Of a stretch of DNA of 58,798 nucleotides, positions 1 through 58,798 are shown one piece after another; the stretch's first letter is position 1; each line of letters begins with the position of its first letter. A model generated the notes under the pieces. It was not told the DNA's origin. It was given only the letters and a program-made list of their open reading frames with translations, and made no database searches. Origin of the DNA: a virus. The position numbers and the translations under genes were made by a program. The DNA lies in IMG/VR virus record IMGVR_UViG_3300006854_000006, positions 1 through 58,798 of that record; one strand, 5' to 3'.

Positions 1-50
1 AATCGACGGCTTCGTATTTCATGTCTTCGACGGGGGAAGTGCCGAGGATT
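1..50. repeat. Terminal direct repeat (circular assembly overlap)
   Basis: The first 50 bases are identical to the last 50 bases of the window (58749-58798), and the match ends exactly at both edges. A short exact end overlap of this kind is what k-mer assemblers leave on circular or circularly permuted molecules. It lies inside a coding region that reads through the join without interruption, which supports circularity rather than a biological terminal repeat. Confidence 0.95.
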
Positions 51-58
51 CTTTTTGA
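1..58 (+). CDS. C-terminal end of the small phage protein that crosses the circular junction
   Basis: The reading frame starting at base 2 continues the gene that begins at 58531 and ends at the TGA at 56-58, adding the final residues SF after the repeated segment. Joined across the circle the protein is 91 residues. See the entry at 58531 for the family. Only this fragment would be seen in a linear annotation of the left end. Confidence 0.9.
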   Translation, partial: IDGFVFHVFDGGSAEDSF

Positions 59-59
59 C

Positions 60-134
60 CTTCCAGCGCGAGCGAGCTGAAGACGGACCCCTTGAGCGGG
101 CGTTCATCGAACTGCGATGACCTCGCGCTGGAAG
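60..134. other. Structured intergenic element: 13-bp perfect inverted repeat enclosing smaller hairpins
   Basis: CTTCCAGCGCGAG at 60-72 is the exact reverse complement of 122-134. Between the arms lies a second perfect 6-bp hairpin (TCATCG 104-109 with CGATGA 115-120) and a C-rich/G-rich pair around 88-100. The element fills the 99-bp gap between the junction gene and the next gene, one of the few real gaps in the early run. There is no U tract, so a plain intrinsic terminator is unlikely. A processing site, a structured leader RNA or a protein-binding palindrome is possible; the function is unknown. Confidence 0.6.
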
Positions 135-157
135 ATTTCTAAACGGAGGCAGTAGCG

Positions 158-376
158 ATGCCAAAAAAACTGGCGACCGACACCATCTGCGCGACGTGCG
201 GCAGCGAGAAGCTCGAGCGTGAATGCTACAACTGCGACGAAGACGGCATGGTCGATCACGATTGCGGCGAGGATGTCTGTTGCTGTCTCGATCCGTATCC
301 GAACGTGCGCTGCGATATCTGCAACGGCAGGGGCGGATGGCTGCAGTGCCCGTCCTGCGCGCCTTGGGGCGATTGA
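158..376 (+). CDS. Small Cys-rich zinc-ribbon-like protein (72 aa)
   Basis: A 72-residue protein starting at an ATG preceded by GGAGG. It contains repeated CxxC pairs (CATC near residue 11, CYNC, CDIC, CPSC) and a CxICNGRGG stretch like the DnaJ-type zinc-binding CxxCxGxG repeat. It probably binds one or two zinc ions. The role is unknown; DnaJ-like zinc repeats in small phage proteins may contact host chaperones or nucleic acid. It opens the left-arm gene run after the structured element. Confidence 0.7.
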   Translation: MPKKLATDTICATCGSEKLERECYNCDEDGMVDHDCGEDVCCCLDPYPNVRCDICNGRGGWLQCPSCAPWGD

Positions 377-377
377 A

Positions 378-560
378 ATGAACCGTTCTATCTATAGCGC
401 CGAGTGTATTGGCCCGACGAAGTTCTGCTCTCGATGCACCTATGAAGATTGCGCGTGTCGATGTCATCTGATCGCGATGCTCGAGGTCGATGAGTCACGG
501 CCCTGGGAGTGTGGATGCGGGTCGGGTCGACTGATGGAGCGTTGTTGTGGTTACGACTAA
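378..560 (+). CDS. Small Cys-rich protein (60 aa)
   Basis: Starts at the ATG one base after the previous stop and encodes about 60 residues. Cys/His clusters (CSRC, CACRCH, CGCG, RCCG) suggest zinc binding. The CGCGSGR motif recalls the SEC-C-like CxCxSG zinc motif, although the usual CHG tail is reduced. A longer upstream in-frame start would overlap the previous gene and is less likely. The function is unknown. Confidence 0.6.
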   Translation: MNRSIYSAECIGPTKFCSRCTYEDCACRCHLIAMLEVDESRPWECGCGSGRLMERCCGYD

Positions 561-577
561 CAGGAGAACTGAAGACG

Positions 578-949
578 ATGAAAATTACCGAAGTGAACGT
601 TTCCGCTGGCCGCGTCATCCCGCATCCAACCGAATCCTATTCGAATCTCCGCGCCGGCGTGGTCGTCAAAGCCACGATTGAGGACGGCGAAGATATGGAA
701 GCCGTGGTCAAGGCGCTGCAGGCGAAAGCGGAAAAGCTGATCGAGGACCACAAGAATCATCTGCTCGAGAGCATCCGGAATCTCGAACGCCTCTCGCAAG
801 AAGAAGCGGAGTTGTCGACTCTGGAGCAACGGATCAAGAGCGCTCAGGAGCGGATCGCCGACATTCGGGCCCACCGGCCGGCAGAGCTTTCCACGAGCGC
901 CAGTGAAGAGAATCCGTATCCCTATGACGAACAGGAGCCCGGTTCATGA
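578..949 (+). CDS. Conserved phage coiled-coil protein (123 aa), function unknown
   Basis: Begins at ATG 578 after an AGGAG site, with no overlap. The N-terminal half (MKITEVNV, HPTESYSNLR, KATIEDGED) resembles a protein common in early regions of phages, where a beta-rich N terminus is followed by a coiled coil. Residues about 45-105 here are strongly heptad-like and charged. It is probably cytoplasmic and oligomeric. It couples to the next gene by an ATGA overlap. Confidence 0.75.
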   Translation: MKITEVNVSAGRVIPHPTESYSNLRAGVVVKATIEDGEDMEAVVKALQAKAEKLIEDHKNHLLESIRNLERLSQEEAELSTLEQRIKSAQERIADIRAHRPAELSTSASEENPYPYDEQEPGS

Positions 950-1098
950 GCCCGACCCACAACGGCGCTATCGAGAACGATCTCGGCAGTAACGACTACA
1001 TCGCCACCTGTGACTGCGGCTGGGAGGGCCCGGCGTGCGACTCGTGGAAAGCCGCGGAGGCGCTTCTGGTCAAACACTACGACGAGGTGAGCTTGTGA
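946..1098 (+). CDS. Small protein with CDCGW motif (50 aa)
   Basis: A 50-residue protein missed by long-ORF filters. It starts at ATG 946, overlapping the upstream stop by 4 nt, and its own TGA overlaps the GTG of the next gene. It contains TCDCGWEGPACDSW followed by an acidic helix, a pattern seen in tiny phage proteins that may bind a metal. The tight coupling on both sides is the main support for it being real. Confidence 0.65.
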   Translation: MSPTHNGAIENDLGSNDYIATCDCGWEGPACDSWKAAEALLVKHYDEVSL

Positions 1099-1463
1099 GC
1101 GCAAAACTAGAATTCGATGATGCGATGGCAAAGGATGTTCTGGCAACTACGCTATTGACACTGCTCACACCTGAGCGCAAAGAAACGCTACTCCGGGAAG
1201 CCATCATTACTGTCCTCGTCGAAAAAGATAAGTCCTCCTACGGAAGCGGGGCCGAAACGCGGCTGCAGCACATCTTCAAACAAGTCGTCTACGATCACGC
1301 CAAGGCGGAGATTGAACGCTTACTTGCCGACGACCCGGATCTGAAACAACAGCTCGACGTCATTACCAAAGAAACGGTCCTGGCCGCTTTCGCCACTGTC
1401 CGCGATCACATGAAGGAGACCGTTACCCGCATTTTGGAACAAGCCATGAAGCGAGGATATTGA
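1095..1463 (+). CDS. Hypothetical helical protein (122 aa)
   Basis: GTG start at 1095 in a GTGA overlap with the preceding stop. Helical prediction by eye throughout, with alternating charged and hydrophobic residues and no Cys. No catalytic motif is recognised. The segment LLADDPDLKQQL and the C-terminal amphipathic helix suggest an oligomeric or scaffold-like protein. The function is unknown. Confidence 0.7.
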   Translation: MSAKLEFDDAMAKDVLATTLLTLLTPERKETLLREAIITVLVEKDKSSYGSGAETRLQHIFKQVVYDHAKAEIERLLADDPDLKQQLDVITKETVLAAFATVRDHMKETVTRILEQAMKRGY

Positions 1464-1467
1464 ACCG

Positions 1468-1689
1468 ATGAGCACGACGGAAAACAACACCAAAGTGCGC
1501 TACGAAACTGTACTGAATGGTATCCGCCGCGAAGCGACAAAGATCCGGGAAGCGAACGATCGGCTGCGCGAATATCAGGAGCAACTGCAGGCCTCGGGAC
1601 ATCCCGCGCCGGCATCCGTGCTGACGGAAACCACAACCACGATCGACGTCGCCCTCGCCCATGTGCGCGGCGTGTTCACTGGATTTTGA
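1468..1689 (+). CDS. Small coiled-coil protein (73 aa)
   Basis: ATG 1468, four bases after the previous stop. Residues about 12-45 form a charged helix (RREATKIREANDRLREYQEQL). The C terminus is short and hydrophobic (VRGVFTGF). It is transcribed with its neighbours. The function is unknown. Confidence 0.65.
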   Translation: MSTTENNTKVRYETVLNGIRREATKIREANDRLREYQEQLQASGHPAPASVLTETTTTIDVALAHVRGVFTGF

Positions 1690-1691
1690 CG

Positions 1692-1958
1692 ATGCCTTGC
1701 GACGTCCTTCACGACGAGAACGGCAAAGCGACAAGGATCGTCTGCACGCGGAACCAGCGCCAGCGCTGTAAATGGTGCAGTCGTCCATCGTCGAAGCTCT
1801 GTGACTTCCCTGTGCGGCGGACCGGCGCTCAATACGAAACGCATCCCTCGCACACCTGCGACGCGCCGATGTGTGTGACCCATGCGAAAGCGGTCGGACC
1901 GAATCGGGACTATTGTCCGCCGCATTTTCGGCTGGCGATGCGCGAGACCGAGGGCTGA
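1692..1958 (+). CDS. Cys/His-rich zinc-binding protein (88 aa)
   Basis: Starts at ATG 1692, directly after the previous stop. It has CKWC, a KLCD Cys and THTCDAPMCVTH-like Cys/His pairs followed by YCPPHF, a pattern similar to small phage zinc fingers of the RING/treble-clef type. About eight Cys/His residues could hold two zinc ions. The function is unknown. Confidence 0.7.
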   Translation: MPCDVLHDENGKATRIVCTRNQRQRCKWCSRPSSKLCDFPVRRTGAQYETHPSHTCDAPMCVTHAKAVGPNRDYCPPHFRLAMRETEG

Positions 1959-1960
1959 CC

Positions 1961-2398
1961 ATGGACGAACAGAAACTCCGAGAGCAATTCATCCAATCCG
2001 AACTCGATGACTGCCGCCACTTCAACGGCATTCAACACAAAATCTGCAAGGCGGGCGTGAGTTATCCGGCGGGAAGTCCCGGTACGGCAATGCCGTGCAT
2101 TCCCAGGCTGGCGAATGGCCGCCCGGTGTGGGCTTGCGAGAAATTCGAAATCATGAGTCGCGACGAGGCGGAGAAGGAAGCCGACGAACGGATTGCCGCG
2201 ATGCGGCGGACCATGAACGCGCGACTCGCGGCCAAAGACGACGCGAAGGCGAAAGGTTTCGGCCGTGGTCATGGCGGCGTTAGTTCGATTCCGTGTCCGG
2301 TTTGTGATGGCGGGATTCTGCATTATTCGGTGGCGTATGTGAACGGTCACATGCACGCAGCTTGTTCGACTCAGGGCTGTGTGTCCTGGATGGAATGA
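1961..2398 (+). CDS. Zinc-ribbon protein (145 aa), function unknown
   Basis: ATG 1961, two bases after the previous stop. The N-terminal half has scattered Cys (DDCRHFNG, KICKAG) and a helix rich in Arg and Ala. The C-terminal 40 residues carry a clear zinc ribbon (CPVCDGG ... CSTQGC). This layout, a helix plus a C-terminal ribbon, is frequent in phage proteins of unknown role that may bind DNA or RNA. It overlaps the next start by ATGA. Confidence 0.7.
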   Translation: MDEQKLREQFIQSELDDCRHFNGIQHKICKAGVSYPAGSPGTAMPCIPRLANGRPVWACEKFEIMSRDEAEKEADERIAAMRRTMNARLAAKDDAKAKGFGRGHGGVSSIPCPVCDGGILHYSVAYVNGHMHAACSTQGCVSWME

Positions 2399-2663
2399 AC
2401 ATCATGAGCTCCGGATTCGAAGCCGCCTTCCGCCGGATCGTCAAGGGACGCGAGAAACCCAAGGCGTCGAAGGTGGAGCGTCGTAAGCGAGCAGCTTCTC
2501 CACGGAAGCACGCTGCGCAACAGAAACGAACTAGGGGGGGCAGGATCTTGAAACGCTACAGGGCGTGGCCGGCCTGCTCCGTTCTCCGGATAGTCAGTTC
2601 ACTCGCGGAAAACACGTCGGGCGTGATGCGAAATCGAGTGCGGCGATGAGAAGAGTCCGGTGA
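2395..2663 (+). CDS. Small basic protein with an apparent frameshift at a G7 tract
   Basis: Begins at ATG 2395 in an ATGA overlap. The original frame is very basic (KASKVERRKRAASPRK) and runs to a stop at 2647-2649. After the G7 tract at 2534-2540 the -1 frame looks more protein-like (QDLETLQGVAGLL) and ends at TGA 2661-2663, which forms the GTGA overlap with the next gene that is typical here. This suggests that one G is missing (or two are extra) in this sequence, or that the tract is variable. The function is unknown. Confidence 0.5.
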
Positions 2664-2890
2664 TCTGCAAATACAACGGCACCTGTTCGATTTGCGGCAA
2701 ACCCACCAAGGCCGGCAAAGATATTTATGATCTCGAGACTAAAGAGTCGTACCACGAAGACTGCCGATCCAGACGTGACCTCTTCAGCGCCTCCGAAGCC
2801 GAGGAGCTCGCCGACCAGTTGGGTTTTATCCGACGCGATGAGCCAATACGAACGGACTGGTTTCTGTGGAAAGTGCCTCATGCCGATTGA
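2660..2890 (+). CDS. Small zinc-finger protein (76 aa)
   Basis: GTG start at 2660. The N terminus holds CKYNGTCSICGK followed by ESYHEDC, a CxxC...HxxC zinc site typical of small phage treble-clef fingers in which the metal site binds free or nicked nucleic acid or a protein partner. The acidic helix SASEAEELADQLGF follows. The C terminus overlaps the next reading frame by about 50 nt. Confidence 0.65.
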   Translation: MICKYNGTCSICGKPTKAGKDIYDLETKESYHEDCRSRRDLFSASEAEELADQLGFIRRDEPIRTDWFLWKVPHAD

Positions 2891-2987
2891 GGCCTTACAG
2901 CCAGGCGGCCGACATCCGCGCCACGTGGACAGCCATATTCCATACGGAGAATGCAGAAATGGGACTCACTGGAACGTCAGGTCTTAA
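2838..2987 (+). CDS. Small Cys/His protein (49 aa), possibly truncated by the adjoining HNH gene
   Basis: ATG 2838 opens a 49-residue frame with CGKC, several His and the ending PYGECRNGTHW, which resembles C termini of other tiny phage zinc proteins. It overlaps the upstream gene by 53 nt and the HNH gene start by 29 nt. Overlaps this long are unusual in this run, where 4 nt is normal. Insertion of the HNH gene may have reshaped this junction. Confidence 0.5.
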   Translation: MSQYERTGFCGKCLMPIEALQPGGRHPRHVDSHIPYGECRNGTHWNVRS

Positions 2988-3606
2988 TATCCGGCCAACG
3001 CCACTCAATACGCCTGAACGTTTCTGGAGTCGCGTCGAGGTTACGGATCATTGCTGGCCTTGGACTCTCGGCAAAGACAAGGATGGCTATGGATTGATCC
3101 GGTACCAGAACCGGAGAATGCGGGCGCATCGACTGGCGTGGGAACTCACCCATGGACCCATACCGAAGGATATGCATGTCCTGCATCATTGCGACAATCC
3201 GCCCTGCTGTAATCCAGAACATCTATTTCTCGGAACGGAACTGGATAATCGGCGGGATTGCATTGCGAAAGGACGCTCGTCTTCGGGCGAGAAGCATCCG
3301 GCGCATCTTCACCCCGAATATTTTCCATATGGTGAGCGGACTTTTGGCGCGAAGTTGACCGACGCGGCTGTGCGGACAATCCTCTCAATCTACGAACCTG
3401 GTCGAACGAGAATATCCGAGATCGCCACAGAGTACGGAGTGACGGTCCCCGCAATCATTCAGATACTGTCCGGCAAGAGCTGGAAGCACATCACCAAAGG
3501 CGTCTCTCGGTACATTCCGCTGATCAGGAATCGCAATTCGGTCGGGCAATTTGTTTCATCGGGGATTAATCCGCGACCTGTAAATAACGAGGAGGTCAAC
3601 AGGTGA
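2959..3606 (+). CDS. HNH homing-type endonuclease with C-terminal HTH (215 aa)
   Basis: The chosen start is ATG 2959 (GGAG upstream); the in-frame extension is low complexity. Residues about 15-45 match the WSRV...CWPWTG entry of HNH_3 proteins. The catalytic region is MHVLHHCDNPPCCNPEHLFLGT, with HH and N/H ligands, followed by DN..D at the next helix. A C-terminal segment (ISEIATEYGVTVPAII) looks like a helix-turn-helix used for site recognition. It probably nicks or cuts DNA at its insertion site. A selfish insertion among unrelated tiny genes is likely. Confidence 0.85.
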   Translation: MGLTGTSGLNIRPTPLNTPERFWSRVEVTDHCWPWTLGKDKDGYGLIRYQNRRMRAHRLAWELTHGPIPKDMHVLHHCDNPPCCNPEHLFLGTELDNRRDCIAKGRSSSGEKHPAHLHPEYFPYGERTFGAKLTDAAVRTILSIYEPGRTRISEIATEYGVTVPAIIQILSGKSWKHITKGVSRYIPLIRNRNSVGQFVSSGINPRPVNNEEVNR

Positions 3607-4016
3607 CGAAGACGGGACTGGCACGACGGCCGGGCGATCCGCCGGCATCCGAGGTCCGACCGACCGGCATCATCCGGACACTGCCCAGCTTGTACGCGAG
3701 CTTTGAAGGTCCAGGCACCGTGCGCTACAAGGCGTCACTCAAAGCCCTGGAACGCGGCCGCCTCGACGCCATCTACATCGCGCTGCAGTGCATTCCCAAA
3801 TTCGACGTCATCCACATGTATCTGATCATTGAAGGCCGGATCGATGTGCGGTTGAACATTGCCGAATACCTTCCCGGCGACGAGCGGGAGTGCTGGGATC
3901 GGACGATCCGCAAGCCGAAGTTCTGGGCGGTTTGCACTGCGCCAGTATCGCGTCCGCCGGAAACCATCTTACGGCGCGGGTTTCAGGGCATCCGCTACAC
4001 GGAGGCGCTGTGGTGA
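3603..4016 (+). CDS. Hypothetical phage protein (137 aa)
   Basis: GTG start at 3603 overlapping the HNH stop by 4 nt. A basic N terminus precedes an alpha/beta region (KALERGRLDAIYIALQCIP, VIHMYLIIEGRIDVRLNIAEY) and a CWDR segment. No family is recognised. It is coupled by GTGA to the next zinc-like gene. Confidence 0.65.
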   Translation: MTKTGLARRPGDPPASEVRPTGIIRTLPSLYASFEGPGTVRYKASLKALERGRLDAIYIALQCIPKFDVIHMYLIIEGRIDVRLNIAEYLPGDERECWDRTIRKPKFWAVCTAPVSRPPETILRRGFQGIRYTEALW

Positions 4017-4222
4017 GCCATACCTGCAAGCGCTTCAAGCAAACGGGCTCGATGAAAGTGTTCGCCGGCAACTACCGGGTTTCGGTTAACGGACTGGTGC
4101 GGGGCGGTTCGATAAAGGTCGATCAACTCGAAGTGCAATGTGTCGACTGCGGCGGCACGCAGATGGTGGATCGGCAGCAGCTCGAGAAGAAAGGCCGCTT
4201 TCTCGTGAGGAAAACACCATGA
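4013..4222 (+). CDS. Small zinc-ribbon-like protein (69 aa)
   Basis: GTG 4013, GTGA-coupled on the left and ATGA-coupled to the methyltransferase on the right. It contains an N-terminal SHTCKRF and later CVDCGGTQ, a single CxxC pair with an SH2-like beta pattern between them. It probably binds metal. The function is unknown; position suggests co-expression with DNA modification. Confidence 0.6.
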   Translation: MSHTCKRFKQTGSMKVFAGNYRVSVNGLVRGGSIKVDQLEVQCVDCGGTQMVDRQQLEKKGRFLVRKTP

Positions 4223-5526
4223 AGCGCGATTCCGTCTGGCTCGATCTTTTTGCCGGAGCTGGTGGTACGAGTACAGGCCTCGCCCTCGCATTCGAGCGAC
4301 TCGGACAGCGAGGACGCGTCCGCTTGACGGCGATTAACCACTGGCCGACGGCGATCGAGACCCACGCCCAGAATCACCCATGGGCGGAACACATTGAAGC
4401 CGAGCTTGAGGAAAACACCAATCCGCGGACCCTGATCCCGAAAGGCTCGATCGATGGGTTGGTGGCCGCGCCGGAGTGTACCGAGCATTCGATAGCGAAG
4501 GGCAATAAAGAAATCAATGATCAACGCCGTGCGTCCGCAATGTCGGTTCTTCGATTCGTCGAATGCCTACGGCCGAAGCTTCTATTGATTGAAAACGTCA
4601 AGCAGTTCCGAGACTGGGGTCCGGTTCATCCCGTCACGAAGCGGAAAATCAAGAGCCGCAGCGGGGAAATCTATCGCAGTTATCTCGGGATGTTGCGCGC
4701 ATTCGGCTACACGATCGAGGAACGCATTCTGAATTGCGCCAATTACGGCGACGCGACGACGCGCAGCAGGCTTTTCATCATGGGCAGACTGGGCAAGCGG
4801 CAGCCCCTCTGGCCGGCGCCGACGCATGACGAGGCCGGCCATTCTCTGTTCGGTGAACGCTTGCCGTGGCGCACCGCCGAAGAAATCGTCACTCTGAGCG
4901 ATATCGGAGAAAGCATTTTCGCGCCGAACCGTGAACTGTGCGCGCGCACGATCGAACGCATCCTGGCTGGCATTGAGAAGTTTTGCACGGCGGAATTCAA
5001 GCCGTTTATCGTCATGCTCCGTAATCACGGCTCCGCGCTCGCCTTGACTTCGCCCATCCCTGCCATAACGGCGGCTGGAATGCATCACATGCTATGCCAG
5101 CCGCTGATCATTCCGCAGCACGCTCCCGGGCGGGTCCGACCGATTCAGGAACCGATGCCCACCATCACCGCGACCAGTCGCGGAATCGGCCTCGCTCAAT
5201 ATGTTTTCAAGTACTACAGCACTGGCGGCGTGCGCTCACTCCAACGACCCGTGGACACCATCACGACGAAAGACCGCTTCGGCTTAGTGACGGCGGGCGG
5301 CATCCAGGGCGAGATCGATATCCGCTATCGGATGTTTCGACCAAGAGAGCTGGCACGCGCCCACTCCTTTCCAGAGGACTACCGATTTTCCGGAACAAAA
5401 ACCGATCAGGTGCGCCAGATCGGTAATTCTGTGCCGGTATCGACGGCCACCGAATTGACCGCAGCCATGCTGGCGGATTGGATGGGATACAGCCAGCCGG
5501 ATATTCGCGAGGCGGTGCTCGGATGA
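4219..5526 (+). CDS. DNA cytosine-C5 methyltransferase (435 aa)
   Basis: Transfers a methyl group from S-adenosylmethionine to C5 of cytosine in DNA. The true start is ATG 4219 (ATGA overlap). Motif I DLFAGAGG is at residues 9-16. The catalytic loop reads AAPECTEHS, with Cys about residue 87 preceded by PE rather than the usual PP. This variant is known in phage enzymes. IENV (motif VI), TRSRLF (motif VIII) and QIGNSVP (motif X) are all present. The target-recognition region at about 270-370 has repeated PIxTIT-like turns. It most likely protects phage DNA from host restriction. No matching endonuclease is adjacent. Confidence 0.95.
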   Translation: MKRDSVWLDLFAGAGGTSTGLALAFERLGQRGRVRLTAINHWPTAIETHAQNHPWAEHIEAELEENTNPRTLIPKGSIDGLVAAPECTEHSIAKGNKEINDQRRASAMSVLRFVECLRPKLLLIENVKQFRDWGPVHPVTKRKIKSRSGEIYRSYLGMLRAFGYTIEERILNCANYGDATTRSRLFIMGRLGKRQPLWPAPTHDEAGHSLFGERLPWRTAEEIVTLSDIGESIFAPNRELCARTIERILAGIEKFCTAEFKPFIVMLRNHGSALALTSPIPAITAAGMHHMLCQPLIIPQHAPGRVRPIQEPMPTITATSRGIGLAQYVFKYYSTGGVRSLQRPVDTITTKDRFGLVTAGGIQGEIDIRYRMFRPRELARAHSFPEDYRFSGTKTDQVRQIGNSVPVSTATELTAAMLADWMGYSQPDIREAVLG

Positions 5527-5966
5527 AAGCCCTCTCGCTCACTCAGCCGTGGGCCACACTGATTATCATCGGCGCCAAATCCGTGGAAACGCGCAGCTGG
5601 ATGACGCAGTACAGCGGACCGATCGCGATTCACGCTTCGAAGAAATTCCCGGACGAAGACAAGGACCTCTGCATGGAGCCGCCGTTCCGACAAGCGTTGC
5701 GTGCCGGCGGGATTCTCGGGCCAGCCGATCTCCCGACCGGCGCCATTCTCGGAACCGCAGTCTTACGCGGCTGCCGCTTTACCGAAGATGTCGCGCACCA
5801 GCTCAGCGCCGAGGAACAGGCTTTCGGCAATTATGAACCCGGTCGGTTTGCCTGGTTCTTGCAAGACGCGCGCCGCATCGCGATTCCGATTCCCTGTCGG
5901 GGGAAGCTTGGACTCTGGACGGTTCCTCCGGAAATTGCGGAGCAGTTGAAGGCGGTGCTGGCATGA
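5523..5966 (+). CDS. ASCH/PUA-like RNA-binding domain protein (147 aa)
   Basis: ATG 5523, ATGA-coupled to the methyltransferase. The N terminus MKALSLTQPWATLII and the following VETRSW match the ASCH domain (a PUA-fold beta barrel), as does the later GRFAWFL segment near residue 115. ASCH proteins bind modified nucleosides or RNA; some hydrolyse N4-acetylcytidine. The catalytic identity of this one cannot be read from sequence alone. Its place between DNA methyltransferase and radical-SAM genes suggests a nucleic-acid modification theme. Confidence 0.85.
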   Translation: MKALSLTQPWATLIIIGAKSVETRSWMTQYSGPIAIHASKKFPDEDKDLCMEPPFRQALRAGGILGPADLPTGAILGTAVLRGCRFTEDVAHQLSAEEQAFGNYEPGRFAWFLQDARRIAIPIPCRGKLGLWTVPPEIAEQLKAVLA

Positions 5967-6793
5967 GACTCATCCGTGTGTTCCCGCGAAAAACCAAAGC
6001 CACGCCGGATGATCATCTCGCCTATGTGGGCCCGCCGGATCTCTTCGCCGAAGCCGATGAAGTCCATATCTCCGTCGCCTTCACTTACGACAAGCCCGAA
6101 GCCGAGCGCCTGGCCGAGCAATGGAAACACGTCGCGCGGGTGAAAGTCGGAGGCGTCGCGTATGGAGATCCCGGCCTTGATTTCGAACCTGGCAAATACA
6201 TCAAACGCGGTTACGTCCTGACCTCGCGCGGCTGTCCGCGGCGCTGCTGGTTTTGCAGCGTGTGGAAACGCGACCCGGTGCCGCGGTTGCTCGACATCCA
6301 CGACGGGTGGAACATTCTCGACGATAACCTGCTGGCGTGTCCCGAGGCGCATGTTCGTGCTGTCTTTCAAATGCTCTCACGGCAGCGGCGGCGCGTGGAA
6401 TTCACTGGCGGCCTCGAGGCGCTCTCGCTTCAGCACTATCACGTCGAGCTGCTCGCGAATTTGAAGCCGCGTCCGAACATGTTCTTCGCCTACGATCCGG
6501 GCGATGCGTTCGAGACGCTGGCGCTCGCCGCGCGGCGACTCCTCGCCGCCGGATTTACGTCCCGGTCGCATCGGCTCCGCTGTTATGTCCTGATCGGCTA
6601 TCCGCATGACACCTTCGATAAGGCCGAGACGCGCCTGCGGGACATCCTAAGAATCGGATTCACGCCGATGGCGATGCTGTGGCAGCCGGAAACGCCGTCG
6701 GCGATGAAGTGGAAACCCGCAGTTGAGTGGAGGGCGTTTCAACGCCGCTGGGTACGCCCGGCCATCATTCACAGCCAGGAGGTTGTCGCGTGA
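5963..6793 (+). CDS. Radical-SAM-like protein (276 aa)
   Basis: ATG 5963. Carries SRGCPRRCWFC (Cys 91, 95, 98), the CX3CX2C signature of a radical-SAM [4Fe-4S] cluster, followed by a TGGLEAL stretch and a TIM-barrel-like alternation. The first 85 residues resemble the cobalamin-binding-like domain of B12 radical-SAM enzymes but lack an obvious DxHxxG cofactor motif. The substrate is unknown. It is coupled by 4-nt overlaps to the ASCH gene and to a 47-residue partner. Related phage proteins often lie near DNA modification genes, so base or tRNA modification is a reasonable guess only. Confidence 0.8.
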   Translation: MRLIRVFPRKTKATPDDHLAYVGPPDLFAEADEVHISVAFTYDKPEAERLAEQWKHVARVKVGGVAYGDPGLDFEPGKYIKRGYVLTSRGCPRRCWFCSVWKRDPVPRLLDIHDGWNILDDNLLACPEAHVRAVFQMLSRQRRRVEFTGGLEALSLQHYHVELLANLKPRPNMFFAYDPGDAFETLALAARRLLAAGFTSRSHRLRCYVLIGYPHDTFDKAETRLRDILRIGFTPMAMLWQPETPSAMKWKPAVEWRAFQRRWVRPAIIHSQEVVA

Positions 6794-6933
6794 AATACGT
6801 TCTGCGCTTGTGGAAAGTCGAGGGCAAGAAGAAAACCCTAGTCCTCGAAACCGACTTCAATTCCGAAGAAGTGCACGAGATTGCCGAACAGGCCGGAAGC
6901 CTGATTGAGGAAGCGGTGGAGGTGAACGGATGA
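6790..6933 (+). CDS. Tiny acidic protein between radical-SAM and ATPase genes (47 aa)
   Basis: GTG 6790 in a GTGA overlap; its stop overlaps the ATPase start (ATGA). A beta strand (MKYVLRLWKVEGKKKTLVLET) is followed by an acidic helix. No family is recognised. Coupling on both sides argues that it is translated. Confidence 0.6.
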   Translation: MKYVLRLWKVEGKKKTLVLETDFNSEEVHEIAEQAGSLIEEAVEVNG

Positions 6934-8660
6934 AATCCCTTCACATCTCCAACACCTTCACGCTTCCCCTCGAGGCGGTCACGGAAACGTTCCTCGATCT
7001 CGGCCAGCGCGGCGCCGGCAAAACCAATACAGCCGCCGTCATTGCGGAGGAGCTCTTCGCTCACGGCGCACCGTTCGCCGTTCTCACGCCAATCGATGTC
7101 TGGTGGGGTCTGAAATCCTCCGCGGATGGCAAGGGCCCAGGCCTGCCGGTCTATATCTTCGGCGGACAACATGCCGATCTGCCGCTCGCACCGACGGCCG
7201 GGCGCTTGATGGCGGACGTCCTGATCGAGCAGCGCATCTCGTGTGTGATCTGCACGCAGGGCTTCAGCGGGAAAGAGCGCGCGGCCTTCACGACGGATTT
7301 TGCCGAACGACTCCTCGACAAGAATCGCGAGCCGCTCCACCTGATCGTGGAGGAAGCCGATGCCTTTATCCCGCAACGGCCTTTTCCCGGCGAAGAACGG
7401 ATGCTCGGCGCGATGGACCGGTTGATCCGCTGGGGCCGCTCGCCGAGCGCGATCGGCGGCACCTTCATCTCGCAGCGGTCTGCCAAGATCAACAAGGACA
7501 TCACCACCCAGTGCAGCGTGCTCGTGGCACACCGGACGATGGCGCCGCAGGACGTCGAAGCGATCAAAGAGTGGTTCAAGTATCACCCGGATACCGAGAA
7601 GCAGAAGCAGCTCCTCGCGGAGATCGCTTCCCTGCCGAAAGGCATGGTCTTCCTCTACTCGCCCGCCTGGCTGGAATATTTCGGAAAGTGCCAGATCCGC
7701 CGGCGGCACACCTTCGACTCGGCCGCCACTCCAAAGCTCGGCGCCCGCCTGATCGAACCGAAGACGGCGGTCGTCGACCTGAAGCTTCTCGAAGAGAAGA
7801 TGGCCGCCACGATCGAGAAGGTGAAGGCCGACGATCCGAAGGAGTTACGGAAGCAGATCCTTGCATTAAAGCAAGAGATCGTTGCATTAAAGCAAGCCGC
7901 GCCGGCCCCCGCGGCGAAACCGGAGCGCGTTGAAGTTCCGATCCTGACCGATGATGATCGCAAGCTGCTCAGGGCATCTCTCGCGGTCTTCGAACAAGCC
8001 CTCGGCGCAACTGAAGCCGTGCGCAGTCACGCCGTGAACCTGCAGGGACTGGTCGAATCGGTTACGGCGCGGGTCGACGGCCTGACGGCTCGTTCAGTGA
8101 AGCCCGTGAACCAGCCGGCGGCGAGACCGTTGACATCGCCGCCCGTGAAGGCAACGTCGCAATCGGCAACATCGAATGGCGACCTCTCTGGCCCTGAACA
8201 CCGCATTATTGACGCCATTGCGTGGATGGAAAGCATAGGGATCGATGCTCCGGAACAAACAGCAGTCGCTTTCCTGGCGGGCTACACCTATGGCGGAGGG
8301 GCATTTAATAACCCGCGAGGCTCCTTGCGCACAAAGGGTCTCGTGGAGTACTCCGGCGACAGGCTACGACTCACGGAAGCAGGACGCAGTCTTGCAACTG
8401 CGCCTGACACGCCGCTGACCACGGCAGAATTGCACCGAATGATCCTTGGCCGACTCCCGGGACCGGAACAGCGAATTCTGACCGTTCTCCTTCAGCGATA
8501 CCCGGACAGCATCTCGAACGAAGACTGCGCCCGGGAATCCGGATATGAGCCCTATGGCGGCGCTTATAACAATCCACGCGGACGGCTCCGGAAGCTGGGT
8601 TTAATTGATTACCCGGAACGCGGCACAGTTCGCGCTCGGGACATTCTATTTATCGATTAA
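6930..8660 (+). CDS. HerA/FtsK-like ATPase with two C-terminal winged-helix repeats (576 aa)
   Basis: P-loop ATPase. Walker A GQRGAGKT lies at residues 25-32 and a Walker B-like LHLIVEEADAF at about 140-150, followed by a sensor-like GGTFISQR and an arginine-rich strand, as in HerA-type hexameric DNA translocases. Residues 270-320 form a coiled coil with a repeated LALKQ/VALKQ unit. The C terminus holds two related winged-helix modules (GGGAFNNPRGSLRTKGLVEY near 455 and GGAYNNPRGRLRKLGLIDY near 545). It probably binds DNA and moves along it or remodels it. No NurA or other nuclease partner is adjacent. The gene ends the tightly coupled block. Confidence 0.8.
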   Translation: MKSLHISNTFTLPLEAVTETFLDLGQRGAGKTNTAAVIAEELFAHGAPFAVLTPIDVWWGLKSSADGKGPGLPVYIFGGQHADLPLAPTAGRLMADVLIEQRISCVICTQGFSGKERAAFTTDFAERLLDKNREPLHLIVEEADAFIPQRPFPGEERMLGAMDRLIRWGRSPSAIGGTFISQRSAKINKDITTQCSVLVAHRTMAPQDVEAIKEWFKYHPDTEKQKQLLAEIASLPKGMVFLYSPAWLEYFGKCQIRRRHTFDSAATPKLGARLIEPKTAVVDLKLLEEKMAATIEKVKADDPKELRKQILALKQEIVALKQAAPAPAAKPERVEVPILTDDDRKLLRASLAVFEQALGATEAVRSHAVNLQGLVESVTARVDGLTARSVKPVNQPAARPLTSPPVKATSQSATSNGDLSGPEHRIIDAIAWMESIGIDAPEQTAVAFLAGYTYGGGAFNNPRGSLRTKGLVEYSGDRLRLTEAGRSLATAPDTPLTTAELHRMILGRLPGPEQRILTVLLQRYPDSISNEDCARESGYEPYGGAYNNPRGRLRKLGLIDYPERGTVRARDILFID

Positions 8661-8699
8661 GACTGGAAGGTATTTACGCAACTAAGTCTGAGCAAGCCC

Positions 8700-9032
8700 A
8701 TGGCCGGTTCAACGACTGAAGGCTTCACGCCAATTTGCATCGATGGAATATTTCGCTTTCGTGGTCGTACAAGGCTGGCGGAACTGAAGCAATACAGCGA
8801 TAGACAGATACGCAGCAGTATCGTCCTGACGCGAAACGAAGTCAGGACCTGTCTTCTGCTCAGGCATCGCTACGCGCTGATCGTTGTCAACACAACGACC
8901 GGCGCGCAAACGGTAATTCCAGGAGAACGGCTCGCCGCGTTCCTCGAAGCCCAGCCGAGAACATTCGGACGGTCCATGCCTGCAACGTATCGACTGTTTT
9001 CCGCTAACGGCAAATTACGAATAGAAATATGA
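8700..9032 (+). CDS. Hypothetical protein (110 aa)
   Basis: ATG 8700 after a 40-bp gap, one of the few in this run. An alpha/beta protein with a basic middle (RQIRSSIVLTRNEVRTCLLLRHRY). No motif is recognised. The preceding gap has only weak promoter-like sequence, so it is probably expressed from the main transcript. Confidence 0.55.
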   Translation: MAGSTTEGFTPICIDGIFRFRGRTRLAELKQYSDRQIRSSIVLTRNEVRTCLLLRHRYALIVVNTTTGAQTVIPGERLAAFLEAQPRTFGRSMPATYRLFSANGKLRIEI

Positions 9033-9048
9033 AGCAGAGGCGGCGCCA

Positions 9049-9800
9049 GTGAAGCCCTACTTCAGCCGGAACGGCATCACGATCTACCACGGAGACTGCC
9101 GGAAGGTTCTCCTCGAGATCCCCAGGTGTGACCTGGTGTATCAGGCCGACTCGATGATCACCGATCCGGTTTGGCCGAATGCCAGCGTTCCACTCGCCGG
9201 CGCCGACGCCCCCTTTACTCTCCTCGAGGAGGCGCTTCGCCTTGCCACCTTCAGGAGACTCGTCCTTCACCTCGGATGTGATACCGATCCGCGCTTCACA
9301 CTGGCCGTCCCTGAGCAGCTTCCATTTCTGCGCGTTTGTTGGCTGCGGTATGCGCGGCCGTCGTACAAAGGTCGGCTGCTGAATGGCTCTGAAGTCGCCT
9401 ACGTCTTCGGTGAAGCGCCGCCCGCGCACGAAACCAGCATGCTGATGTCCGGCGAGTCAACGAACACCGAAGCGACGCTGAATGGCGGCTGGCGCGTGAG
9501 TGATCGGACGGAAGGCGAAGTCTGTAACACCGACAATTGGAGGCGCACGGAAGGCCATCCTTGTCCACGCCGCATCCAGCATGTCGAGTGGCTGGTCCGC
9601 TGGTATGGGGGGGGGGGATGGTGATTGATCCTTTTGCTGGATCCGGAACGACGCTCGTTGCTGCGGCAAATCTCAACCGTCGCGCGATCGGCATCGAGAT
9701 CGAAGAGCGCTATTGCGAAATCGCCGCCAAACGACTGGATTCGCTTTCAGCTGACCGCCCAATGCAACCGTTTCCCGTCGGAATGAGGAATCAGAGTTGA
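9049..9800 (+). CDS. N4/N6 DNA methyltransferase interrupted at a G11 tract
   Basis: Beta-type amino-methyltransferase. The first frame (GTG 9049) has GITIYHGDC and the catalytic TDPVWPNA (DPxW variant of DPPY) but stops at 9622-9624, just after eleven G residues at 9607-9617. The -1 frame continues with [12 protein letters not shown] (motif I, SAM binding) and [12 protein letters not shown] to 9800, which joins the next gene by TTGA. With 9 or 12 G the enzyme would be intact at about 250 residues. The tract length in this sequence switches it off unless frameshifting occurs, as in phase-variable methyltransferases. A consensus error is the alternative. Confidence 0.85.
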
Positions 9801-10471
9801 CCAACTTTGACTGGGCCTATGTCGAGCATCAGCGTCGCGGGCAGAAGCCCACGGACGACTGGCAGACGCCCCCGCACATTTTGAAAGCACTCGGCCGCTT
9901 CGATTTGGATCCGTGCGCTTCTACTGAACAGCAGCACCGAACAGCCGACACCATGTGGACGGTTCTTGACGGTGGTTTCATGAAACCCTGGCGCGGGCGC
10001 GTCTGGCTCAATCCGCCATACGGTAGCAAGACGACTGAGTGGGTCCGCCGGCTCGGGGATCACGGTAACGGCATCGCACTCGTCTTTGCCCGCGTCGATA
10101 CAGCGCTTTTCCAGGATGAGATCTTCGTTCGCGCTACCGGTCTCTTGTTCCTTCGAAAGCGATTGTTCTTCATCCAGCGCGACGGATCCCGCGCGAAGAG
10201 CTCCGGCGGCGCTCCTTCGGTACTCGTCGCCTACGGCGAAGCGAACATGCACGCCCTTCGAATCAGCGGCCTCAAGGGCAGCCTGGTCGATTTACAGATC
10301 CCCGAAGTGATCACACGGTACGCGCGACCGCGAATAAACCACACTTTTGAAATAGGAGAACAGCAATGTCCCAACCCCAACGTTTACCCGGCATGGAAGA
10401 CTCGGCCGTGGAGGAACTCGAAGACGCGGCGCGCGAATACGCGACCATCCGCGATGAACGTCAGAAGCTGA
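9797..10471 (+). CDS. Dam-like DNA N6-adenine methyltransferase (224 aa)
   Basis: TTG start at 9797 overlapping the previous stop (TTGA). Features of the phage Dam family: [22 protein letters not shown] near residue 35, and the catalytic WLNPPYG near 70, followed by REP-like hydrophobic strands and a [11 protein letters not shown] segment. It modifies adenine, most likely against restriction. The last 106 nt overlap the next gene, and the basic tail after about residue 180 looks non-native, so the ancestral stop may have been lost. Confidence 0.9.
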
Positions 10472-10971
10472 CCCTACACGAATCGGAATTGAAAGCGAAG
10501 CTCCTGCGCCTGATGAAAGACGGTAAGCGCAGTCTCTACGAGCGCGACGGCGTCAAGATCGAACTCGTCGTGGAGGAGGAGACCGTCAAAGTTCGCGTGA
10601 AAAAAGAGCGCGAGGAGGGCGACCGGCCCGCATCCTCGAGCGTCACGACCGTTCGACCGGTGACTCCCGACGAGACGCCCGAACCCCTCTGCCGGCTCTG
10701 CCAGGCGCCCAATCCGGAATTCCAAACCACGGACGGCAAATTCTTTTACTGCGAAATCCATTCCTCGAACGTCCAGGAAGGCGAGAAGGTCAAGCGGATC
10801 CGCGATCGACAGAAAGCCGAAGCGATTGCGCAGACGATGAGAGAACCGGGCGACGAGAGCGAGAACGAGGCACCACGAGAAGATCCGTTGCTCTCGCCCT
10901 CCGCTCAGGCCGAGGAGTCCGCGTTCATCAACCAGCGGAATAAGGGACGGCGGAAGCGAGCGGCGAAATGA
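10366..10971 (+). CDS. Charged helical protein with a central zinc ribbon (201 aa)
   Basis: ATG 10366 with AGGAG upstream. The N-terminal 85 residues are a coiled coil with a [17 protein letters not shown] pattern, like phage host-nuclease-inhibitor-type or small scaffold proteins. A zinc-like CRLCQAPNPEF...YCEIH segment sits around residues 104-127. The C terminus is acidic then basic (GRRKRAAK). The function is unknown; gene position after two methyltransferases suggests an early role. Confidence 0.7.
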   Translation: MSQPQRLPGMEDSAVEELEDAAREYATIRDERQKLTLHESELKAKLLRLMKDGKRSLYERDGVKIELVVEEETVKVRVKKEREEGDRPASSSVTTVRPVTPDETPEPLCRLCQAPNPEFQTTDGKFFYCEIHSSNVQEGEKVKRIRDRQKAEAIAQTMREPGDESENEAPREDPLLSPSAQAEESAFINQRNKGRRKRAAK

Positions 10972-11210
10972 AATCGAAGCGCTCCAACCTGCCCGTGCTC
11001 GGCGAATTAGTAAGCGTTGTTTTTAGCGTCGCCCATGCGTGCCCGAAGACCAAGTCGGCGCCCGACGATTGCGGCGATTGGACGAAATTCAAACTGGTCG
11101 AAGACGATGCGGATCTCTACGTCTTTGAATGCACGCGCTGCCAGCAGGCGGTCTGTGTCGAGATGGAGACGCGCGTCCAACGAGCAGCGAAGAAGCGAGT
11201 GGCACGGTGA
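10968..11210 (+). CDS. Small protein with CTRC motif (80 aa)
   Basis: ATG 10968, ATGA-coupled. It has HACPKT, DDCGDW and FECTRCQQAVCVE, enough Cys for one zinc site. The basic C terminus (RVQRAAKKRVAR) could contact nucleic acid. The function is unknown. Confidence 0.6.
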   Translation: MKSKRSNLPVLGELVSVVFSVAHACPKTKSAPDDCGDWTKFKLVEDDADLYVFECTRCQQAVCVEMETRVQRAAKKRVAR

Positions 11211-11452
11211 AAGCCGACATTTGTGAGTTCTGCGGGATGGTGGTGCCGGAGAGCGATGACAAAACACTTCTTTATGAACTGGTCATCGCGCCGGCCGAGA
11301 ACTTCGAAGCCCGTGAAAAGCGCGAGCGGTTGCTCACGCTCACGATCGAGCACATCTGCTTTGGATGTACCCAACGCGTGCGTGAACTTGTCGATCGCGT
11401 TCGGGAGATGGTGCGCCCGAAAGAGGTTAAGAAAAATCATTGGATGAGGTAA
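11207..11452 (+). CDS. Small treble-clef-like zinc protein (81 aa)
   Basis: GTG 11207 overlapping the previous stop (GTGA). CEFCGMVVP near residue 6 pairs with HICFGCTQR near 50, a CxxC...HxCxxC arrangement. The helix after it is charged. The function is unknown. Confidence 0.65.
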   Translation: MKADICEFCGMVVPESDDKTLLYELVIAPAENFEAREKRERLLTLTIEHICFGCTQRVRELVDRVREMVRPKEVKKNHWMR

Positions 11453-11458
11453 AGCGAC

Positions 11459-11707
11459 ATGGCCATGAAAGTCACGCTCTGGTGCGATCAGTGCCCGACG
11501 TTGTTGGATGTCGAAGCTTTCGAACTCGATCTCAAGAGCAGGCAGATCCTGCCGCGCCAGGATCACAACTACCAGACCCAGCGGCTTCAGCTGTGCGCGG
11601 AGTGCTTCGACAAGCTCATGGCGCAGGCGAAGCCGGTCAAGCAGAACGTCTCGGTGAAGGCGACGATTGAGACGCCGGCGAATGGAAAGCGGGCGGCGAA
11701 ATCATGA
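11459..11707 (+). CDS. Small protein with two CxxC pairs (82 aa)
   Basis: ATG 11459. WCDQCPTLLD at the N terminus and LCAECFDKL near residue 50 form a four-Cys zinc site separated by a beta region; the pattern recalls actinobacterial and phage Lsr2-associated zinc proteins but no family is claimed. The tail is Ala/Lys rich. ATGA-coupled to the next gene. Confidence 0.65.
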   Translation: MAMKVTLWCDQCPTLLDVEAFELDLKSRQILPRQDHNYQTQRLQLCAECFDKLMAQAKPVKQNVSVKATIETPANGKRAAKS

Positions 11708-11961
11708 ACGTGAAATGTAAGACTTGCGGCACGCGTTACGACGACGCCGATCGCTCCACGCTCTGCCCGCACCTGCTCATCATGTCCGCCGAAGACCGGG
11801 AACAGAAGAAAGTCGCCCTTTCCTTACTCGGCAAAGACGTCTACTTCGCCCATCGGCCGGAGGAAATCTACCGGGTTCAGGCCGTGAGCTATAACGGTAT
11901 GGTCTCCATCTCCGGAATGGTCGGTGAATTCGCGCCGCATCTTTTCAAAGTCAAGGAGTGA
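11704..11961 (+). CDS. Small zinc-finger-like protein (85 aa)
   Basis: ATG 11704. It begins MNVKCKTCGTRYDDAD...LCPH, a CxxC...CxxH finger. A second part (GKDVYFAHRPEEIYRVQAV ... YNGMVSISGMVGEF) looks like a small beta barrel. Probably a two-domain protein of unknown function. Confidence 0.65.
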   Translation: MNVKCKTCGTRYDDADRSTLCPHLLIMSAEDREQKKVALSLLGKDVYFAHRPEEIYRVQAVSYNGMVSISGMVGEFAPHLFKVKE

Positions 11962-11965
11962 ATCG

Positions 11966-12169
11966 ATGTCTGTCCATGACCTCGTGAAAGAAGTTCAAGA
12001 GTACGAACGCCGTCGCGCCGAAGGTCGACGTTGTGGGATGACGAGCGTTCAGCCACGGCAAGCCGGACACCGGTGTCACGCCGGAACCGTCACGCATGTG
12101 TGTGAGCGGCCGGCGGATCATAAAGAGATGTGCCGGTGTTGGTGTACGTACGAGTGGTTGGGAAAATGA
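11966..12169 (+). CDS. Cys/His-rich protein (67 aa)
   Basis: ATG 11966, shortly after AGGAG. The helix HDLVKEVQEYERRR is followed by CGMTS, HRCHAGTVTHVCERP and HKEMCRCWC. The C.C-H-C-H-C layout resembles many small phage proteins with a conserved CGHTYPH-like core. The function is unknown. Confidence 0.65.
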   Translation: MSVHDLVKEVQEYERRRAEGRRCGMTSVQPRQAGHRCHAGTVTHVCERPADHKEMCRCWCTYEWLGK

Positions 12170-12210
12170 GGCTCGGACATCGGGGGATTCTGCGACAGGC
12201 GGGGATGTAG
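12166..12210 (+). CDS. 14-residue micro-ORF, likely remnant of a duplicated gene end
   Basis: ATG 12166 overlaps the upstream stop (ATGA) and the frame ends ILRQAGM, followed by TAG and then the next ATG. The downstream gene ends EIRKAGM in the same context. The 20-bp segment before both following starts is nearly identical (12194-12213 and 12422-12441). It could be a translated coupling peptide, but the similarity suggests a duplication scar. Confidence 0.4.
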   Translation: MRLGHRGILRQAGM

Positions 12211-12438
12211 ATGCGACCGATTCCGGATCTGTGCGAATGGAATCCAGTCCTGAAAGAGCCTGCACGACACCAACCTGTCGGGGTGCCCGTAAACGACGGC
12301 AGTTGTACAAATCTCGCGGAGTTGATCGTCGGTGCGAACGGCCATTGGCGACTCTGTCGACGATGTTGGGAGCTGGACCGGAAGGAATACTTTTGGAGAT
12401 ACCGCTCAATTCAGGAGATTCGAAAGGCGGGGATGTAG
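12211..12438 (+). CDS. Small protein flanked by a duplicated 20-bp start sequence (75 aa)
   Basis: ATG 12211, preceded by GGCGGGGATGTAG. It contains GSCTNLAELIVGANGHWRLCRRCWE, a zinc-like CxxC with an upstream Cys and His. The stop TAG lies 1 base before the next gene within the second copy of the repeat. The function is unknown. Confidence 0.6.
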   Translation: MRPIPDLCEWNPVLKEPARHQPVGVPVNDGSCTNLAELIVGANGHWRLCRRCWELDRKEYFWRYRSIQEIRKAGM

Positions 12439-13491
12439 ATGGGCGAGACTTCGATCGAGTGGACGAATCGGACCTGGAATCCTGTCACCGGCTGCACGAA
12501 GGTAAGTCCCGGCTGCAAGTTCTGCTATGCCGAACGGGTGTTCCCGCGGGCGTATTCCGGGATGTGTGAGTGTGGTGACAGAATTGAAGCGCATGACCAT
12601 AACGATCCCTTCAGGCCAGGCACGCCGACCGCCTGTCTGAATGAGGACTGTAAATGCGTACTGTACCGCCAGCGTGTCTTCACCGAAGTTCTTACGCATC
12701 CGGACCGCCTAGACCAACCCCTGCACTGGCGCAAGCCGCAGCGGATCTTCGTCAACTCAATGTCGGATCTCTTTCACGAAGATGTGTCGGATGAATTCAT
12801 CGACAAGGTGTTCGCCGTGATGGGCCTGGCTCCGCAACATACTTTCCAGATCCTCACCAAGCGGCCCGAGCGGATGCGGGAATACATGAACGGCGACTAT
12901 CTTGACCGGGCATGGAAGCAGGCTCCAGATCTCGCCGGTCCGGATGCGCCATTTATCGATTGGCGCGATCCGTTGTGGCATCGAATGTACGACAACGTCT
13001 GGCTGGGCGTGTCCGCCGAAAACCAGCAGTATGCCGACGAACGGATTCCGCTCCTCTTGCAGACACCGGCCGCGGTGCGGTTTGTGAGCTATGAACCGGC
13101 GCTGGGGCCAGTCCTATTCCGTCGCCATATTGATGTGACACGAAGCGGCGTCATTGAGGGCCAGATTCTCGTGGATCACATATCCCGACTCGACTGGATC
13201 ATTGTCGGCGGCGAAAGCGGGCCCGGCGCTCGGCCGATGCATCCCGACTGGGCGCGCACCGTTCGGGATCAGTGCGAAGAAGCTGGAGTGGCGTTTTTCT
13301 TCAAGCAATGGGGCGAATGGTTCCCGCGGGATCAGTGGGAAGGCAATCCAAATCTAATTTTGCCGGATGACGAAGACTGCGTTGAAGGTCCGCGGCTCAG
13401 ACTAATGGGACCGCTTGCTTTCCATCGCGTCGGCAAGAAAGCTTCCGGCGCATTGCTCGACGGCGAATTGTGCAGGGAATTTCCGAAGTGA
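12439..13491 (+). CDS. Phage Gp37/Gp68-family (DUF5131) radical-SAM-like protein (350 aa)
   Basis: Starts MGETSIEWTNRTWNPVTGC. Cys 19, 26 and 29 form the CX6CX2C site of this family, which is held to be radical-SAM related. Conserved core segments NSMSDLFHE, QILTKRP, LGVSAENQ, RFVSYEPALG, VGGESG and FFKQWG are all present. Unlike typical members, about 45 residues with extra Cys (43, 45, 66, 71, 73) are inserted right after the CFCYAE motif, looking like an added zinc ribbon. The substrate is unknown; partners seen elsewhere (three-Cys-motif proteins) are not present here. Confidence 0.9.
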   Translation: MGETSIEWTNRTWNPVTGCTKVSPGCKFCYAERVFPRAYSGMCECGDRIEAHDHNDPFRPGTPTACLNEDCKCVLYRQRVFTEVLTHPDRLDQPLHWRKPQRIFVNSMSDLFHEDVSDEFIDKVFAVMGLAPQHTFQILTKRPERMREYMNGDYLDRAWKQAPDLAGPDAPFIDWRDPLWHRMYDNVWLGVSAENQQYADERIPLLLQTPAAVRFVSYEPALGPVLFRRHIDVTRSGVIEGQILVDHISRLDWIIVGGESGPGARPMHPDWARTVRDQCEEAGVAFFFKQWGEWFPRDQWEGNPNLILPDDEDCVEGPRLRLMGPLAFHRVGKKASGALLDGELCREFPK

Positions 13492-13709
13492 CTCTCGATC
13501 GCAACATCAAATGCGCATACTGCCGAACAGTGATTCCGATCGGGAGTGACTTCTACGCCTGTTCGTGGGGCACGTCGAGCAATGCAGAACTGCCGATGGT
13601 GAGCATCGCCGGCATTCACTGGGATTGCACATATAAGATTCTTGACGAGTGGATTCATCAGCGGATTTACAAAGGAAAGCGGAAGTCGGATCACGGGAGG
13701 AGGCAGTGA
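13488..13709 (+). CDS. Small zinc-finger-like protein (73 aa)
   Basis: GTG 13488 (GTGA overlap). IKCAYCRTVIPIGSDFYACSW followed by GIHWDCTYK gives a CxxC...C...HxxC site like PARP-type or treble-clef fingers in small phage proteins. A longer upstream frame overlaps the previous gene and is rejected. Confidence 0.65.
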   Translation: MTLDRNIKCAYCRTVIPIGSDFYACSWGTSSNAELPMVSIAGIHWDCTYKILDEWIHQRIYKGKRKSDHGRRQ

Positions 13710-13914
13710 AGCGTCAGAGCAGTAAACGTCGCGGCGGCCCACAGCACGGCGCCGCCATGAGCTTCGAGGAGATCGCTCGGGAGCTGGGGATCACGCGCGC
13801 GGCGGGGCCTGGATGGCGTACAAGAATGCCATGCGTAAGCTCGCGCGCCAGCCGAATCGTCGACAGCTTGAAATGATGCGCGAGCTCGCCCGATCGAAGG
13901 AAAGGTCCGGATGA
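13706..13914 (+). CDS. Sigma-70-region-4-like HTH protein with a 2-nt shift in a (CG)n tract
   Basis: GTG 13706 after GGAGG. The frame MSFEEIARELGITR is the start of a helix-turn-helix, then goes out of frame at CGCGCGCG (13794-13801). Removing one CG unit restores the expected continuation GGAWMAYKNAMRKLARQ in the -1 frame, ending at TGA 13912-13914, which overlaps the next ATG. Phage and host proteins of this size with an EEIAeeLGiS...A...AlrKLr pattern are sigma-factor-like DNA-binding proteins, possibly transcription regulators. As written the gene is broken. Confidence 0.7.
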
Positions 13915-14324
13915 AAGCGTTCTACTTCGGTTGTGTGCGCGAGCCTGGCCATCACTTCTTTGGACCGGATGGCGAATACCGCCACTTCAAAGAATTCGCA
14001 CAGAGTCCGTGGAGGGCTTATGAGCTCGATGCGCAGCTCGCGCCGCATTTTGAAGATTGCATCCGAAAGCGATCCCGCTTCTGCAAATACTGCGATTGCG
14101 CGAGCGGCCCGGAAGGCATCGCGCTCCTGCACCATAAAGCCGGCTGGACGGCGCTGTCGTTCTGGGACCGTTCGGTGGACAATCGTGGCGCCAGCAACAG
14201 CACGTTCATCCTGGAAGGCGACTACGACTTCAACCAGGCCCTCGCGTTGGCCCGCTCACTCTTTCCGTCGATCTTCGCGCGGTTCACCTTCGAGGTGCGG
14301 GAGTTTTCGGAGACTCGGTCGTGA
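13911..14324 (+). CDS. Conserved phage protein of unknown function (137 aa)
   Basis: ATG 13911 (ATGA overlap with the restored stop of the HTH gene). MKAFYFGC, GHHFFGPDG, a central FCKYCDC pair and GWTALSFWDRSVDNRGASNSTF are features of a phage protein seen in many early regions. It probably binds zinc. No activity is known. GTGA-coupled to the next gene. Confidence 0.7.
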   Translation: MKAFYFGCVREPGHHFFGPDGEYRHFKEFAQSPWRAYELDAQLAPHFEDCIRKRSRFCKYCDCASGPEGIALLHHKAGWTALSFWDRSVDNRGASNSTFILEGDYDFNQALALARSLFPSIFARFTFEVREFSETRS

Positions 14325-14809
14325 GTAACCTCTCGGATCGGATCGCGAGGTTTCGAGCCGAGGACTACGGAGCGCATACGCCGGAATGTCACGATGACGC
14401 TATCGGCCTGCTCGACGATTACCAGAAGCAGATTCAGGATTTGCAGCAGCAGAAAGTGTTCGAAGCGCAATGGGCCGACAAACTGAAAGAGTTCGGCACG
14501 ATTGACCGGCTCATCGAAGCCTACAGTCAGTCGAAGATGGAAGCTCGCAAGTCTGCCGCCGAGAACCGGACGCTGACGCAGGATCTTGCCGCTTGTGTGA
14601 CGGCGCGCGACATGAACCATAGCCAATGGTTTGCCATTAAGGCGGAATGGGAAAACGGGAAAGAGGAGAGCCGGAAGCTGCGGGAGGCGCTGGATACGGC
14701 GAGGGCGGCATTGCATCACTGCGACATCCGACACAAGAAATGCACATGTTCAAGAGAAGCGATCGCCGAAATCGACGCCGCCCTGGCCGACAAAGGAGAA
14801 ACCGAATGA
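14321..14809 (+). CDS. Coiled-coil protein (162 aa)
   Basis: GTG 14321. After a short N terminus, residues about 35-135 are a long charged coiled coil. The C terminus has HHCDIRHKKCTCSREA, a possible metal site. The function is unknown. ATGA-coupled to the next gene. Confidence 0.65.
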   Translation: MSNLSDRIARFRAEDYGAHTPECHDDAIGLLDDYQKQIQDLQQQKVFEAQWADKLKEFGTIDRLIEAYSQSKMEARKSAAENRTLTQDLAACVTARDMNHSQWFAIKAEWENGKEESRKLREALDTARAALHHCDIRHKKCTCSREAIAEIDAALADKGETE

Positions 14810-14991
14810 AGTCGATCATCACCACTAAGCAACGCAGAGCGATGAAAGCAGTAGAAGATGAAAAATGTGGCGCTAAATACAATGGCGTTCTGATGATCAG
14901 GTGCATGCTGCCAAAGGGTCATCGGGGTCGTCATGCATCGGAACGCACGACTGTTCACGGTGGGCGCATATCTGCACTCTGGCCGAGGTAG
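14806..14991 (+). CDS. Small protein with Cys/His motif (61 aa)
   Basis: ATG 14806. EKCGAKYNGVLMIRCMLPKGHRGRH has the C...C...GHxGxH pattern seen in many tiny phage and actinophage proteins. The function is unknown. Confidence 0.6.
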   Translation: MKSIITTKQRRAMKAVEDEKCGAKYNGVLMIRCMLPKGHRGRHASERTTVHGGRISALWPR

Positions 14992-15009
14992 CCGACAAAG
15001 TAGGATTGG

Positions 15010-15216
15010 ATGGCGAGTAAATCGTGTAGTTGCACGGCTAAGGTTAACGACATTGTTTATGAAGTGGATATCTGCCACTGCCCCCTCCACAAAGCCGCAC
15101 CGGAGTTGTTGGAGGCGTGCAAGCGCGCATTGCCCATTGTGCAGAGCTACAACGCAACACTCTCCGGAGTCGAAGTATTGGAAGCCGCAATCGCGGCAGC
15201 CGAAGGCAAGCTCTGA
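15010..15216 (+). CDS. Small Cys-rich protein (68 aa)
   Basis: ATG 15010. CSCTAKVND...DICHCPLHKAAPELLEACKRALPI: the LHKAAPELLEACK block is a widespread phage signature following an HCPLH zinc-like turn, typically in proteins of unknown function. Ends by TGATG overlap with the next start. Confidence 0.7.
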   Translation: MASKSCSCTAKVNDIVYEVDICHCPLHKAAPELLEACKRALPIVQSYNATLSGVEVLEAAIAAAEGKL

Positions 15217-15440
15217 TGGGTTCCGCGATAGAATTGGGTTCTATGAAACTCAAATTCGACCCAGAGCAACGCGTTCGTGTCGAAAACGGCCAAAAGCAGA
15301 GCGCGAAATACAATGGCATGGAAGGAACGATCATGCCTATACGGCCAGCGACACTCAACATCGGCAATGAGTACATGGTTAAACTTGACGACGTCGATAC
15401 ACCGCTATCCTTTTCGGAGAGTGAGCTCGTAGCAATCTGA
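15216..15440 (+). CDS. Small beta-rich protein (74 aa)
   Basis: ATG 15216 (TGATG coupling), with an alternative ATG at 15243. KFDPEQRVRVENGQ...NGMEGTI...VKLDDVDTPLSFSESELVAI reads as an SH3/KOW-like barrel similar to small phage proteins that begin KFKVGDRV. The function is unknown. Confidence 0.6.
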   Translation: MGSAIELGSMKLKFDPEQRVRVENGQKQSAKYNGMEGTIMPIRPATLNIGNEYMVKLDDVDTPLSFSESELVAI

Positions 15441-15441
15441 G

Positions 15442-15699
15442 TTGGCAAACGTGAACGGCAACTTCAACGGCGTCCAGCTTCACAAGATCACCTCGCTGAA
15501 AATCCAGAACCACACCCCCGGCTTTACCCATACCTCATTTCGGGTGATCGAAGAGAGTCGTCCCGACTTGGAGCACGTCCTCGAGCTCGGCACGCCGGCG
15601 CTGCTGATTCTTGCGGACAAGATCATTGAAGGCCGTATCGTCAGCTATAAGGCGGATCTGCATTTCGGTTATGAGATCACGATCGAGACAAAGAAATGA
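15442..15699 (+). CDS. Small beta-rich protein (85 aa)
   Basis: TTG start at 15442 (alternative GTG at 15451). FNGVQLHKITSLKIQNHTP, then strands and a helix in ALLILADKII. No Cys and no motif recognised. Downstream overlap with the next ATG. Confidence 0.55.
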   Translation: MANVNGNFNGVQLHKITSLKIQNHTPGFTHTSFRVIEESRPDLEHVLELGTPALLILADKIIEGRIVSYKADLHFGYEITIETKK

Positions 15700-15893
15700 T
15701 GCTGCTCACCCTCGCCGACATCTTTCGTTGCACCCGTTGCGGTTTCTGGTATCCGCGCGACGAAGAAGGACCCTGGCAGAACTGCAAAAGCTGCTATTGG
15801 GGTGTGCCGCTCCAACGCGACGCCATCGTGACTCGGAAGATGGTCCTGATCATGATGGCCCGCGAACTGGAGGAGTTGCTGTCCGTGGCCTAA
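15696..15893 (+). CDS. Small zinc-ribbon protein (65 aa), last gene of the coupled run
   Basis: ATG 15696 or 15699. CTRCGFWYPRDEEGPWQNCKSCYWG is a CxxC...CxxC zinc ribbon. The C-terminal helix is hydrophobic (LIMMARELEELL). It ends just before a promoter-bearing gap. Confidence 0.65.
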   Translation: MMLLTLADIFRCTRCGFWYPRDEEGPWQNCKSCYWGVPLQRDAIVTRKMVLIMMARELEELLSVA

Positions 15894-15963
15894 TGGCGTT
15901 CGAATAGATTTGCGCGCCCTTCAACCTGCGACCGCGCCGCAAAATAATTATCTGACAAAACAC

Positions 15964-15992
15964 TTGACACTTGGGAAGAGTCGAGCTACACT
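15964..15992 (+). promoter_or_regulatory. Near-consensus sigma70 promoter for the DUF932 gene
   Basis: TTGACA at 15964-15969, a 17-bp spacer, and TACACT at 15987-15992, in a 178-bp gap with locally AT-rich DNA (AAAATAATTATC just upstream). Transcription would start near 16000, leaving a leader of about 70 nt with an AAAGGA ribosome site before ATG 16072. It gives the DUF932 gene its own strong expression apart from the early run. Confidence 0.8.
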
Positions 15993-16071
15993 GTCTCTCG
16001 AAATGACAGGCGAGCCCCGCAGATGGTCGAAACATCCACGAGGCTCTAACTTCCAAAGGAGTATAGGTCCC

Positions 16072-16911
16072 ATGAAAGCTACGATCGATTCTAACCCACG
16101 TCCCGTCCGCCGAAATCAACCGTTGACCCTCGAGGAGATCCACCGCGCCGCGCCCTCGGCCTTTGCCGCGGAGCCCTACGGTGCGATGTCGTCGCGCTAC
16201 AGCTACATTCCGACGTCCACGATCATCGAGGGCATGCGCCAGGCCGGCTTTGCGCCCTTCGCGGCTTCACAGTCGGCCACGAAGATCGATGGGAAACGCG
16301 GTCACACGAAGCACATGATCCGCTTCCGTTCCCAGTCCTCGGCGGTCGCGCTCGGCGACACCTTCCCGGAGATCGTGCTGATCAACGCACACGACGGCTC
16401 GAGCGCCTATAAGCTGATGGCCGGCCTCTTCCGGCTCGTCTGCGCGAACGGTCTCGTGGTCGCGGATTCGATGATGGAGTCGATCCACGTCAAGCACACC
16501 GGCAACGTTCTCGAGCAGGTCGCGACGGGTTCCATGGAGCTCGTCGCGCGGATGCCCGAGGTGATCGATGCCGTAGCCCGCTGGAAGGCCATCCAGTTGT
16601 CCTCGGCCGAGCAGACGGCTTTCGCCGAAGCCGCACACGTCCTGCGCTTCGCGGATGCGGAGGGTTCCGTCACGACGCCCATCACGCCCGGCCAGCTGCT
16701 GACACCCCGACGGGTTGACGATTCCCGCTCGGACCTTTGGTCCACCTTTAACCGCGTCCAGGAAAATGTGCTCCGTGGCGGCCTGCGGAACTATCGGCGC
16801 AGCAATGTGCGCCGCGTGACCACACGTGCGGTGACGGGTATCGATCAGGACGTTCGGTTAAACCGGGCCCTGTGGACGCTGACCTCACGGATGGCGGACT
16901 TGAAGCGATAG
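16072..16911 (+). CDS. DUF932 phage/plasmid-like protein (279 aa)
   Basis: The chosen start is ATG 16072 (AAAGGA upstream), just downstream of a strong promoter. The sequence has the DUF932 hallmarks YSYIPTSTIIEGM, GHTKHMIRFR, PEIVLINAHDGSSAYKLMAGLFRLVCANGLV and the later NRVQENVLRGG. Members occur in phages and plasmids and are of unknown biochemical function; some lie near anti-restriction genes. Length is within the family range. Followed by a GC-rich hairpin. Confidence 0.9.
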   Translation: MKATIDSNPRPVRRNQPLTLEEIHRAAPSAFAAEPYGAMSSRYSYIPTSTIIEGMRQAGFAPFAASQSATKIDGKRGHTKHMIRFRSQSSAVALGDTFPEIVLINAHDGSSAYKLMAGLFRLVCANGLVVADSMMESIHVKHTGNVLEQVATGSMELVARMPEVIDAVARWKAIQLSSAEQTAFAEAAHVLRFADAEGSVTTPITPGQLLTPRRVDDSRSDLWSTFNRVQENVLRGGLRNYRRSNVRRVTTRAVTGIDQDVRLNRALWTLTSRMADLKR

Positions 16912-16921
16912 CTGGAAAGCG

Positions 16922-16945
16922 GGCGCCGGAAGCGGATCCGGCGCC
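16922..16945 (+). terminator. GC-rich hairpin after DUF932 gene
   Basis: GGCGCCGG (16922-16929) pairs perfectly with CCGGCGCC (16938-16945) across an 8-nt loop, 10 nt after the DUF932 stop. The following TTCTC is only weakly U-rich, so termination may be partial. It fits attenuation after a highly expressed gene. Confidence 0.5.
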
Positions 16946-16993
16946 TTCTCGAGGTTCCCGGAATTGGAATCGAACAAAAGGAGGAACAAAACA

Positions 16994-17059
16994 ATGAAGA
17001 CCCGGAGGAAGAAAACGAAAGGCGTCCGGTTCGTCCTGGGGCCGGCGTGCGGGAGATGA
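16994..17059 (+). CDS. Possible 21-residue basic peptide
   Basis: ATG 16994 preceded at good distance by AAGGAGG (16978-16984), the strongest Shine-Dalgarno in the area. It encodes a very basic 21-residue peptide ending ACGR, with TGA at 17057-17059 and the next ATG at 17061. It may be a real peptide or a leader that couples translation of the following gene. Confidence 0.45.
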   Translation: MKTRRKKTKGVRFVLGPACGR

Positions 17060-17060
17060 G

Positions 17061-17261
17061 ATGACACCACAGGCGAAGCGCTGCCCCAATCACGGCAATC
17101 GTCGGGCGACCATGCGCGGGGTCTGCACGACCTGCTACAACGCCGTCGCACAGCGGGTGTCCCGCGGAGAACTAAGCTGGGCGGAGGCGGAAGCGCAAGG
17201 CCTCGTGCTTCCTCAGCAACCGCGCGGCCGTCCGCGAAAGACCTTCAAGACAGTAAAATAA
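17061..17261 (+). CDS. Small zinc-finger-like protein (66 aa)
   Basis: ATG 17061, one base after the micro-ORF stop. CPNHGNRRATMRGVCTTCYNAVAQRV is a C..H...CxxC site typical of small phage proteins; the tail GRPRKTFKTVK is AT-hook-like (GRPRK), suggesting minor-groove DNA binding. Its stop abuts the tRNA promoter. Confidence 0.65.
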   Translation: MTPQAKRCPNHGNRRATMRGVCTTCYNAVAQRVSRGELSWAEAEAQGLVLPQQPRGRPRKTFKTVK

Positions 17262-17264
17262 TGT

Positions 17265-17293
17265 TTGACAAATACACTGACAGCGGCTATATT
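17265..17293 (+). promoter_or_regulatory. Near-consensus promoter for the tRNA gene
   Basis: TTGACA 17265-17270, a 17-bp spacer, TATATT 17288-17293. The start point would fall near 17300, about 9 nt before the tRNA 5' end. A dedicated strong promoter argues that the tRNA is expressed and not a fossil. Confidence 0.85.
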
Positions 17294-17308
17294 AGACGCA
17301 CGGTGGAC

Positions 17309-17400
17309 GGAGGGATGGCCGAGTGGACGAAGGCAACCGGCTCACAACCGGTACTCGGTGCTAGAACCACCGAGCGCGGGTTCGAATCCCGCTCCCTCCG
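17309..17400 (+). tRNA. Class II, serine-type tRNA with anticodon CAC (valine codon GUG)
   Basis: Full cloverleaf: acceptor GGAGGGA/TCCCTCC (17309-17315 with 17393-17399), D arm GCC...GGC, anticodon stem ACCGG/CCGGT with loop CTCACAA (anticodon CAC at 17343-17345), a long variable arm with a 7-bp stem (CTCGGTG/CACCGAG), T arm GCGGG-TTCGAAT-CCCGC, and discriminator G17400. CCA is not encoded. The long variable arm, D arm and G73 are those of tRNA-Ser, whose synthetase does not read the anticodon, but CAC decodes GUG. Val tRNAs are normally class I. It may insert serine at GUG codons, or have a non-decoding role. Confidence 0.9.
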
Positions 17401-17406
17401 CCCACC

Positions 17407-17469
17407 GGACCGAAGGGCACTGGCTCACAACCAGGGTCAGTATAACACCGTTTCGGTTTGCATCGGTCC
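17407..17469 (+). ncRNA. tRNA-like element sharing the same anticodon loop
   Basis: GGACCGA (17407-17413) pairs perfectly with TCGGTCC (17463-17469). Inside, CTGG-CTCACAA-CCAG (17420-17434) repeats the exact loop of the upstream tRNA, and a third small hairpin (ACCG/CGGT) lies at 17447-17457. There is no D arm and no TTCGAAT T loop, so it is not a normal tRNA. It could be a degenerate duplicate, an RNA mimic, or a processing/termination structure on the tRNA transcript. The remaining sequence to 17549 holds a G7 tract and no convincing gene. Confidence 0.45.
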
Positions 17470-17549
17470 CGGGGACTTCAATCGAATCGGGGGGGCTTTG
17501 AATGAAAAGCTGACGGCGGAGATGTTCGACAAGACGTGAGGCGCGCGAA

Positions 17550-17816
17550 TTATTTTTTGAAGTAGATGAGTAAGACACCGGCCGCCTGCACGATCAGCGT
17601 CGCCAGAAGGCCGATGACCATTTTCCAGCGGTCGTTTTTCGAGCGCTCCGTCGCCTGCTGCATGCTCACCAGCAGGTCGAACTGCTTGTTCGTGGAGGTT
17701 GTGACGTTCGCCATCTCGGCTTTCAGGGTGGCGATATCCCCGATGGTGGTTTTGATGTCCGGCGCCATCTCGCGAATCGTCTGCAGGGCCTGCAGCAGCG
17801 CTTGATCATCGCTCAC
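17550..17816 (-). CDS. XhlA-like holin-accessory membrane protein (88 aa)
   Basis: GTG start at 17816, GTGA-coupled to the response regulator. Residues 1-60 form a soluble coiled coil (ALLQALQTIREMAPDIKTTI ...), followed by one transmembrane helix (MVIGLLATLIVQAAGVLLIYF) and a KK end. This N-out coil plus C-terminal anchor resembles XhlA-type proteins that help holins in lysis, and also small inner-membrane spanin-like proteins. It lies at the end of the late operon, where lysis genes are expected. Confidence 0.65.
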   Translation of the reverse strand: MSDDQALLQALQTIREMAPDIKTTIGDIATLKAEMANVTTSTNKQFDLLVSMQQATERSKNDRWKMVIGLLATLIVQAAGVLLIYFKK

Positions 17817-18292
17817 AGTCCGCGCCGTTCCCGTTTCAGATCCGCGATGTATTGCTCGATTTGATCGATCCGCTCGTCAATACGCCGGTTTTTCAAAATG
17901 GCTTCTTTTTGTTTTTGAACCGCACTGCTTCGGATCGCGACCGCATCCCGAATGGCTAGCAGGAGTCGCTCGCGGATATCGCCTTTGTCGAGATAATCGT
18001 CGGCTTTGTTTTTCATCGCCGCGACCGCGGTTCGTGGATCGGAAAATCCGGTCAAGAGGATGAAACCGCCCTGATAGTCCTGCTCCCGCAACTGGCGGAC
18101 GCATTCGCTTCCTTGCATGCCGGCGAGTTTTTGATCCATCACAATGCAATCAATCGCTTCAGTATCGGCCAAGCGGAGGGCGTCTTCGCAGGTTTCCGCG
18201 TCGATGATGGTCAGATCGGGATCCTGGCGGACGAGGATTTCACGCACCAGGCGCGCGTCGTTCAGATCGTCGTCGACGAGGAGGATGATCAC
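17813..18292 (-). CDS. Response regulator: receiver domain plus coiled-coil tail (159 aa)
   Basis: The GTG at 18292 overlaps the upstream stop (GTGA), giving MIILLVDDD; a longer frame is spurious. All receiver residues are present: acidic D7-D9, phospho-acceptor D53 (CIVMDQ), T81 (LLTGF) and K103 (YLDKGD). There is no DNA-binding output domain; the last 45 residues are a charged coiled coil. Host histidine kinases could phosphorylate it. Coupled by 4 nt to the holin-like gene and to a small upstream gene at the end of the tail operon. Such a gene is very unusual in a phage lysis region. Confidence 0.9.
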   Translation of the reverse strand: MIILLVDDDLNDARLVREILVRQDPDLTIIDAETCEDALRLADTEAIDCIVMDQKLAGMQGSECVRQLREQDYQGGFILLTGFSDPRTAVAAMKNKADDYLDKGDIRERLLLAIRDAVAIRSSAVQKQKEAILKNRRIDERIDQIEQYIADLKRERRGL

Positions 18293-18456
18293 GCGGAAGG
18301 AGGGGGAGACTGGAAGTCCGGATCGCCAGTATAGGCGGCGTTGATGGAATTCCGGATTTTCAACATAACTTTCTTCAGCGCGGCCCGTTTGTCGGGATTC
18401 TTGATCGTCGCCAGAATGGCCGCCGTTCCCATCGTGATCCAAAAGTCATAATCCAT
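18289..18456 (-). CDS. Small protein between tailspike and response regulator (55 aa)
   Basis: The best start is ATG 18456 with AAAGGA 8 nt upstream. MDYDFWITMGTAAILATI is weakly hydrophobic, followed by a basic helix and a Pro-rich end. It could be a short membrane-active protein in a lysis module, but no family is recognised. Confidence 0.6.
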   Translation of the reverse strand: MDYDFWITMGTAAILATIKNPDKRAALKKVMLKIRNSINAAYTGDPDFQSPPPSA

Positions 18457-18476
18457 CCCGTTCATCCTTTCTATGG

Positions 18477-20390
18477 TCAATTCCCGGTCAGCGTCCGCAT
18501 CTGGAACCAATCCGTGTTGAGCACGTTATTCGATCCCGTCGTCACGCGAATCCAGCCGGCGATGATGTATTTGGCGCCGTTGGGGCCCGTCTCTCCAGGA
18601 AGACTATTGATCACGATATCGCCTTGCGCCCAGGAACCGGCTGCGGGCATCGCCTGCGCGTGAAATATCGCACCAATCGAGCCGTGCGTGTTGCCGGACC
18701 GTATGATTTGAGTGGTTCCCCCGCCACTCAGATTGAGCCCGCCGATGAAGGTCACTTCATCGACAAAGAAGTCACCGGAACCGAGTCCCTGAAAAATGTA
18801 GGTCGCGGCGGACGTCGCATCATCCTTACCCATCGTGCTGTTGCGGATGTAGACATTACCGCTCGTCGACAGGGAGGCATAGGGCAGCGCCGACCCGCCG
18901 TAGGCGACGTTTTTGATGACCGAGTTTTGGATGGTCAGGTTCAGCGTGGATGCCGCCAAATCCACGATGCCATAGCTCGCCCCGCGATTCAGCGTGCAGT
19001 TCGAGACTTTCATCGTGCCGCTCGGTCCATGGAACGCGATCTGGATGCCAAGATCGTCAATCAGGGTCACGTCCTCGACGTCGAGTACGACCGCCCCGGA
19101 GATGTCGAATGTTCCCGTCGTGGCTCCCGCCCACCCCCCGGCTTTGACAATGCCCTTGGAGATCTTGAGGTCGGTACAGCCGTTGATCAAGAACGCCGCC
19201 ATCCGCCCGCTGGTGCGGCTCGCGATGAAGTCGATGAATGTGCTCGTGGTCATCCCGGTCAGGGCCGCGATCCCGCCCGCGGCGGTCGATGTCGACCCGG
19301 CATATTCGAGATAGATCTTCGAGATTTGCCAGTTCGCGCCATTAGTGATCCGGAAAAGATAGTCCACCTCCTGGCTGGACGCATAGAGTCCGGTCACCTG
19401 CATGATGTTCGAGGCGTTCGCGGTGCAGTTGATAAAGGATCCGACATTGCCGGTGAGGTGATTGTCGATGAAGCTGCAGCACGCAATCCCCGCCCCTGCC
19501 AGATCGAAGACGGTCCGAGTATTTTCGATATCGTTATCGACGAAGAAGGAATCGTTCAAGCCGCCATGAAAAAAGCCGGTCGAGCCGGTACCCATGGAGA
19601 TCCAGTTATCCCGGATGATCGTCGAAAAGAGGCACTGACCGCCCTGGACGGCTTCCTCGGCCCAGATCACCCAACCGGTAAACGCGATGGCGCTGGTGAA
19701 GCGGATGCGCTGGATGATCGCGTTGGTGGCGTTATTCGAATTGACGAACATGGCATTCGCGCCGCTGCCGACGTGGATATCGGTGGCAAGCGGGAGCACG
19801 TCTGTATAGACCCGCGAATCACCTTCAAGGATCCAATTCGGGACATTGATCGTCACTGGGGAGCCGATGCCCCACTCGCCTCCGGTCAAGACGATGCGGC
19901 GCGCACCGCTGTTGATCGCCTTCCCGATCGGCGGACCGTTATCCGTATTGCCCGTGCCGTAATCGGCGATACCGCCCCACCATTGCGGATAGACTTTGGC
20001 TTGGCGCGAACCGAGCGTAAAGGCGACGGCGCCCGCTCCCGTAAAGATCGTGGACCGGGGCGCCTCGATGGCCCCCTCCACGGTCAATGTCTTGCCGGAA
20101 TTGATCGAGAGGATCGAGCCTTGATTGAAACGCACGGTCACATGCGCGGGGATCGTGACATCGGTGCTGACGGTGGTCGTGCCCGCGCCGAGCTCGAGCG
20201 TGACCGGGACCGATCCCCCCGAGAAGGGATCACTCGACCAGACCTGCGCATCATAGAGTCCGACCGCGCTGATGACGGCACCGACCGATGGTGCGTCGGC
20301 AATGGCGGTCGCGATTTGCTCGCCAGCGTCAGCGCCGTTGAATTCGTGGGCCTGGGCGATGGCCGTATAGGGTCCCCGATTGATCTTCAT
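18477..20390 (-). CDS. Tailspike/tail fibre with right-handed beta-helix (637 aa)
   Basis: After a short N-terminal part, the motif KVYPQWWGGIADYGTG (residues about 130-150) marks the entry to a pectate-lyase-like beta-helix seen in many tailspikes. The rest is rich in short Asn/Gly/Ser-turn strands (NAIIQRIRFTSA, NCTANASNIMQV, VEDVTLID). It likely binds and possibly cleaves surface polysaccharide of the host. The catalytic residues cannot be assigned. ATGA-coupled to the upstream structural gene. Confidence 0.85.
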   Translation of the reverse strand: MKINRGPYTAIAQAHEFNGADAGEQIATAIADAPSVGAVISAVGLYDAQVWSSDPFSGGSVPVTLELGAGTTTVSTDVTIPAHVTVRFNQGSILSINSGKTLTVEGAIEAPRSTIFTGAGAVAFTLGSRQAKVYPQWWGGIADYGTGNTDNGPPIGKAINSGARRIVLTGGEWGIGSPVTINVPNWILEGDSRVYTDVLPLATDIHVGSGANAMFVNSNNATNAIIQRIRFTSAIAFTGWVIWAEEAVQGGQCLFSTIIRDNWISMGTGSTGFFHGGLNDSFFVDNDIENTRTVFDLAGAGIACCSFIDNHLTGNVGSFINCTANASNIMQVTGLYASSQEVDYLFRITNGANWQISKIYLEYAGSTSTAAGGIAALTGMTTSTFIDFIASRTSGRMAAFLINGCTDLKISKGIVKAGGWAGATTGTFDISGAVVLDVEDVTLIDDLGIQIAFHGPSGTMKVSNCTLNRGASYGIVDLAASTLNLTIQNSVIKNVAYGGSALPYASLSTSGNVYIRNSTMGKDDATSAATYIFQGLGSGDFFVDEVTFIGGLNLSGGGTTQIIRSGNTHGSIGAIFHAQAMPAAGSWAQGDIVINSLPGETGPNGAKYIIAGWIRVTTGSNNVLNTDWFQMRTLTGN

Positions 20391-20722
20391 GTCAGTTTGA
20401 TATCCGAGTAGGTGGCGTAAATATGGGCATTGACCGCGCCAGCCCGCAGCGCGCGGAAAGCCGCGATATCTTCGGCCGAATCGATCTCGATGGTATCGAC
20501 GGGTTTCACAATATGGCCATTCCGGGTGGTATTGTTCGGCGGACTTCCATCCGCGGTCACTCGGATGTTGGCGATCTCGACCGTGATCAGCGCGTACTTC
20601 GCGGCGCCATAGACGGCCGGGGTCAGGGCAATGCCGCCGACCGTATTATCGATGAGTAGTGATTCTCCAGCGGTCGACTTGAAATTCCGGGCATGAAACG
20701 CCCGGGCCGTGATGTTCGCCAT
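20387..20722 (-). CDS. Small tail-associated protein (111 aa)
   Basis: ATG 20722 with AGTTAACGGA upstream. Beta-rich, with the sequence TPAVYGAAKYALITVEIANIRVTADGSPP similar to small adhesion or fibre-attachment proteins next to tailspikes. Co-transcribed between the tail hub and tailspike genes. The exact role is unknown. Confidence 0.65.
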   Translation of the reverse strand: MANITARAFHARNFKSTAGESLLIDNTVGGIALTPAVYGAAKYALITVEIANIRVTADGSPPNNTTRNGHIVKPVDTIEIDSAEDIAAFRALRAGAVNAHIYATYSDIKLT

Positions 20723-20734
20723 TCCGTTAACTCC

Positions 20735-22972
20735 TCAAGCCCATCCGTTATCCCCACCGACCCAGTCGTCCCACAGGATGCCGCCGGCGGAACCGGTGTA
20801 GTTCGATAATCCACCGACCAGCCCAGCGCTCAACGCGTCGTGGTGAATCGGCCCGATGACTAAAGTGTCGTTCAGGAAGATCCGCAGATTGGCTCCGCGG
20901 ACGTCAATGCGTACCTGGTCACCATAAACAAGGGTCACCGGATAGACAGCGAGTTCGGTTCCCGTCGAGGCCGTCGGATCGGTGTTCTCGTAATAGCGCA
21001 ATGTGATTTCGTGAGCGATCGTGTCATAGACGGCCGCATAGCCGGTGAGTTCGACGAGGTAGTCCGGCGGCGCGCTCGCAAAGGTGTAGTTCCCGCGCAC
21101 GGCCGGCCCAGAGAATCCACCGGAGCCGGACACGCCCTTGAACGTGAACTGACTCGACTGGTTCACGCCATAGTTCTGTGTTCGGACGGCGATCCCATGA
21201 CCGCTGCCCGATGGGATGATCTTTGTGCCACCACGGCCAAGGAAGAGCTGATTCGATTCGATCCGGATGCCCTGAAGGTCTTGTGCGTAGGAGATCCAGA
21301 GGCTGGCGGTGCCGAGCAGTGGATCGTCCGACCAGAGCACATTCGCGCGGTTGAAGTCATCCCGAGCCAGATCCGAGAAACTCGTGTGCAGGAGATCGAA
21401 ATCGACGAGCCCTTCCGAAAACCGGATATTCCGGTTCACGACTTCAAAGAGCGCCTCACTGACGCCGCGCGCCTTCGTAAACCGGTTCGGCAGCTTGTCC
21501 GATGTGAGCGTGATAATCGCGCCGGGCTCGATCAGATTGTTCTGGAGCAGCGTGCTCAACTGCACGAGCGGACAGCCGTTTTCGTAGCGGTTCAGGATGG
21601 CGAGCGCCCTGGCTTCGATCAATGTCAGCGTATTGTCGATCGTGCTGTAGAGTCCCTTCGATTCGATGAGGAGGGGTCGTAGACCGAAGCGGTCGATCGA
21701 TGCCTGCCGCGGAAATTCAAACGAGCCTTCGAACTGATTACTGATCGGATTCCAGTCAAATTTGAAGGTCACGTCATTGATCACCTGGCCGAGACTGCCG
21801 TCCCGTCCCACGCTCCAGGTCATCATCATCCGGCTGCCGTCGTGGACAATGGCATCGTGATCAAGGCCCGCAATGGCTTCATCGGCCGACGGGGCATGAA
21901 AGACGACCAGCGAATTCCGCCCGTCGCTTTTATTCACCGGGTAGCACCCGAGGGCCTGGAAGATTTCGCGCTCGGCCCACTCCATCGCGTTTTCCGGCTC
22001 CGTGATCCAGAACTCCATCTGATAAATCGTCCCGATCAACGGAATCGCGGCCGAGATGCCCGCCATGTCGATATAGGTGGGATTCAACCCGCAACCGCTC
22101 TTGTCGGTGTTCTGATAGAGGCCGAGCAGGATGGTCATCGGATGCGCAGGCCCGAGATGGAGGACTTCCCGGACTTCGGCGCCGATGGCATGCGCTGCCG
22201 CCACGGTCCCCGCTTGCGCTCGAGCGAGAATCCCAATATAGCCAATCGACGAATCGATCACGTCGCACCAGAAGATCTCGTCGTCGATTTTGACGTAGAC
22301 GCCGAGGCCTTCAATAAGACCGAGCGTGGGATCGATCGAGAAGGCCGTCTCGAAGCCGGCAGTCAATTCGGCCGTGAGTGTCGAGAGGGCGACATTGAAG
22401 ACTTGCCGGTTCAAGAGCGATTGCGTCGTGTAGATGGTGAATTCATAGCCCGCGAGATCGTCGGTCAATCGGACTTCGGCCACGATGCCGGTGAAGAACA
22501 ACCAGTAGTCCGCCTCGTCAATCTCGTCGAAGCCGGCAAACAGTTGCACGCGGTCGCCGAGCACGCCACCCATGACCATCTCGGTCACGTATTCACTGAC
22601 GTCGGTCAGGATGAACGTCACCGACCCGATAGAGGAATGCCCCTGCTCGGGAAAAACCTGGGATTGCTGGCCGCTGAATTCGGAGGCATACGGTTTGGTG
22701 GTGGCGATTGTCTGGAGATGCGAGAACGCGAACAGGTCCCCCACGACGGAATTGTTGATGTGCGGATAGTCGTCCTCGAGAACGTAGGTTTTCGTTTCAC
22801 TGATTGCGAACGTGTCCGAGACGCTGTCGGTCTCATTGATGGCGTCGATGATGATATTGACCGGCACCGTCGAATACGGCATATCCCACGAGTCGAACTT
22901 GGCCTTGTAAATCGGCGTGCGCTGCAGGTTCGCCTGGCTGGCGATGTAGGGTGCCGGCGCCGGAGTGCTCAT
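20735..22972 (-). CDS. Tail tip/central hub protein with C-terminal lectin-like domain (745 aa)
   Basis: Follows the distal tail gene, as expected for the tail-tip hub. The first 500 residues look like a multi-domain beta-rich hub (IGSVTFILTDVSEYVTEMVMGG, YEFTIYTTQSLLNRQVF, IDDEIFWCDVI). The last 210 residues start with DDFNRANVLWSDD and have alternating strands ending LSNYTGSAGGILWDDW, a pattern of jelly-roll carbohydrate-binding (LamG/concanavalin-like) domains. It probably contacts the host surface. ATGA-coupled upstream. Confidence 0.8.
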   Translation of the reverse strand: MSTPAPAPYIASQANLQRTPIYKAKFDSWDMPYSTVPVNIIIDAINETDSVSDTFAISETKTYVLEDDYPHINNSVVGDLFAFSHLQTIATTKPYASEFSGQQSQVFPEQGHSSIGSVTFILTDVSEYVTEMVMGGVLGDRVQLFAGFDEIDEADYWLFFTGIVAEVRLTDDLAGYEFTIYTTQSLLNRQVFNVALSTLTAELTAGFETAFSIDPTLGLIEGLGVYVKIDDEIFWCDVIDSSIGYIGILARAQAGTVAAAHAIGAEVREVLHLGPAHPMTILLGLYQNTDKSGCGLNPTYIDMAGISAAIPLIGTIYQMEFWITEPENAMEWAEREIFQALGCYPVNKSDGRNSLVVFHAPSADEAIAGLDHDAIVHDGSRMMMTWSVGRDGSLGQVINDVTFKFDWNPISNQFEGSFEFPRQASIDRFGLRPLLIESKGLYSTIDNTLTLIEARALAILNRYENGCPLVQLSTLLQNNLIEPGAIITLTSDKLPNRFTKARGVSEALFEVVNRNIRFSEGLVDFDLLHTSFSDLARDDFNRANVLWSDDPLLGTASLWISYAQDLQGIRIESNQLFLGRGGTKIIPSGSGHGIAVRTQNYGVNQSSQFTFKGVSGSGGFSGPAVRGNYTFASAPPDYLVELTGYAAVYDTIAHEITLRYYENTDPTASTGTELAVYPVTLVYGDQVRIDVRGANLRIFLNDTLVIGPIHHDALSAGLVGGLSNYTGSAGGILWDDWVGGDNGWA

Positions 22973-23151
22973 TTAATGATCTTGGCGAACCACGCCAGTA
23001 CTCGAGCCAGTCGTCTTGCGCTACGACCGGCACGCTTAAAACGAGCAGCGGCACGCTTAGAGGCTTCGACTGAACGCTGAAGCGCATATAGGGATGGAAC
23101 AAGCAATCGCGCCATTTCCCGACCATCAATCTCGCATCGAATGTATTTCAT
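22969..23151 (-). CDS. Small basic protein sharing a motif with the tape-measure C terminus (60 aa)
   Basis: ATG 23151, overlapping the distal tail gene stop. The first 30 residues contain IDGREMARLLVPSLYALQR, closely matching IDGKTMAKLVIPSLYALSR near the end of the tape-measure protein at 23756. The remainder is a strongly basic helix (KRAAARFKRAGRSARR). It may compete for, or replicate, a tail-tip contact surface. Confidence 0.7.
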   Translation of the reverse strand: MKYIRCEIDGREMARLLVPSLYALQRSVEASKRAAARFKRAGRSARRLARVLAWFAKIIK

Positions 23152-23756
23152 AGCGAATTCACATCCTCCGTAAACCCAAACTCGAGATCGAAGAAGAGCG
23201 GCTCGTGCTCCACGATCGGATAGCGGTCCGGCACCAGACGGCCGGGCCAGTAGCGTTCCGATCGGAATCGGGCGCCGGAGGGATAGGCAAAATTGACGGT
23301 CTCGGCGAGGGTCACTTGCCCCGGCGACGGTGAATTGAGCGCCGTGACTTTCACGAGCTCCAGGTGCATGGCGTCACGCAGGACGTACAGATTATTCGCC
23401 ACGATGCCGGTGAGGCTGGTTAAGGAAATGAACGGAGCCCCGGCAGTGATCGCACCGCTTGATGTCGTCAGGACGGAATCCGTGGAATCGATGGCGAACG
23501 TCCACGACTTGCCGAGGGACGCCCAGACGATCCATTGCCGCAACTGGCGCTTGAGCGTCGCATCCGTCGCATCCCGGTTCCTGAAATTCCGGCTGGCCCA
23601 ATCGATGCGCGTGTCCGTCCGGACGAGCAGCGTTTCACACCGGCCCGACGCGGAGCGGTTATTCAGGACCTGCGGCTGATCCTCGATGGAGAGCTTGTAG
23701 GGAATCTTCGAGAGGGTGATCGTCTTGCCGTTGTAAGCGATTGCCGGAAAGCCCAC
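23148..23756 (-). CDS. Distal tail (Dit-like) protein (202 aa)
   Basis: GTG 23756, overlapping the tape-measure stop by 1 nt. All-beta look: FPAIAYNGKTITLSKIP at the N terminus, a central ITAGAPFISLTSLTGIVANNLYVL barrel and a C-terminal strand pair. Size and place between tape measure and tail hub match distal tail proteins that form the hexameric ring at the tail tip. Confidence 0.75.
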   Translation of the reverse strand: MGFPAIAYNGKTITLSKIPYKLSIEDQPQVLNNRSASGRCETLLVRTDTRIDWASRNFRNRDATDATLKRQLRQWIVWASLGKSWTFAIDSTDSVLTTSSGAITAGAPFISLTSLTGIVANNLYVLRDAMHLELVKVTALNSPSPGQVTLAETVNFAYPSGARFRSERYWPGRLVPDRYPIVEHEPLFFDLEFGFTEDVNSL

Positions 23757-25723
23757 TACCGCGCCCCCGCCAGCTGGAATCCCTGATTCCGACTTAATGC
23801 GTACAGGCTCGGGATGACCAGCTTCGCCATCGTTTTCCCATCGATCTGCAGATACACCGTCGTCGGGCCCGAGGGTGTCACGGCCTGGATATTCGCCGCG
23901 GTCCGTCCCAGGTCGGAGCGGATATTCGCAATCAGGGGATTGAGCGTGTCGAATGCCTGCTTGACGACCAACGCTTCGTCCGAGCCGCCCCGCGCGAATT
24001 GCTGTGCCGCCTGCGAAAAATCCGTCCAGGCGCTCTCGACGTCTTTGAGCTTGTTGGCCGCGCTCTCGCTCGAATGCAGGATCCGGTCCAGATCCTGCCC
24101 AAACGGGTCCTGGAACTTCTTCACGAAGGTCGAGGCTTCGTGGTGTGCCTGGGACTTCAGCCAGGCCGTGGTGCCAATGATGCCCGCGGCGGCGGCAATC
24201 GTGAACGGGTTCGTGGCGAAGGCAGCCAAGGATTTCGCGCTGATGCCGCCGAGGATTCCTCCCGCCGCGCCGCTTGTCCCACTGCCGCCGACTCCGCCGC
24301 CGCTTACCGGACCCAATACTAATTTCCCGAGTTTCGCGGCAAACGGATCGAGGAAGCCCTTGATCATCGTCGAGAGGAACGTGTCGGCGAGTGCGGCGAT
24401 GGTGTTCTTGCCTTGATCCTTGAAGGCCTGCCAGAAGCCTTTGCCGTTTGCGATGGAGTTCGTAAACATGCGAGAGATGTCATCGGAGAACTGGTCGATG
24501 ATTTTCAGCCCAGCTTCTCGCTGTTTCTTGAAATTATCGATGATCTGCTTGGCGCGTTCTCGTCCGGCATCTTCGCCCGCCTTTACATCGTCGGGAGTTT
24601 GGTTCCGGAACTTCTGCAGCTGCTCGTCCCAGTACTGGTTGTTCTTGATCAGCTCATCGCCGGCCTGCTGCAGGAGCGCATTCATGTCCTGGTAGTCCTT
24701 GATGATCAGTTTGGCGAGACGGTCGTTTTCGGCCAGTCCGGCTTTGACTTCCTCCCCGCCGGCAAAGGTCCGGTTATTGAATTCCTGTTGGCGTTTGATG
24801 ACTTCGTCGCCGGCCTGCTGTTCGAAGGCCAGCAATTCCTCGAGATCTTTCTTTCGCCGATCGCTCTGGTTTTTCTGGAATTCGGCAGCGGCGGCATCCG
24901 TGCGGACCATCCAGTCGATCATTTCCCGACGGTCTTTGATCTCATCGAGAGCGCCCTGCTTTTGCAGGTCGTTCTTCTTCTTGGTCAGTTCGTTTTGCAG
25001 GACGATTTGGCGATTGATCGCTGCCTGAATTTCTTCGCCGGATCGTTCCGATGGGATGTTGACGACCTCGCCGCCGCCCGTGATGATGTCTGTGCCTTTC
25101 GCTTCTTCCTGGAGAGCGACAATGGTTTTCAGGACCTTGGACAATTCATCATCGACGAGCTTTAGACTATCGGCCGAATCTTTACCGAACGCCTGATTGA
25201 AGGCAAGATCGAGATCGAGAACGGCGAGGCGGGCTTTGTTGTTCGAATCGATCAGATCGTCGTAGGCTTTCCTCGCGGTCTCCGTCCATCCCGTAATCGA
25301 TCCTTTGATTTTCTCGAAAGCTTCGGGCAGCTTCATCACCGCTTCGAGCAGCGCAATCACGCCAACCGTGGTGAATGCAGCCGACAACGCTGGCCCGATC
25401 GCGGACGAATGCGCCAGGAACTGAGTGGCCGCCTGCGGGAGTTGAATCCCGACCATGTTGGCCAGGCCCTGTGCCGCATCTTTCGATTGGTTCAAATTGC
25501 CGGCCGCATGCTTGGCGGACCCGCTCATGTTCTCCAGAGCCACCGCCGCCGCGCGGGCTTCATCGACACTGAGAGAGGGATTTTGCTTCGAGAGCTTATC
25601 GAAACTCTTGTTGAGGTTCTCGGCCTGGACCTTCAGCGCCGCGAGTTGAAGTTCCGCTTTCTTCGTGGGATCAGAAAATTGGTCGGCGGCCTTGAGGAGT
25701 ATCTCAACCGAACGATTGGCCAT
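23756..25723 (-). CDS. Tape-measure protein (655 aa)
   Basis: Sets tail length. Helical throughout, with coiled-coil start (DPTKKAELQLAALKVQAENLNKSF), a hydrophobic segment near residues 115-140 (PALSAAFTTVGVIALLEAV), a Gly-rich stretch about 485-510 and a second hydrophobic part. At about 0.15 nm per residue the tail would be near 100 nm, fitting a siphovirus. No peptidase or lytic domain is visible. The C terminus carries the IDGKTMAKLVIPSLYAL motif also present in the 60-residue gene at 22969. Confidence 0.85.
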   Translation of the reverse strand: MANRSVEILLKAADQFSDPTKKAELQLAALKVQAENLNKSFDKLSKQNPSLSVDEARAAAVALENMSGSAKHAAGNLNQSKDAAQGLANMVGIQLPQAATQFLAHSSAIGPALSAAFTTVGVIALLEAVMKLPEAFEKIKGSITGWTETARKAYDDLIDSNNKARLAVLDLDLAFNQAFGKDSADSLKLVDDELSKVLKTIVALQEEAKGTDIITGGGEVVNIPSERSGEEIQAAINRQIVLQNELTKKKNDLQKQGALDEIKDRREMIDWMVRTDAAAAEFQKNQSDRRKKDLEELLAFEQQAGDEVIKRQQEFNNRTFAGGEEVKAGLAENDRLAKLIIKDYQDMNALLQQAGDELIKNNQYWDEQLQKFRNQTPDDVKAGEDAGRERAKQIIDNFKKQREAGLKIIDQFSDDISRMFTNSIANGKGFWQAFKDQGKNTIAALADTFLSTMIKGFLDPFAAKLGKLVLGPVSGGGVGGSGTSGAAGGILGGISAKSLAAFATNPFTIAAAAGIIGTTAWLKSQAHHEASTFVKKFQDPFGQDLDRILHSSESAANKLKDVESAWTDFSQAAQQFARGGSDEALVVKQAFDTLNPLIANIRSDLGRTAANIQAVTPSGPTTVYLQIDGKTMAKLVIPSLYALSRNQGFQLAGAR

Positions 25724-25724
25724 T

Positions 25725-26447
25725 TTAGTTCACCGCCTCAACTATTCCGCAATTAGGCAGAGCACCTAAAGGCATCACGCGCAATAACTCACCGGTGTGG
25801 GGATTCCGCCATTCAGTTCGATAGCGCTTGTTGCTGTTGCAGGAGAAGCACGCAGGCAGGATGTTCTCGATGAAATTGGAGCCGCCGCGCTCAAGGGGTA
25901 TTACATGGTCGACAGTGAGCCGCTTGGAAGGCTTCAGGCAGTAAGCGCAGTGATAATCAAAGATCCAGAGTAGGAGGTTCCATTCTCCAGGCGTGAACAC
26001 TCCAGGACTCCCCGACTTGGTCGCCCGAGTTTTGTGCCCCCACTGCCTTCGCAGCCCATGCGCTTTTTCTCGGTCGTAATATTCCTGAATTTTGGCTTGG
26101 TTACTGGCTCTCCACTTTGCCTGACGTTGTTTAAACCATTCCGGATTTCTGGCTCTCCAAATGGGAGCGTATTCTCCGCTCCGCTTATTTCTGGCCGCAA
26201 TCCTGCACTTCTCGCAGCGTTTCCGCTGTGCATGCCGAAGGACTGGTCCGATGCCGCAGTCAATGCACGCCACAAGTTTCGGCCGTTTCGCTTTTTCCTC
26301 TCGACGCTTGTCGTCATATTTCTGAGTCGCCGCACGATGCGACAACCGCCTGACTTGAGGACGGCATTCCGCGCAATACCGATGGTTCCCTCTGGATCTA
26401 ACGACTTCGAAAGCGCCGCCACATTCCTTACAGAGTTTGTTACTCAT
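25725..26447 (-). CDS. HNH endonuclease with N-terminal zinc fingers (240 aa)
   Basis: Residues 1-85 contain zinc pairs (CKECGG, YCAECRP, CIDCG, CEKCR). The HNH core is CAYCLKPSKRLTVDHVIPLERGGSN, followed by ACFSCNSNK, with HV.P and the final N/H ligands intact. It sits between the tape measure and gp10-like genes and overlaps the latter by 8 nt. A homing endonuclease insertion in the tail operon is the simplest reading. Confidence 0.9.
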   Translation of the reverse strand: MSNKLCKECGGAFEVVRSRGNHRYCAECRPQVRRLSHRAATQKYDDKRREEKAKRPKLVACIDCGIGPVLRHAQRKRCEKCRIAARNKRSGEYAPIWRARNPEWFKQRQAKWRASNQAKIQEYYDREKAHGLRRQWGHKTRATKSGSPGVFTPGEWNLLLWIFDYHCAYCLKPSKRLTVDHVIPLERGGSNFIENILPACFSCNSNKRYRTEWRNPHTGELLRVMPLGALPNCGIVEAVN

Positions 26448-26820
26448 GTTGTTTCTGCTCTAGTGTCTGAAAAAACGTCGTGGTGTAGATATCCGCCAGT
26501 TGCGATTCAATCGCTACGAAGGCTTTGGCGAAATTCCCATGCGCTGCAATCCGACCATCCTTCGTTCCGTACTCCAAGATGTGCGCGACGAAATGCCGGT
26601 CACCGATGATCCGCACCGAGGCCGCGCGCATCTTGTTTTTCTGCCTAAAGAACCGGATGGCCACCTGACTCGCCATCCGGCCGGACTTGACGGGAATGAA
26701 CGGGCGAACACGCGAAGTGGCCTGAGCGGCCGTCACAGTCATCGCCTGGTCGTTGGCCTCAATGATTTCCTTCCGGACGTCATCGAAGGTGAAGTTGGTC
26801 TGAACGGAAATTTGGAACAT
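26440..26820 (-). CDS. HK97 gp10-like neck/tail-completion protein (126 aa)
   Basis: Starts at ATG 26820. The pattern AAQATSRVRPFIPVKSG followed by VGDRHFVAHILEYGT and AHGNFAKAF is typical of the gp10 family (small neck proteins). These genes normally lie between head and tail genes; here it is after the tail-chaperone genes, separated from the head-closure gene. A plus-strand gene lies just upstream, so local rearrangement is possible. Confidence 0.75.
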   Translation of the reverse strand: MFQISVQTNFTFDDVRKEIIEANDQAMTVTAAQATSRVRPFIPVKSGRMASQVAIRFFRQKNKMRAASVRIIGDRHFVAHILEYGTKDGRIAAHGNFAKAFVAIESQLADIYTTTFFQTLEQKQHE

Positions 26821-26834
26821 GAATCTATGTCGAC

Positions 26835-27200
26835 ATGCTAGAGTCGGCCGTGATGAAACGGGCAGGACTCGCCGTAGGACTGATCGGCCTCTTTATTGTT
26901 GCGGTCTGGTGGATCATCCCCAACTGGCAACACCAACGCCGCGAAGAACGGGCCAGGAAAATCCTCGAGACGCTGACACCAGAAACCGCCATTAGTCGGT
27001 GTGGGAATCCCGAGTCGGATACCGTCGACAGGACTGATGAGCTCACGATCCGGCAGATGACCTACGGTTTAGTGACCTTAAACTTCGTCACATTGAAGGG
27101 CGACACTCCATCGAATCCAGGGTTCCGATCTCGCTCGCTCGACGATGCGGCGACTAATACCGATCGACTGTACAGTCTGCCCTGTCTGGTTCCCAAATAA
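26835..27200 (+). CDS. Plus-strand single-pass membrane protein inside the late operon (121 aa)
   Basis: Reads against the surrounding late genes. The start is ATG 26835 or, more natural for a signal-anchor, ATG 26853 (MKRAGLAVG). A transmembrane helix (AGLAVGLIGLFIVAVWWII) is followed by a soluble part with two Cys. It fills the whole gap between two minus genes. It resembles a moron expressed from its own promoter in the lysogen, for example for host surface alteration or exclusion. The function is unknown. Confidence 0.7.
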   Translation: MLESAVMKRAGLAVGLIGLFIVAVWWIIPNWQHQRREERARKILETLTPETAISRCGNPESDTVDRTDELTIRQMTYGLVTLNFVTLKGDTPSNPGFRSRSLDDAATNTDRLYSLPCLVPK

Positions 27201-27204
27201 GCCA

Positions 27205-27540
27205 TCAGTTCGGCTCCCCTGCCTTCTGTGCCGCCTGGAGGGCGAGAAGGATTTGCAGCTGCTCCTCTGGCGTCTGCTGGCGTGCCGGCTCCTCGTAGAA
27301 CTGCGGCATGAACATCTCCAAGGGATACGGTTTCTGCTTGGGGTCGCGATGGATGTCCGCGAGGGTCTTTTGAATCATGCCGGCCTGGATGTCGCCGCGC
27401 CGATCGCCAAAGGGTTCAATGCTGTCGTAGAGCATGAACGCATAGAAATCGGACATCGGCATCTCGTCAATTTCGTGGGGAAACTTGCCGAGATATCCCG
27501 CTAGGCGGAAGCGGAATCGGACATCCGGCCGGCTTCGGAT
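27205..27540 (-). CDS. Tail-assembly chaperone extension (T part), expressed by -1 frameshift
   Basis: Reached only by a -1 shift from the gene at 27501. After the slip the frame reads RFRLAGYLGKFPHEIDEMPMSDFYAFM, the usual start of the GpT-like part of tail chaperones (RLAAYLGK...EL..M). The protein ends at the stop 27205-27207. The fused product would be about 220 residues. An internal ATG (27462) could also be used but lacks an obvious ribosome site. Confidence 0.8.
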   Translation of the reverse strand: MRSRPDVRFRFRLAGYLGKFPHEIDEMPMSDFYAFMLYDSIEPFGDRRGDIQAGMIQKTLADIHRDPKQKPYPLEMFMPQFYEEPARQQTPEEQLQILLALQAAQKAGEPN

Positions 27541-27866
27541 TTTTTTTCGAGCTGCTCCGCCGATGCGGCATCGGTTCCGTGCAGTTGCACAAAAGCGTCG
27601 GTGATCCGCTGCGCCGCAGGATACGGAAACTCCAGCAGGGCAGCCCCATCCGGGAAGACCGGTTGGCCGTCCTCATCAATGATCGAGAGGGCCAGCAATG
27701 TCCGCAGTCGATCGGCCGGGTTCTGGGATTCCGGCGCGTCGCGGAATTGTCCGGCCGTCAGCTCCCGTAAGGTGACGCTGAGTTCCATCTCCGGCAGATC
27801 GACCGTCACTGTTCGAAGCTTCGACCGGAGATCGGTGCCGCGTTGCAATCGGGGATAGGTACTCAT
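27501..27866 (-). CDS. Tail-assembly chaperone G (121 aa)
   Basis: ATG 27866, two bases after the tail-tube stop. Size, order (after tail tube, before tape measure) and the helical sequence with a preceding beta part match the upstream member of the two-frame chaperone pair of siphoviruses. Reads QLEKKSEAG at the slippery site and ends 13 codons later. Confidence 0.8.
   Translation of the reverse strand: MSTYPRLQRGTDLRSKLRTVTVDLPEMELSVTLRELTAGQFRDAPESQNPADRLRTLLALSIIDEDGQPVFPDGAALLEFPYPAAQRITDAFVQLHGTDAASAEQLEKKSEAGRMSDSASA
27540..27546 (-). promoter_or_regulatory. Slippery heptamer A-AAA-AAA for programmed -1 frameshift
   Basis: On the minus strand an 8-A run encodes GAA AAA AAA in frame; the last seven are the ideal X XXY YYZ site. 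Slipping back by one opens the T frame directly after. This exact arrangement, at the 3' end of the first chaperone gene, is standard for tail G-GT pairs. Confidence 0.85.
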
Positions 27867-27868
27867 GA

Positions 27869-28297
27869 TTAAACCGGTCCCGTGATCGCACCCGTCAGCT
27901 TCAGGGTGAACGAGGCGTGCACAACTTCGTTCGGCGCGATCGGCCCGGCACGCCAGCCCTTGACAATGCCGGAGAACGAGAAGGTCAAGCTCCCGCCGCC
28001 GGAAGGCAGTGTCAGCTTGAAGTTCTTTGCCGTTCCGGCCACCGTGGCGGCGATCAGTGCGGCATGCGTGGTATCGGTCGGCTTGTAGTTCACGACGACC
28101 GGCACTTCAATCCCGTCCGGCAAACCGCCGATGTATTCCTTGGCGGTCGATTGCAGGTGCGTCGCTTCGATGAGATCGTTGTCCTGCCCGAGCTCGCCGA
28201 AGGACACGACTTCATAAACAGTCGAGAAGACTTCCGGCGATGCGCCATCGCCGATTTTGAATTGGGACAGGCTCCCCTTGAATGCAGTCGTGGTCAT
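27869..28297 (-). CDS. Major tail tube protein (142 aa)
   Basis: ATG 28297 after AGGAG. The form FKGSLSQFKIGDG...EVVSFGELGQDNDLIEATHLQSTAKEYI...LPDGIEVPVVVNY is that of lambda gpV-like tube subunits, with the usual terminal beta sandwich. Size is right. Placed directly after the head-closure gene and before the chaperones. Confidence 0.85.
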   Translation of the reverse strand: MTTTAFKGSLSQFKIGDGASPEVFSTVYEVVSFGELGQDNDLIEATHLQSTAKEYIGGLPDGIEVPVVVNYKPTDTTHAALIAATVAGTAKNFKLTLPSGGGSLTFSFSGIVKGWRAGPIAPNEVVHASFTLKLTGAITGPV

Positions 28298-28316
28298 GGA
28301 CTCCTCCTAAAATCGG

Positions 28317-28688
28317 TCAGGCTTCGGGTGGTTCGACAATGGGCACGCCTTCCATAAATTCCCGCTCCGTCGATTCGAGATGCGTGACTTCGATCATGTT
28401 CGTCAGATCACAGGTGATGGTCAGCATCGTCCGTTTCCGATCGTGGACAGCGCTCGCGATGTACCAGAGAGCTCCGTCCCAGATAATGCGATGCGACAGC
28501 GCATTGATTTCGGTACCATCGCCTGTCTTGCGGTAGCGGATGATGAACTGCGCCGCCGTCTCGCTGAGACGTTCGGCTTCGGCCGAAATCGGTCCGCCGA
28601 AATCGGCTGTCCAGCTTTCCGGCGTCACGCCGGCCGCGGGAATGCGCTTCTCGAAAGTCACGTAGTCGGACAATCGACCGGCTCTCAC
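28317..28688 (-). CDS. Head-closure (gp16/head-tail adaptor) protein (123 aa)
   Basis: GTG 28688 with a GTGA overlap to the upstream glycosyltransferase. AGRLSDYVTFEKRIPAAG, then ADFGGPISAEAERLSE and YRKTGDGTEINALSHRIIWDGALWYI match the SPP1 gp16-type fold that plugs the portal. It is separated from its expected partner, the connector at 36725, by the 8-kb glycan cassette. Confidence 0.85.
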   Translation of the reverse strand: MRAGRLSDYVTFEKRIPAAGVTPESWTADFGGPISAEAERLSETAAQFIIRYRKTGDGTEINALSHRIIWDGALWYIASAVHDRKRTMLTITCDLTNMIEVTHLESTEREFMEGVPIVEPPEA

Positions 28689-29341
28689 CGAAACCCAGAT
28701 GGGACCGCATCCCTCAAGACCGGCCGGTATTGCAGATTGTTATCGAACCGTTTCACGCTCGTGTTCTGGTCATGGATCCGAGCCCACATCATCGCGCCGG
28801 CTGGAACGCTGATCAGTTCGCCGGCTTGCCGCGCGTCCTTCACGAATTCGTTGTCCTCGCCGACGTTCGGATGCTCCGGGCCGGATCGGAAATAGTGATC
28901 TTTCCAGAACGACCGGCGATAACAGAGTGAGGTGCCCAGGGCATAACTGGAATCGCCGACATACTGGATCCATTGTCCGGACGGTTCGATTTTGAAGAGC
29001 ATCGAGTGATAGCCCGTCACCGCTTTACCGGAGACTTCGAGGCGCTCGACCTGGTCGGCCATACGTTCCGGCGAAGACCAGTCGTCACTATCGAAGTGCA
29101 TGATGATGTCGCCGCTACTCAATTCGATCGCCCTGTTGCGCTTGCATGGGATCGGCTTCGAAGATTCCCAGAAATATCGGACATTGGAATACCGCCGCGG
29201 CTCCGGGAAAGAGCGCTCCTCATCGTCATCCAGGATGATCAGTTCCTTCTCCGGATACGTCTGCGCGAGGAAGCATTCGAGCGCCTGGTGCGCCCACGCC
29301 TGCCGCCCGCGCGTCGGCATAATCGCGGACACGAGAATCAC
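28685..29341 (-). CDS. GT2-type glycosyltransferase (218 aa)
   Basis: The GTG at 29341 overlaps the previous stop (GTGA), giving MILVSAIMPTRGRQ. Standard GT-A features: PTRGR, LIILDDDEE, KRNRAIELSSGDIIMHFDSDDW (DxD-like metal site near residue 95), GTSLCYRRSFW and the EDNEFVKDA acceptor-side acid. It transfers a sugar from a nucleotide donor. The acceptor is unknown. Confidence 0.9.
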   Translation of the reverse strand: MILVSAIMPTRGRQAWAHQALECFLAQTYPEKELIILDDDEERSFPEPRRYSNVRYFWESSKPIPCKRNRAIELSSGDIIMHFDSDDWSSPERMADQVERLEVSGKAVTGYHSMLFKIEPSGQWIQYVGDSSYALGTSLCYRRSFWKDHYFRSGPEHPNVGEDNEFVKDARQAGELISVPAGAMMWARIHDQNTSVKRFDNNLQYRPVLRDAVPSGFR

Positions 29342-29979
29342 GCCGCGATCGGCCTCAGCGACCAATCGACGGCAATGCCGAGCTGGTCACATAAACGCTT
29401 GGCATCCGGGTTCCAGTATCCCCGATCGATGCCGCTCACCAGATACTCCAACGGCCAGGGCTGGGCCTCGCGCTTGAAAGAGAGCACCGGCACCGGCAGC
29501 GTGTCGCTGAAGGGCGTCCCGCGATTCTCGAAGTCGCCGGCTTCGCCCGTCGTTGTGTTCAGGCAGTAGCGGGCGATCTCGGCCAGATAGTCCGGTTGCC
29601 AGATGGCGACCTGACAGGAGATACGAGCGGCGGTCCCGCGCGGGATTCGACCGAAGTGAGGATCGCCGAAATCTTCAACGGCTCCCGGGCACGGATAGAG
29701 CCGCACACATCCGGCGCCTCGGGATTCGAGCAGCTCCCAGCCGCGCGCCACGAGATCGGATTGCACGGGCGCGGTCAAAAAGAAATCCTCCTGAAACACC
29801 ATAAGCGGCTCGTCGCTCTCGAGAGCCGAACGCAGGAGCACCCCGCACCACGGCTCACCGGCCCGGTCACTGTGAAACGTGATCGGATACGGGCAGTCAG
29901 GCCAGAAATGCTTCACGAGCGCAAGGAACGGATCCCAGGCATCCCGGTAGGCCGCGCAGGTGATGACGGCTACGCGCAC
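29338..29979 (-). CDS. Glycosyltransferase-like protein (213 aa)
   Basis: GTG 29979. It begins MRVAVITCAAYRDAWDPFLALVKHFWP, like phage and cyanobacterial proteins grouped loosely with glycosyltransferases, and has EDFFLTAPV near residue 65 in the position of a DxD site. The classical nucleotide-binding motif is weak, so the catalytic role is inferred mainly from the neighbours. Confidence 0.6.
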   Translation of the reverse strand: MRVAVITCAAYRDAWDPFLALVKHFWPDCPYPITFHSDRAGEPWCGVLLRSALESDEPLMVFQEDFFLTAPVQSDLVARGWELLESRGAGCVRLYPCPGAVEDFGDPHFGRIPRGTAARISCQVAIWQPDYLAEIARYCLNTTTGEAGDFENRGTPFSDTLPVPVLSFKREAQPWPLEYLVSGIDRGYWNPDAKRLCDQLGIAVDWSLRPIAA

Positions 29980-30887
29980 GAGACGAGTCCCATCGTCTGC
30001 AATTGTTTTTCGACGGCATAGGCCATCGTCTTCGGCCAGTCCGCGGCGTTCAGCCAGCGCAACCAGGATGCCCGCGCCTCGAGGCCCATCGTGATCAATT
30101 CCACGTCGCTCGTGTTCCGGAGAAACTCGGCGATGATCTCGCCCGCCGATCCCGCCTGTTGCCGTTCGATGTGCAGCATGAAGGCGTCGTAAGGGATTTC
30201 CTCGTCGAAAGGAAAGACGACATCCGAAGCAATCAGTATGGGGACGCGTCCGGCGGACATCGCTTCAAAGAACCGGTAAGGGAAAACCCCGGGTATCGAT
30301 TCCGGGCAGAGGCAGACGCGCGATTCGCGCATGCTCCGACGGAACTCGGCACGCCGGCGAACGCCTTCCGGTTCGTGATAGATGTAGCCGGTAAAATCCT
30401 CGTAGCGCGCCATGTCGCAGCGCAGGCCTAGATGGTCGAGGCACGATTGCGACGAGATCCGGCGAGTGTCGGTCGAGAGCCATGCGTGGAAACTGACATC
30501 GTAGGTGAAGCCCGCTTCCGGCAGATCCACGCATTCGGCGAAATCCTCCACGGGCCAGGCCACGTTGATGGAGTGTGGATCGTCATCCCACATCCAGGTC
30601 CGGAGATCGCATCGAATGAAGAGGCACGGCAGTCCGATCGCCCGAGTGAAGTTATCGCTGACATCGAGAAAGGCATGGCGCGCTTCATTGCCGGCCCAAT
30701 GAGGCAGGTGCGACAACCGCTCTTTCCGAAGCACGCCATTCTCAAGAAAGCCACTCAATGATCCGGGGCAGACGAAAACATCGGCAACATTCGGGTCTTC
30801 TGTTACTGGGATGCCGTCCAGGCGCAGTTCGCCCGGCGGCCACCGATCGAGTCCCGCCTCAGCGGGTTTGTAGATGTACTGATGCAA
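29970..30887 (-). CDS. Exostosin-like (GT47-type) glycosyltransferase (305 aa)
   Basis: TTG 30887, overlapping the upstream gene by 29 nt. The N terminus MHQYIYKPAEAG and the C-terminal half (SRVCLCPESIPGVFPYRFFEAMSAGRVPILIASDVVFPF) show the exostosin signature (RFFEAMxAGxIPVI). Inverting GT-B type enzymes of this family use UDP-sugars. It is unusual in phages. Confidence 0.85.
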   Translation of the reverse strand: MHQYIYKPAEAGLDRWPPGELRLDGIPVTEDPNVADVFVCPGSLSGFLENGVLRKERLSHLPHWAGNEARHAFLDVSDNFTRAIGLPCLFIRCDLRTWMWDDDPHSINVAWPVEDFAECVDLPEAGFTYDVSFHAWLSTDTRRISSQSCLDHLGLRCDMARYEDFTGYIYHEPEGVRRRAEFRRSMRESRVCLCPESIPGVFPYRFFEAMSAGRVPILIASDVVFPFDEEIPYDAFMLHIERQQAGSAGEIIAEFLRNTSDVELITMGLEARASWLRWLNAADWPKTMAYAVEKQLQTMGLVSCA

Positions 30888-31695
30888 TGCGATCTTGGGC
30901 TTGTTTGTAGGCCAGCAGATAGGGTTCGTAAATAGACTCTCGATCTTCCGGTCGCAGCGCGTAGTGGGTCAGGCGTCCTTGCTGGGCATCGAACTCGTGG
31001 GCGTGATAGCAAATCAGGGACGCGCCATCGAGTCGCGGCCCGGCGGTGACGCGCCAGTTCGCAATCGACCATGGCCCCGCATTCACGCCGATGTTTTCGA
31101 TGACACAGCATTCCGGACCGTAAGCCTCCGGCCAGACGTCGAGATATTTTTGATCGCCGCAGCCATCGGTTGCGGAGCATTTGGTCCGGCACTGCGCCGC
31201 CCACGTCGCGACGCACCGGTGGCCGACTCGCGTGTTTTTGAAATGCACGAAACCGACGTTGAAGAGGCCGTTCACCTCAAGATATTTTTTCGAGGGGATC
31301 AGCCGATGCGGTGTGATCGCGATCGAGCGCATGCCGATTTCCGCAAAGACAGGGGCCGGATCCGCAAAGAAAAACGTGTCCGCGTCGAGATACGTCACTT
31401 CGAAAAGGCCGCTCACGAAGAGAAACTCGCAAAGCTGGGAGGCCAGCATCCAGCACCACTCTTGATGCGTGCGGGCCTGGTGGATCGCCTCGAGTCCGCA
31501 GTCGGCTTCGAACGCCTCGCCAGCGATCATCGTCACTTCCGGCAGCGATAGACCACTGAGTACATCCTGCGTTGGATCATCCAGAGCGAGGATGTGCAAC
31601 ATGAAGGGCTCGCTGGAATGCCGCTTCAACGAATCGTAGAGGGCGAGGCCTTGCGGCAGATATTTCTGATCGAAGAGCGTGCAGTAGTGCCTCAT
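30859..31695 (-). CDS. GT8-like glycosyltransferase (278 aa)
   Basis: ATG 31695 (ATGA overlap). MRHYCTLFDQKYLPQGLALYDSL is the opening of GT8-type enzymes; LDADTFFFADP near residue 100 is the DxD metal site; NGLFNVGFVHFKN and the later NIGVNAGPWSIANWRV are the usual acceptor-side segments. Retaining transferases of this kind use UDP-Glc or UDP-Gal; donor not determined. Confidence 0.85.
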   Translation of the reverse strand: MRHYCTLFDQKYLPQGLALYDSLKRHSSEPFMLHILALDDPTQDVLSGLSLPEVTMIAGEAFEADCGLEAIHQARTHQEWCWMLASQLCEFLFVSGLFEVTYLDADTFFFADPAPVFAEIGMRSIAITPHRLIPSKKYLEVNGLFNVGFVHFKNTRVGHRCVATWAAQCRTKCSATDGCGDQKYLDVWPEAYGPECCVIENIGVNAGPWSIANWRVTAGPRLDGASLICYHAHEFDAQQGRLTHYALRPEDRESIYEPYLLAYKQAQDRIASVHLQTR

Positions 31696-32441
31696 ACGCT
31701 TTTGATGCTGGCGTACGGTTCGATTTCCGTTTTCTTCAACAGGTAATCGCGATGGCCCGATTCGGTCCGCGGATCCCAGAAGACGTTACAGTCGTAGACC
31801 GGTTCCAGGCCGAAACTCCGGAAGAGTCCGAGCAATTCCGCCTCGTTAAAATGGATCTCGAGGCATTCCACGCCATAGGCCTCTTTCACAAAAAACGTGG
31901 TCGGCTTAGCGCGGAGAATGGGACTCCGATGAAACAACACGTAACGCCGGGCGACGCGGGCGGCTTCGGCAATCAGGCGGGGATAGTCCCGCACGTGCAT
32001 GATGCAGGCGCCGTGCAGCACGATGTCGAACGCGTCCGTCAGATAGGGCAGGGCGCGCGCCTCCCCGATATCGAAAACGATGCCCGGATAAAGTTGTTCG
32101 GCGAACGCTTGGAACGCTGCGGAATAATCGAATCCCGTATAGCCCACGTTGAAGCCGGCGATTGCCAGGACTTCCCGGTAATAACCTGCGGAAGCTCCCA
32201 CGTCGAGCAATGTCGGTTGCTCGGCCAACAGTTCGATGGGAAGCCGGCGCATGCACTCCAGAAATGCGGCAAAGGGCGCACAGGCCTCCCCTAACCGCAG
32301 GAGGCGTAATTCGTTCCGGACCGCGGATTCATATTGACGGCGAGGGATCTCCGGACACTGCCAGGCTGCGGCGCAACGCTCGGCCACCTCGGCCACTTCA
32401 TCCGGAGACAGTTCGCGATAGTTGGTGGAAATAGCGTTCAT
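31692..32441 (-). CDS. SAM-dependent methyltransferase (249 aa)
   Basis: The true start is ATG 32441 (ATGA overlap with the hidden membrane protein); a longer in-frame extension runs through that gene. The class I SAM fold is visible: LLDVGASAGYY (motif I), GFDYSAAF, IVFDIGEARALPYLTDAFDIVLH and the post-motif YPRLIAEAARVARRYVLFH. It probably methylates a sugar or polypeptide in the glycan cassette. Confidence 0.85.
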   Translation of the reverse strand: MNAISTNYRELSPDEVAEVAERCAAAWQCPEIPRRQYESAVRNELRLLRLGEACAPFAAFLECMRRLPIELLAEQPTLLDVGASAGYYREVLAIAGFNVGYTGFDYSAAFQAFAEQLYPGIVFDIGEARALPYLTDAFDIVLHGACIMHVRDYPRLIAEAARVARRYVLFHRSPILRAKPTTFFVKEAYGVECLEIHFNEAELLGLFRSFGLEPVYDCNVFWDPRTESGHRDYLLKKTEIEPYASIKSV

Positions 32442-32587
32442 CGTTTCAGTGGTGGCGGAGGCGGCGGTAAAGGCTTCATCTTTGGCATTGGGTGCGGATT
32501 TTTGACTTGCACGCTGCGAGATTCGACCTTTCCGCGGCATAAAACGGCGATGGCAAACAGTAAGACTACGAGGACTAAGTCGGACAC
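32438..32587 (-). CDS. Hidden small membrane protein with Pro-rich tail (49 aa)
   Basis: GTG 32587, starting 13 nt inside the end of the glycosyltransferase at 32575, and ending in an ATGA overlap with the methyltransferase. The N-terminal stretch MSDLVLVVLLFAIAVL is a short transmembrane segment; the tail carries KMKPLPPPPPPLKR. It lies in another frame from the long but non-native N terminus usually attributed to the methyltransferase. Perhaps a membrane adaptor for the glycan enzymes. Too short for ordinary gene callers. Confidence 0.7.
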   Translation of the reverse strand: MSDLVLVVLLFAIAVLCRGKVESRSVQVKNPHPMPKMKPLPPPPPPLKR

Positions 32588-33642
32588 AGCGACCCCTTCA
32601 ACGTCTCACTCACCGTCGTCATGCGCTGCGCGTACGTATGATCGCGCAACGTTCGCCGCTGGCCGTTCGCCGCAATGAACCGCCGTTCGTCTTCGTTCTT
32701 CAGGTAGTACCTGATCTCTGCGACGGCCTCTTGAGGCGAGTAGTACGTCACGACTTCATCGTGACCAAAGAATTGTTGAAGGTTCGCCGCCTCCTCGGTC
32801 AACAGCAGCGCGCCACAACCCGTCGCTTCAAACAGTCGCATATTATTCGCGTAACCCTGCGCGATTTCCCCATGCCGGTTGAGGCAGATTTTGGACTGCA
32901 GCAGAATTTCGTACATGTCCAGGCCCCAGGCTTCGCCCTGGTACTTCTCGCGCAAGGCACTGTCGGGCGGCAATGCCTCGGCACCATAACCCCACCATTT
33001 GAAGGTCGGAATATGGCAGGCGACGGCTTCCAGAACTTCCATGCCATACCGCCAATGTGAAGGATTGCCGACGCCGCCGATGAAAACGACATCGTGGATG
33101 CGTCCGAAGTCCATCGCGATGGATTCCGTCGGCAGAACTGGAAACATATCCGGATGGCAGCGGTCCGCGACACCCGGCTCAAACGCTAACGGATTGTAGA
33201 CGGGTCTGACCCCGAGTTTCTGGATGCGTTCCACATAGTGCGGGAAACTCGTAAAGATCACATCGTACTTTCGGATCTTCTCGTCGCCCGGCCACGGACA
33301 CGAACATTGACCGGCGAGGAGCCTGTCTCGCTTGTCCACGTCGAGGCTCAGGTCCTGCATGAAGATGACGTCCGGGTCGTGGAACGCGATTTGCGCTTCG
33401 AGTCGGTCACCGCCGTACCAATGTGATTCCTGCGCCCAGAGTTCCTGCAAGTCGGCGTGATTGGCAATCACGTCATGCGCGAACCACCCGCACGCCCGAA
33501 GGTTGCGGCTGTACGCATCGAAAGTTCCGAAGCAGCGGTCGAGTAGTCGCCGTAGTTCGATGCCGTAGTTCTGCGATTCAAGCGGGACGGACTTCAGGAA
33601 GTCGGGATAGTAGGTGTCGACGATCAGGATGCTCGGAACCAT
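32575..33642 (-). CDS. GT1/CgeB-like glycosyltransferase (355 aa)
   Basis: ATG 33642. Opens VPSILIVDTYYPDFLKSVP. The C-terminal half has SKICLNRHGEIAQGYANNMRLFEATGCGALLLTEEAANLQQFF, the donor-binding region of GT-B enzymes of the CgeB type (NxRxFEaxGCGal). Then AVAEIRYYLKNEDERRFIAANGQRR. It transfers a sugar to an unknown acceptor. First gene of the cassette's left half, downstream of the plus-strand HNH insertion. Confidence 0.9.
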   Translation of the reverse strand: MVPSILIVDTYYPDFLKSVPLESQNYGIELRRLLDRCFGTFDAYSRNLRACGWFAHDVIANHADLQELWAQESHWYGGDRLEAQIAFHDPDVIFMQDLSLDVDKRDRLLAGQCSCPWPGDEKIRKYDVIFTSFPHYVERIQKLGVRPVYNPLAFEPGVADRCHPDMFPVLPTESIAMDFGRIHDVVFIGGVGNPSHWRYGMEVLEAVACHIPTFKWWGYGAEALPPDSALREKYQGEAWGLDMYEILLQSKICLNRHGEIAQGYANNMRLFEATGCGALLLTEEAANLQQFFGHDEVVTYYSPQEAVAEIRYYLKNEDERRFIAANGQRRTLRDHTYAQRMTTVSETLKGSLCPT

Positions 33643-33706
33643 GTCACAGTTTCATGTCAAGCAAATAAAGTTATAAGTCCAGATAAATCCATAGCAACAG
33701 CATCGG

Positions 33707-33736
33707 CCTATGTCCACCTATGTCATCCTATGTCTA
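33707..33736. repeat. Three tandem 10-bp repeats CCTATGTCNN
   Basis: CCTATGTC followed by CA, AT and TA, three copies in phase at 33707, 33717 and 33727. The 10-bp spacing puts each copy on the same DNA face. They sit in the 180-bp gap between divergent genes (glycosyltransferase, minus; HNH, plus), so they may bind a regulator. An iteron or a homing site remnant is also possible. A perfect ACCCTG/CAGGGT hairpin follows at 33792-33809, directly before the plus-strand gene. Confidence 0.6.
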
Positions 33737-33822
33737 CTCACTGGTTTAGCTGGCTAAGCTTCATTGCCGCTCTTAAGTCACGCCATCGCCGACCCTGATA
33801 AACCAGGGTGTATAACTTGCTC

Positions 33823-34146
33823 ATGAAAATAAAGCAGGAACAAGATTTCGCGACTTACTTTCAGCGACTCCTAAAGAATCCGGCCCATCGACGCGCTTAT
33901 TATGCGAGCCGGATTTGGCAGATGCGCAAGCAAGCTCTGGCGCTGCGGTCAAAGGGCCTTTGCGAGAATTGCGGGAATGGTAAGTTTGAAATCGCCCACC
34001 ATTTGACTTATGCCCACTTCGGCGCGGAGTACCTTTCGGAGCTACAGGCAATCTGCAGGCCCTGCCACGACTATCTTCACGGCCGATCCGATTACAATCC
34101 GGCGTGTGATACCGCGAGGCCGAAACAACTAAGTCTTTTCTCGTGA
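33823..34146 (+). CDS. Plus-strand HNH endonuclease (107 aa)
   Basis: The chosen start is ATG 33823 (a GTG at 33808 is in frame but lies in the hairpin). GLCENCGNGKFEIAHHLTYAHFG...LQAICRPCHDYLHGR carries both zinc CxxC pairs and the H-H-N/H catalytic loop. Reads against the late genes and sits in the middle of the glycan cassette. Probably a homing or mobility endonuclease, which may have helped to build the insertion. Confidence 0.85.
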   Translation: MKIKQEQDFATYFQRLLKNPAHRRAYYASRIWQMRKQALALRSKGLCENCGNGKFEIAHHLTYAHFGAEYLSELQAICRPCHDYLHGRSDYNPACDTARPKQLSLFS

Positions 34147-34205
34147 GAACCGTCGCCCGATCACCGTCACTTTCAATTCGCCCCTGCCCGGCGGGCCGGC
34201 CAGCA

Positions 34206-34442
34206 CTATTTCTTCCGAACCGAGAAACTGAGCTGAAAATCGCCGGACGGATTCTGTCCGCTGTAGTCATGATGCCCGCTGGCATTGGCCGTCACGGCCG
34301 TTCCCTCCGGCATGGTTCCGACGGCCGCGCGAAGGGCTTCCCGGCAGGCCTCGAAATGCTGCGTGTCCCCCGAACCGGTCGCCGCATCCAACTGCTTCAG
34401 GGCTTCCTCTTTCGTACCGCTGGCTGAAATGGAAAAAGACAT
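34206..34442 (-). CDS. Conserved small phage protein (78 aa)
   Basis: ATG 34442. MSFSISASGTKEEALKQLDAA...GTAVTANASGHHDYSGQNPSGDFQLSFSVRK is a short beta-hairpin protein frequently found near head or tail genes in other phages. The function is unknown. It is a true phage gene inside the glycan cassette, suggesting that the cassette arose by several insertions and not as one block. Confidence 0.7.
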   Translation of the reverse strand: MSFSISASGTKEEALKQLDAATGSGDTQHFEACREALRAAVGTMPEGTAVTANASGHHDYSGQNPSGDFQLSFSVRKK

Positions 34443-34458
34443 TGGGCTGACCTCCCTC

Positions 34459-35082
34459 TTATCCGATCACGATCAATTGCAGTTCGTCCGTCCAATGGAA
34501 AATCACATCGAGATCCTTCTCGTGTGTTTGGAACCATCCCCGCAACGCCCGTTCCGCCGTGCATTCGTGATGCGTGCCGGTGCGGTACAGGAAACACGTG
34601 GCCTTTTGCACCAGGTTGTCTTTCAACTTCGACAGGTAGCCGTGATTGTGCCGCACGAAGATCGGCGGTTTGCCGTCAACGGGATTCGGCAGCACGAGCC
34701 ATCGGTGCTCCTCCTCTTCGAAGTTGAAGATCGCTTCCTTGATCGCCGACGGCATCACGATCGTCCCGCGCTTCGCAATCCGGCTGAGCGTCGCCGCCGC
34801 TTTCTGCGGATTCTCGACATGCTCGAGCACGTGCGAGCACCAGACGTAATCGAAGGCCTGATCCATAATCGCCGGCACGCCATCTTCGATGTTGCCCAGC
34901 ATCGTCTCTTTGCCTTCGAGGTCGAGCGGTTCGAGCCTTTCCGGATCCTGGTCGAGATACACATCGGCGCGCGCTAAGGGATACGCGCCTGGGCCCACAT
35001 CGAGCACTTTCCACTGATCGTGGATGAACGGCAGCTCCACGTAATCGCGTGGTCCCCAGGTGGCGAAATTGTCGACGATCAC
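34459..35082 (-). CDS. SAM-dependent methyltransferase (207 aa)
   Basis: GTG 35082 (GTGA overlap). WKVLDVGPGAYPLARADVYLD is motif I, ending in an acid; DYVWCSHVLEHVENPQKAAATLSR is the post-motif helix typical of methyltransferase_11 enzymes. The C-terminal part (FVRHNHGYLSKLKDNLV) is unusual. Likely acts on glycan or lipid-linked sugar. Confidence 0.85.
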   Translation of the reverse strand: MIVDNFATWGPRDYVELPFIHDQWKVLDVGPGAYPLARADVYLDQDPERLEPLDLEGKETMLGNIEDGVPAIMDQAFDYVWCSHVLEHVENPQKAAATLSRIAKRGTIVMPSAIKEAIFNFEEEEHRWLVLPNPVDGKPPIFVRHNHGYLSKLKDNLVQKATCFLYRTGTHHECTAERALRGWFQTHEKDLDVIFHWTDELQLIVIG

Positions 35083-35666
35083 TGCTTGTGAAATCTCAAA
35101 CAGAATGCCGGGTAGAAGTGGATATTCGGCTCTTCGCCCCCACCACCGAAACCATAACGTTCCACGAGCGCGTGGAGCCGCTCCCGGGAATACGACATCA
35201 TGTGATATCCGTAATCGTTCCGCCGCGGGCCCAGCAGATGGCGCACATAAAACTCGTCGCCGGTCGCTTTGTAGAGCCGCAAGGTTTCTTCATGGTCGGG
35301 GACGTCGAGCCGCAGGATTCCAGTTGGCCGGAGAACACGATGGCATTCGGCCAGAGCTCGCCGCGCTTCGGTGATGGAGAGATGCTCGAACGTGTGCCGC
35401 GCGAGAATCTCTTCGACTTCAAACGACGGCGCCGGCAGATGCTCGAACGACCCAAAACGGTCGCAGACGTAATCCTGCGCCAGCGGTCCCGCCCGGAGCG
35501 TGTCGAGTGTCTTGTCCGCATGCCGGGCATAATACCGATCCTCCGTTGTCTTCCACCGCTCGACGAGATCCGGCCGGTCGCACGCCCGGAAGGTGTTCGC
35601 GTTCTCCAGATCCACATTCAGCCAACCGTCGAGATAGACCGCACCGCAGCCGATATGGAGTTTCAC
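35079..35666 (-). CDS. SAM-dependent methyltransferase (195 aa)
   Basis: GTG 35666 (GTGA overlap). MKLHIGCGAVYLDGWLNVD is the classic short N terminus with motif I (HIGCG), followed by ILARHTFEHLSITEARRALAECHRVLRPTGILRLDVPD. Small SAM enzymes of this form occur in glycan biosynthesis clusters next to glycosyltransferases, which is also its context here. Confidence 0.9.
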   Translation of the reverse strand: MKLHIGCGAVYLDGWLNVDLENANTFRACDRPDLVERWKTTEDRYYARHADKTLDTLRAGPLAQDYVCDRFGSFEHLPAPSFEVEEILARHTFEHLSITEARRALAECHRVLRPTGILRLDVPDHEETLRLYKATGDEFYVRHLLGPRRNDYGYHMMSYSRERLHALVERYGFGGGGEEPNIHFYPAFCLRFHKQ

Positions 35667-36373
35667 GCGGCGACCATCCGATAGCGCTCGTAGACCGCGC
35701 GCATCGCCGGCAGATGCGGTCCGTACTTCGCCCGCAAGAGATCCGCCTGTTGCTGCCGGAAGTCGTAGTGATTGTTCTCGCGCCGCGATTCGTCCTGCGT
35801 CGAGTGATGAAGGACTCGCGCCTCGGGAATCCCCGCGATGCCCTTGCCCACCAGGAGCACGCGATAGGTCAGGGAATTGTCGTTCCCGTACATCGTCAGC
35901 TCGTCATCGAACCAGCCGACCTGGTTTCCGAGCTCGCGCGACACGACGCCGAAGTTCGCATACAGCATGCCCCAGTGGCAATGATTGACGTGGTAGCTCT
36001 CACCCGTCGCCCGATCCGCGTAGTAGAGCGCACCGAGGCCGATCTCGGAATGGTCCTGCATGAAGCGGATCGCCGCCGTCGCGTAGCCCGATTCGACTTC
36101 GCAGTCGTCGTTCAACCAGATCACCCAATCGCCGGACGTTTCGCGAAACGCGCGGTTGTACCCTACCGTACAGCCCAATCGCGGCCGCTCCGGCAGCACG
36201 CGGATCTTCGGCCAGGTCTCCGCCGTCGCCACCGTTTCATGCTCGATCGGGGAGTCCGACGCATCCGAGACAATCAGTTCCCAGTCCATCGGCGTGTGCC
36301 GCTCGATCGAGTCCACGAGCCGGCGGAAATCGAAAGGCCGGTTGCGGGTTCCCGTGACGAGACTGAGTTTCAA
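35663..36373 (-). CDS. GT2-type glycosyltransferase (236 aa)
   Basis: The true start is TTG 36373 (TTGA overlap with the adaptor gene); a longer frame has an unnatural Arg-rich N terminus. LSLVTGTRNRPFDFRRLVDSIERHTPMDWELIVSDASD, GCTVGYNRAFRETSGDWVIWLNDDCEVESGY (DxD-like NDD) and the later GWFDDELTMYGNDNSLTYRVLL are GT-A features. First gene of the cassette in transcription order. Confidence 0.9.
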   Translation of the reverse strand: MKLSLVTGTRNRPFDFRRLVDSIERHTPMDWELIVSDASDSPIEHETVATAETWPKIRVLPERPRLGCTVGYNRAFRETSGDWVIWLNDDCEVESGYATAAIRFMQDHSEIGLGALYYADRATGESYHVNHCHWGMLYANFGVVSRELGNQVGWFDDELTMYGNDNSLTYRVLLVGKGIAGIPEARVLHHSTQDESRRENNHYDFRQQQADLLRAKYGPHLPAMRAVYERYRMVAA

Positions 36374-36732
36374 TTCACCCTCAATTCGAGGTCGCGGATC
36401 AGCGTTTGCGGACCCGTCGCATCCGTCCCCGCCGTCACCCGGAGCGCGTACGTGGTTCCCGCAACGCCGCCGGCGACCGTGAATTCGACCGCTCGCGCTT
36501 TCGATACCGGAAACCCATCGAGGATCCATTCGTCCGACGTGATGCCGACATTGGAGATCGTCAGATCGCTGGTGCCGACTTCGAGGACGGTCGGCGTACC
36601 GGTCAGCAATTCGTCGCTTCCGGTCAAGGGAGCGGTCATCGGCGCGCAACCCTGTATGGATGAGACGGTATGCAAGCTGTCGCTGAAATCGACAGCGAAG
36701 CGTCGGACTTCCCCGGCACGTTTGTTAAGCAA
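36370..36732 (-). CDS. Head-tail region beta-sandwich protein (fibre-tail adaptor-like, 120 aa)
   Basis: TTG 36732, overlapping the upstream stop by 8 nt. MLNKRAGEVRRFAVDFS then alternating strands ending LRVTAGTDATGPQTLIRDLELRVN. Proteins of this form and place follow the gp6-like connector in many phages and are thought to join fibres or decorations to the neck. Its stop overlaps the first glycosyltransferase. Confidence 0.65.
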   Translation of the reverse strand: MLNKRAGEVRRFAVDFSDSLHTVSSIQGCAPMTAPLTGSDELLTGTPTVLEVGTSDLTISNVGITSDEWILDGFPVSKARAVEFTVAGGVAGTTYALRVTAGTDATGPQTLIRDLELRVN

Positions 36733-37036
36733 GCGTCGGATCTCGTGGGATAAGGGCTTTCACGCTATCGGACAGCACGTTCGCAATACTCGCTTCGCGA
36801 TTTTCATACAGCTCACCGAGCACCAGTAGCGTCGCGGCTTCAATGTCGGCCGGCACGGTGATGGTCGCCGGCGAACTCGAGACGCCATACCATTCATCGG
36901 GAACAGCCGTTTTCTTGTAGTACTGCATGACGATCGCCGAGGCCTGCGCGATCTTCATCGCAATATCAGCGTCGCGCTCGGTGCCTTCGATGCGGAGTTG
37001 CAACTTCGCTTTCGCGAGCGAAACGAGATCGATCAA
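36725..37036 (-). CDS. gp6-like head-tail connector (103 aa)
   Basis: TTG 37036 (TTGA overlap). MIDLVSLAKAKLQLRIEGTERDADIAMKIAQASAIVMQYYKK is the helix pair of HK97 gp6-type connectors that bind beneath the portal. Normal length. Next in transcription order after the collagen-like gene. Confidence 0.85.
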   Translation of the reverse strand: MIDLVSLAKAKLQLRIEGTERDADIAMKIAQASAIVMQYYKKTAVPDEWYGVSSSPATITVPADIEAATLLVLGELYENREASIANVLSDSVKALIPRDPTLA

Positions 37037-38154
37037 TGCTTGCTCCCATCAAATCCCATCTGGGTGAGGTCTCGACCGTCACGCCCGTCTTTGCCTTTCG
37101 GACCTTCCGCGCCGACGGTGCCGTCTTTCCCCGCGCGGCCTTCCTTCACCATCAACTTCCAATCCGATCCCGTTCCCGGTTTCACTCTCGTCGACTCCGC
37201 ATTGCAGTGCCAAGCCGACCCGGCCCAAGTGACGACATCGCCACGGGCGTATTCGGTGCCCTCTTTGAAGATTTCGCGATAGATCATCGCCGGCATTTGA
37301 AAGCAGTAGGTTTTGGTCGATACCATCTCGCTCGTCTTCCAGATCTTTAAGACGAAGGAACGGTGATCCTCGTTCTGTTCGACTTCGATCTCGCGAATAC
37401 CATCGACGACCACGTCCCATCCCGCAATGATTCCGTTTTCATCCGCGGGAGTCGTCGTGGTCAGTGCCCGCAGTAAGCCGCCTTGATGTTTGGCAAAGGT
37501 CCCGCGCGGATAACTTTTCGCCGGATCGATCGCCGGCAGAATATCAATTTCGAGCGAATCCCGGCCGCGCTCGCCGTCGCGCCCATCTTTGCCATTAATG
37601 CCGTCGCGCCCATCGCGGCCGTCTTTACCGTCACGGCCCGGTTCTCCCTTTTCTCCCGTAATCGACAGTCCGGGCTCGCCGTGTGGGCCGCGTTCCCCGG
37701 GTTCTCCTTTTTCGCCACGCTGTCCTGTGACGCCGGGTTCGCCACGGTCGCCTTTCTCGCCCCGTTCCCCAGGCAGACCCGTGTCGCCTCGCTCTCCACG
37801 CTCGCCCGGCGCCCCTTGATCACCGCGTTCGCCCGGGTCCCCGCGCGGCCCGGACGGGCCAGGTTCACCTTTCGGTCCAGGCTCACCGCGTTCCCCCCTC
37901 TCGCCGCGCGGGCCGGGATCGCCTTTCTCGCCCTTCTCTCCAACGCTCGACGGCCCTTGTTCACCGGGCGCGCCGGGATCGCCCTTATCCCCTTTTTCGC
38001 CTTTTTCCCCGCGAGGTCCTGCCGGAATACTATTCAGCCGCCGATCGAGATCATCCAAACGCGTCGAAACCGCCACGAGCGCCGCCGAGACGTATTCGCG
38101 GACCAATCGACCGATCGACTTCGCGAGAATCGACAGGTCACTGCGTTCCATCAT
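37033..38154 (-). CDS. Collagen-like protein with carbohydrate-binding-like repeats (373 aa)
   Basis: ATG 38154 (ATGA overlap with portal). Residues about 45-200 are near-perfect Gly-X-Y triplets rich in charged GEKGEKGDKGDPG-type units, with a second shorter Gly-X-Y run at about 340-362. Between are two YxxGxxVxxxGxxW-type segments (SYPRGTFAKHQGG; YARGDVVTWAGSAWHC) resembling CBM5/12-like modules. It should trimerise into a rod and may decorate the capsid or act as a fibre. Lys, Thr and Ser positions could carry glycans. Its place between portal and connector is unusual. Confidence 0.85.
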   Translation of the reverse strand: MMERSDLSILAKSIGRLVREYVSAALVAVSTRLDDLDRRLNSIPAGPRGEKGEKGDKGDPGAPGEQGPSSVGEKGEKGDPGPRGERGERGEPGPKGEPGPSGPRGDPGERGDQGAPGERGERGDTGLPGERGEKGDRGEPGVTGQRGEKGEPGERGPHGEPGLSITGEKGEPGRDGKDGRDGRDGINGKDGRDGERGRDSLEIDILPAIDPAKSYPRGTFAKHQGGLLRALTTTTPADENGIIAGWDVVVDGIREIEVEQNEDHRSFVLKIWKTSEMVSTKTYCFQMPAMIYREIFKEGTEYARGDVVTWAGSAWHCNAESTRVKPGTGSDWKLMVKEGRAGKDGTVGAEGPKGKDGRDGRDLTQMGFDGSKH

Positions 38155-39593
38155 TGAAGAACCAGTTCTCCCTGCATTTCCGACTCAAAGAATTCGAGAT
38201 CCGCCGTGCTCAGATTTCTTGCCGGCGGCAGCGCCGGCGGAGTTGGCGCGGTCGGCAATCCGGCAAAGGGATCCTCCTTCGCATCGCGTTTCGCGAGCGC
38301 TTCGAGGGAATAGTTCTGCTGCTGGAGATATGGCGACTCGCCTCCGGCCACCGGGATGAAGTTCGCGCGGAAGCGCGCTTCGTTCGGTGCCATCCAGCCA
38401 CCGCCGACCGCTTTATTGTTCGAGTCATACAGCGCCGCCGTATCCATCCGCATCAGGTTCTCCAGATCGAGCTCGGTGCCCATACCCGGCGGCAAGGCGA
38501 GACCTTCGTCGAGCGACAGTTCGAGCGATTCGATCAAGGTCTGCAGGCAATCGGTGTAATACGACATGATCAGCGCTTCCACGTTCCCCGCATAGGGCGG
38601 CAAGGGTCCGCCCAATTTGAAGAGCGGATAATGGAAGGCGCGGGCGACATCTTCAACGGTCCACTTCAATTGTTCGATCAGTTGCGCATCGACGCCGTTC
38701 ATCGCCATGGCCTCATATTTCAGCCCATCGCCGAGGATCGCGACGCGGCCGACATTGAGGCCGCTGTAGCCGGCTTCCCAGCGCGCTTTCAACTTCTGCG
38801 CTTGTTCGTCCGAGATCGTCGAGGGCGACGTCAGAATGCCGCCGGGCCGCGCGCCATTGCCGAAGAGGTTCGTGCTGTTCTGCTGAATCCGGTTGCCCAT
38901 CGTCGCGGACATGCCACAGGCATAAATCGGGGAGATGCCGATCAGCGGATGCCATAAGGCGACCATCGTGTCGTGGATGATTTCCGAGGCGGGCACGACC
39001 GGATCATCGCTATCCTCGATATTTTTCAACTCATCGGTCCGGGCCAGGAGATCCCGCTTCAAGCGGTAATACACGTCGCCGTTCTCCGCCACGAGGGGCG
39101 TGACGCGCAGCGGATCGAGGACATAGAGCGCTGTCACGAGGCCGCGCTTATCCTGACGTTCTTTGAGAACGTAGGTATTGCCCTGGAGGAGCTTCGAGAC
39201 AATCCACTGCTCGAGGAATTTGATGCGCGTTTGAAAGTGATTCGGCTTGCGCAGGAGCGGCAGCCACGGCTGATTCGCCGTGATCTCGTTCCAGATCCCG
39301 TTATTGTTTTCCTCGAGCTTGATCCGCATCTTGCCGATATCGCCGGCGATCCCGGTGACACAGGCAAAGACCGCGGAGAAGGCGAGGATGCTCGTCTGCG
39401 GATCGAGGGTGACGTTCTGCTGCCAGGCGCCGGGATACGATTCGCGGATCGATCCGCCCCAGTAGGGCCAGGACCCGGAAAGCCACGTCGTGACCCCGTA
39501 CATGTTCTCCGGAACCTGCTTCACCTCCGGCGCGTCGAGCTTCAGCAGGATCAACGGAGGCTCGCGCTCGATATCGAAACCGAAGAGATTCAC
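38151..39593 (-). CDS. Portal protein, HK97 family (480 aa)
   Basis: GTG 39593 (GTGA overlap). Marker segments: LDPQTSILAFSAVFACVTGIAGDIGKM, PNHFQTRIKFLEQWIVSKLLQGNTYVLKER, IIHDTMVALWHPLIGISPIYACG, NGARPGGILTSPSTI and the late DVARAFHYPLFKLGG. These match the HK97 portal. It forms the dodecameric channel for DNA entry. Length typical. Confidence 0.95.
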   Translation of the reverse strand: MNLFGFDIEREPPLILLKLDAPEVKQVPENMYGVTTWLSGSWPYWGGSIRESYPGAWQQNVTLDPQTSILAFSAVFACVTGIAGDIGKMRIKLEENNNGIWNEITANQPWLPLLRKPNHFQTRIKFLEQWIVSKLLQGNTYVLKERQDKRGLVTALYVLDPLRVTPLVAENGDVYYRLKRDLLARTDELKNIEDSDDPVVPASEIIHDTMVALWHPLIGISPIYACGMSATMGNRIQQNSTNLFGNGARPGGILTSPSTISDEQAQKLKARWEAGYSGLNVGRVAILGDGLKYEAMAMNGVDAQLIEQLKWTVEDVARAFHYPLFKLGGPLPPYAGNVEALIMSYYTDCLQTLIESLELSLDEGLALPPGMGTELDLENLMRMDTAALYDSNNKAVGGGWMAPNEARFRANFIPVAGGESPYLQQQNYSLEALAKRDAKEDPFAGLPTAPTPPALPPARNLSTADLEFFESEMQGELVLQ

Positions 39594-39808
39594 TCTTCAG
39601 CCTTCATATCGCGTCGGCGATAGGCGCGTCTTGCTTGCGGTTCGGGTTCCGGCCTGGCTTCGGGAGGCGTCGATGCCGGCTCGGCCACCTGCACACGGCC
39701 GAGAACGACGAGCGTGTCGACGTACTGCGGTTCGACATCGTAAATCTCGCCCGTCCGGCGGGTTTTCGAATCGTACTCGTGATCCTGCAATGCAAGTACA
39801 CGCACCAT
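39590..39808 (-). CDS. Small head-region protein (72 aa)
   Basis: The chosen start is ATG 39808 (a TTG at 39820 is also in frame). VRVLALQDHEYDSKTRRTGEIYDVEPQYVDTLVVLGRVQ is a small beta protein often encoded between capsid and portal. It ends with a GTGA overlap to the portal gene. The role in assembly is unknown. Confidence 0.7.
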   Translation of the reverse strand: MVRVLALQDHEYDSKTRRTGEIYDVEPQYVDTLVVLGRVQVAEPASTPPEARPEPEPQARRAYRRRDMKAEE

Positions 39809-39818
39809 AACGATCTCC

Positions 39819-39850
39819 AAAAAGAAGGGCTCCCGTCATCCGAGAGCCCT
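39819..39850 (-). terminator. Intrinsic terminator after the capsid gene (minus strand)
   Basis: Reading leftward, AGGGCTC (39850-39844) pairs with GAGCCCT (39832-39826) across an 11-nt loop, followed by TCTTTTT (39825-39819). It lies 36 bp past the capsid stop. It probably reduces transcription into the portal genes so that capsid protein is made in excess. Confidence 0.75.
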
Positions 39851-39885
39851 TTGAGGTTGAGAAACAACAGACTCCAGCGAGGAAC

Positions 39886-41814
39886 TTAACCGCCGTAGGC
39901 CGCGTTGGAAATGTACTGGACCGACGTCGAACGCGCCTTCTTCCAGTTAATGTACTTGTCGACCCGAAGACCGACCAAATTCCGCTGCCAGAACGACACG
40001 AGCGATGTTGTCTGCGGCGAGGCCTGCGGGTTGTCGTCCATGACGACGGAGGCTTGCTCGCTGACGTCGATTTGCGCCGGGCCGTCGTCGGCCAGAAGGA
40101 TTTCATCCGCGCGAAGAACGATGATCCGATTACCAACGGCCTGCGAAACAACGACCGGCAAACCGAGAATCGTGCCGCCCTTCATGTTGAGGTCCGGAAA
40201 CTCCGGCTGACCCAGGGGGTTCATCAAGAGGGACAAATTCAAGGCAACGGTCGCCGACATCAGGATGACCGTGTTCGTCGGGTCATCGTTCACGCCGAGA
40301 TAATTGGCGAAGACGGATTTCATGTCGGTCCGGAACGCCGCCGCAGTGGTGCCTGTGGCCGGGACCGCCGTGACACCGTTCGTGACGGAGGCCGGCGTCA
40401 CCGTGCGGTTATTGTTGATGATGGCCGCGACCGTCGGATCGACGAACTGCGTGTCGATGAATTGCGCAGTGCCCTTCACCATGTCGTCACGGATGATCGT
40501 TTCGGCCGAGGGATTCGAAAACCGCATCAGCTCCTGGGTCATGACGATGATGCCGGCGACCTTGGCCCAATCCAGACTGACCGCCGTGAAGGCGAGTTTC
40601 GTCACGGGTTTCGCCGCGCCTTCTCCTACCCATCCGTAGGTGCCGCCGCCGCTCTGTGCGGGGATCGTGATGTTGAAGGGCACACGGCGCAATCCCGGAA
40701 TCCGTCCCAACACGGAAGCCGGCCGAAGCAGTTCCAGGAATTCGCCCTGCATCTGCTGGGCGGCCGGAATCAACGGCGACGCCCACGTCGTATCCGTGGT
40801 ATTGCCGGCAGCGACGGCGGCGCGCAGAACCAATTCCAGTTCCGGCATGTCTTTGTAGTACTGCTTGGCGAGGTCCGCCGCGACATAGATATTGCCCTTC
40901 GCGTTGTAGAGGCAGATCGCATAGCGCGTGATCATCGTGCCTTTCGGCAGATTCGACTTCACCGTGATCACGTTCGAGCCGCCGCGGGTCTCGCTTGCCC
41001 GCGTCGCGTCATTGGTGTTCTGTGGGGTCACCAGCGTTGCGGTTGCGACGAGACGCTTTTCATGCGCGCGCAGGCGCACCAGGTGCTCGTCGATCGACTT
41101 CACTTCCGTCTCGAGACTGTCGTACTCCTGCTGCTCGGCTTCCTCCAATGTCCGGCCTTCCGTGCCGGCCTTATCCATGATCGCCGTCATGCGCGCACTC
41201 GAGGCGGCGCGCTTGTTTTCGAACGAGGTGATTTGCTCCTGAATCGTCATCGCTTTCCCTTTCGATCGGATGGCTCCCGAATCGCCGGGAAGGTTGAGGT
41301 TCAATCGGACCGTCGCGCGCTCACGGCCCAACGCGGCCCGCGCGAGAGTGTCCGCCGATTTCACAGCGGTGATCGTGGCTTCCGCATTCGCCGGAATAGT
41401 CACGACCGAGAGTTCGATCCATTCGGTGCGGATGAAATGGAAACCGCCCGTCTCGCGATCGTAGGAATCTTCGAGCGAGCGGAAGCCGATCGAGAATCCC
41501 GGAATGAGGCCGGCTTTGATGAGCGCCCAGGCTTCATCGATGAACGTCGCGACGCCGGCGGGCGCCACCTGAGCCTTGACCGTAATCTCGGTCTTCGAGA
41601 CTTTCGCCGCGATGACCTGGCCAATCGGCTGCCGGGAGTTGTGTTGATAGAGCAGCGGCAACGGCAGCTTGAACTCGACGCCCTCCGGTTCGATCACATC
41701 GTCCATGCGGTCCGGAGCGATCGACGTCGCCACGCCCTCGAGGAGGCGCTTCTCCTCGTCGACGGCTTTCCAGTGGACCACGGAATAGGCGCGGTTTATC
41801 ACATCGGTTTTCAT
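39886..41814 (-). CDS. Fused HK97-type prohead protease and major capsid protein (642 aa)
   Basis: Residues 1-170 are the protease: QHNSRQPIGQ (catalytic His near 58), LIPGFSIGF (Ser near 108) and TEWIELSVV (acid near 134). From about residue 189 the capsid part begins with the delta-domain coil MTIQEQITSFENKRAASSARM, followed by the E-loop/spine and the C-terminal FPDLNMKGGTILGLPVVVS fold. An internal ATG at 41250 with AAGGGAAA in front could also make free capsid protein. One frame is continuous, so this is either a natural fusion or a two-product gene. Confidence 0.92.
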   Translation of the reverse strand: MKTDVINRAYSVVHWKAVDEEKRLLEGVATSIAPDRMDDVIEPEGVEFKLPLPLLYQHNSRQPIGQVIAAKVSKTEITVKAQVAPAGVATFIDEAWALIKAGLIPGFSIGFRSLEDSYDRETGGFHFIRTEWIELSVVTIPANAEATITAVKSADTLARAALGRERATVRLNLNLPGDSGAIRSKGKAMTIQEQITSFENKRAASSARMTAIMDKAGTEGRTLEEAEQQEYDSLETEVKSIDEHLVRLRAHEKRLVATATLVTPQNTNDATRASETRGGSNVITVKSNLPKGTMITRYAICLYNAKGNIYVAADLAKQYYKDMPELELVLRAAVAAGNTTDTTWASPLIPAAQQMQGEFLELLRPASVLGRIPGLRRVPFNITIPAQSGGGTYGWVGEGAAKPVTKLAFTAVSLDWAKVAGIIVMTQELMRFSNPSAETIIRDDMVKGTAQFIDTQFVDPTVAAIINNNRTVTPASVTNGVTAVPATGTTAAAFRTDMKSVFANYLGVNDDPTNTVILMSATVALNLSLLMNPLGQPEFPDLNMKGGTILGLPVVVSQAVGNRIIVLRADEILLADDGPAQIDVSEQASVVMDDNPQASPQTTSLVSFWQRNLVGLRVDKYINWKKARSTSVQYISNAAYGG

Positions 41815-41822
41815 AGAATCCT

Positions 41823-43622
41823 CTATACGAAAAGCATCTGGTAGGTCGGCGCTTCCGCCTCGACCATCAAGCGGCTGATGCCGAAGATCGACGCCACGAC
41901 GCCGTCAATCCGCTTCACCGCCTTTTTCGGTTTGACCGGCTTGATCCGCCGCGCATCGTCGGTTTTGATCATCACGTTTTCAATGTTCCACCGCAGGCAC
42001 CGGTTGCCGTCATGGCTGATCCGTTTCCCTTTGAGCAGCGCTTCAAAGACGTGGGACGGTTCGTTCAGGTGGGTGTAGTTCTGCGGCATCTCGAGGATCT
42101 TGAAGCCGCCTTTGTCGCGCAATCGAATCGCAAGACTGCCCACGAAGGCCGGGTCATAGGCGATCTCGCCTTCTTTCAATTTGGGAAATCGTTCGGCGAG
42201 CTGGCAGAGGTCTTTGTAGATCCGGTCGTCGTCGATCACATCGCCCTCGGTGACGCGCAGCCAGCCTTTCTCTTTCCAGAGCGAATACGGCACGCGATCG
42301 GAGTGTTCGTGCTCGCGCATCGTGTTTTCCGGGATCCAGAAAAACGGCAGGAGATGCACGCGGTAATTGAGCGAGAGGATGACTTTTTCGATGGCGCCCT
42401 CGTCGGTCTCCCGCGGCACTTCGACCGCTTCCGGGACCGGCAGGTATTCTTTGAACGCCGCCACGAAGGAAAACAAATCCCATTTCTGCGCGCCGTCCAG
42501 GCCGCCGGCGGCGCTGAAGGTCTGGAGCACATCGTCGCCAGGTAGGGCGGATGGACAGGCATCCCACCACTCGACGGGGATCCAGGCCGTCGCCTGATTC
42601 ACCCAGCGGTTGAGCGAGTAGCGCAGGAAATCGTTTTTCTTCCGCGGCTCGTTCTGCGCGGCCTTGCATTCTCCGGCAAAGATCTCGGGATTGATCGTGA
42701 TGCCGTATCCGGGATTCGCTTTCTGGTGCACATCCTCGCGCGTCCAGTCGTCCTGGGGCGTGGCTTCGAAAATCACCGGTAGGTACGCCTCGTCATAGGC
42801 CGGGTTCTGGATCACGTTCTTCGCGTACTCGTATTCTTCATAGCAGATCGATTCGTCATCATCGCCGGCGTGCGAGAGCATGATCATCATCGGCTGCCGG
42901 CGTTTCGACATGCTCTTGCGCAGCGCCTCATAGAGATCCCGATTCCGCTGGGTATGCAGTTCATCGATGATCACGCCGTGCGGGCGCCGGCCGTGCTTGC
43001 CGGGCGCGTCCGCCGAGATGACTTTCAGAAACGATCGGGATTGCCGGAAGTAGATCGAATCGCGCGTGACGTCGCAGAGCTCGGCGAGATCGGCCGACTC
43101 CTCGACGTAGACCTTCGCCGAGTCGTGGACGACTTTCGCCTGATCTTTATCGCCGGCGAGCGCGAAGACCTCCGCCGCGGCCTCACCATCACAGCCGGCA
43201 AGAAAGAGCCCGAGTCCGGAGCCGAGCGGCGATTTCCCGTTGCCTTTCGGCACAAAGAGCAGGACGAACCGAAAACGGCGGGCGCCCGTCTTGGTGTTCT
43301 TCCACCCAAACGCCGGCATCACGACGAGCAACCGTTGCCAATCGAAGAGCGTGAAGGACTGGCCGGCAAACTCGCCGATGTAGTGCGCGAGGAACGTCGG
43401 GAAGAAATCACAGGCACGATCGGCTTCATCGCGATCAAAGTAATACTTGCCGTCCGGACTTTCCCACCGGTGCCGCTTCCCCTGCCAAACGGCCGGGATC
43501 GCCATCGTGACGCCGGGCCAACGTTCATGCGGTGCCGGCCCGTCGCCCCACCATCCCCGTCGGGACCTAGTGGACTTTCGGTTTGTCCGCGTCGTCAGCG
43601 GATCGACCACCGTCGATGACAT
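41823..43622 (-). CDS. terL: Terminase large subunit (599 aa)
   Basis: The chosen start is ATG 43622 (GGAAAG site); a TTG at 43634 is also in frame. ATPase: Walker A VPKGNGKS (residues 124-131) and Walker B VIIDE (about 217-221). The C-terminal nuclease part includes AYDPAFVGSLAIRL. It pumps DNA into proheads and cuts the concatemer. Overlaps the small subunit gene. Terminase_1/HK97-like family. Confidence 0.95.
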   Translation of the reverse strand: MSSTVVDPLTTRTNRKSTRSRRGWWGDGPAPHERWPGVTMAIPAVWQGKRHRWESPDGKYYFDRDEADRACDFFPTFLAHYIGEFAGQSFTLFDWQRLLVVMPAFGWKNTKTGARRFRFVLLFVPKGNGKSPLGSGLGLFLAGCDGEAAAEVFALAGDKDQAKVVHDSAKVYVEESADLAELCDVTRDSIYFRQSRSFLKVISADAPGKHGRRPHGVIIDELHTQRNRDLYEALRKSMSKRRQPMMIMLSHAGDDDESICYEEYEYAKNVIQNPAYDEAYLPVIFEATPQDDWTREDVHQKANPGYGITINPEIFAGECKAAQNEPRKKNDFLRYSLNRWVNQATAWIPVEWWDACPSALPGDDVLQTFSAAGGLDGAQKWDLFSFVAAFKEYLPVPEAVEVPRETDEGAIEKVILSLNYRVHLLPFFWIPENTMREHEHSDRVPYSLWKEKGWLRVTEGDVIDDDRIYKDLCQLAERFPKLKEGEIAYDPAFVGSLAIRLRDKGGFKILEMPQNYTHLNEPSHVFEALLKGKRISHDGNRCLRWNIENVMIKTDDARRIKPVKPKKAVKRIDGVVASIFGISRLMVEAEAPTYQMLFV

Positions 43623-44070
43623 TGAGCTTTCCAAAGAAGCGTTGATGTTTGGGTTTTTCCACGGGGGCTTTCGTCACGGTCCGGACTTTCGAACGCGAGA
43701 CACTCGTCATGCCGAGCTCCGCAGATTCTCGCAGCGCGCGGCTCTTGAGTTGATTCAAGACGCGCTCGATCGCGAGTTTCTCCGAGCGGTCCAGGTTGCG
43801 GCGATTCTTCTCTTTTTCCCACCGCTCGATATCTGTTTCGGTCCGGCAGCGCTGGAGGAAGAGCGGCATGTCGGTCGCCCGCAGTTGGCCAGTGTCGACC
43901 ATTTTCCTCGCGTACGTTTGCCAGAGCTGCAGGCCGGCGCCTTTCAAATCGCGCGGCGGCGCCGTCGAATCCGGCGCTGGAACATCGGGCTCATTGTAGT
44001 TGACGCGCGAGGGCCGGGTTTCGCCTTTCGCGAGCTTCTCTTCGGTATCGGAGGCTTTTCGACCTTTCAC
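43567..44070 (-). CDS. terS: Terminase small subunit, P27-like (167 aa)
   Basis: The likely start is GTG 44070, giving MKGRKASDTEEKL, which fits the family; a TTG at 44082 is in frame. DLKGAGLQLWQTYARKMVDTGQLRATDMPLFLQRCRTETDIERWEK is the helical core. It recognises phage DNA and recruits the large subunit. Overlaps the terL start by about 56 nt. Confidence 0.85.
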   Translation of the reverse strand: MKGRKASDTEEKLAKGETRPSRVNYNEPDVPAPDSTAPPRDLKGAGLQLWQTYARKMVDTGQLRATDMPLFLQRCRTETDIERWEKEKNRRNLDRSEKLAIERVLNQLKSRALRESAELGMTSVSRSKVRTVTKAPVEKPKHQRFFGKLNVIDGGRSADDADKPKVH

Positions 44071-44142
44071 GCGATTTTCCAAACGCCCAATTCTGTCCGC
44101 GCGTGCAAACGACTGCCCAGCGGTCTAGCGGCGAAACGATTT

Positions 44143-44307
44143 CTATTTTTTCCCATCCCCCCACCGTTTCGGCTCGTCGGATTTTTGAAACTGAATCCTC
44201 GGCTTCGGATGAATCTCTGATTTCCGGTGATGACGCTCGTACCAGATGATCAAGGCGAGACCGAGACCTAGTCCCGCAACAAAGACCGCGATGCCGAAGC
44301 CTGTCAT
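44143..44307 (-). CDS. Small membrane protein between HNH and terminase genes (54 aa)
   Basis: ATG 44307 overlaps the HNH stop (ATGA). MTGFGIAVFVAGLGLGLALIIWYERHHRKSE: an N-terminal transmembrane helix followed by a basic cytosolic tail. A longer frame is an out-of-phase extension. It may be a holin-like or immunity protein. The function is unknown. Confidence 0.65.
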   Translation of the reverse strand: MTGFGIAVFVAGLGLGLALIIWYERHHRKSEIHPKPRIQFQKSDEPKRWGDGKK

Positions 44308-44681
44308 GTGAGCCGTTCCGTCTGTGCCTTGGCGTTGTGTTCGGATTCGCAGAGTGAGCGATGGTTCGCATGATCCCAGAACAAGCGTTCGTCTCCACGA
44401 TGGGGCGTAATATGATCCACGGCAAAGGCCGGCACGGCGCGTCCCTGACGGCGACACTCCCCTTCACACAGCACATGATTGCGCCTACAGCCTTCGACCG
44501 GACACTGGGCCTGGCGGATAAACCAATTCCGATATTGCTGCCAGCGGTAGTTATACCCACGCTCGGATGACGATCCACGATGGATGTCGTAGGCTTTGCG
44601 TTTGTGCGTTGGACAGGGCTGCCGTTGGGAACATCCGGCGTGACTGCATGGACGGGCCGGCGCCGACGGCATCAGATCCAC
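44304..44681 (-). CDS. HNH endonuclease next to terminase (125 aa)
   Basis: CSHAGCSQRQPC, then SSSERGYNYRWQQYRNWFIRQ and CPVEGC...AFAVDHITPHRGDERLFWDHANHRSLCESEHNAK. This is the compact HNH family that lies directly upstream of terS in HK97-like phages and assists cos cleavage or packaging. Intact catalytic H-N-H residues. Confidence 0.95.
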   Translation of the reverse strand: MDLMPSAPARPCSHAGCSQRQPCPTHKRKAYDIHRGSSSERGYNYRWQQYRNWFIRQAQCPVEGCRRNHVLCEGECRRQGRAVPAFAVDHITPHRGDERLFWDHANHRSLCESEHNAKAQTERLT

Positions 44682-44706
44682 ACCTCGATGTTTGTCACGC
44701 TTTCGA

Positions 44707-44887
44707 TCACCTCCACGGCAGCGGCACCCCGACGAGCAAGGCCATCAAATACAGGACGAGGATCACAATCACGATGACCCGCAGGATCTGCTTCGGCGGC
44801 GAAGGAATCGGCAACTGATCGACCAGCCAGATTGCGAGCCAACCGATGAGCGCAAGAACGAGAAGTTGAAGCAGGAGACCCGATCAT
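44707..44887 (-). CDS. Two-helix membrane protein, start frameshifted or non-ATG (about 55-59 aa)
   Basis: The frame ending at 44707-44709 reads LLQLLVLALIGWLAIWLVDQLPIPSPPKQ...VIVIVILVLYLMALLVGVPLPWR: two transmembrane helices with a Pro turn, a form common near phage packaging genes. The frame has no ATG, GTG or TTG start. ATG 44887 (ATGA overlap with the propeller gene) reads MIGS and would join the membrane frame as MIGLLLQLL if one T at about 44878 were removed. Alternatively CTG 44874 is the start. Confidence 0.6.
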
Positions 44888-46041
44888 TTCAGCTTCCGCT
44901 CGAAAATATCCACCGCGCCATCGGGACGAGGTCGCAACACAAATTCCGATTTCCCCACATAGGGCGCGTAGTCGATCCGGACGTCATTATCGGCCGGCTT
45001 TTCGATCGGCGTCGGAATCGGCTTCGTCATCGGCGGCGCTGCCGGCGCATCGAGCTCCATCAGCCACGTGTTGACGGTTGTGCCGTCGTGCACCGAGTAG
45101 AGGGCGCGTGAACCATCACGGCTCAGTGCGGCCTTCGGTTGAGAGGTATACCCGCCGTCGCCGGCGATTTCACGGTACTTGCCACCCGTATCCGAGACGA
45201 GGATGGTCGGAGGCTCGAGCGCGAAGGGGACCTTCCAGAGTTGCATGGGCAGGAGCGGGTGCACTTTGGAGTAAGTCGACACGAGACAGAATCCCTGATT
45301 GCATGGAGAGATATGGAAGGCATAATCCCAGGGAAACTCCACAAGCTGTGTCTTCTGGAAATAGGTGCTCAGGTCCACCAAAACGAGGGCGTTCCGGTCG
45401 ATCGCTTTATCCGCGGCACTACACCAGAGGAGGACATCCTTCCTGCCGTAACGAGCGACCGTCGCGTGGCCGTTCGCCTCGGTCAGTTGACTGACCGTCG
45501 TGCCCTCACGGATAAACAGGCCGTCGGATTTGGAGATGATGGGATAGTTGGACGGTGAGATTTTGAGCCCGTCAATCGGTCCATCCAAGATCCAGGCCGG
45601 AGGATAGGAACGGGACTGGAGATCGTAGACCAACACTTCCTGGACGTTGTCTTTTCGAGTGCCCTGGAGAACCAGATGCTGGCCGTCTTCGGAGATATCC
45701 GTTTCGCCGCGGGACATCAACGTGACGCACTCCGGGAACTCCTGGATCCGAGCGGAAGTCATACTCGCAACATTGAACGTGCGCACTTGCGAAGGCGTCG
45801 AGTAACGGGAGTCCGTCAGGTAATAGAGTAGATTCGGATCGGTCCGAGACCACCGCGGTTCCTGCGCAGCCGCGATCGGAAGATCTCTCTGAAAGACGCC
45901 GTCGCCATCGCAGAGAATGAAATGATCGACGGCCACGAGAATCAATTGCGAGTTGTCGCAATTGAACGGACAGACCGACGAGTATTCATTCCCGGCCCAG
46001 TTGGGCGCCGCGGCGTGCGTGATCGGCCGTGGAATCGTCAT
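44884..46041 (-). CDS. TolB/oligogalacturonate-lyase-like beta-propeller protein (385 aa)
   Basis: ATG 46041 with ATGA overlap. Repeating beta blades: QEPRWSRTDPNLLYYLTDSRYS, TDISEDGQHLVLQG, DGLKISPSNYP, PKAALSRDGSRALYSVHD, typical WD40/PD40-like motifs. It probably binds a ligand or polysaccharide, in the cytoplasm or in the virion. No signal peptide. Unusual between replication and packaging genes; could be a virion decoration or an enzyme on host glycan. Confidence 0.75.
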   Translation of the reverse strand: MTIPRPITHAAAPNWAGNEYSSVCPFNCDNSQLILVAVDHFILCDGDGVFQRDLPIAAAQEPRWSRTDPNLLYYLTDSRYSTPSQVRTFNVASMTSARIQEFPECVTLMSRGETDISEDGQHLVLQGTRKDNVQEVLVYDLQSRSYPPAWILDGPIDGLKISPSNYPIISKSDGLFIREGTTVSQLTEANGHATVARYGRKDVLLWCSAADKAIDRNALVLVDLSTYFQKTQLVEFPWDYAFHISPCNQGFCLVSTYSKVHPLLPMQLWKVPFALEPPTILVSDTGGKYREIAGDGGYTSQPKAALSRDGSRALYSVHDGTTVNTWLMELDAPAAPPMTKPIPTPIEKPADNDVRIDYAPYVGKSEFVLRPRPDGAVDIFERKLK

Positions 46042-46214
46042 GTGCGCCAGACGACCCGTCCGTCTTCGTCCAACTCGATCACTTCGATTCGTTCCATTTG
46101 CACCGTTCGCAGGGAAGGCCCGAAGAGATGCGAATTCAAATCGGGATCATTGCTAGGCGTGGGCCGGGGAGGCAGGAGTTCGCCACAGCGGGCCATCCAC
46201 TGGATATCGTTCAT
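46038..46214 (-). CDS. Small protein before the beta-propeller gene (58 aa)
   Basis: The best start is ATG 46214 (MNDIQWMARCGELLPPRPTPSND). The ending MERIEVIELDEDGRVVWRT looks like a beta hairpin. It overlaps the next gene by ATGA. The function is unknown. Confidence 0.55.
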   Translation of the reverse strand: MNDIQWMARCGELLPPRPTPSNDPDLNSHLFGPSLRTVQMERIEVIELDEDGRVVWRT

Positions 46215-46280
46215 ATCCGGGGCGCGCTCTCGCCGAATTGCCCGGTGAAGCAATTGCTGTTTTGCTCGATTTGGAGACAA

Positions 46281-46474
46281 GTGTTGTGTCGGGGGCTTGT
46301 TGGGAGTGATCCCGGGCCATTGGCCCTTGTGAGTTGTCAGCCTCTCGCTTAGGTTGTAGGGGTCCGATACATAGGATTCCTGTGTTCTTTTTACTCTATA
46401 TCACGGTCAATGTGTTTCGGTACTAGCACGGCTGTCAAGGGGTTTGTGGGTTCGAGCAACATCGGGACCCATAA
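46281..46474 (-). promoter_or_regulatory. Candidate late-promoter region, about 190 bp without a gene
   Basis: Read leftward, it holds TTGACA at 46438-46433 with only a poor -10 (ACACAT) at 17 bp, and AT-rich TATAGAG near 46400. A GGGCCA/TGGCCC palindrome lies at about 46314-46326. This is the only sizeable gap at the head of the late genes, so late transcription may begin here, perhaps with an activator. No gene is seen. The assignment is weak. Confidence 0.35.
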
Positions 46475-47016
46475 TCAGCGCCCATTCGCATACGTCAAAC
46501 GCGTCATGTTCATCCGCTCCCGGACTGGCCGATCGAACAATCGCTCCTGCCAGAACCGCATTTCCTGCCTCCAGAAACGGTAATACGCGGAACGAAACAT
46601 GATGTTCTGCTCACGCTCCGAGAGTTTCTTTGCCGGCCGTCGATGCGCCGCGCGGAACTCGGAGACCTGATCGAAATTACGACCCGAGGTCCCGGAACGA
46701 CGGACGACCAGGAGTCCGGCAGACGCCGGCAACCCAGTCCGGAATTCGATCTTCCAGCGTCTCGGGAATGGCGTAGAAAAATCGCGCGATGTGCGGGCGA
46801 TCCTGCCCCCACTTCGCTTTGTAAAGATCGGCATTCCCAGTCCGCGAGGCTGATCTTGATTTCCACCTCCGTCGCATAGCCGGCGCGCGACACGAATACC
46901 AGGTCCGCGATCCCGCCGTCGATCGCAAACTGCGACATCATCCGCTGGCTCGACCAATCGAAGTAGCGGGCGAGCGCGAAGAGCATGCGCCCTTGATGCC
47001 AGTAGTTAATGCTCAT
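46475..47016 (-). pseudogene. MmcB/PD-(D/E)XK-like nuclease gene broken by two frameshifts
   Basis: Starts at ATG 47016: MSINYWHQGRMLFALARYF, then IDGGIADLVFVSRAGYATEVEIKISL, a D...ExK nuclease-like site. After LADW an extra G in a GGG run (near 46843) shifts the frame to NADLYKAKWGQDRPHIARFFYAIP, and near 46722 another single base shifts to AGLLVVRRSGTSG...ERMNMTRLTYANGR. Joined across both sites it reads as one natural protein of about 175 residues. Either sequencing errors or a decayed gene. Likely DNA repair or recombination. Confidence 0.75.
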
Positions 47017-47150
47017 TCGATTGGCTCCCGAATATCGCAGGCGATCGGCTGGAGATATTTATCGACATCGATTCCGTGCTTATGACAGCTACACCCACAG
47101 ACATCTTCGTGAAGCCCGGTATCGATCATGGTTTTACAGGTCACACACAT
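47013..47150 (-). CDS. Small Cys-rich protein (45 aa)
   Basis: ATG 47150, stop overlapping the next ATG (ATGA at 47013-47016). MCVTCKTM, then VCGCSCHKHG: CxxC with CxCxCH, a compact metal site. Missed by ordinary length cut-offs. The function is unknown. Confidence 0.65.
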   Translation of the reverse strand: MCVTCKTMIDTGLHEDVCGCSCHKHGIDVDKYLQPIACDIREPIE

Positions 47151-47157
47151 GGTTTGA

Positions 47158-47688
47158 CTAAATGACCTCCCGAAGTTCCGGCGCCGCGGACTCGTCGTCG
47201 AACATACTGGGCTGTCGGCCGCTGCGGTCCCACTTCACGGGACTGACTTTCACATTCACGCGGGGATTTGCCTTATCGATTCGTTTGACCACGTACTTCG
47301 CCACAATCTGCCGGTCATTGCCGATCACCCCGTAGCGCTGCATGCAATCGAGAGTCAACGCCTCGTCGACATCCTGCAGGTTGGTGGGATAGTAAATCTC
47401 GATATCCGCACGGACCGGCATCAACAGGCGTTGTTTCGCCTCCGCGGGAAGTTGTCCCTCAAACGCCTGCTCGAACGCTTTGGCTTTCTCATTCGGGATC
47501 GTCATCATCCCGAGAGGTTTTTTACAGTGCGGGCATTTCGATCCCTTCTCGATAGGCTGGCCGTGCATGGTCTTCACGGGCAGAATAATCCGTGAATTTT
47601 TCAAACTGTAGGTTTGTCCGTGAATCGTGAATTCGATCGATTCGCGGGACTCGTCGCGGCAGCCCAGGCCGAAGGAGAGAGCACTCAT
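47158..47688 (-). CDS. RusA-like Holliday-junction resolvase (176 aa)
   Basis: ATG 47688 (ATGA overlap). The RusA core is TNLQDVDEALTLDCMQRYGVIGNDRQIV, carrying the metal-binding acids, then KYVVKRIDKANPRVNVKV. It has an extra zinc ribbon insertion KCPHCKKPLG near residue 55. It cuts branched DNA in recombination or packaging. Confidence 0.85.
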   Translation of the reverse strand: MSALSFGLGCRDESRESIEFTIHGQTYSLKNSRIILPVKTMHGQPIEKGSKCPHCKKPLGMMTIPNEKAKAFEQAFEGQLPAEAKQRLLMPVRADIEIYYPTNLQDVDEALTLDCMQRYGVIGNDRQIVAKYVVKRIDKANPRVNVKVSPVKWDRSGRQPSMFDDESAAPELREVI

Positions 47689-48224
47689 ACCTCACCCGCT
47701 TGTTTGTTGTGCTTCCAGAACGCCTCGAGTTGGGCGATCCGCCGGCGTTCGAGTTCATCCGCGGGAACCGTCTCGCGCGTTGTTGCTGGACCGTTCACTT
47801 CGGCTTGCGCCGTCCGCTCCACCCGCTCGACCACTTGCTTGGCGCGGGCCCGCATCTTGTCGAGTTCGCCGGGTTGGAGTTGCTCCCAGCCAGGCGGTTT
47901 GTCACCGCGATCGAGGATGGCGCGAGAGGGATCCACGACCGGCGGGCGCCATTCGTACGCCCACTCTCGAATTTCCGCGGGCGTCGGGAACACCCGTCCG
48001 AATTCCGGCTTAAAAAATTTCAATGCTTTCTCGAAACCGTGAGCGAGTTGGGATTCAGTCAGGTCCGACAAGGCGCGGATGTACAGCAGGATCCGCTCGG
48101 CCGGAATCACTTGCCCCAGCGCCATCGCTAGCTGGCCGACGAAGTAGCGTATCGAATCGCTGATTTTCTTCTTGTTGTCTCCGGACGAGTTGTTCGCCTT
48201 TGGTTTCGAATTCTCTCGGGGCAT
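47685..48224 (-). CDS. Replication loader-like protein (179 aa)
   Basis: ATG 48224 with GGGAGA at a good distance. RYFVGQLAMALGQVIPAERILLYIRALSDLTESQLAHGFEKALKFFKPEFGRVFPTPAEIREWAYE is a helical domain like lambda P or DnaC-recruiting phage proteins (SLW..P..E...). Overlaps the upstream replication gene by 170 nt. Confidence 0.75.
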   Translation of the reverse strand: MPRENSKPKANNSSGDNKKKISDSIRYFVGQLAMALGQVIPAERILLYIRALSDLTESQLAHGFEKALKFFKPEFGRVFPTPAEIREWAYEWRPPVVDPSRAILDRGDKPPGWEQLQPGELDKMRARAKQVVERVERTAQAEVNGPATTRETVPADELERRRIAQLEAFWKHNKQAGEV

Positions 48225-48894
48225 TGCCGTTTCTCCCGTTATGGCCAAAGTGTTTCGTCTTCCGCATCCATCCCCGCCACGTCGCCAGCCAGTCGTCACG
48301 GTTTTCGCCGAGGCCGCGGTAGTGGTCGAGCATGGCCGCCGTTTCCGCTTCCAGGTTTGCCGTGATCCCGTTTTCCTTCGCCCACGCGTCCATCACCGTC
48401 GTGATCTCCATTCGCGCGGGCGCGCGCGTTCCCCCGCTCTCAGGAATGACGGAATGTTCAGTATTGGAGGACTGTATGGGAACGGGATCAGGGGAAGGGG
48501 AAGGGGAGGGGAGGGGAGTTGAACGAGTGTTGAGCGTTCGCTGAACATTCGTTGATTGCTTTTTGTGTGTTTTCCGTAACTTAGCTGAAAGTTTTCCCGC
48601 GCGTCGATTCTGCACTCGAATCTTTTCTTTAAAAGCTCTTTCACTTTCTTGTTTTTTATTTACGAGTCGCGACGGATTGCCGGACATCGGAACCCACATT
48701 TTGGAGAGCTGGGGCCACGCTTTTCGGATCGTGCTGGGGCGCTCGCGGCAGAGTTGGGCTAGCTCAGTGAGATCGGCCGGAACCGAACCATTGATCCATG
48801 CTTTGCGCATCATCCGGTGAAAGATCCCTTCTTCCTGGGACGTGAGCGCTAACGCATTTTCATCAGTCTCGAAGGCGACGACGTCGTAGGGCAT
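48055..48894 (-). CDS. Replication initiation protein, DUF1376/O-like (279 aa)
   Basis: Chosen start ATG 48894 (AAGGAA upstream; ATG 48912 possible). MPYDVVAFETDENALALTSQEEGIFHRMMRKAWINGSVPADLTELAQLC is the winged-helix start of phage replication proteins, followed by a Pro/Ser-rich linker (LPSPSPSPDP) and a C-terminal DWLATWRGWMRK module. The last 57 residues overlap the next gene and may be non-native. Confidence 0.8.
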   Translation of the reverse strand: MPYDVVAFETDENALALTSQEEGIFHRMMRKAWINGSVPADLTELAQLCRERPSTIRKAWPQLSKMWVPMSGNPSRLVNKKQESERAFKEKIRVQNRRAGKLSAKLRKTHKKQSTNVQRTLNTRSTPLPSPSPSPDPVPIQSSNTEHSVIPESGGTRAPARMEITTVMDAWAKENGITANLEAETAAMLDHYRGLGENRDDWLATWRGWMRKTKHFGHNGRNGNAPREFETKGEQLVRRQQEENQRFDTLLRRPASDGAGASDSGRADPAVHPRLVGPD

Positions 48895-48976
48895 GCCGGA
48901 GCGTTCCTTCATGACAGATCATGAAATTGGATGGATCACGTTCACCCCATCACCGGCGGCACCAACCGTCGGCCAC

Positions 48977-49017
48977 AAAAAACGGGCGACGGGAAAGGTC
49001 CATGAACCCCGTCGCCC
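48977..49017 (-). terminator. Strong intrinsic terminator for leftward transcription
   Basis: Leftward, GGGCGACGGG (49017-49008) pairs with CCCGTCGCCC (48993-48984), a perfect 10-bp stem with a 14-nt loop, followed after one base by TTTTTT (48982-48977). It sits between integrase and replication genes and would stop leftward transcripts from the excisionase/repressor side. The rest of the 48913-49185 gap shows no gene. Confidence 0.9.
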
Positions 49018-49185
49018 AGGGACAGAGAGAAACACTCGCCCGACTGAAAAACCTGACTTACAATGCGGGCGGCCCGGATGACCATCGCACCGGTCATCCA
49101 GGCCTCGCCAAAACCATTCACGGGTAAGCGTGGACGGCCTGACTCTCTTTGATTTCGTGCCGGCGCTCACCCCATCGGAGGATCG

Positions 49186-50376
49186 ATGCCGCGGAAGCGC
49201 ACGGGGAATATTCAACAACGCACCACAACGAGTTTTCGGATCCGCTATGTCGACGTCGACGGCATCCGACAGCAGGAAACGATTACTGGAACACGCGAGG
49301 ATGCGGAACGCGAACTGGCGATCCGCCTGGGGGAACTCGCGAAGGGAATTCCGGTATCGTCGAAACCGAACACGGTCCTCTTTGGCGAGCTCGCCAACGA
49401 TGTACTGGTCGACTATGAAGTGAACGGATACAGCTCGCTGGACGACATCGAGACTCGTTTTCGGCTGCACATCGTTCCAGTGTTCGGCAACCGCAAGGCG
49501 GCGCAGATCACGACGGCCCAGATCAAACACTACATCGTGCTGCGGCAGAAGGAAGACGCCGAGAACGGCACGATCAATCGGGAACTGGAGGCGATCCGCC
49601 ATACGTTTAATCTGGCCATCCAGGGCCGCAAGTTGCTCTTCGCGCCATACGTGCCGAAACTCCGGGAGGACAACGTCCGTGAAGGCTTTGTCACGCGCGC
49701 GGAAATGGAGCGGTTGTCCGTGTTTCTCGCTCCCAAACCACGCGCCTTTGTATGGTTCCTTTTTCTGACCGGCTGGCGGGTCGGCGAAAGCCGAAAGCTG
49801 GAATGGCCCGCGGTGGATTTCGATAACAACGAAATCCGCTTGCATGCGGGCCGAACCAAAAACCGGGATGGCCGGGTGTTCCCGATGAGTGATGAGTTGC
49901 GCGTGTTGCTGCTCGAGTTGGCTCGATTGGCGACGCCCGAATCCGGCGAGGGATCCGGAGTTCGCACGCTGCCCTATGTGCCGCTGACCGGCCGCGTCTT
50001 CACGATCGGCGAGTTTCGGAAGAGCTGGGCCCGGGCCTGCTACAACGCCGGCCTCCCCTGCACGATCCACTACAAACGGGATGCCGCCGGCAATCTGGTC
50101 ATCGGAAGTCAGCGGGGAAGTAAAGGCCTGCCGGTGATCGAACGGATTGAGGCGAAGCGGACGCCTCACGATCTGCGGCGCAGTTTCGCGCGCGAGATGG
50201 ACCGTCAAGGTGTCCGGCAAAGCGCGATCATGAAGCTCGCGGGGTGGAAAACCGATAGTGTTTTCCGGCGCTACAACATCGTCAGCGAGGTCGACTTGAG
50301 AGACGCGATTGATACGATGGATGCGGAGCGCAAAAGGGCCACGAAAAGGGCCAAAGACGGAGGAGAGGCTGATTAG
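49186..50376 (+). CDS. int: Tyrosine integrase (396 aa)
   Basis: ATG 49186 with GGAGG upstream. An N-terminal SAM-like core-binding region (LFGELANDVLVDYEVNGYSSLDDIETRFRLHI), then the catalytic domain: R198 (GWRVGE), K225 (RTKNRDGR), H328/R331 (TPHDLRRSF), W354 and Y363 (RRYNIVSE). Cuts and joins DNA at att sites. attP lies 31 bp after its stop. A 608-residue antisense frame is a shadow. Confidence 0.97.
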   Translation: MPRKRTGNIQQRTTTSFRIRYVDVDGIRQQETITGTREDAERELAIRLGELAKGIPVSSKPNTVLFGELANDVLVDYEVNGYSSLDDIETRFRLHIVPVFGNRKAAQITTAQIKHYIVLRQKEDAENGTINRELEAIRHTFNLAIQGRKLLFAPYVPKLREDNVREGFVTRAEMERLSVFLAPKPRAFVWFLFLTGWRVGESRKLEWPAVDFDNNEIRLHAGRTKNRDGRVFPMSDELRVLLLELARLATPESGEGSGVRTLPYVPLTGRVFTIGEFRKSWARACYNAGLPCTIHYKRDAAGNLVIGSQRGSKGLPVIERIEAKRTPHDLRRSFAREMDRQGVRQSAIMKLAGWKTDSVFRRYNIVSEVDLRDAIDTMDAERKRATKRAKDGGEAD

Positions 50377-50406
50377 ACTCGCATAACTTGCTGATTGGAC
50401 AAGTCC

Positions 50407-50448
50407 GGCCCCGTAGCTCAGAAGGATAGAGCAGCGGTTTCCTAAACC
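50407..50448 (+). other. attP core: 5' half of a tRNA-Arg(CCT) gene
   Basis: GGCCCCG-TA-GCTC...GAGC-A-GCGGT-TTCCTAA-ACC matches the 5' half of tRNA-Arg with anticodon CCT. The 3' strand of the anticodon stem then fails (ACCTT instead of ACCGC) and the sequence diverges. Such a half tRNA beside int marks the crossover core. Here the phage carries the 5' half, so recombination would rebuild the host tRNA from the phage side. The excisionase gene ends 4 bp later. Confidence 0.85.
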
Positions 50449-50452
50449 TTCG

Positions 50453-50764
50453 TCATTTCTTTGCAAACCGTTCTCTCCATTGATGCGGCAGGCCGGTTGA
50501 GGTTTTTGGGCCCCGTTGGATTTGGGCCAGTTTTGGCGACTCTCGTGGAGCAATAGGGCCCGATAAAGGGCCACGATTCTCGTCGTCCTGTACCGGCATC
50601 TTGGAGGCTTCGATGAATGCCTCCAGGTCTTCTTCCCGCACTTGAATCCGGCGCCGGCCGCCGAGACGGATCCCTTGCAACTGACCGGTGAGCACGAAGT
50701 CGCGCGCCGTCGAATAATCCACCCGAAGTCGTTTCGCCACTTCATTGAGAAAAAGAATCGCCAT
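50453..50764 (-). CDS. xis: Excisionase / MerR-like HTH (103 aa)
   Basis: ATG 50764. MAILFLNEVAKRLRVDYSTARDFVLTGQLQGIRLGGRRRIQVREEDLEAFIE is a winged MerR-type HTH of the excisionase kind. The C-terminal 45 residues are Pro-rich and unstructured. Reads away from the regulators toward attP, against int. Confidence 0.8.
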   Translation of the reverse strand: MAILFLNEVAKRLRVDYSTARDFVLTGQLQGIRLGGRRRIQVREEDLEAFIEASKMPVQDDENRGPLSGPIAPRESPKLAQIQRGPKTSTGLPHQWRERFAKK

Positions 50765-50789
50765 GGACTTTCAGTGAGACAGAAATCTA

Positions 50790-50829
50790 GCGGGGAGTTG
50801 AAAGGCGGGCTTGGTAGGCCGGCACGAAC
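50790..50829 (+). repeat. Dispersed repeat copy A, flanking the immunity region
   Basis: A 40-bp sequence (GCGGGGAGTTG ... GCTTGGTAGGCC ... CGAAC) recurs with about 80% identity at 52514-52556 in the same orientation. Copy A sits just upstream of the excisionase gene, in the 240-bp gap 50765-51002, which holds no other gene. It may be a regulatory or arm-type binding site. Confidence 0.6.
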
Positions 50830-51002
50830 TCTAGTGAATCGCGAAGAGAGTCGTCAAGTGGATTTTTGGATGGGCGGTTTCACGGGGATTTCACGTCTCT
50901 GTGGATCAAAGAGGGAGCACTACAAGTTTCGTAAAATTCAAAAGCAGGGCGCGCGAGTTCAATCGGTCCATCGCGTAGGTTGATGGGAGTCTATCCACTC
51001 CT

Positions 51003-51440
51003 TCAACCAGACGACACGCGCCCTGGTTTTGATTCACTAGAGGGGTGGTCGCGAGGCTTTGACCGGATGACTTTTTTCTTGTTCTCTTCTTCTTCTTTTC
51101 GGATCCGTTCCTGCAGGTAGGCCATGAAAGCTTCGAGATCTTCACTGAAGCGATCACGCCGGCGAAGCAGTTTGGCCGCCATCAACATACCGTTTCGCCA
51201 ATGCTTCTGATCCTCCAGATCTTCCAGGTCGTCGGCGAGATTGGAGTTTGTTTTGATTATGATTTTCCAAATCTCACCTTCGGGAGGCACCGTCTTTCCC
51301 TTTAAATGCTGGTTGACGCTCGCACGACCCATTTCCAAAAATGCGGCAAACTGGATCTGGGTCGGTTTATGGCCGCTCTCCTTAAATATCTTCTCTTGGT
51401 AGTCTTTGAATTGTTTGCGGAACCAACGCTGGAACGCCAT
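51003..51440 (-). CDS. XRE-type regulator with coiled-coil tail (145 aa)
   Basis: The likely start is ATG 51440 (AGGAAG upstream; a GTG at 51464 is also in frame). PTQIQFAAFLEMGRASVNQHLKGKTVPPEGEIWKI is a helix-turn-helix of the XRE kind; a long charged C-terminal coil follows. A probable repressor or antirepressor in the leftward part of the switch. Confidence 0.75.
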   Translation of the reverse strand: MAFQRWFRKQFKDYQEKIFKESGHKPTQIQFAAFLEMGRASVNQHLKGKTVPPEGEIWKIIIKTNSNLADDLEDLEDQKHWRNGMLMAAKLLRRRDRFSEDLEAFMAYLQERIRKEEEENKKKVIRSKPRDHPSSESKPGRVSSG

Positions 51441-51516
51441 TCCCTGGAACTTCCTCCAAAGCACGCGCGGCGGAGATCCCAGAGATAATACAGAAAAAAA
51501 TTTGTTGTACTTGTTT

Positions 51517-51533
51517 CTCTAACACGATTAGAG
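51517..51533. promoter_or_regulatory. Candidate operator: CTCTAA-N5-TTAGAG palindrome
   Basis: A perfect 6-bp inverted repeat with a 5-bp spacer in AT-rich DNA just upstream of the XRE gene at 51003. A second inverted pair GTTA-N7-TAAC lies near 51543-51557. The 51441-51768 gap holds no convincing gene. TATTAT-like -10 sequence on the minus strand at 51490-51485 fits a regulated leftward promoter. Confidence 0.55.
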
Positions 51534-51768
51534 TATTTACACGTTAATGTCAGTAACAACAATGTAAGCGATCTGATCAGGCTTGGAATCCTGATCCTCG
51601 CTCCCCTCTGTGGTTTCTCTCTGGTTTTAGCTGATGACGGAATGGCGCCAAGGACTGGCGGACACGCGGGCAGGAAGCTATTGAAATGAGCGGCGCGCGT
51701 GGAGGAAAGTGGGCATCACTTTGGCCGGCCATTGCGGTGGTGATTGTTTCGCCACCATACCGGATTCT

Positions 51769-52182
51769 CTAGATCGCGCGCCGCTGTTTTCGCCCCAGGC
51801 GCGGAGGCGCGCGCGTTTCTGATTCTTCGGTCTCGAAGATTTCGGGCTTGTCGCGGTTATGTTTCCAGTTGAGAAACTCCACGTACTCTTTGAGCAACTC
51901 CACGACAATTTCGTTCCGCTTGAGCAAATCCTCCACGATCGTGACGTGCGAGTTCCGTTCGGCCCGCATCTCTGGCAACTCGATGCAGTCCTCCAATTTG
52001 TAGCCTTCCGTCTTGAAGATTTGGCCGATCATTTTGCCTGTCGGGACATAGCTACCACTCAACATCTGACTCAATTCGGTCCGATGCATTTGATGGCGCC
52101 TGGCGAATTTCTCCTGCGTCAAGGTGGGATCCTGAGCCTTCGCCCGCTCATAGAGAAATCGCAAAACATCCTTGAAAGCCAT
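51769..52182 (-). CDS. XRE-type phage repressor-like protein (137 aa)
   Basis: Chosen start ATG 52182 (GTG 52200 possible). TLTQEKFARRHQMHRTELSQMLSGSYVPTGKM is a classical helix-turn-helix. A coiled coil and a basic tail (PPRLGRKQRRA) follow, without a LexA-like peptidase. Divergent from the Cro-like gene with an AT-rich operator between, so it is the best candidate for the lysogeny repressor. Confidence 0.8.
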   Translation of the reverse strand: MAFKDVLRFLYERAKAQDPTLTQEKFARRHQMHRTELSQMLSGSYVPTGKMIGQIFKTEGYKLEDCIELPEMRAERNSHVTIVEDLLKRNEIVVELLKEYVEFLNWKHNRDKPEIFETEESETRAPPRLGRKQRRAI

Positions 52183-52229
52183 GGCCTGCGATACTGCCAC
52201 AAATATGTTCGGCGAGTAAAAAAAATTTC

Positions 52230-52258
52230 TTGATTTAGATTTTTAAACCTGTTAAAAA
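52230..52258 (+). promoter_or_regulatory. Promoter/operator of the Cro-like gene
   Basis: TTGATT 52230-52235, a 17-bp spacer, TAAAAA 52253-52258. The perfect inverted repeat TTTTTAA (52240-52246) / TTAAAAA (52252-52258) overlaps the spacer and -10, as expected for an operator. Transcription would begin about at the ATG (52265), suggesting a nearly leaderless mRNA. Confidence 0.65.
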
Positions 52259-52264
52259 CCCTGC

Positions 52265-52504
52265 ATGGTTATTAACGTGGTCCGAGCGGACAGCATCCAG
52301 TTCGATATCGAGCGTGCCAAAGAACTCGCTGAAGCGCGTCATTGGGACCTCCGAGAATGGGCCCGCCGTGCGGATGTGAGTGTGCCGACGTTGCGCGAAT
52401 GGCTGCGCGGCTCCGCGACCATCAAGATCCGGACGGTCGACGACATCCTTCGGCCGCTGGGTTTGACTGCGGCGGATCTGATCCGAAACGGCAAGAAAAA
52501 CTGA
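52265..52504 (+). CDS. Cro-like HTH regulator (79 aa)
   Basis: ATG 52265 (GTG 52278 is an alternative). RHWDLREWARRADVSVPTLREWLRGSATIKIRTVDDILRPLGLTAADLI is a complete XRE helix-turn-helix. First gene of the rightward early run and divergent from the repressor. Likely represses the repressor gene in lytic growth. Confidence 0.85.
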   Translation: MVINVVRADSIQFDIERAKELAEARHWDLREWARRADVSVPTLREWLRGSATIKIRTVDDILRPLGLTAADLIRNGKKN

Positions 52505-52513
52505 AACAAAGGG

Positions 52514-52556
52514 GCGGGGAGCTTGGAAAGCGGCGCTTGGTAGGCCCGCTTCGAAC
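52514..52556 (+). repeat. Dispersed repeat copy B
   Basis: Second copy of the sequence at 50790-50829 (GCGGGGAGCTTGG ... GCTTGGTAGGCCCGC ... CGAAC). It lies in the 104-bp gap after the Cro-like gene. The pair brackets the regulatory genes. Not coding in either copy. Confidence 0.6.
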
Positions 52557-52608
52557 GGCTCCTCATTTTCGAACAGTTTTCAAATCAGCCCGACGGTAAG
52601 GGGATTTC

Positions 52609-52914
52609 ATGTCCGTTCCGATGCTCCCCATCGAACGCTTCTATCGGCACCAGGCCCTTTTGGAAGAGGTCCAGCGCCTCGACGAGCGGATTGCGGCCAT
52701 CGCGGAAACGCTCTACCGGATCGAGGACGGGCCGGAACTGGATCACCTCAATATGGTGTCGCGATCGCTCGGCTTTGCACTGCGTTCCCTTCGCGAGGCC
52801 CAGAATGCCGCACGCCACGAATGCGCGCCTGAACTTCTCGAAGCCCAGATGAAAGCCTCACTCGAATTGATCGGCGCATCGCCCGAGCGGATGCGCCGGG
52901 AGAAATCCATATGA
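52609..52914 (+). CDS. Helical early protein (101 aa)
   Basis: ATG 52609 with AAGGGGA upstream. Helical and charged throughout, with no motif recognised. ATGA-coupled to the next gene. Possibly an early regulator or recombination accessory by position. Confidence 0.65.
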   Translation: MSVPMLPIERFYRHQALLEEVQRLDERIAAIAETLYRIEDGPELDHLNMVSRSLGFALRSLREAQNAARHECAPELLEAQMKASLELIGASPERMRREKSI

Positions 52915-53117
52915 AGCGCGTGCGCCGGATCAGTCGCTATGGTTCGTCGTATCGACGGATCCGCGATCGTGAGGCTCTCGAAAAGGAAGCCACCATCCAG
53001 GCCGATTTCTACGGACCCGAAACCGACGAAATCGAAAACACCAACGATACCGAACCGGATTACGGCGGCGCCTCGGATGGCAATCACGTGACGTCGGATG
53101 CGGATCCTGGATTGTAA
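52911..53117 (+). CDS. Small basic-then-acidic protein (68 aa)
   Basis: ATG 52911 (ATGA). MKRVRRISRYGSSYRRIRDRE is basic; the rest is acidic and low complexity (ETDEIENTNDTEPDY). Probably disordered. Function unknown. Confidence 0.55.
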   Translation: MKRVRRISRYGSSYRRIRDREALEKEATIQADFYGPETDEIENTNDTEPDYGGASDGNHVTSDADPGL

Positions 53118-53119
53118 CG

Positions 53120-53497
53120 ATGCCCAATAACAACCAAGCCTTAATCGACGCCCTGCGTCAAGCCGCGGACTTTCTCGAAGCCAAGCCCGATTTTCCGGCG
53201 ATGGGCTATCAGAATCTGTGCCTGTGGGCCGACAGCAAAGAAGATCTTCGGTTCGCCGCGCGCCAGTTGGGCAGTTTCACGAAGGTGTTTACGGACAGCT
53301 GGTTTGAACTGCATCACGAAATCACACCCAAGATCTTCAGCATTGAAGTCCGCATCTGGCGCGACCGGATCTGCAAGAAGGTCGTCACGTGGGATTGCCC
53401 GGATGAAGAGTCGCTCTTGAGGCTCGTCAGCGACGAAGATGTTGAAAAGTCCACATCCGATGCCGAACGCTGCGAGGAAGTGGGGCGGGGCGAATGA
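53120..53497 (+). CDS. Hypothetical alpha/beta protein (125 aa)
   Basis: ATG 53120. ALIDALRQAADFLEAKPDFP... ADSKEDLRFAARQLGSFTKVFTDSWFELHHEI...SIEVRIWRDRICKKVVTWDCPD. A helix followed by strands, like a small conserved phage protein near recombination genes. Function unknown. ATGA-coupled downstream. Confidence 0.65.
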   Translation: MPNNNQALIDALRQAADFLEAKPDFPAMGYQNLCLWADSKEDLRFAARQLGSFTKVFTDSWFELHHEITPKIFSIEVRIWRDRICKKVVTWDCPDEESLLRLVSDEDVEKSTSDAERCEEVGRGE

Positions 53498-53724
53498 AGG
53501 ATCTTCTCCAACAGGCCATCAACGAGCTGACGCCGAGCCAGCGGGCGGAATGCAATTGGTATCTCGCGTCGATCCAGAACGATCGGAATGCCCGTCACCG
53601 GGATGAGTTTTGCGATCTCCCGTCCAGTGATTTGATCTATGCGCTCTGGCAGTTCCATGAGCGGACGCTTCGGATGGCGGAGATGACTTGGGACGACGGC
53701 TATCTCGTGAAAGGACTCGCATGA
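53494..53724 (+). CDS. Hypothetical helical protein (76 aa)
   Basis: ATG 53494 (ATGA). LLQQAINELTPSQRAECNWYLASIQNDRNAR..., no motif. ATGA-coupled to the next coiled-coil gene. Function unknown. Confidence 0.6.
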   Translation: MKDLLQQAINELTPSQRAECNWYLASIQNDRNARHRDEFCDLPSSDLIYALWQFHERTLRMAEMTWDDGYLVKGLA

Positions 53725-54056
53725 GCGACGAGCAGGACCGTTGCGCCCAGGTCGGCCAGACCGGGGAGAGCCACATCATCGAGATCCGGTCAGAGGAGGA
53801 GCGCCGGCAATACGAACGGCGTGTGAATGACCGCAGTCTGGAGAGCCGCGTCGCCGCGCTCGAACGCGCGGCCTCGACGTATCAGCTCTCGATCGCCCGC
53901 TCCGAACATCACCAACGCGAGCGGCGGTATCAGATCCTGCAGGCCGCGGCGGTCCTGGTGTCCTCCGGCCGCAGCCGATTCCTCGATTGGAATGTCGCGC
54001 TCCAGACGGCCACCGAAATGTTAACCGAACTCGAAAGGCAGGATTCCGCTCAATGA
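53721..54056 (+). CDS. Coiled-coil protein, paralogue of the gene at 56768 (111 aa)
   Basis: The true start is ATG 53721 (ATGA overlap). The C-terminal 50 residues (RRYQILQAAAVLVSSG ... ATEMLTELERQ) parallel RRYALLQAAIAILPTI ... AEMLLTEIEKR in the 79-residue protein at 56768. The two copies bracket the recombination genes. Function unknown. Confidence 0.65.
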   Translation: MSDEQDRCAQVGQTGESHIIEIRSEEERRQYERRVNDRSLESRVAALERAASTYQLSIARSEHHQRERRYQILQAAAVLVSSGRSRFLDWNVALQTATEMLTELERQDSAQ

Positions 54057-54691
54057 ATCGCCGGACGGAGCCTTACATCTGGGTCACCTGGATCACCGGT
54101 CTCTTGGCCGGCGATAAACATTGTGAGTGGGCGGCCTGGTTCCGGGCCAACCATCAGGATTTCCCGAAGCTCCCGCGAGACACGAATCTCGCTGTCTGGA
54201 AAGCCGAGCATGGGGAGATGCTGCGCGCTCGTGTGGAAGCGCTGAAGGCCGATCCGCAATGGACCGTCTACGTCGAGAACCAAAACAAGTTCACGATCCA
54301 CGGGAAATCCGCGGTCCTCGCCGGACAGGCGGATATTGTCACGATCTCGAAAGATCAGGCGCTCGTCATCGATTGCAAGACCGGGCAACCGCGGGACTCC
54401 GATATCTTCCAGGTCCTCGTCTACATGCTCGTGCTGCCGTTCGCCCATCCCGCCTGCCTCGGCCAAACGATGACGGGAGAGTTGCAGTACAAAGGATCGT
54501 CTGTCGTGATTCCACCACAACGCTTAACGCCGGACGTGAAGGCATTGATCCGCTCCACGATCCAACGCGTCTCCGGAGAGGAACCCCGCAAAACCCCAAG
54601 CTTTGACGAATGCCAATACTGCGACCTGGCCGGCTGTCCGGAACGGATGGAGCAGGATGCGCGGATGGTCGTCGCGGAGGGATTGTTCTGA
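54053..54691 (+). CDS. Cas4/RecB-like PD-(D/E)XK nuclease (212 aa)
   Basis: The true start is ATG 54053 (ATGA). VLAGQADIVTISKDQALVIDCKTGQPRDSDIFQVLVYMLVL shows D...DxK and the downstream QxxxY helix. SFDECQYCDLAGCPERM gives the C-terminal Cys of an iron-sulfur site; a fourth Cys must come from elsewhere. Single-stranded DNA exonuclease activity is probable. It precedes YqaJ and RecT. Confidence 0.85.
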   Translation: MNRRTEPYIWVTWITGLLAGDKHCEWAAWFRANHQDFPKLPRDTNLAVWKAEHGEMLRARVEALKADPQWTVYVENQNKFTIHGKSAVLAGQADIVTISKDQALVIDCKTGQPRDSDIFQVLVYMLVLPFAHPACLGQTMTGELQYKGSSVVIPPQRLTPDVKALIRSTIQRVSGEEPRKTPSFDECQYCDLAGCPERMEQDARMVVAEGLF

Positions 54692-55605
54692 TGAACGCAC
54701 GTCTGGATTGGCTCAAGGAGCGGCAGTCGATTCTCGGCGTCGGCGCTTCGGAATCCGCCGCACTCTTCGGACTCCATCCCTATCTCAGTCCCTTCGCGCT
54801 CTTCGAGAAGCTCGTCAATCCACGGCCGCTGACGGAGGACGAGATCGAAGAAGAGTCGGATGTCCAAAGCTTCGGTCTCGCGATCCAGCCGTATTTGGCG
54901 AACTGGTATCAGCGGAAGACCGGCCGCCGGGTGTTCGCGCCGCTGCAGTCGGTGAACCGCTTGAAAGACCGGCCGTATGTTTTCGCCTCGCTCGACGACG
55001 AGTACGTTTCCGAGGAGCACGATCCGGAACCGATGACGGGCGCGCTCGAACTGAAGTCGGCGATCTACTTCAACGAGAGCGAACCGCTTCCGGATTATTG
55101 GCAGGTACAAGTCCAACAACAGATGCTCTGCGCCGATCTGCGGATCAGTTCCTTCGCGATCCTTGGCGGTTTCCGTCGGCGTTACCTGGTGAACGACATC
55201 CCGCGCAACGACGCCTTTTGCGAGATCCTCATCGAAACGATCGAGCGCTTCATGGCGATGGTCCAGGCCGGCGTCTTTGATCGCGCGAAGTGGGAGATTG
55301 AAGGCTCCTCCGCCACACGCGAGGCCATCACCCGGCTCTATCGGAAACCCATCGGGACCTCCGTGCCATTGACGGACGTCGATGCGCTGCGGACCGCGGA
55401 ATGGCGTTCCGTGAAAGAGCAACTCGCGGCGCTCGAGGCGCGTGAGAAGACACTCAACAACCAGCTCCGCGCCGCCGTCGGCGTGCATGCCGTCGGCCTT
55501 CTGCCGGACGGTTCTCAATTGAAGCGCATCGACGTGAAGGGCTCCCATTACGAAGTCACCAAAGAACCCACCTGGTACTTGAAATATCAGGAAGCGAAAG
55601 GATGA
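54691..55605 (+). CDS. YqaJ-like viral recombinase/exonuclease (304 aa)
   Basis: The true start is ATG 54691 (TGATG overlap). LKERQSILGVGASESAALFGLHPYLSPFALFEKLVNP is the YqaJ start; FASLDDEYVSEEHDPEPMTGALELKSAIYF holds the D...ExK site; QVQQQMLCADL follows. Digests one DNA strand to make substrates for RecT. Confidence 0.9.
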   Translation: MNARLDWLKERQSILGVGASESAALFGLHPYLSPFALFEKLVNPRPLTEDEIEEESDVQSFGLAIQPYLANWYQRKTGRRVFAPLQSVNRLKDRPYVFASLDDEYVSEEHDPEPMTGALELKSAIYFNESEPLPDYWQVQVQQQMLCADLRISSFAILGGFRRRYLVNDIPRNDAFCEILIETIERFMAMVQAGVFDRAKWEIEGSSATREAITRLYRKPIGTSVPLTDVDALRTAEWRSVKEQLAALEAREKTLNNQLRAAVGVHAVGLLPDGSQLKRIDVKGSHYEVTKEPTWYLKYQEAKG

Positions 55606-56771
55606 ATTCGTCCATGAGCACGATGACCGAAACCAAGCCTGCTCCTTCGGTGGAGTTGCAACTCCGGGCGCCCATCGGCACCGGCCCGAACCTCTCAAGC
55701 CTTCTCGGCAACTACAAAAAATCATTCGAGGCCATCGCGCCCAAAATCATGGACGTGAACCGGATGCTGCGGATTGCGATCCTGGCCATCAGCCGCAACC
55801 AGGATCTGCTCGAATGCTCGGGCACGAGCGTGCTCGGTTCGCTGATTCTCGCGACGCAGATGGGCCTGGACATCGGCGCCGGCGAGGCTCACTTGGTTCC
55901 TTTCCGGAATAAGCACAACAACCAGCGGGAATGTCAGCTCATCCCGGATTTCAAGGGCGTGGCGAAACTCATCCGCAATACCGGACTCGTCAAGAACTGC
56001 CGCGCGCACGTGGTCTATCGGCAGGACATCTTCGAATACGAAGAAGGGACGAATCCGAAGTTGATCCACAAGCCGAACCTCGATCACGAATTCAAGAACG
56101 AGGACATTATCGGCGCCTACAACATCGCGGTTTTCACCGACGGCTACATCGATGTGCACTTCATCTCCCGACGCTACCTGAATGCAGTGAAGGTGCGCTC
56201 GAAGGCGAAAACCGGTCCATGGCATGCGCAGGGGGATGAGCGCTTCGATTTCGCGGAGATGTGCCGGAAGACGGCGCTTAAGAATCACTCGAAGACCTTG
56301 CCGCGTTCCGTGGAGCTCGCCCAGGCCCTCGCCATCGATCACCGGGCCGAGATCGCGGCGCCGCAGCACATCACGCTGAGCCAGGAGCCGTTTTCCGGAT
56401 TGCTGGTGGCGGATGTTCCCGTGGACGAGCAGATCCGGGAAGAGGAACACGAAGATCTGACTCCAGCGCAGCCGAAAGCGAGTGCGATCGATCGGATCGT
56501 CGAGCAGCACAAGAAACCGGAGCCAGTGCCGAGCGCAGCCACGCCCGCTTCCACCACACCTGTAGCGGAGAGCGTCAAGCCGGCCGGTGGGCCCGAACCG
56601 TGCGACAAATCCGACATCGACAACCTGGAAATCCTGGCGACCGATTGCGGCGTGCTGCCGAAGAAATGGAAGAAGCATATCGAGTCGATGGGCTTCGCGG
56701 CGTGGGATCTCTTGACGAAAGATCGACTGGCCGAAGTGCGTCAGTGGATCGAGGCGCAGAAGAAAGCATGA
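55602..56771 (+). CDS. recT: RecT-family single-strand annealing protein (389 aa)
   Basis: ATG 55602 (ATGA). Residues about 30-245: RNQDLLECSGTSVLGSLILATQMGLDIGAGEAHLVPFRN, ECQLIPDFKGVAKLIRNTG, FDFAEMCRKTALKNHSKTLP, the RecT core. A Pro/Ala linker follows, then a C-terminal 60-residue helical domain (NLEILATDCGVLPKKWKKHIES) absent in short RecT. Works with the YqaJ exonuclease for recombination. Confidence 0.93.
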   Translation: MNSSMSTMTETKPAPSVELQLRAPIGTGPNLSSLLGNYKKSFEAIAPKIMDVNRMLRIAILAISRNQDLLECSGTSVLGSLILATQMGLDIGAGEAHLVPFRNKHNNQRECQLIPDFKGVAKLIRNTGLVKNCRAHVVYRQDIFEYEEGTNPKLIHKPNLDHEFKNEDIIGAYNIAVFTDGYIDVHFISRRYLNAVKVRSKAKTGPWHAQGDERFDFAEMCRKTALKNHSKTLPRSVELAQALAIDHRAEIAAPQHITLSQEPFSGLLVADVPVDEQIREEEHEDLTPAQPKASAIDRIVEQHKKPEPVPSAATPASTTPVAESVKPAGGPEPCDKSDIDNLEILATDCGVLPKKWKKHIESMGFAAWDLLTKDRLAEVRQWIEAQKKA

Positions 56772-57007
56772 ACGACGACGACCTCAAACAGGCCCTCGAA
56801 ACCCTGATCGGCTCCCGACTGGCATTGGCCGAAGAAGAGCGGATCGAGCGGCGCCGTTACGCGCTGCTCCAGGCGGCAATCGCGATCCTGCCGACGATCG
56901 CCAGCAGGGATCAGTTCGACGGAATACAGATCAAGGTAGCCGTCGACGTCGCGGAAATGTTGCTCACTGAAATCGAGAAGCGTGAGAACGCCGAGGCCCA
57001 GCCATGA
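56768..57007 (+). CDS. Small coiled-coil protein, paralogue of 53721 (79 aa)
   Basis: The true start is ATG 56768 (ATGA). See 53721 for the shared C-terminal region. The N-terminal coil is shorter here. ATGA-coupled to the next gene. Function unknown. Confidence 0.65.
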   Translation: MNDDDLKQALETLIGSRLALAEEERIERRRYALLQAAIAILPTIASRDQFDGIQIKVAVDVAEMLLTEIEKRENAEAQP

Positions 57008-57159
57008 AATGCCAATGCATTCACGAGGCCTGTCAGATCAACGAAGTTCACCTGCCGCATCAATGCGCGGCCGAAGCGGATCTCTGTGATGGCGAGCAAT
57101 GGCTTTGTGAGTATTGCGCCCAGGTGCAGGAGATCGAGAAAGCCGAGGCGGAGCCGTGA
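57004..57159 (+). CDS. Small Cys-rich protein (51 aa)
   Basis: ATG 57004 (ATGA), ending in the GTGA overlap with the next gene. CQCIHEACQINEVHLPHQC...LCDGEQWLCEYCAQ has eight Cys and two His, enough for two metal sites. Missed by longer ORF cut-offs. Function unknown. Confidence 0.7.
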   Translation: MKCQCIHEACQINEVHLPHQCAAEADLCDGEQWLCEYCAQVQEIEKAEAEP

Positions 57160-57401
57160 TCTGCTGCTACTGCAAGCTGCGCGGAGTTCTTGTCGTCTTT
57201 AACGACGGCACCGAATTACTTCAGCACAAAACCAGCGAGCACGATTATCAGCGGAAGCCGCGGTATCGGCCGAAGCGCCGAGATGTGACGCTTAACGAGG
57301 TGCGACGGTTACAGGAACGTCGGCTATCACTACGGTCGATTGCCCGGATTCTCCACACCACGCATCAAACGATACGACAGCGCCTGAGGGGGGGGGCATG
57401 A
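57156..57401 (+). CDS. Zinc site plus HTH protein (81 aa), ending at a G9 tract
   Basis: GTG 57156. ICCYCKLRGVLVVFNDG...QHKTSEHDY gives a CxxC...H..H finger; the C terminus NEVRRLQERRLSLRSIARILHTTHQTIRQRLRGG is a resolvase/MerR-like helix-turn-helix. Small DNA-binding regulator. The last codons run through nine G (57388-57396), so tract changes would alter only the tail. Confidence 0.7.
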   Translation: MICCYCKLRGVLVVFNDGTELLQHKTSEHDYQRKPRYRPKRRDVTLNEVRRLQERRLSLRSIARILHTTHQTIRQRLRGGA

Positions 57402-57404
57402 CGG

Positions 57405-57803
57405 ATGGATAAGAATATCTATCCCACGCATACCTGCTTCGACGACGCGCTCGAGCTCATCGGCATCTGGAATTCGCCGGAACGGCAGCCGGACTTGCGC
57501 CTGGTGCACGCGATCTGCGAAGCCCCGACGGGCGAGCGTTACGCCCATGCCTGGGTCGAAGATGTGCGGATCGGATCCGCCTACTTTGGCGGAATCTATC
57601 AAGGCGAGAAAGTGACCGTCGTGGCGAAAGCCGATGAATACCGCGCGGGCCTGAACATTCAGGAAGTGAAGGTCTATTCCGTTTCGGAAGCCATCCGCCT
57701 CAATCACGAGACGAACCATTTCGGTCCGTGGGAAGAACGCTTCCGGGCGCTCTGCGGACGCGATCGGAAACTCTATGGGGAAGTCCTGGGATCCGATGAT
57801 TAG
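57405..57803 (+). CDS. Hypothetical protein (132 aa)
   Basis: ATG 57405. TCFDDALELIGIWNSPE...LRLVHAICEAPTGERYAHAWVED, then strands and IRLNHETNHFGPWEERFRALCGRD. Resembles phage proteins of unknown function with a papain-like His in HAWVE, but no catalytic Cys can be assigned. Overlaps the next start by 8 nt. Confidence 0.6.
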   Translation: MDKNIYPTHTCFDDALELIGIWNSPERQPDLRLVHAICEAPTGERYAHAWVEDVRIGSAYFGGIYQGEKVTVVAKADEYRAGLNIQEVKVYSVSEAIRLNHETNHFGPWEERFRALCGRDRKLYGEVLGSDD

Positions 57804-58005
57804 CATTGCTGAACTTCGAGACTCCGACAAAGGCCGCGAAGTGCGCTACCAGACGCACGGTCGTATCGAATACGGCAAGATCACATCCTGGAACGGGCAA
57901 TTCATCTTCGTCCGGTATTACTCGATCGTTGAAGGCGACACCGTTCGTTCGCGGACTGGGACGACGAGCGAAGCCACCTCGCCGGAAGATTTGGAGTTCG
58001 TGTGA
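57796..58005 (+). CDS. Small SH3/Tudor-like protein (69 aa)
   Basis: ATG 57796 overlapping the previous stop by 8 nt. GREVRYQTHGRIEYGKITSWNGQFIFVRYYS...TSPEDLEFV is the pattern of a small phage barrel protein (GxVxYxxxGxxExGxIxSWN). Function unknown. GTGA-coupled downstream. Confidence 0.65.
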   Translation: MISIAELRDSDKGREVRYQTHGRIEYGKITSWNGQFIFVRYYSIVEGDTVRSRTGTTSEATSPEDLEFV

Positions 58006-58268
58006 TCGAGCGACGTTTCTATAAAGCCCAAGGCACCCACACGGAACCCGTCTCTTCGGTGACGCTGATCTTCGATGAGGAGATTCCGTCGCGCGTTTAC
58101 GCCAACCGGCCAGTACCGGAAGTGTTGAGCGAGGCGCGATCGGTTTATGAGGAACAAGCGAAGGTACTCGCACAGACGCTGCTGAAAGTCTTGCCGGGCG
58201 GGACCTTTGATCAGTTGTTGTGCGAGATGTTCCAGATCAAGGCGAGTCACTTCCGGGTGACGTTTTAG
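58002..58268 (+). CDS. Hypothetical protein (88 aa)
   Basis: GTG 58002 (GTGA overlap). SVTLIFDEEIPSRVYANRPVPEVLSEARSVYEEQAKVLAQTLLKVLPGGTFDQLL: a strand then a long helix. Similar small proteins occur in early regions of other phages. Function unknown. Confidence 0.6.
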   Translation: MIERRFYKAQGTHTEPVSSVTLIFDEEIPSRVYANRPVPEVLSEARSVYEEQAKVLAQTLLKVLPGGTFDQLLCEMFQIKASHFRVTF

Positions 58269-58315
58269 TTCTGCCGCCAGCGGGAGCGACAGACGGACCT
58301 ATGCGGGAGACAGCA

Positions 58316-58507
58316 ATGAAATACGAATTCGTAGAAGTGGCGGGCGCGGCCTTGGAAGAAGCACGCGACAAGTTCGCGCGGTACTTTCGGGATGCGTCAG
58401 CGCACCAGCACGCCGTGGATTTCGCGCTGGGATTGTTTACGGGGATCGCTACGCGTCGCATGCGCGGTGAACCCGATCCCGATCCGGTGGAGCCGAGCGA
58501 GCCATGA
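58316..58507 (+). CDS. Small helical protein (63 aa)
   Basis: The chosen start is ATG 58316 (GGGAGA upstream). KFARYFRDASAHQHAVDFALGLFTGIATRRM then a Pro-rich end. Function unknown. Its stop lies within ATGA at 58504-58507. Confidence 0.6.
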   Translation: MKYEFVEVAGAALEEARDKFARYFRDASAHQHAVDFALGLFTGIATRRMRGEPDPDPVEPSEP

Positions 58508-58530
58508 GCGTTTCGCGGCACGGAGGACCG

Positions 58531-58798
58531 ATGACGATTTGGAAGTTCCCACTTCAGCTCAATGATGAAACGGTGATCCCGATGCCAGCCGGCGCGAAGG
58601 TGCTCTGTGTCCAAATGCAAGGTCGAACCATATGCGCATGGGCCGTCGTGGACGAACAGGCGCCGAAGGAACGGCGTCGGTTCTATATTCGCGGAACGGG
58701 TCACCCCTTGGGACAAGCGCCGATCGCCAACTATGTGGGCACGGTCCAAATCGACGGCTTCGTATTTCATGTCTTCGACGGGGGAAGTGCCGAGGATT
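58531..58798 (+). CDS. Small phage protein crossing the circular junction (5' part; full length 91 aa)
   Basis: ATG 58531 (GGAGG just upstream; ATG 58504 is an in-frame alternative with ATGA coupling). MTIWKFPLQLNDETVIPMPAGAKVLCVQMQ, then CAWAVVDEQAPKERRRFYIRGTGHPL and YVGTVQIDGFVFHVF, a widespread phage family of small beta proteins. It runs off the window end and finishes at base 58 on the circle. Function unknown. Confidence 0.85.
   Translation, partial: MTIWKFPLQLNDETVIPMPAGAKVLCVQMQGRTICAWAVVDEQAPKERRRFYIRGTGHPLGQAPIANYVGTVQIDGFVFHVFDGGSAED
58749..58798. repeat. Terminal direct repeat, right copy
   Basis: Identical to 1-50; see that entry. Remove one copy to obtain the unique genome. 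Confidence 0.95.

Follow-up and report, generated by a model that had tools for sequence, protein, structure and literature searches.

Gene content between the connector genes

The window, i.e. the whole 58,798-nt stretch of IMGVR_UViG_3300006854_000006 to which the cassette coordinates refer, carries nine minus-strand enzyme genes in late orientation, three for methyltransferases and six for known or probable glycosyltransferases. They lie between the genes for the head-tail adaptor Ad1 (36725-37036) and the head-closure protein Hc1 (28317-28688). The features used below are:

37033..38154, minus strand: collagen-like structural protein beside the connector, weak substrate candidate (phrog_1289, collagen-like tail families)
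36725..37036, minus strand: Ad1, head-tail adaptor (gp6-like connector), upstream border (phrog_40, E 5e-17)
36370..36732, minus strand: small ORF (120 aa) following Ad1, with homologues confined to the closest relatives (L103-L105)
35663..36373, minus strand: GT2a, first cassette enzyme (PF00535, 3e-15)
35079..35666, minus strand: MTa, SAM-dependent methyltransferase (PF08241, 1e-7)
34459..35082, minus strand: MTb, SAM-dependent methyltransferase (PF08241, 7e-8)
34206..34442, minus strand: small ORF (78 aa), without conservation among relatives' cassettes
33808..34146, plus strand: HNH endonuclease, on the opposite strand within the cassette (phrog_144, 4e-9, and others); absent from L002
32575..33642, minus strand: CgeB-like glycosyltransferase, GT-B type, Glyco_trans_1_2 (PF13524, 9e-31)
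31692..32540, minus strand: MTc, third methyltransferase (PF08241, 4e-11)
30859..31695, minus strand: GT8-like protein with DXD motif (YLDAD) (PF03407, 1.7e-3, below cut-off)
29970..30887, minus strand: GT47, exostosin-family glycosyltransferase (PF03016, 5e-11, above cut-off)
29338..29979, minus strand: GTx, conserved, taken to be a glycosyltransferase from its gene context alone (no match in Pfam or PHROG)
28685..29365, minus strand: GT2b, last cassette enzyme (PF00535, 2e-14)
28317..28688, minus strand: Hc1, head closure, downstream border (phrog_25, 5e-5)
27869..28297, minus strand: major tail protein (MTP), substrate candidate (phrog_158, 4e-23)
49186..50376, plus strand: tyrosine integrase (PF00589, 4e-10, at 49699-50280)

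The ORFs, their coordinates and their order between Ad1 and Hc1 are as described in an earlier note on this DNA, and the gene calls together with the phrog_40 and phrog_25 matches bear out its view of an insertion, in late orientation, into the connector/head-closure interval. Of the junctions, five (small ORF/GT2a, GT2a/MTa, MTa/MTb, MTc/GT8-like and GT2b/Hc1) overlap by exactly 4 nt, and at the first of these the TTG start of GT2a overlaps the TGA stop of the preceding small ORF. The description of the cassette as mostly 4-nt coupled holds for these five, but the remaining junctions overlap by 8-29 nt or are separated by gaps of 16 and 34 nt, and there is one gap of 563 nt. The plus-strand HNH endonuclease gene, probably a mobile intruder, lies within this gap. 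With overlaps to the flanking ORFs at either end, the cassette forms part of the head-tail operon. Promoter and terminator signals inside it did not exceed chance expectation, and its operon position suggests that it would be expressed late. Since a tyrosine integrase is encoded, the phage is probably temperate.

In Pfam profile searches, MTa, MTb and MTc all match Methyltransf_11, and GT2a and GT2b both match Glycos_transf_2; the glycosyltransferase genes of the window thus give PF00535 twice, PF13524 and PF03016 above the cut-offs. GT47 scores 42.9 bits against PF03016 (curated cut-off 33.4), which places it in the family, and its profile matches structures of EXTL3 (6.6e-6), EXT1 and EXT2. 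The GT8-like protein scores 18.8 bits against PF03407, below the cut-off of 22 for assignment to GT8, so that the family name given to it earlier corresponds to a sub-threshold match. Its L002 counterpart scores 17.7 bits (2.7e-3) against PF01501, where the cut-off is 24.3. GTx had no family match in the Pfam and PHROG searches, and PDB profile searches gave no match for the CgeB-like enzyme, the GT8-like protein or GTx. AlphaFold models of GTx and the GT8-like protein from two-sequence alignments (pLDDT 43 and 37) were too poor for use. No transmembrane segment was predicted among the nine enzymes, and no lipid-carrier initiating transferase was seen in the cassette.

Recurrence of the cassette and inserts in the connector module

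We collected relatives of the cassette by a search with GT2a, which gave homologues of 39-61% identity in 17 phage loci. A core of GT2a, MTa, the CgeB-like enzyme, the GT8-like protein, GT47 and GTx, largely in this order, is present in 11 records, at least ten of them environmental phage records other than the window (the window, L002/L109, L107, L108, L110, L111, L112, L114, L115, L116 and L117), and further contigs have partial cassettes at their ends. Because other phage records have the same enzymes in this same arrangement, the cassette is not a chance pattern of ORFs; it is a defined operon. The same locus with variable content, for which the earlier note had suggested a search, is present in relatives and is more ordered than expected. 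Core enzymes are mostly 33-70% identical to those of the window: MTa at 57-71% (in many cases fused with MTb), the CgeB-like enzyme at 39-58% over its full length, the GT8-like protein at 33-53% and GTx, also conserved, at 22-55%; GT47 was found in 11/11 records tested. Near the place of MTc, L002 and L111 have an unrelated methyltransferase.

Both borders are visible in the window, L002, L107 and L111, and in 4/4 the cassette lies between Ad1 and Hc1. This includes L107, whose capsid is unrelated to that of the window and whose portal is only ~21% identical. In two records of 94-97 kb (L116 and L117) the cassette was not seen in the connector slot, and in L117 it follows tail-like genes. Between the window and L002 the enzymes are 42-68% identical, the MCP 47% and the MTP 36%, whilst Ad1, Hc1 and the TMP could not be aligned. 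The enzymes are therefore constrained.

We also compared environmental phages by a search anchored on the portal, in which the connector module was readable at 40 loci. At 21 of these the connector genes are adjacent, with no insert of at least 150 aa (e.g. Rhizobium phage RHph_X2_26), in agreement with the earlier statement that Ad1 and Hc1 are normally close neighbours; the other 19 have inserted ORFs, mostly methyltransferases, glycosyltransferases or radical-SAM enzymes. The boundaries of the inserts vary among related phages (collagen-Ad1, Ad1-Hc1, Hc1-Ne and Ne-MTP), and HNH endonucleases are present. Various inserts at several boundaries, the endonucleases and a temperate phage all speak for the connector module as a passive landing site for morons with unrelated enzyme functions, lysogenic conversion included. 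We nevertheless consider this decidedly unlikely: slot content is biased to glycosyltransferases, methyltransferases and radical-SAM enzymes (Methyltransf_23 in 12/71 slot ORFs versus 2/59 ORFs outside the slot, taken from largely the same loci; Fisher p 0.02), the composition and order of the window cassette are kept in 11 records, and no independent promoter was seen. Lysogenic (serotype) conversion, already set aside in the earlier note, is a poor fit to nine enzymes lacking transmembrane segments, and the GtrA flippase (PF04138) is absent from the window and L002.

Among cultured phages we found no close homologue of the cassette enzymes tested. The CgeB-like enzyme, MTa, GT47 and the GT8-like protein had no mycobacteriophage match (tblastn, 50,697 records), and for GT2a the matches were two Enterococcus phage records and no others (26% identity, tblastn). 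Two short peptide patterns were used to scan bacterial genome contigs. They gave a single partial match to MTa (36%), in Phytobacter, and none to GT47, an absence that such a scan does not firmly establish; a scan of viral contigs gave none for MTb. The exostosin type had been called rare in phages; it looks rare in cultured ones, but recurs in environmental ones. In the open-access literature (subscription papers lay outside the search) we found no description of an operon of this kind.

Candidate substrates and a proposed model for glycan assembly

No sugar-nucleotide gene was found in the window, where glycosyltransferases and methyltransferases without transmembrane segments are present. 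L002 has, in or beside its cassette, a GMD (8e-130) and the dTDP-sugar epimerase RmlC (7e-52), and among the 11 cassette records a DegT aminotransferase occurs in five and FdtA in three. As relatives carry different sugar genes, the sugars probably differ among phages.

We think it rather probable that the phage uses the cassette as a glycan-assembly operon of its own. Synthesis would be virus-autonomous, and virion proteins, possibly those of the tail tube, would receive an O-methylated deoxysugar glycan. Late in infection, the cassette would be transcribed along with the head and tail genes, and soluble cytoplasmic glycosyltransferases would build a short oligosaccharide stepwise and directly on a virion protein while this is still cytoplasmic. 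Starting or extending the glycan would probably be the task of GT2a or GT2b; the CgeB-like enzyme, the GT8-like protein, GT47 and GTx may add further sugars; and the three methyltransferases may act by O-methylation of sugars or by capping of the glycan. The window phage would obtain its activated sugars from the host, and relatives may use 6-deoxysugar or amino-deoxysugar genes that they carry themselves (GMD and RmlC; FdtA and DegT). The likeliest substrate would be an abundant structural protein, possibly the MTP, with the capsid or the collagen-like protein as alternatives, and likely benefits would be stabler particles, shielding from binding proteins, or adsorption. We infer the late expression, the enzyme activities, the protein substrate and the benefit. 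A point against this model is that small molecules or glycans of the host could equally be targets of soluble glycosyltransferases.

Surface polysaccharides typically involve GT2, GT1, GT8 and GT47 enzymes, 6-deoxysugar synthesis and O-methylation, and phage glycosyltransferases often alter the host surface. Both points favour a late modification of host cell-surface glycans, which would mask receptors, exclude superinfection or keep progeny off debris. We regard this as unlikely, since no membrane-anchored enzyme, GtrA-type flippase or lipid-carrier initiating transferase was seen, and a gene needed before lysis would be oddly sited in an operon for virion assembly, as the cassette is in phages whose heads are unrelated. 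Modification of the phage DNA by the cassette glycosyltransferases (hypermodified bases) seems hardly credible. There is precedent, as DNA glycosylation by phage glycosyltransferases is possible (Pyle 2024, as cited in PMC12619734), and the window phage encodes a C5 cytosine methylase. Against this, a thymidylate-synthase-like hydroxymethylase (PF00303) is absent from the window and L002, the cassette is in a late position, and an oligosaccharide better fits sugar-nucleotide and multiple methylation genes.

With respect to the substrate of the proposed virion glycan, the MTP is the one structural protein whose relative was seen in 4/4 carriers having both borders visible. The gene for the collagen-like protein immediately precedes Ad1 in the window and in many relatives. 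That this neighbour specifically is the substrate is very unlikely, however: such genes occur equally in insert-free loci (L008, L013 and L057), tblastn found none in the carriers L107 and L110, and almost every locus has next to no GXT. Two sequence features were also considered, and no acceptor motif was found. GXT as a collagen acceptor motif was not supported, being low with or without the cassette and not enriched; and no consistent shared S/T-rich C-terminal tail was seen on the MTP or the MCP.

Relation to known glycosylation systems

Few cases of glycosylated phage virions are known. Gtr serotype-conversion clusters also comprise phage-encoded glycosyltransferases, but depend on lipid-linked donor enzymes and on GtrA, a membrane flippase, and are expressed in lysogens; the window cassette differs in having no GtrA. 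The cultured Pseudomonas phages D3, PAJU2 and Psp6 also carry head-tail enzyme inserts, similarly placed among capsid, connector and tail genes with shifting boundaries. The D3-type insert, in contrast, has three genes (phrog_4603 'alpha-2,3-sialyltransferase', a ~276-aa protein and a methyltransferase) and a different glycosyltransferase family; phrog_4603 is absent from the window, L002 and L009, and was found in 10 related records.

Mycobacterium phages have glycans attached to subunits of the capsid and the tail tube (Freeman 2023, cited in PMC12619734). Che8 and its relatives likewise encode glycosyltransferases (PMC12619734, PMC11256854), and covalent glycans on structural proteins are also the function proposed for the window cassette. 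Cluster F1 phage Maravista has about two glycosyltransferases near the genome 3' end, unlike the nine-enzyme ordered operon, with methyltransferases, inside the connector module of the window phage. The capsid glycans of PBCV-1 are made by mostly soluble virus glycosyltransferases, with an exostosin-annotated protein (A075L), the GMD A118R for 6-deoxysugars and methyltransferase domains in A064R and A061L (PMC9614988). The window cassette has comparable enzymes, with glycosyltransferases that lack predicted transmembrane segments, one of them of exostosin type, and methyltransferases, and GMD is encoded in L002; the likeness is functional. PBCV-1 differs in being a eukaryotic giant virus with these genes scattered over its genome and an N-linked glycan on its major capsid protein.

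Phage virion glycosylation is already known, and the best explanation of our findings is that the ordered operon in the connector slot is a new form of it, parallel to the chlorovirus machinery. More tentatively, and at somewhat less than even chances, there may be a class of temperate environmental phages with an exchangeable ordered operon for an entire O-methylated glycan of deoxysugars or amino-deoxysugars, in which sugar-nucleotide modules (GMD/RmlC, FdtA/DegT) are swapped and the assembly core is kept, decorating tail tube or head and giving phage serotypes as in chloroviruses. The cassette records form a clear genome list for testing, with Pseudomonas phage D3 as a tractable cultured counterpart. 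That virion assembly is linked to a conserved operon of many enzymes in phages whose heads are unrelated suggests virus-autonomous glycan synthesis as a strategy to which phages have turned repeatedly. This also bears on how antibodies recognise particles, how stable the particles are and how phages bind their hosts.

The cassette and its phage

The window, a virus record, begins and ends with an exact 50-base direct terminal repeat (1-50 = 58749-58798), a sign that the assembly may be complete and circular. Given its genes for a tyrosine integrase, for YqaJ and RecT recombination proteins, and for a fused prohead protease/major capsid protein, a portal and a terminase, it is probably the genome of a temperate tailed phage; a C5 cytosine methylase is also encoded. 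The nearest cultured relatives of the capsid (in Pseudomonas, enterobacterial and Rhizobium phages) are only ~41% identical. Outside the late operon, we also noted a DUF5131 protein (12439-13491, +; 1e-96) and a weak radical-SAM match (5963-6793, +).

Features of the window
49186-50376, +, tyrosine integrase; a long antisense ORF without family match (48919-50745) overlaps it
36725-37036, -, head-tail adaptor Ad1 (phrog_40), one border of the cassette
33808-34146, +, HNH/endonuclease-VII-like endonuclease of the late region, antisense inside the cassette
28317-28688, -, head closure Hc1 (phrog_25), the other border

The earlier note had placed nine enzyme genes between the connector and head closure, and all were found, in the order and orientation claimed. 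Both GT2s, the CgeB-like glycosyltransferase and GT47 passed Pfam cut-offs, and all three methyltransferases (MTa, MTb and MTc) matched Methyltransf_11. The label 'GT8-like' reflects a Pfam match that is present but sub-threshold; the gene for the 'GT-like' protein (GTx) is there, but family searches found no match for its product. The 4-nt coupling ascribed to the genes holds exactly at five junctions, the rest overlapping by 8-29 nt or being gapped. A 563-nt gap, with the plus-strand HNH endonuclease inside it, separates a 78-aa ORF from the CgeB-like gene. A second HNH/endonuclease-VII-like endonuclease (25725-26447, -) lies in the late region between the tape measure and neck genes; both are possible free-standing homing endonucleases. 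Between 28000 and 39600, no promoter- or terminator-like sites exceeded shuffled expectation. Base composition is alike in the cassette (GC 0.596, GC3 0.73) and the structural genes (0.595, 0.76).

Recurrence in other phage records

Searching relatives for the same locus with variable enzyme content, as the earlier note had proposed, we found it, with donor genes and methyltransferases varying. The related viral locus L002, retrieved with the GT8-like protein as query, has homologues of all but one of the nine enzymes (42-68% identity), order and slot unchanged. A GT2a profile built from four phages gave 17 loci, and cassettes were compared by gene maps and tblastn. L107, L108 and L110 have the order GT2a, MTa, MTb, CgeB, MTc, GT8, GT47, GTx, GT2b, and in L111 a different methyltransferase occupies the place of MTb, itself not recognised. 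MTa and MTb form a single ORF (~396-418 aa) in L006, L103, L105, L108, L112, L114 and L115, a fusion suggesting that both may act together. In the most divergent carriers, L116 and L117, MTa lies ahead of GT2a and homologues are 33-70% identical; the GTx-matching protein of L114 and L115 is only 25% identical. The core of GT2a, MTa, CgeB, GT8, GT47 and GTx occurs in 11 records (window and L002 counted); in GT2a-profile loci outside these 11, contig ends cut the cassette. Among all these loci, L104 and L105 look like repeated sampling of one phage, as do L106 and L107, and L114 is close to L115.

In every carrier that shows both borders (window, L002, L107, L111), the cassette lies between Ad1 and Hc1. 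It was not seen in the connector slot on the 94-97 kb contigs of L116 and L117; in L117, tail-like genes precede it. L107 and L110 have capsid proteins unrelated to the window's, and their portals share only 20-21% identity with it. Hence either the operon (alone or together with the module) moves between phage lineages, or it has outlived replacement of the head genes. As judged by sequence comparison, the window's cassette forms a distinct operon. We found no description of such an operon in the literature that could be searched.

Among cultured phages, tblastn gave two matches for GT2a (26%), a weak partial match for GT47 in Synechococcus phage S-SKS1 and none for CgeB, MTa or GT8; on these queries the cassette is apparently missing from cultured phages. 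It also appears, less firmly, to be missing from bacterial genomes, which were scanned by pattern, each time with two short motifs.

Filled and empty connector slots

A portal-profile scan gave 80 related viral contigs, on which genes were called and connector and tail genes labelled with iterated HMMs. The connector module was readable in 40 loci, among them L002 and a cultured phage of Rhizobium, RHph_X2_26 (L008). From the collagen-like gene to the tail, inserts of at least 150 aa were absent in 21 of the 40 and present in 19 (20 and 18 without L002 and L008, neither of which came from the portal scan); L032, L043 and L062, among the filled loci, contain inserts without enzyme identification. 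Inserts lie at the collagen-Ad1, Ad1-Hc1, Hc1-neck and neck-major tail protein boundaries.

The 71 insert ORFs are rich in methyltransferases (Methyltransf_23 in 12, Methyltransf_24 in 7) and include GT2, Glyco_trans_1_2, GT8, GT9, GT-D, FkbM, pyruvyl transferase, radical SAM and HNH endonuclease types. Outside the slot, 59 ORFs from largely the same loci were chiefly terminase small subunits, tail tube proteins and DNA methylases, with a GT-type match in one. The Methyltransf_23 contrast (12/71 versus 2/59, p 0.02) is indicative only, because the insert set omits recognised structural ORFs and the control set keeps them. The commonest insert, a phrog_4603 protein annotated as sialyltransferase-like and weakly matching PF01973 (MptE-like), was confirmed in the connector region of 10 related records (L015, L023, L038, L039, L063, L067, L075, L076, L080, L084) and is absent from the window and L002. 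Radical-SAM inserts, one with SPASM, suggest other virion protein modifications.

Radical-SAM inserts in the connector region
L004:6921-7802
L015:18346-19389
L023:10662-11615

In cultured phages of Pseudomonas (D3, PAJU2 and Psp6), the head-tail region holds genes for a phrog_4603-type protein, a ~276-aa protein and a methyltransferase, with different insert boundaries in each phage. Their enzymes differ from those of the window's cassette, but they show head-tail enzyme insertion in tractable phages.

Donor sugars and candidate acceptor

GDP-mannose 4,6-dehydratase (GMD) and RmlC are enzymes of 6-deoxyhexose synthesis, and FdtA and DegT (FdtB-type) enzymes jointly make 3-amino-3,6-dideoxyhexoses. 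Inside its cassette, L002 encodes a dTDP-4-dehydrorhamnose 3,5-epimerase (7e-52) and a GMD (8e-130). In L112, L116 and L117, genes for FdtA and a DegT-type aminotransferase lie between the first cassette genes and CgeB, predicting a phage-made 3-amino-3,6-dideoxyhexose.

FdtA and DegT pairs inside the cassette
L112:2690-4247
L117:10758-12167
L116:1122-2526

A DegT gene lies close to the cassette end in L114 and L115, and an additional NDP-sugar epimerase several kb downstream in L116 and L117. The window has no GMD, Epimerase, FdtA or DegT match, and its phage would have to draw its sugars from the host. A glycan that is shared but varies in its sugars would call for such a pattern, with glycosyltransferases and methyltransferases conserved as a core and donor genes variable.

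Transmembrane segments are absent from all nine enzymes, and neither GtrA nor a hydroxymethylase was found in the window or L002, which favours a cytoplasmic protein as acceptor rather than LPS or DNA. A relative of the window's major tail protein (36-42%) is the sole structural protein found in each of the four carriers that show both borders; in L107, the capsid, portal and collagen-like proteins are unrelated or undetected. This points weakly to the tail tube as leading candidate substrate; phages that lack the cassette have related tail proteins too. The candidate acceptor motif GXT of the collagen-like protein showed no enrichment. As Freeman 2023 is cited in PMC12619734, Mycobacterium phages have glycans on capsid and tail tube subunits. 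Chlorovirus capsid glycans are made through mostly soluble virus glycosyltransferases, by machinery that includes an exostosin-annotated glycosyltransferase, a methyltransferase domain and GMD (PMC9614988).

We infer the cassette's expression timing, enzyme activities, glycan and acceptor. The cassette itself is a real, conserved, phage-borne, predicted glycan-assembly operon and, pending proof of a glycan, would be a form of phage virion glycosylation.
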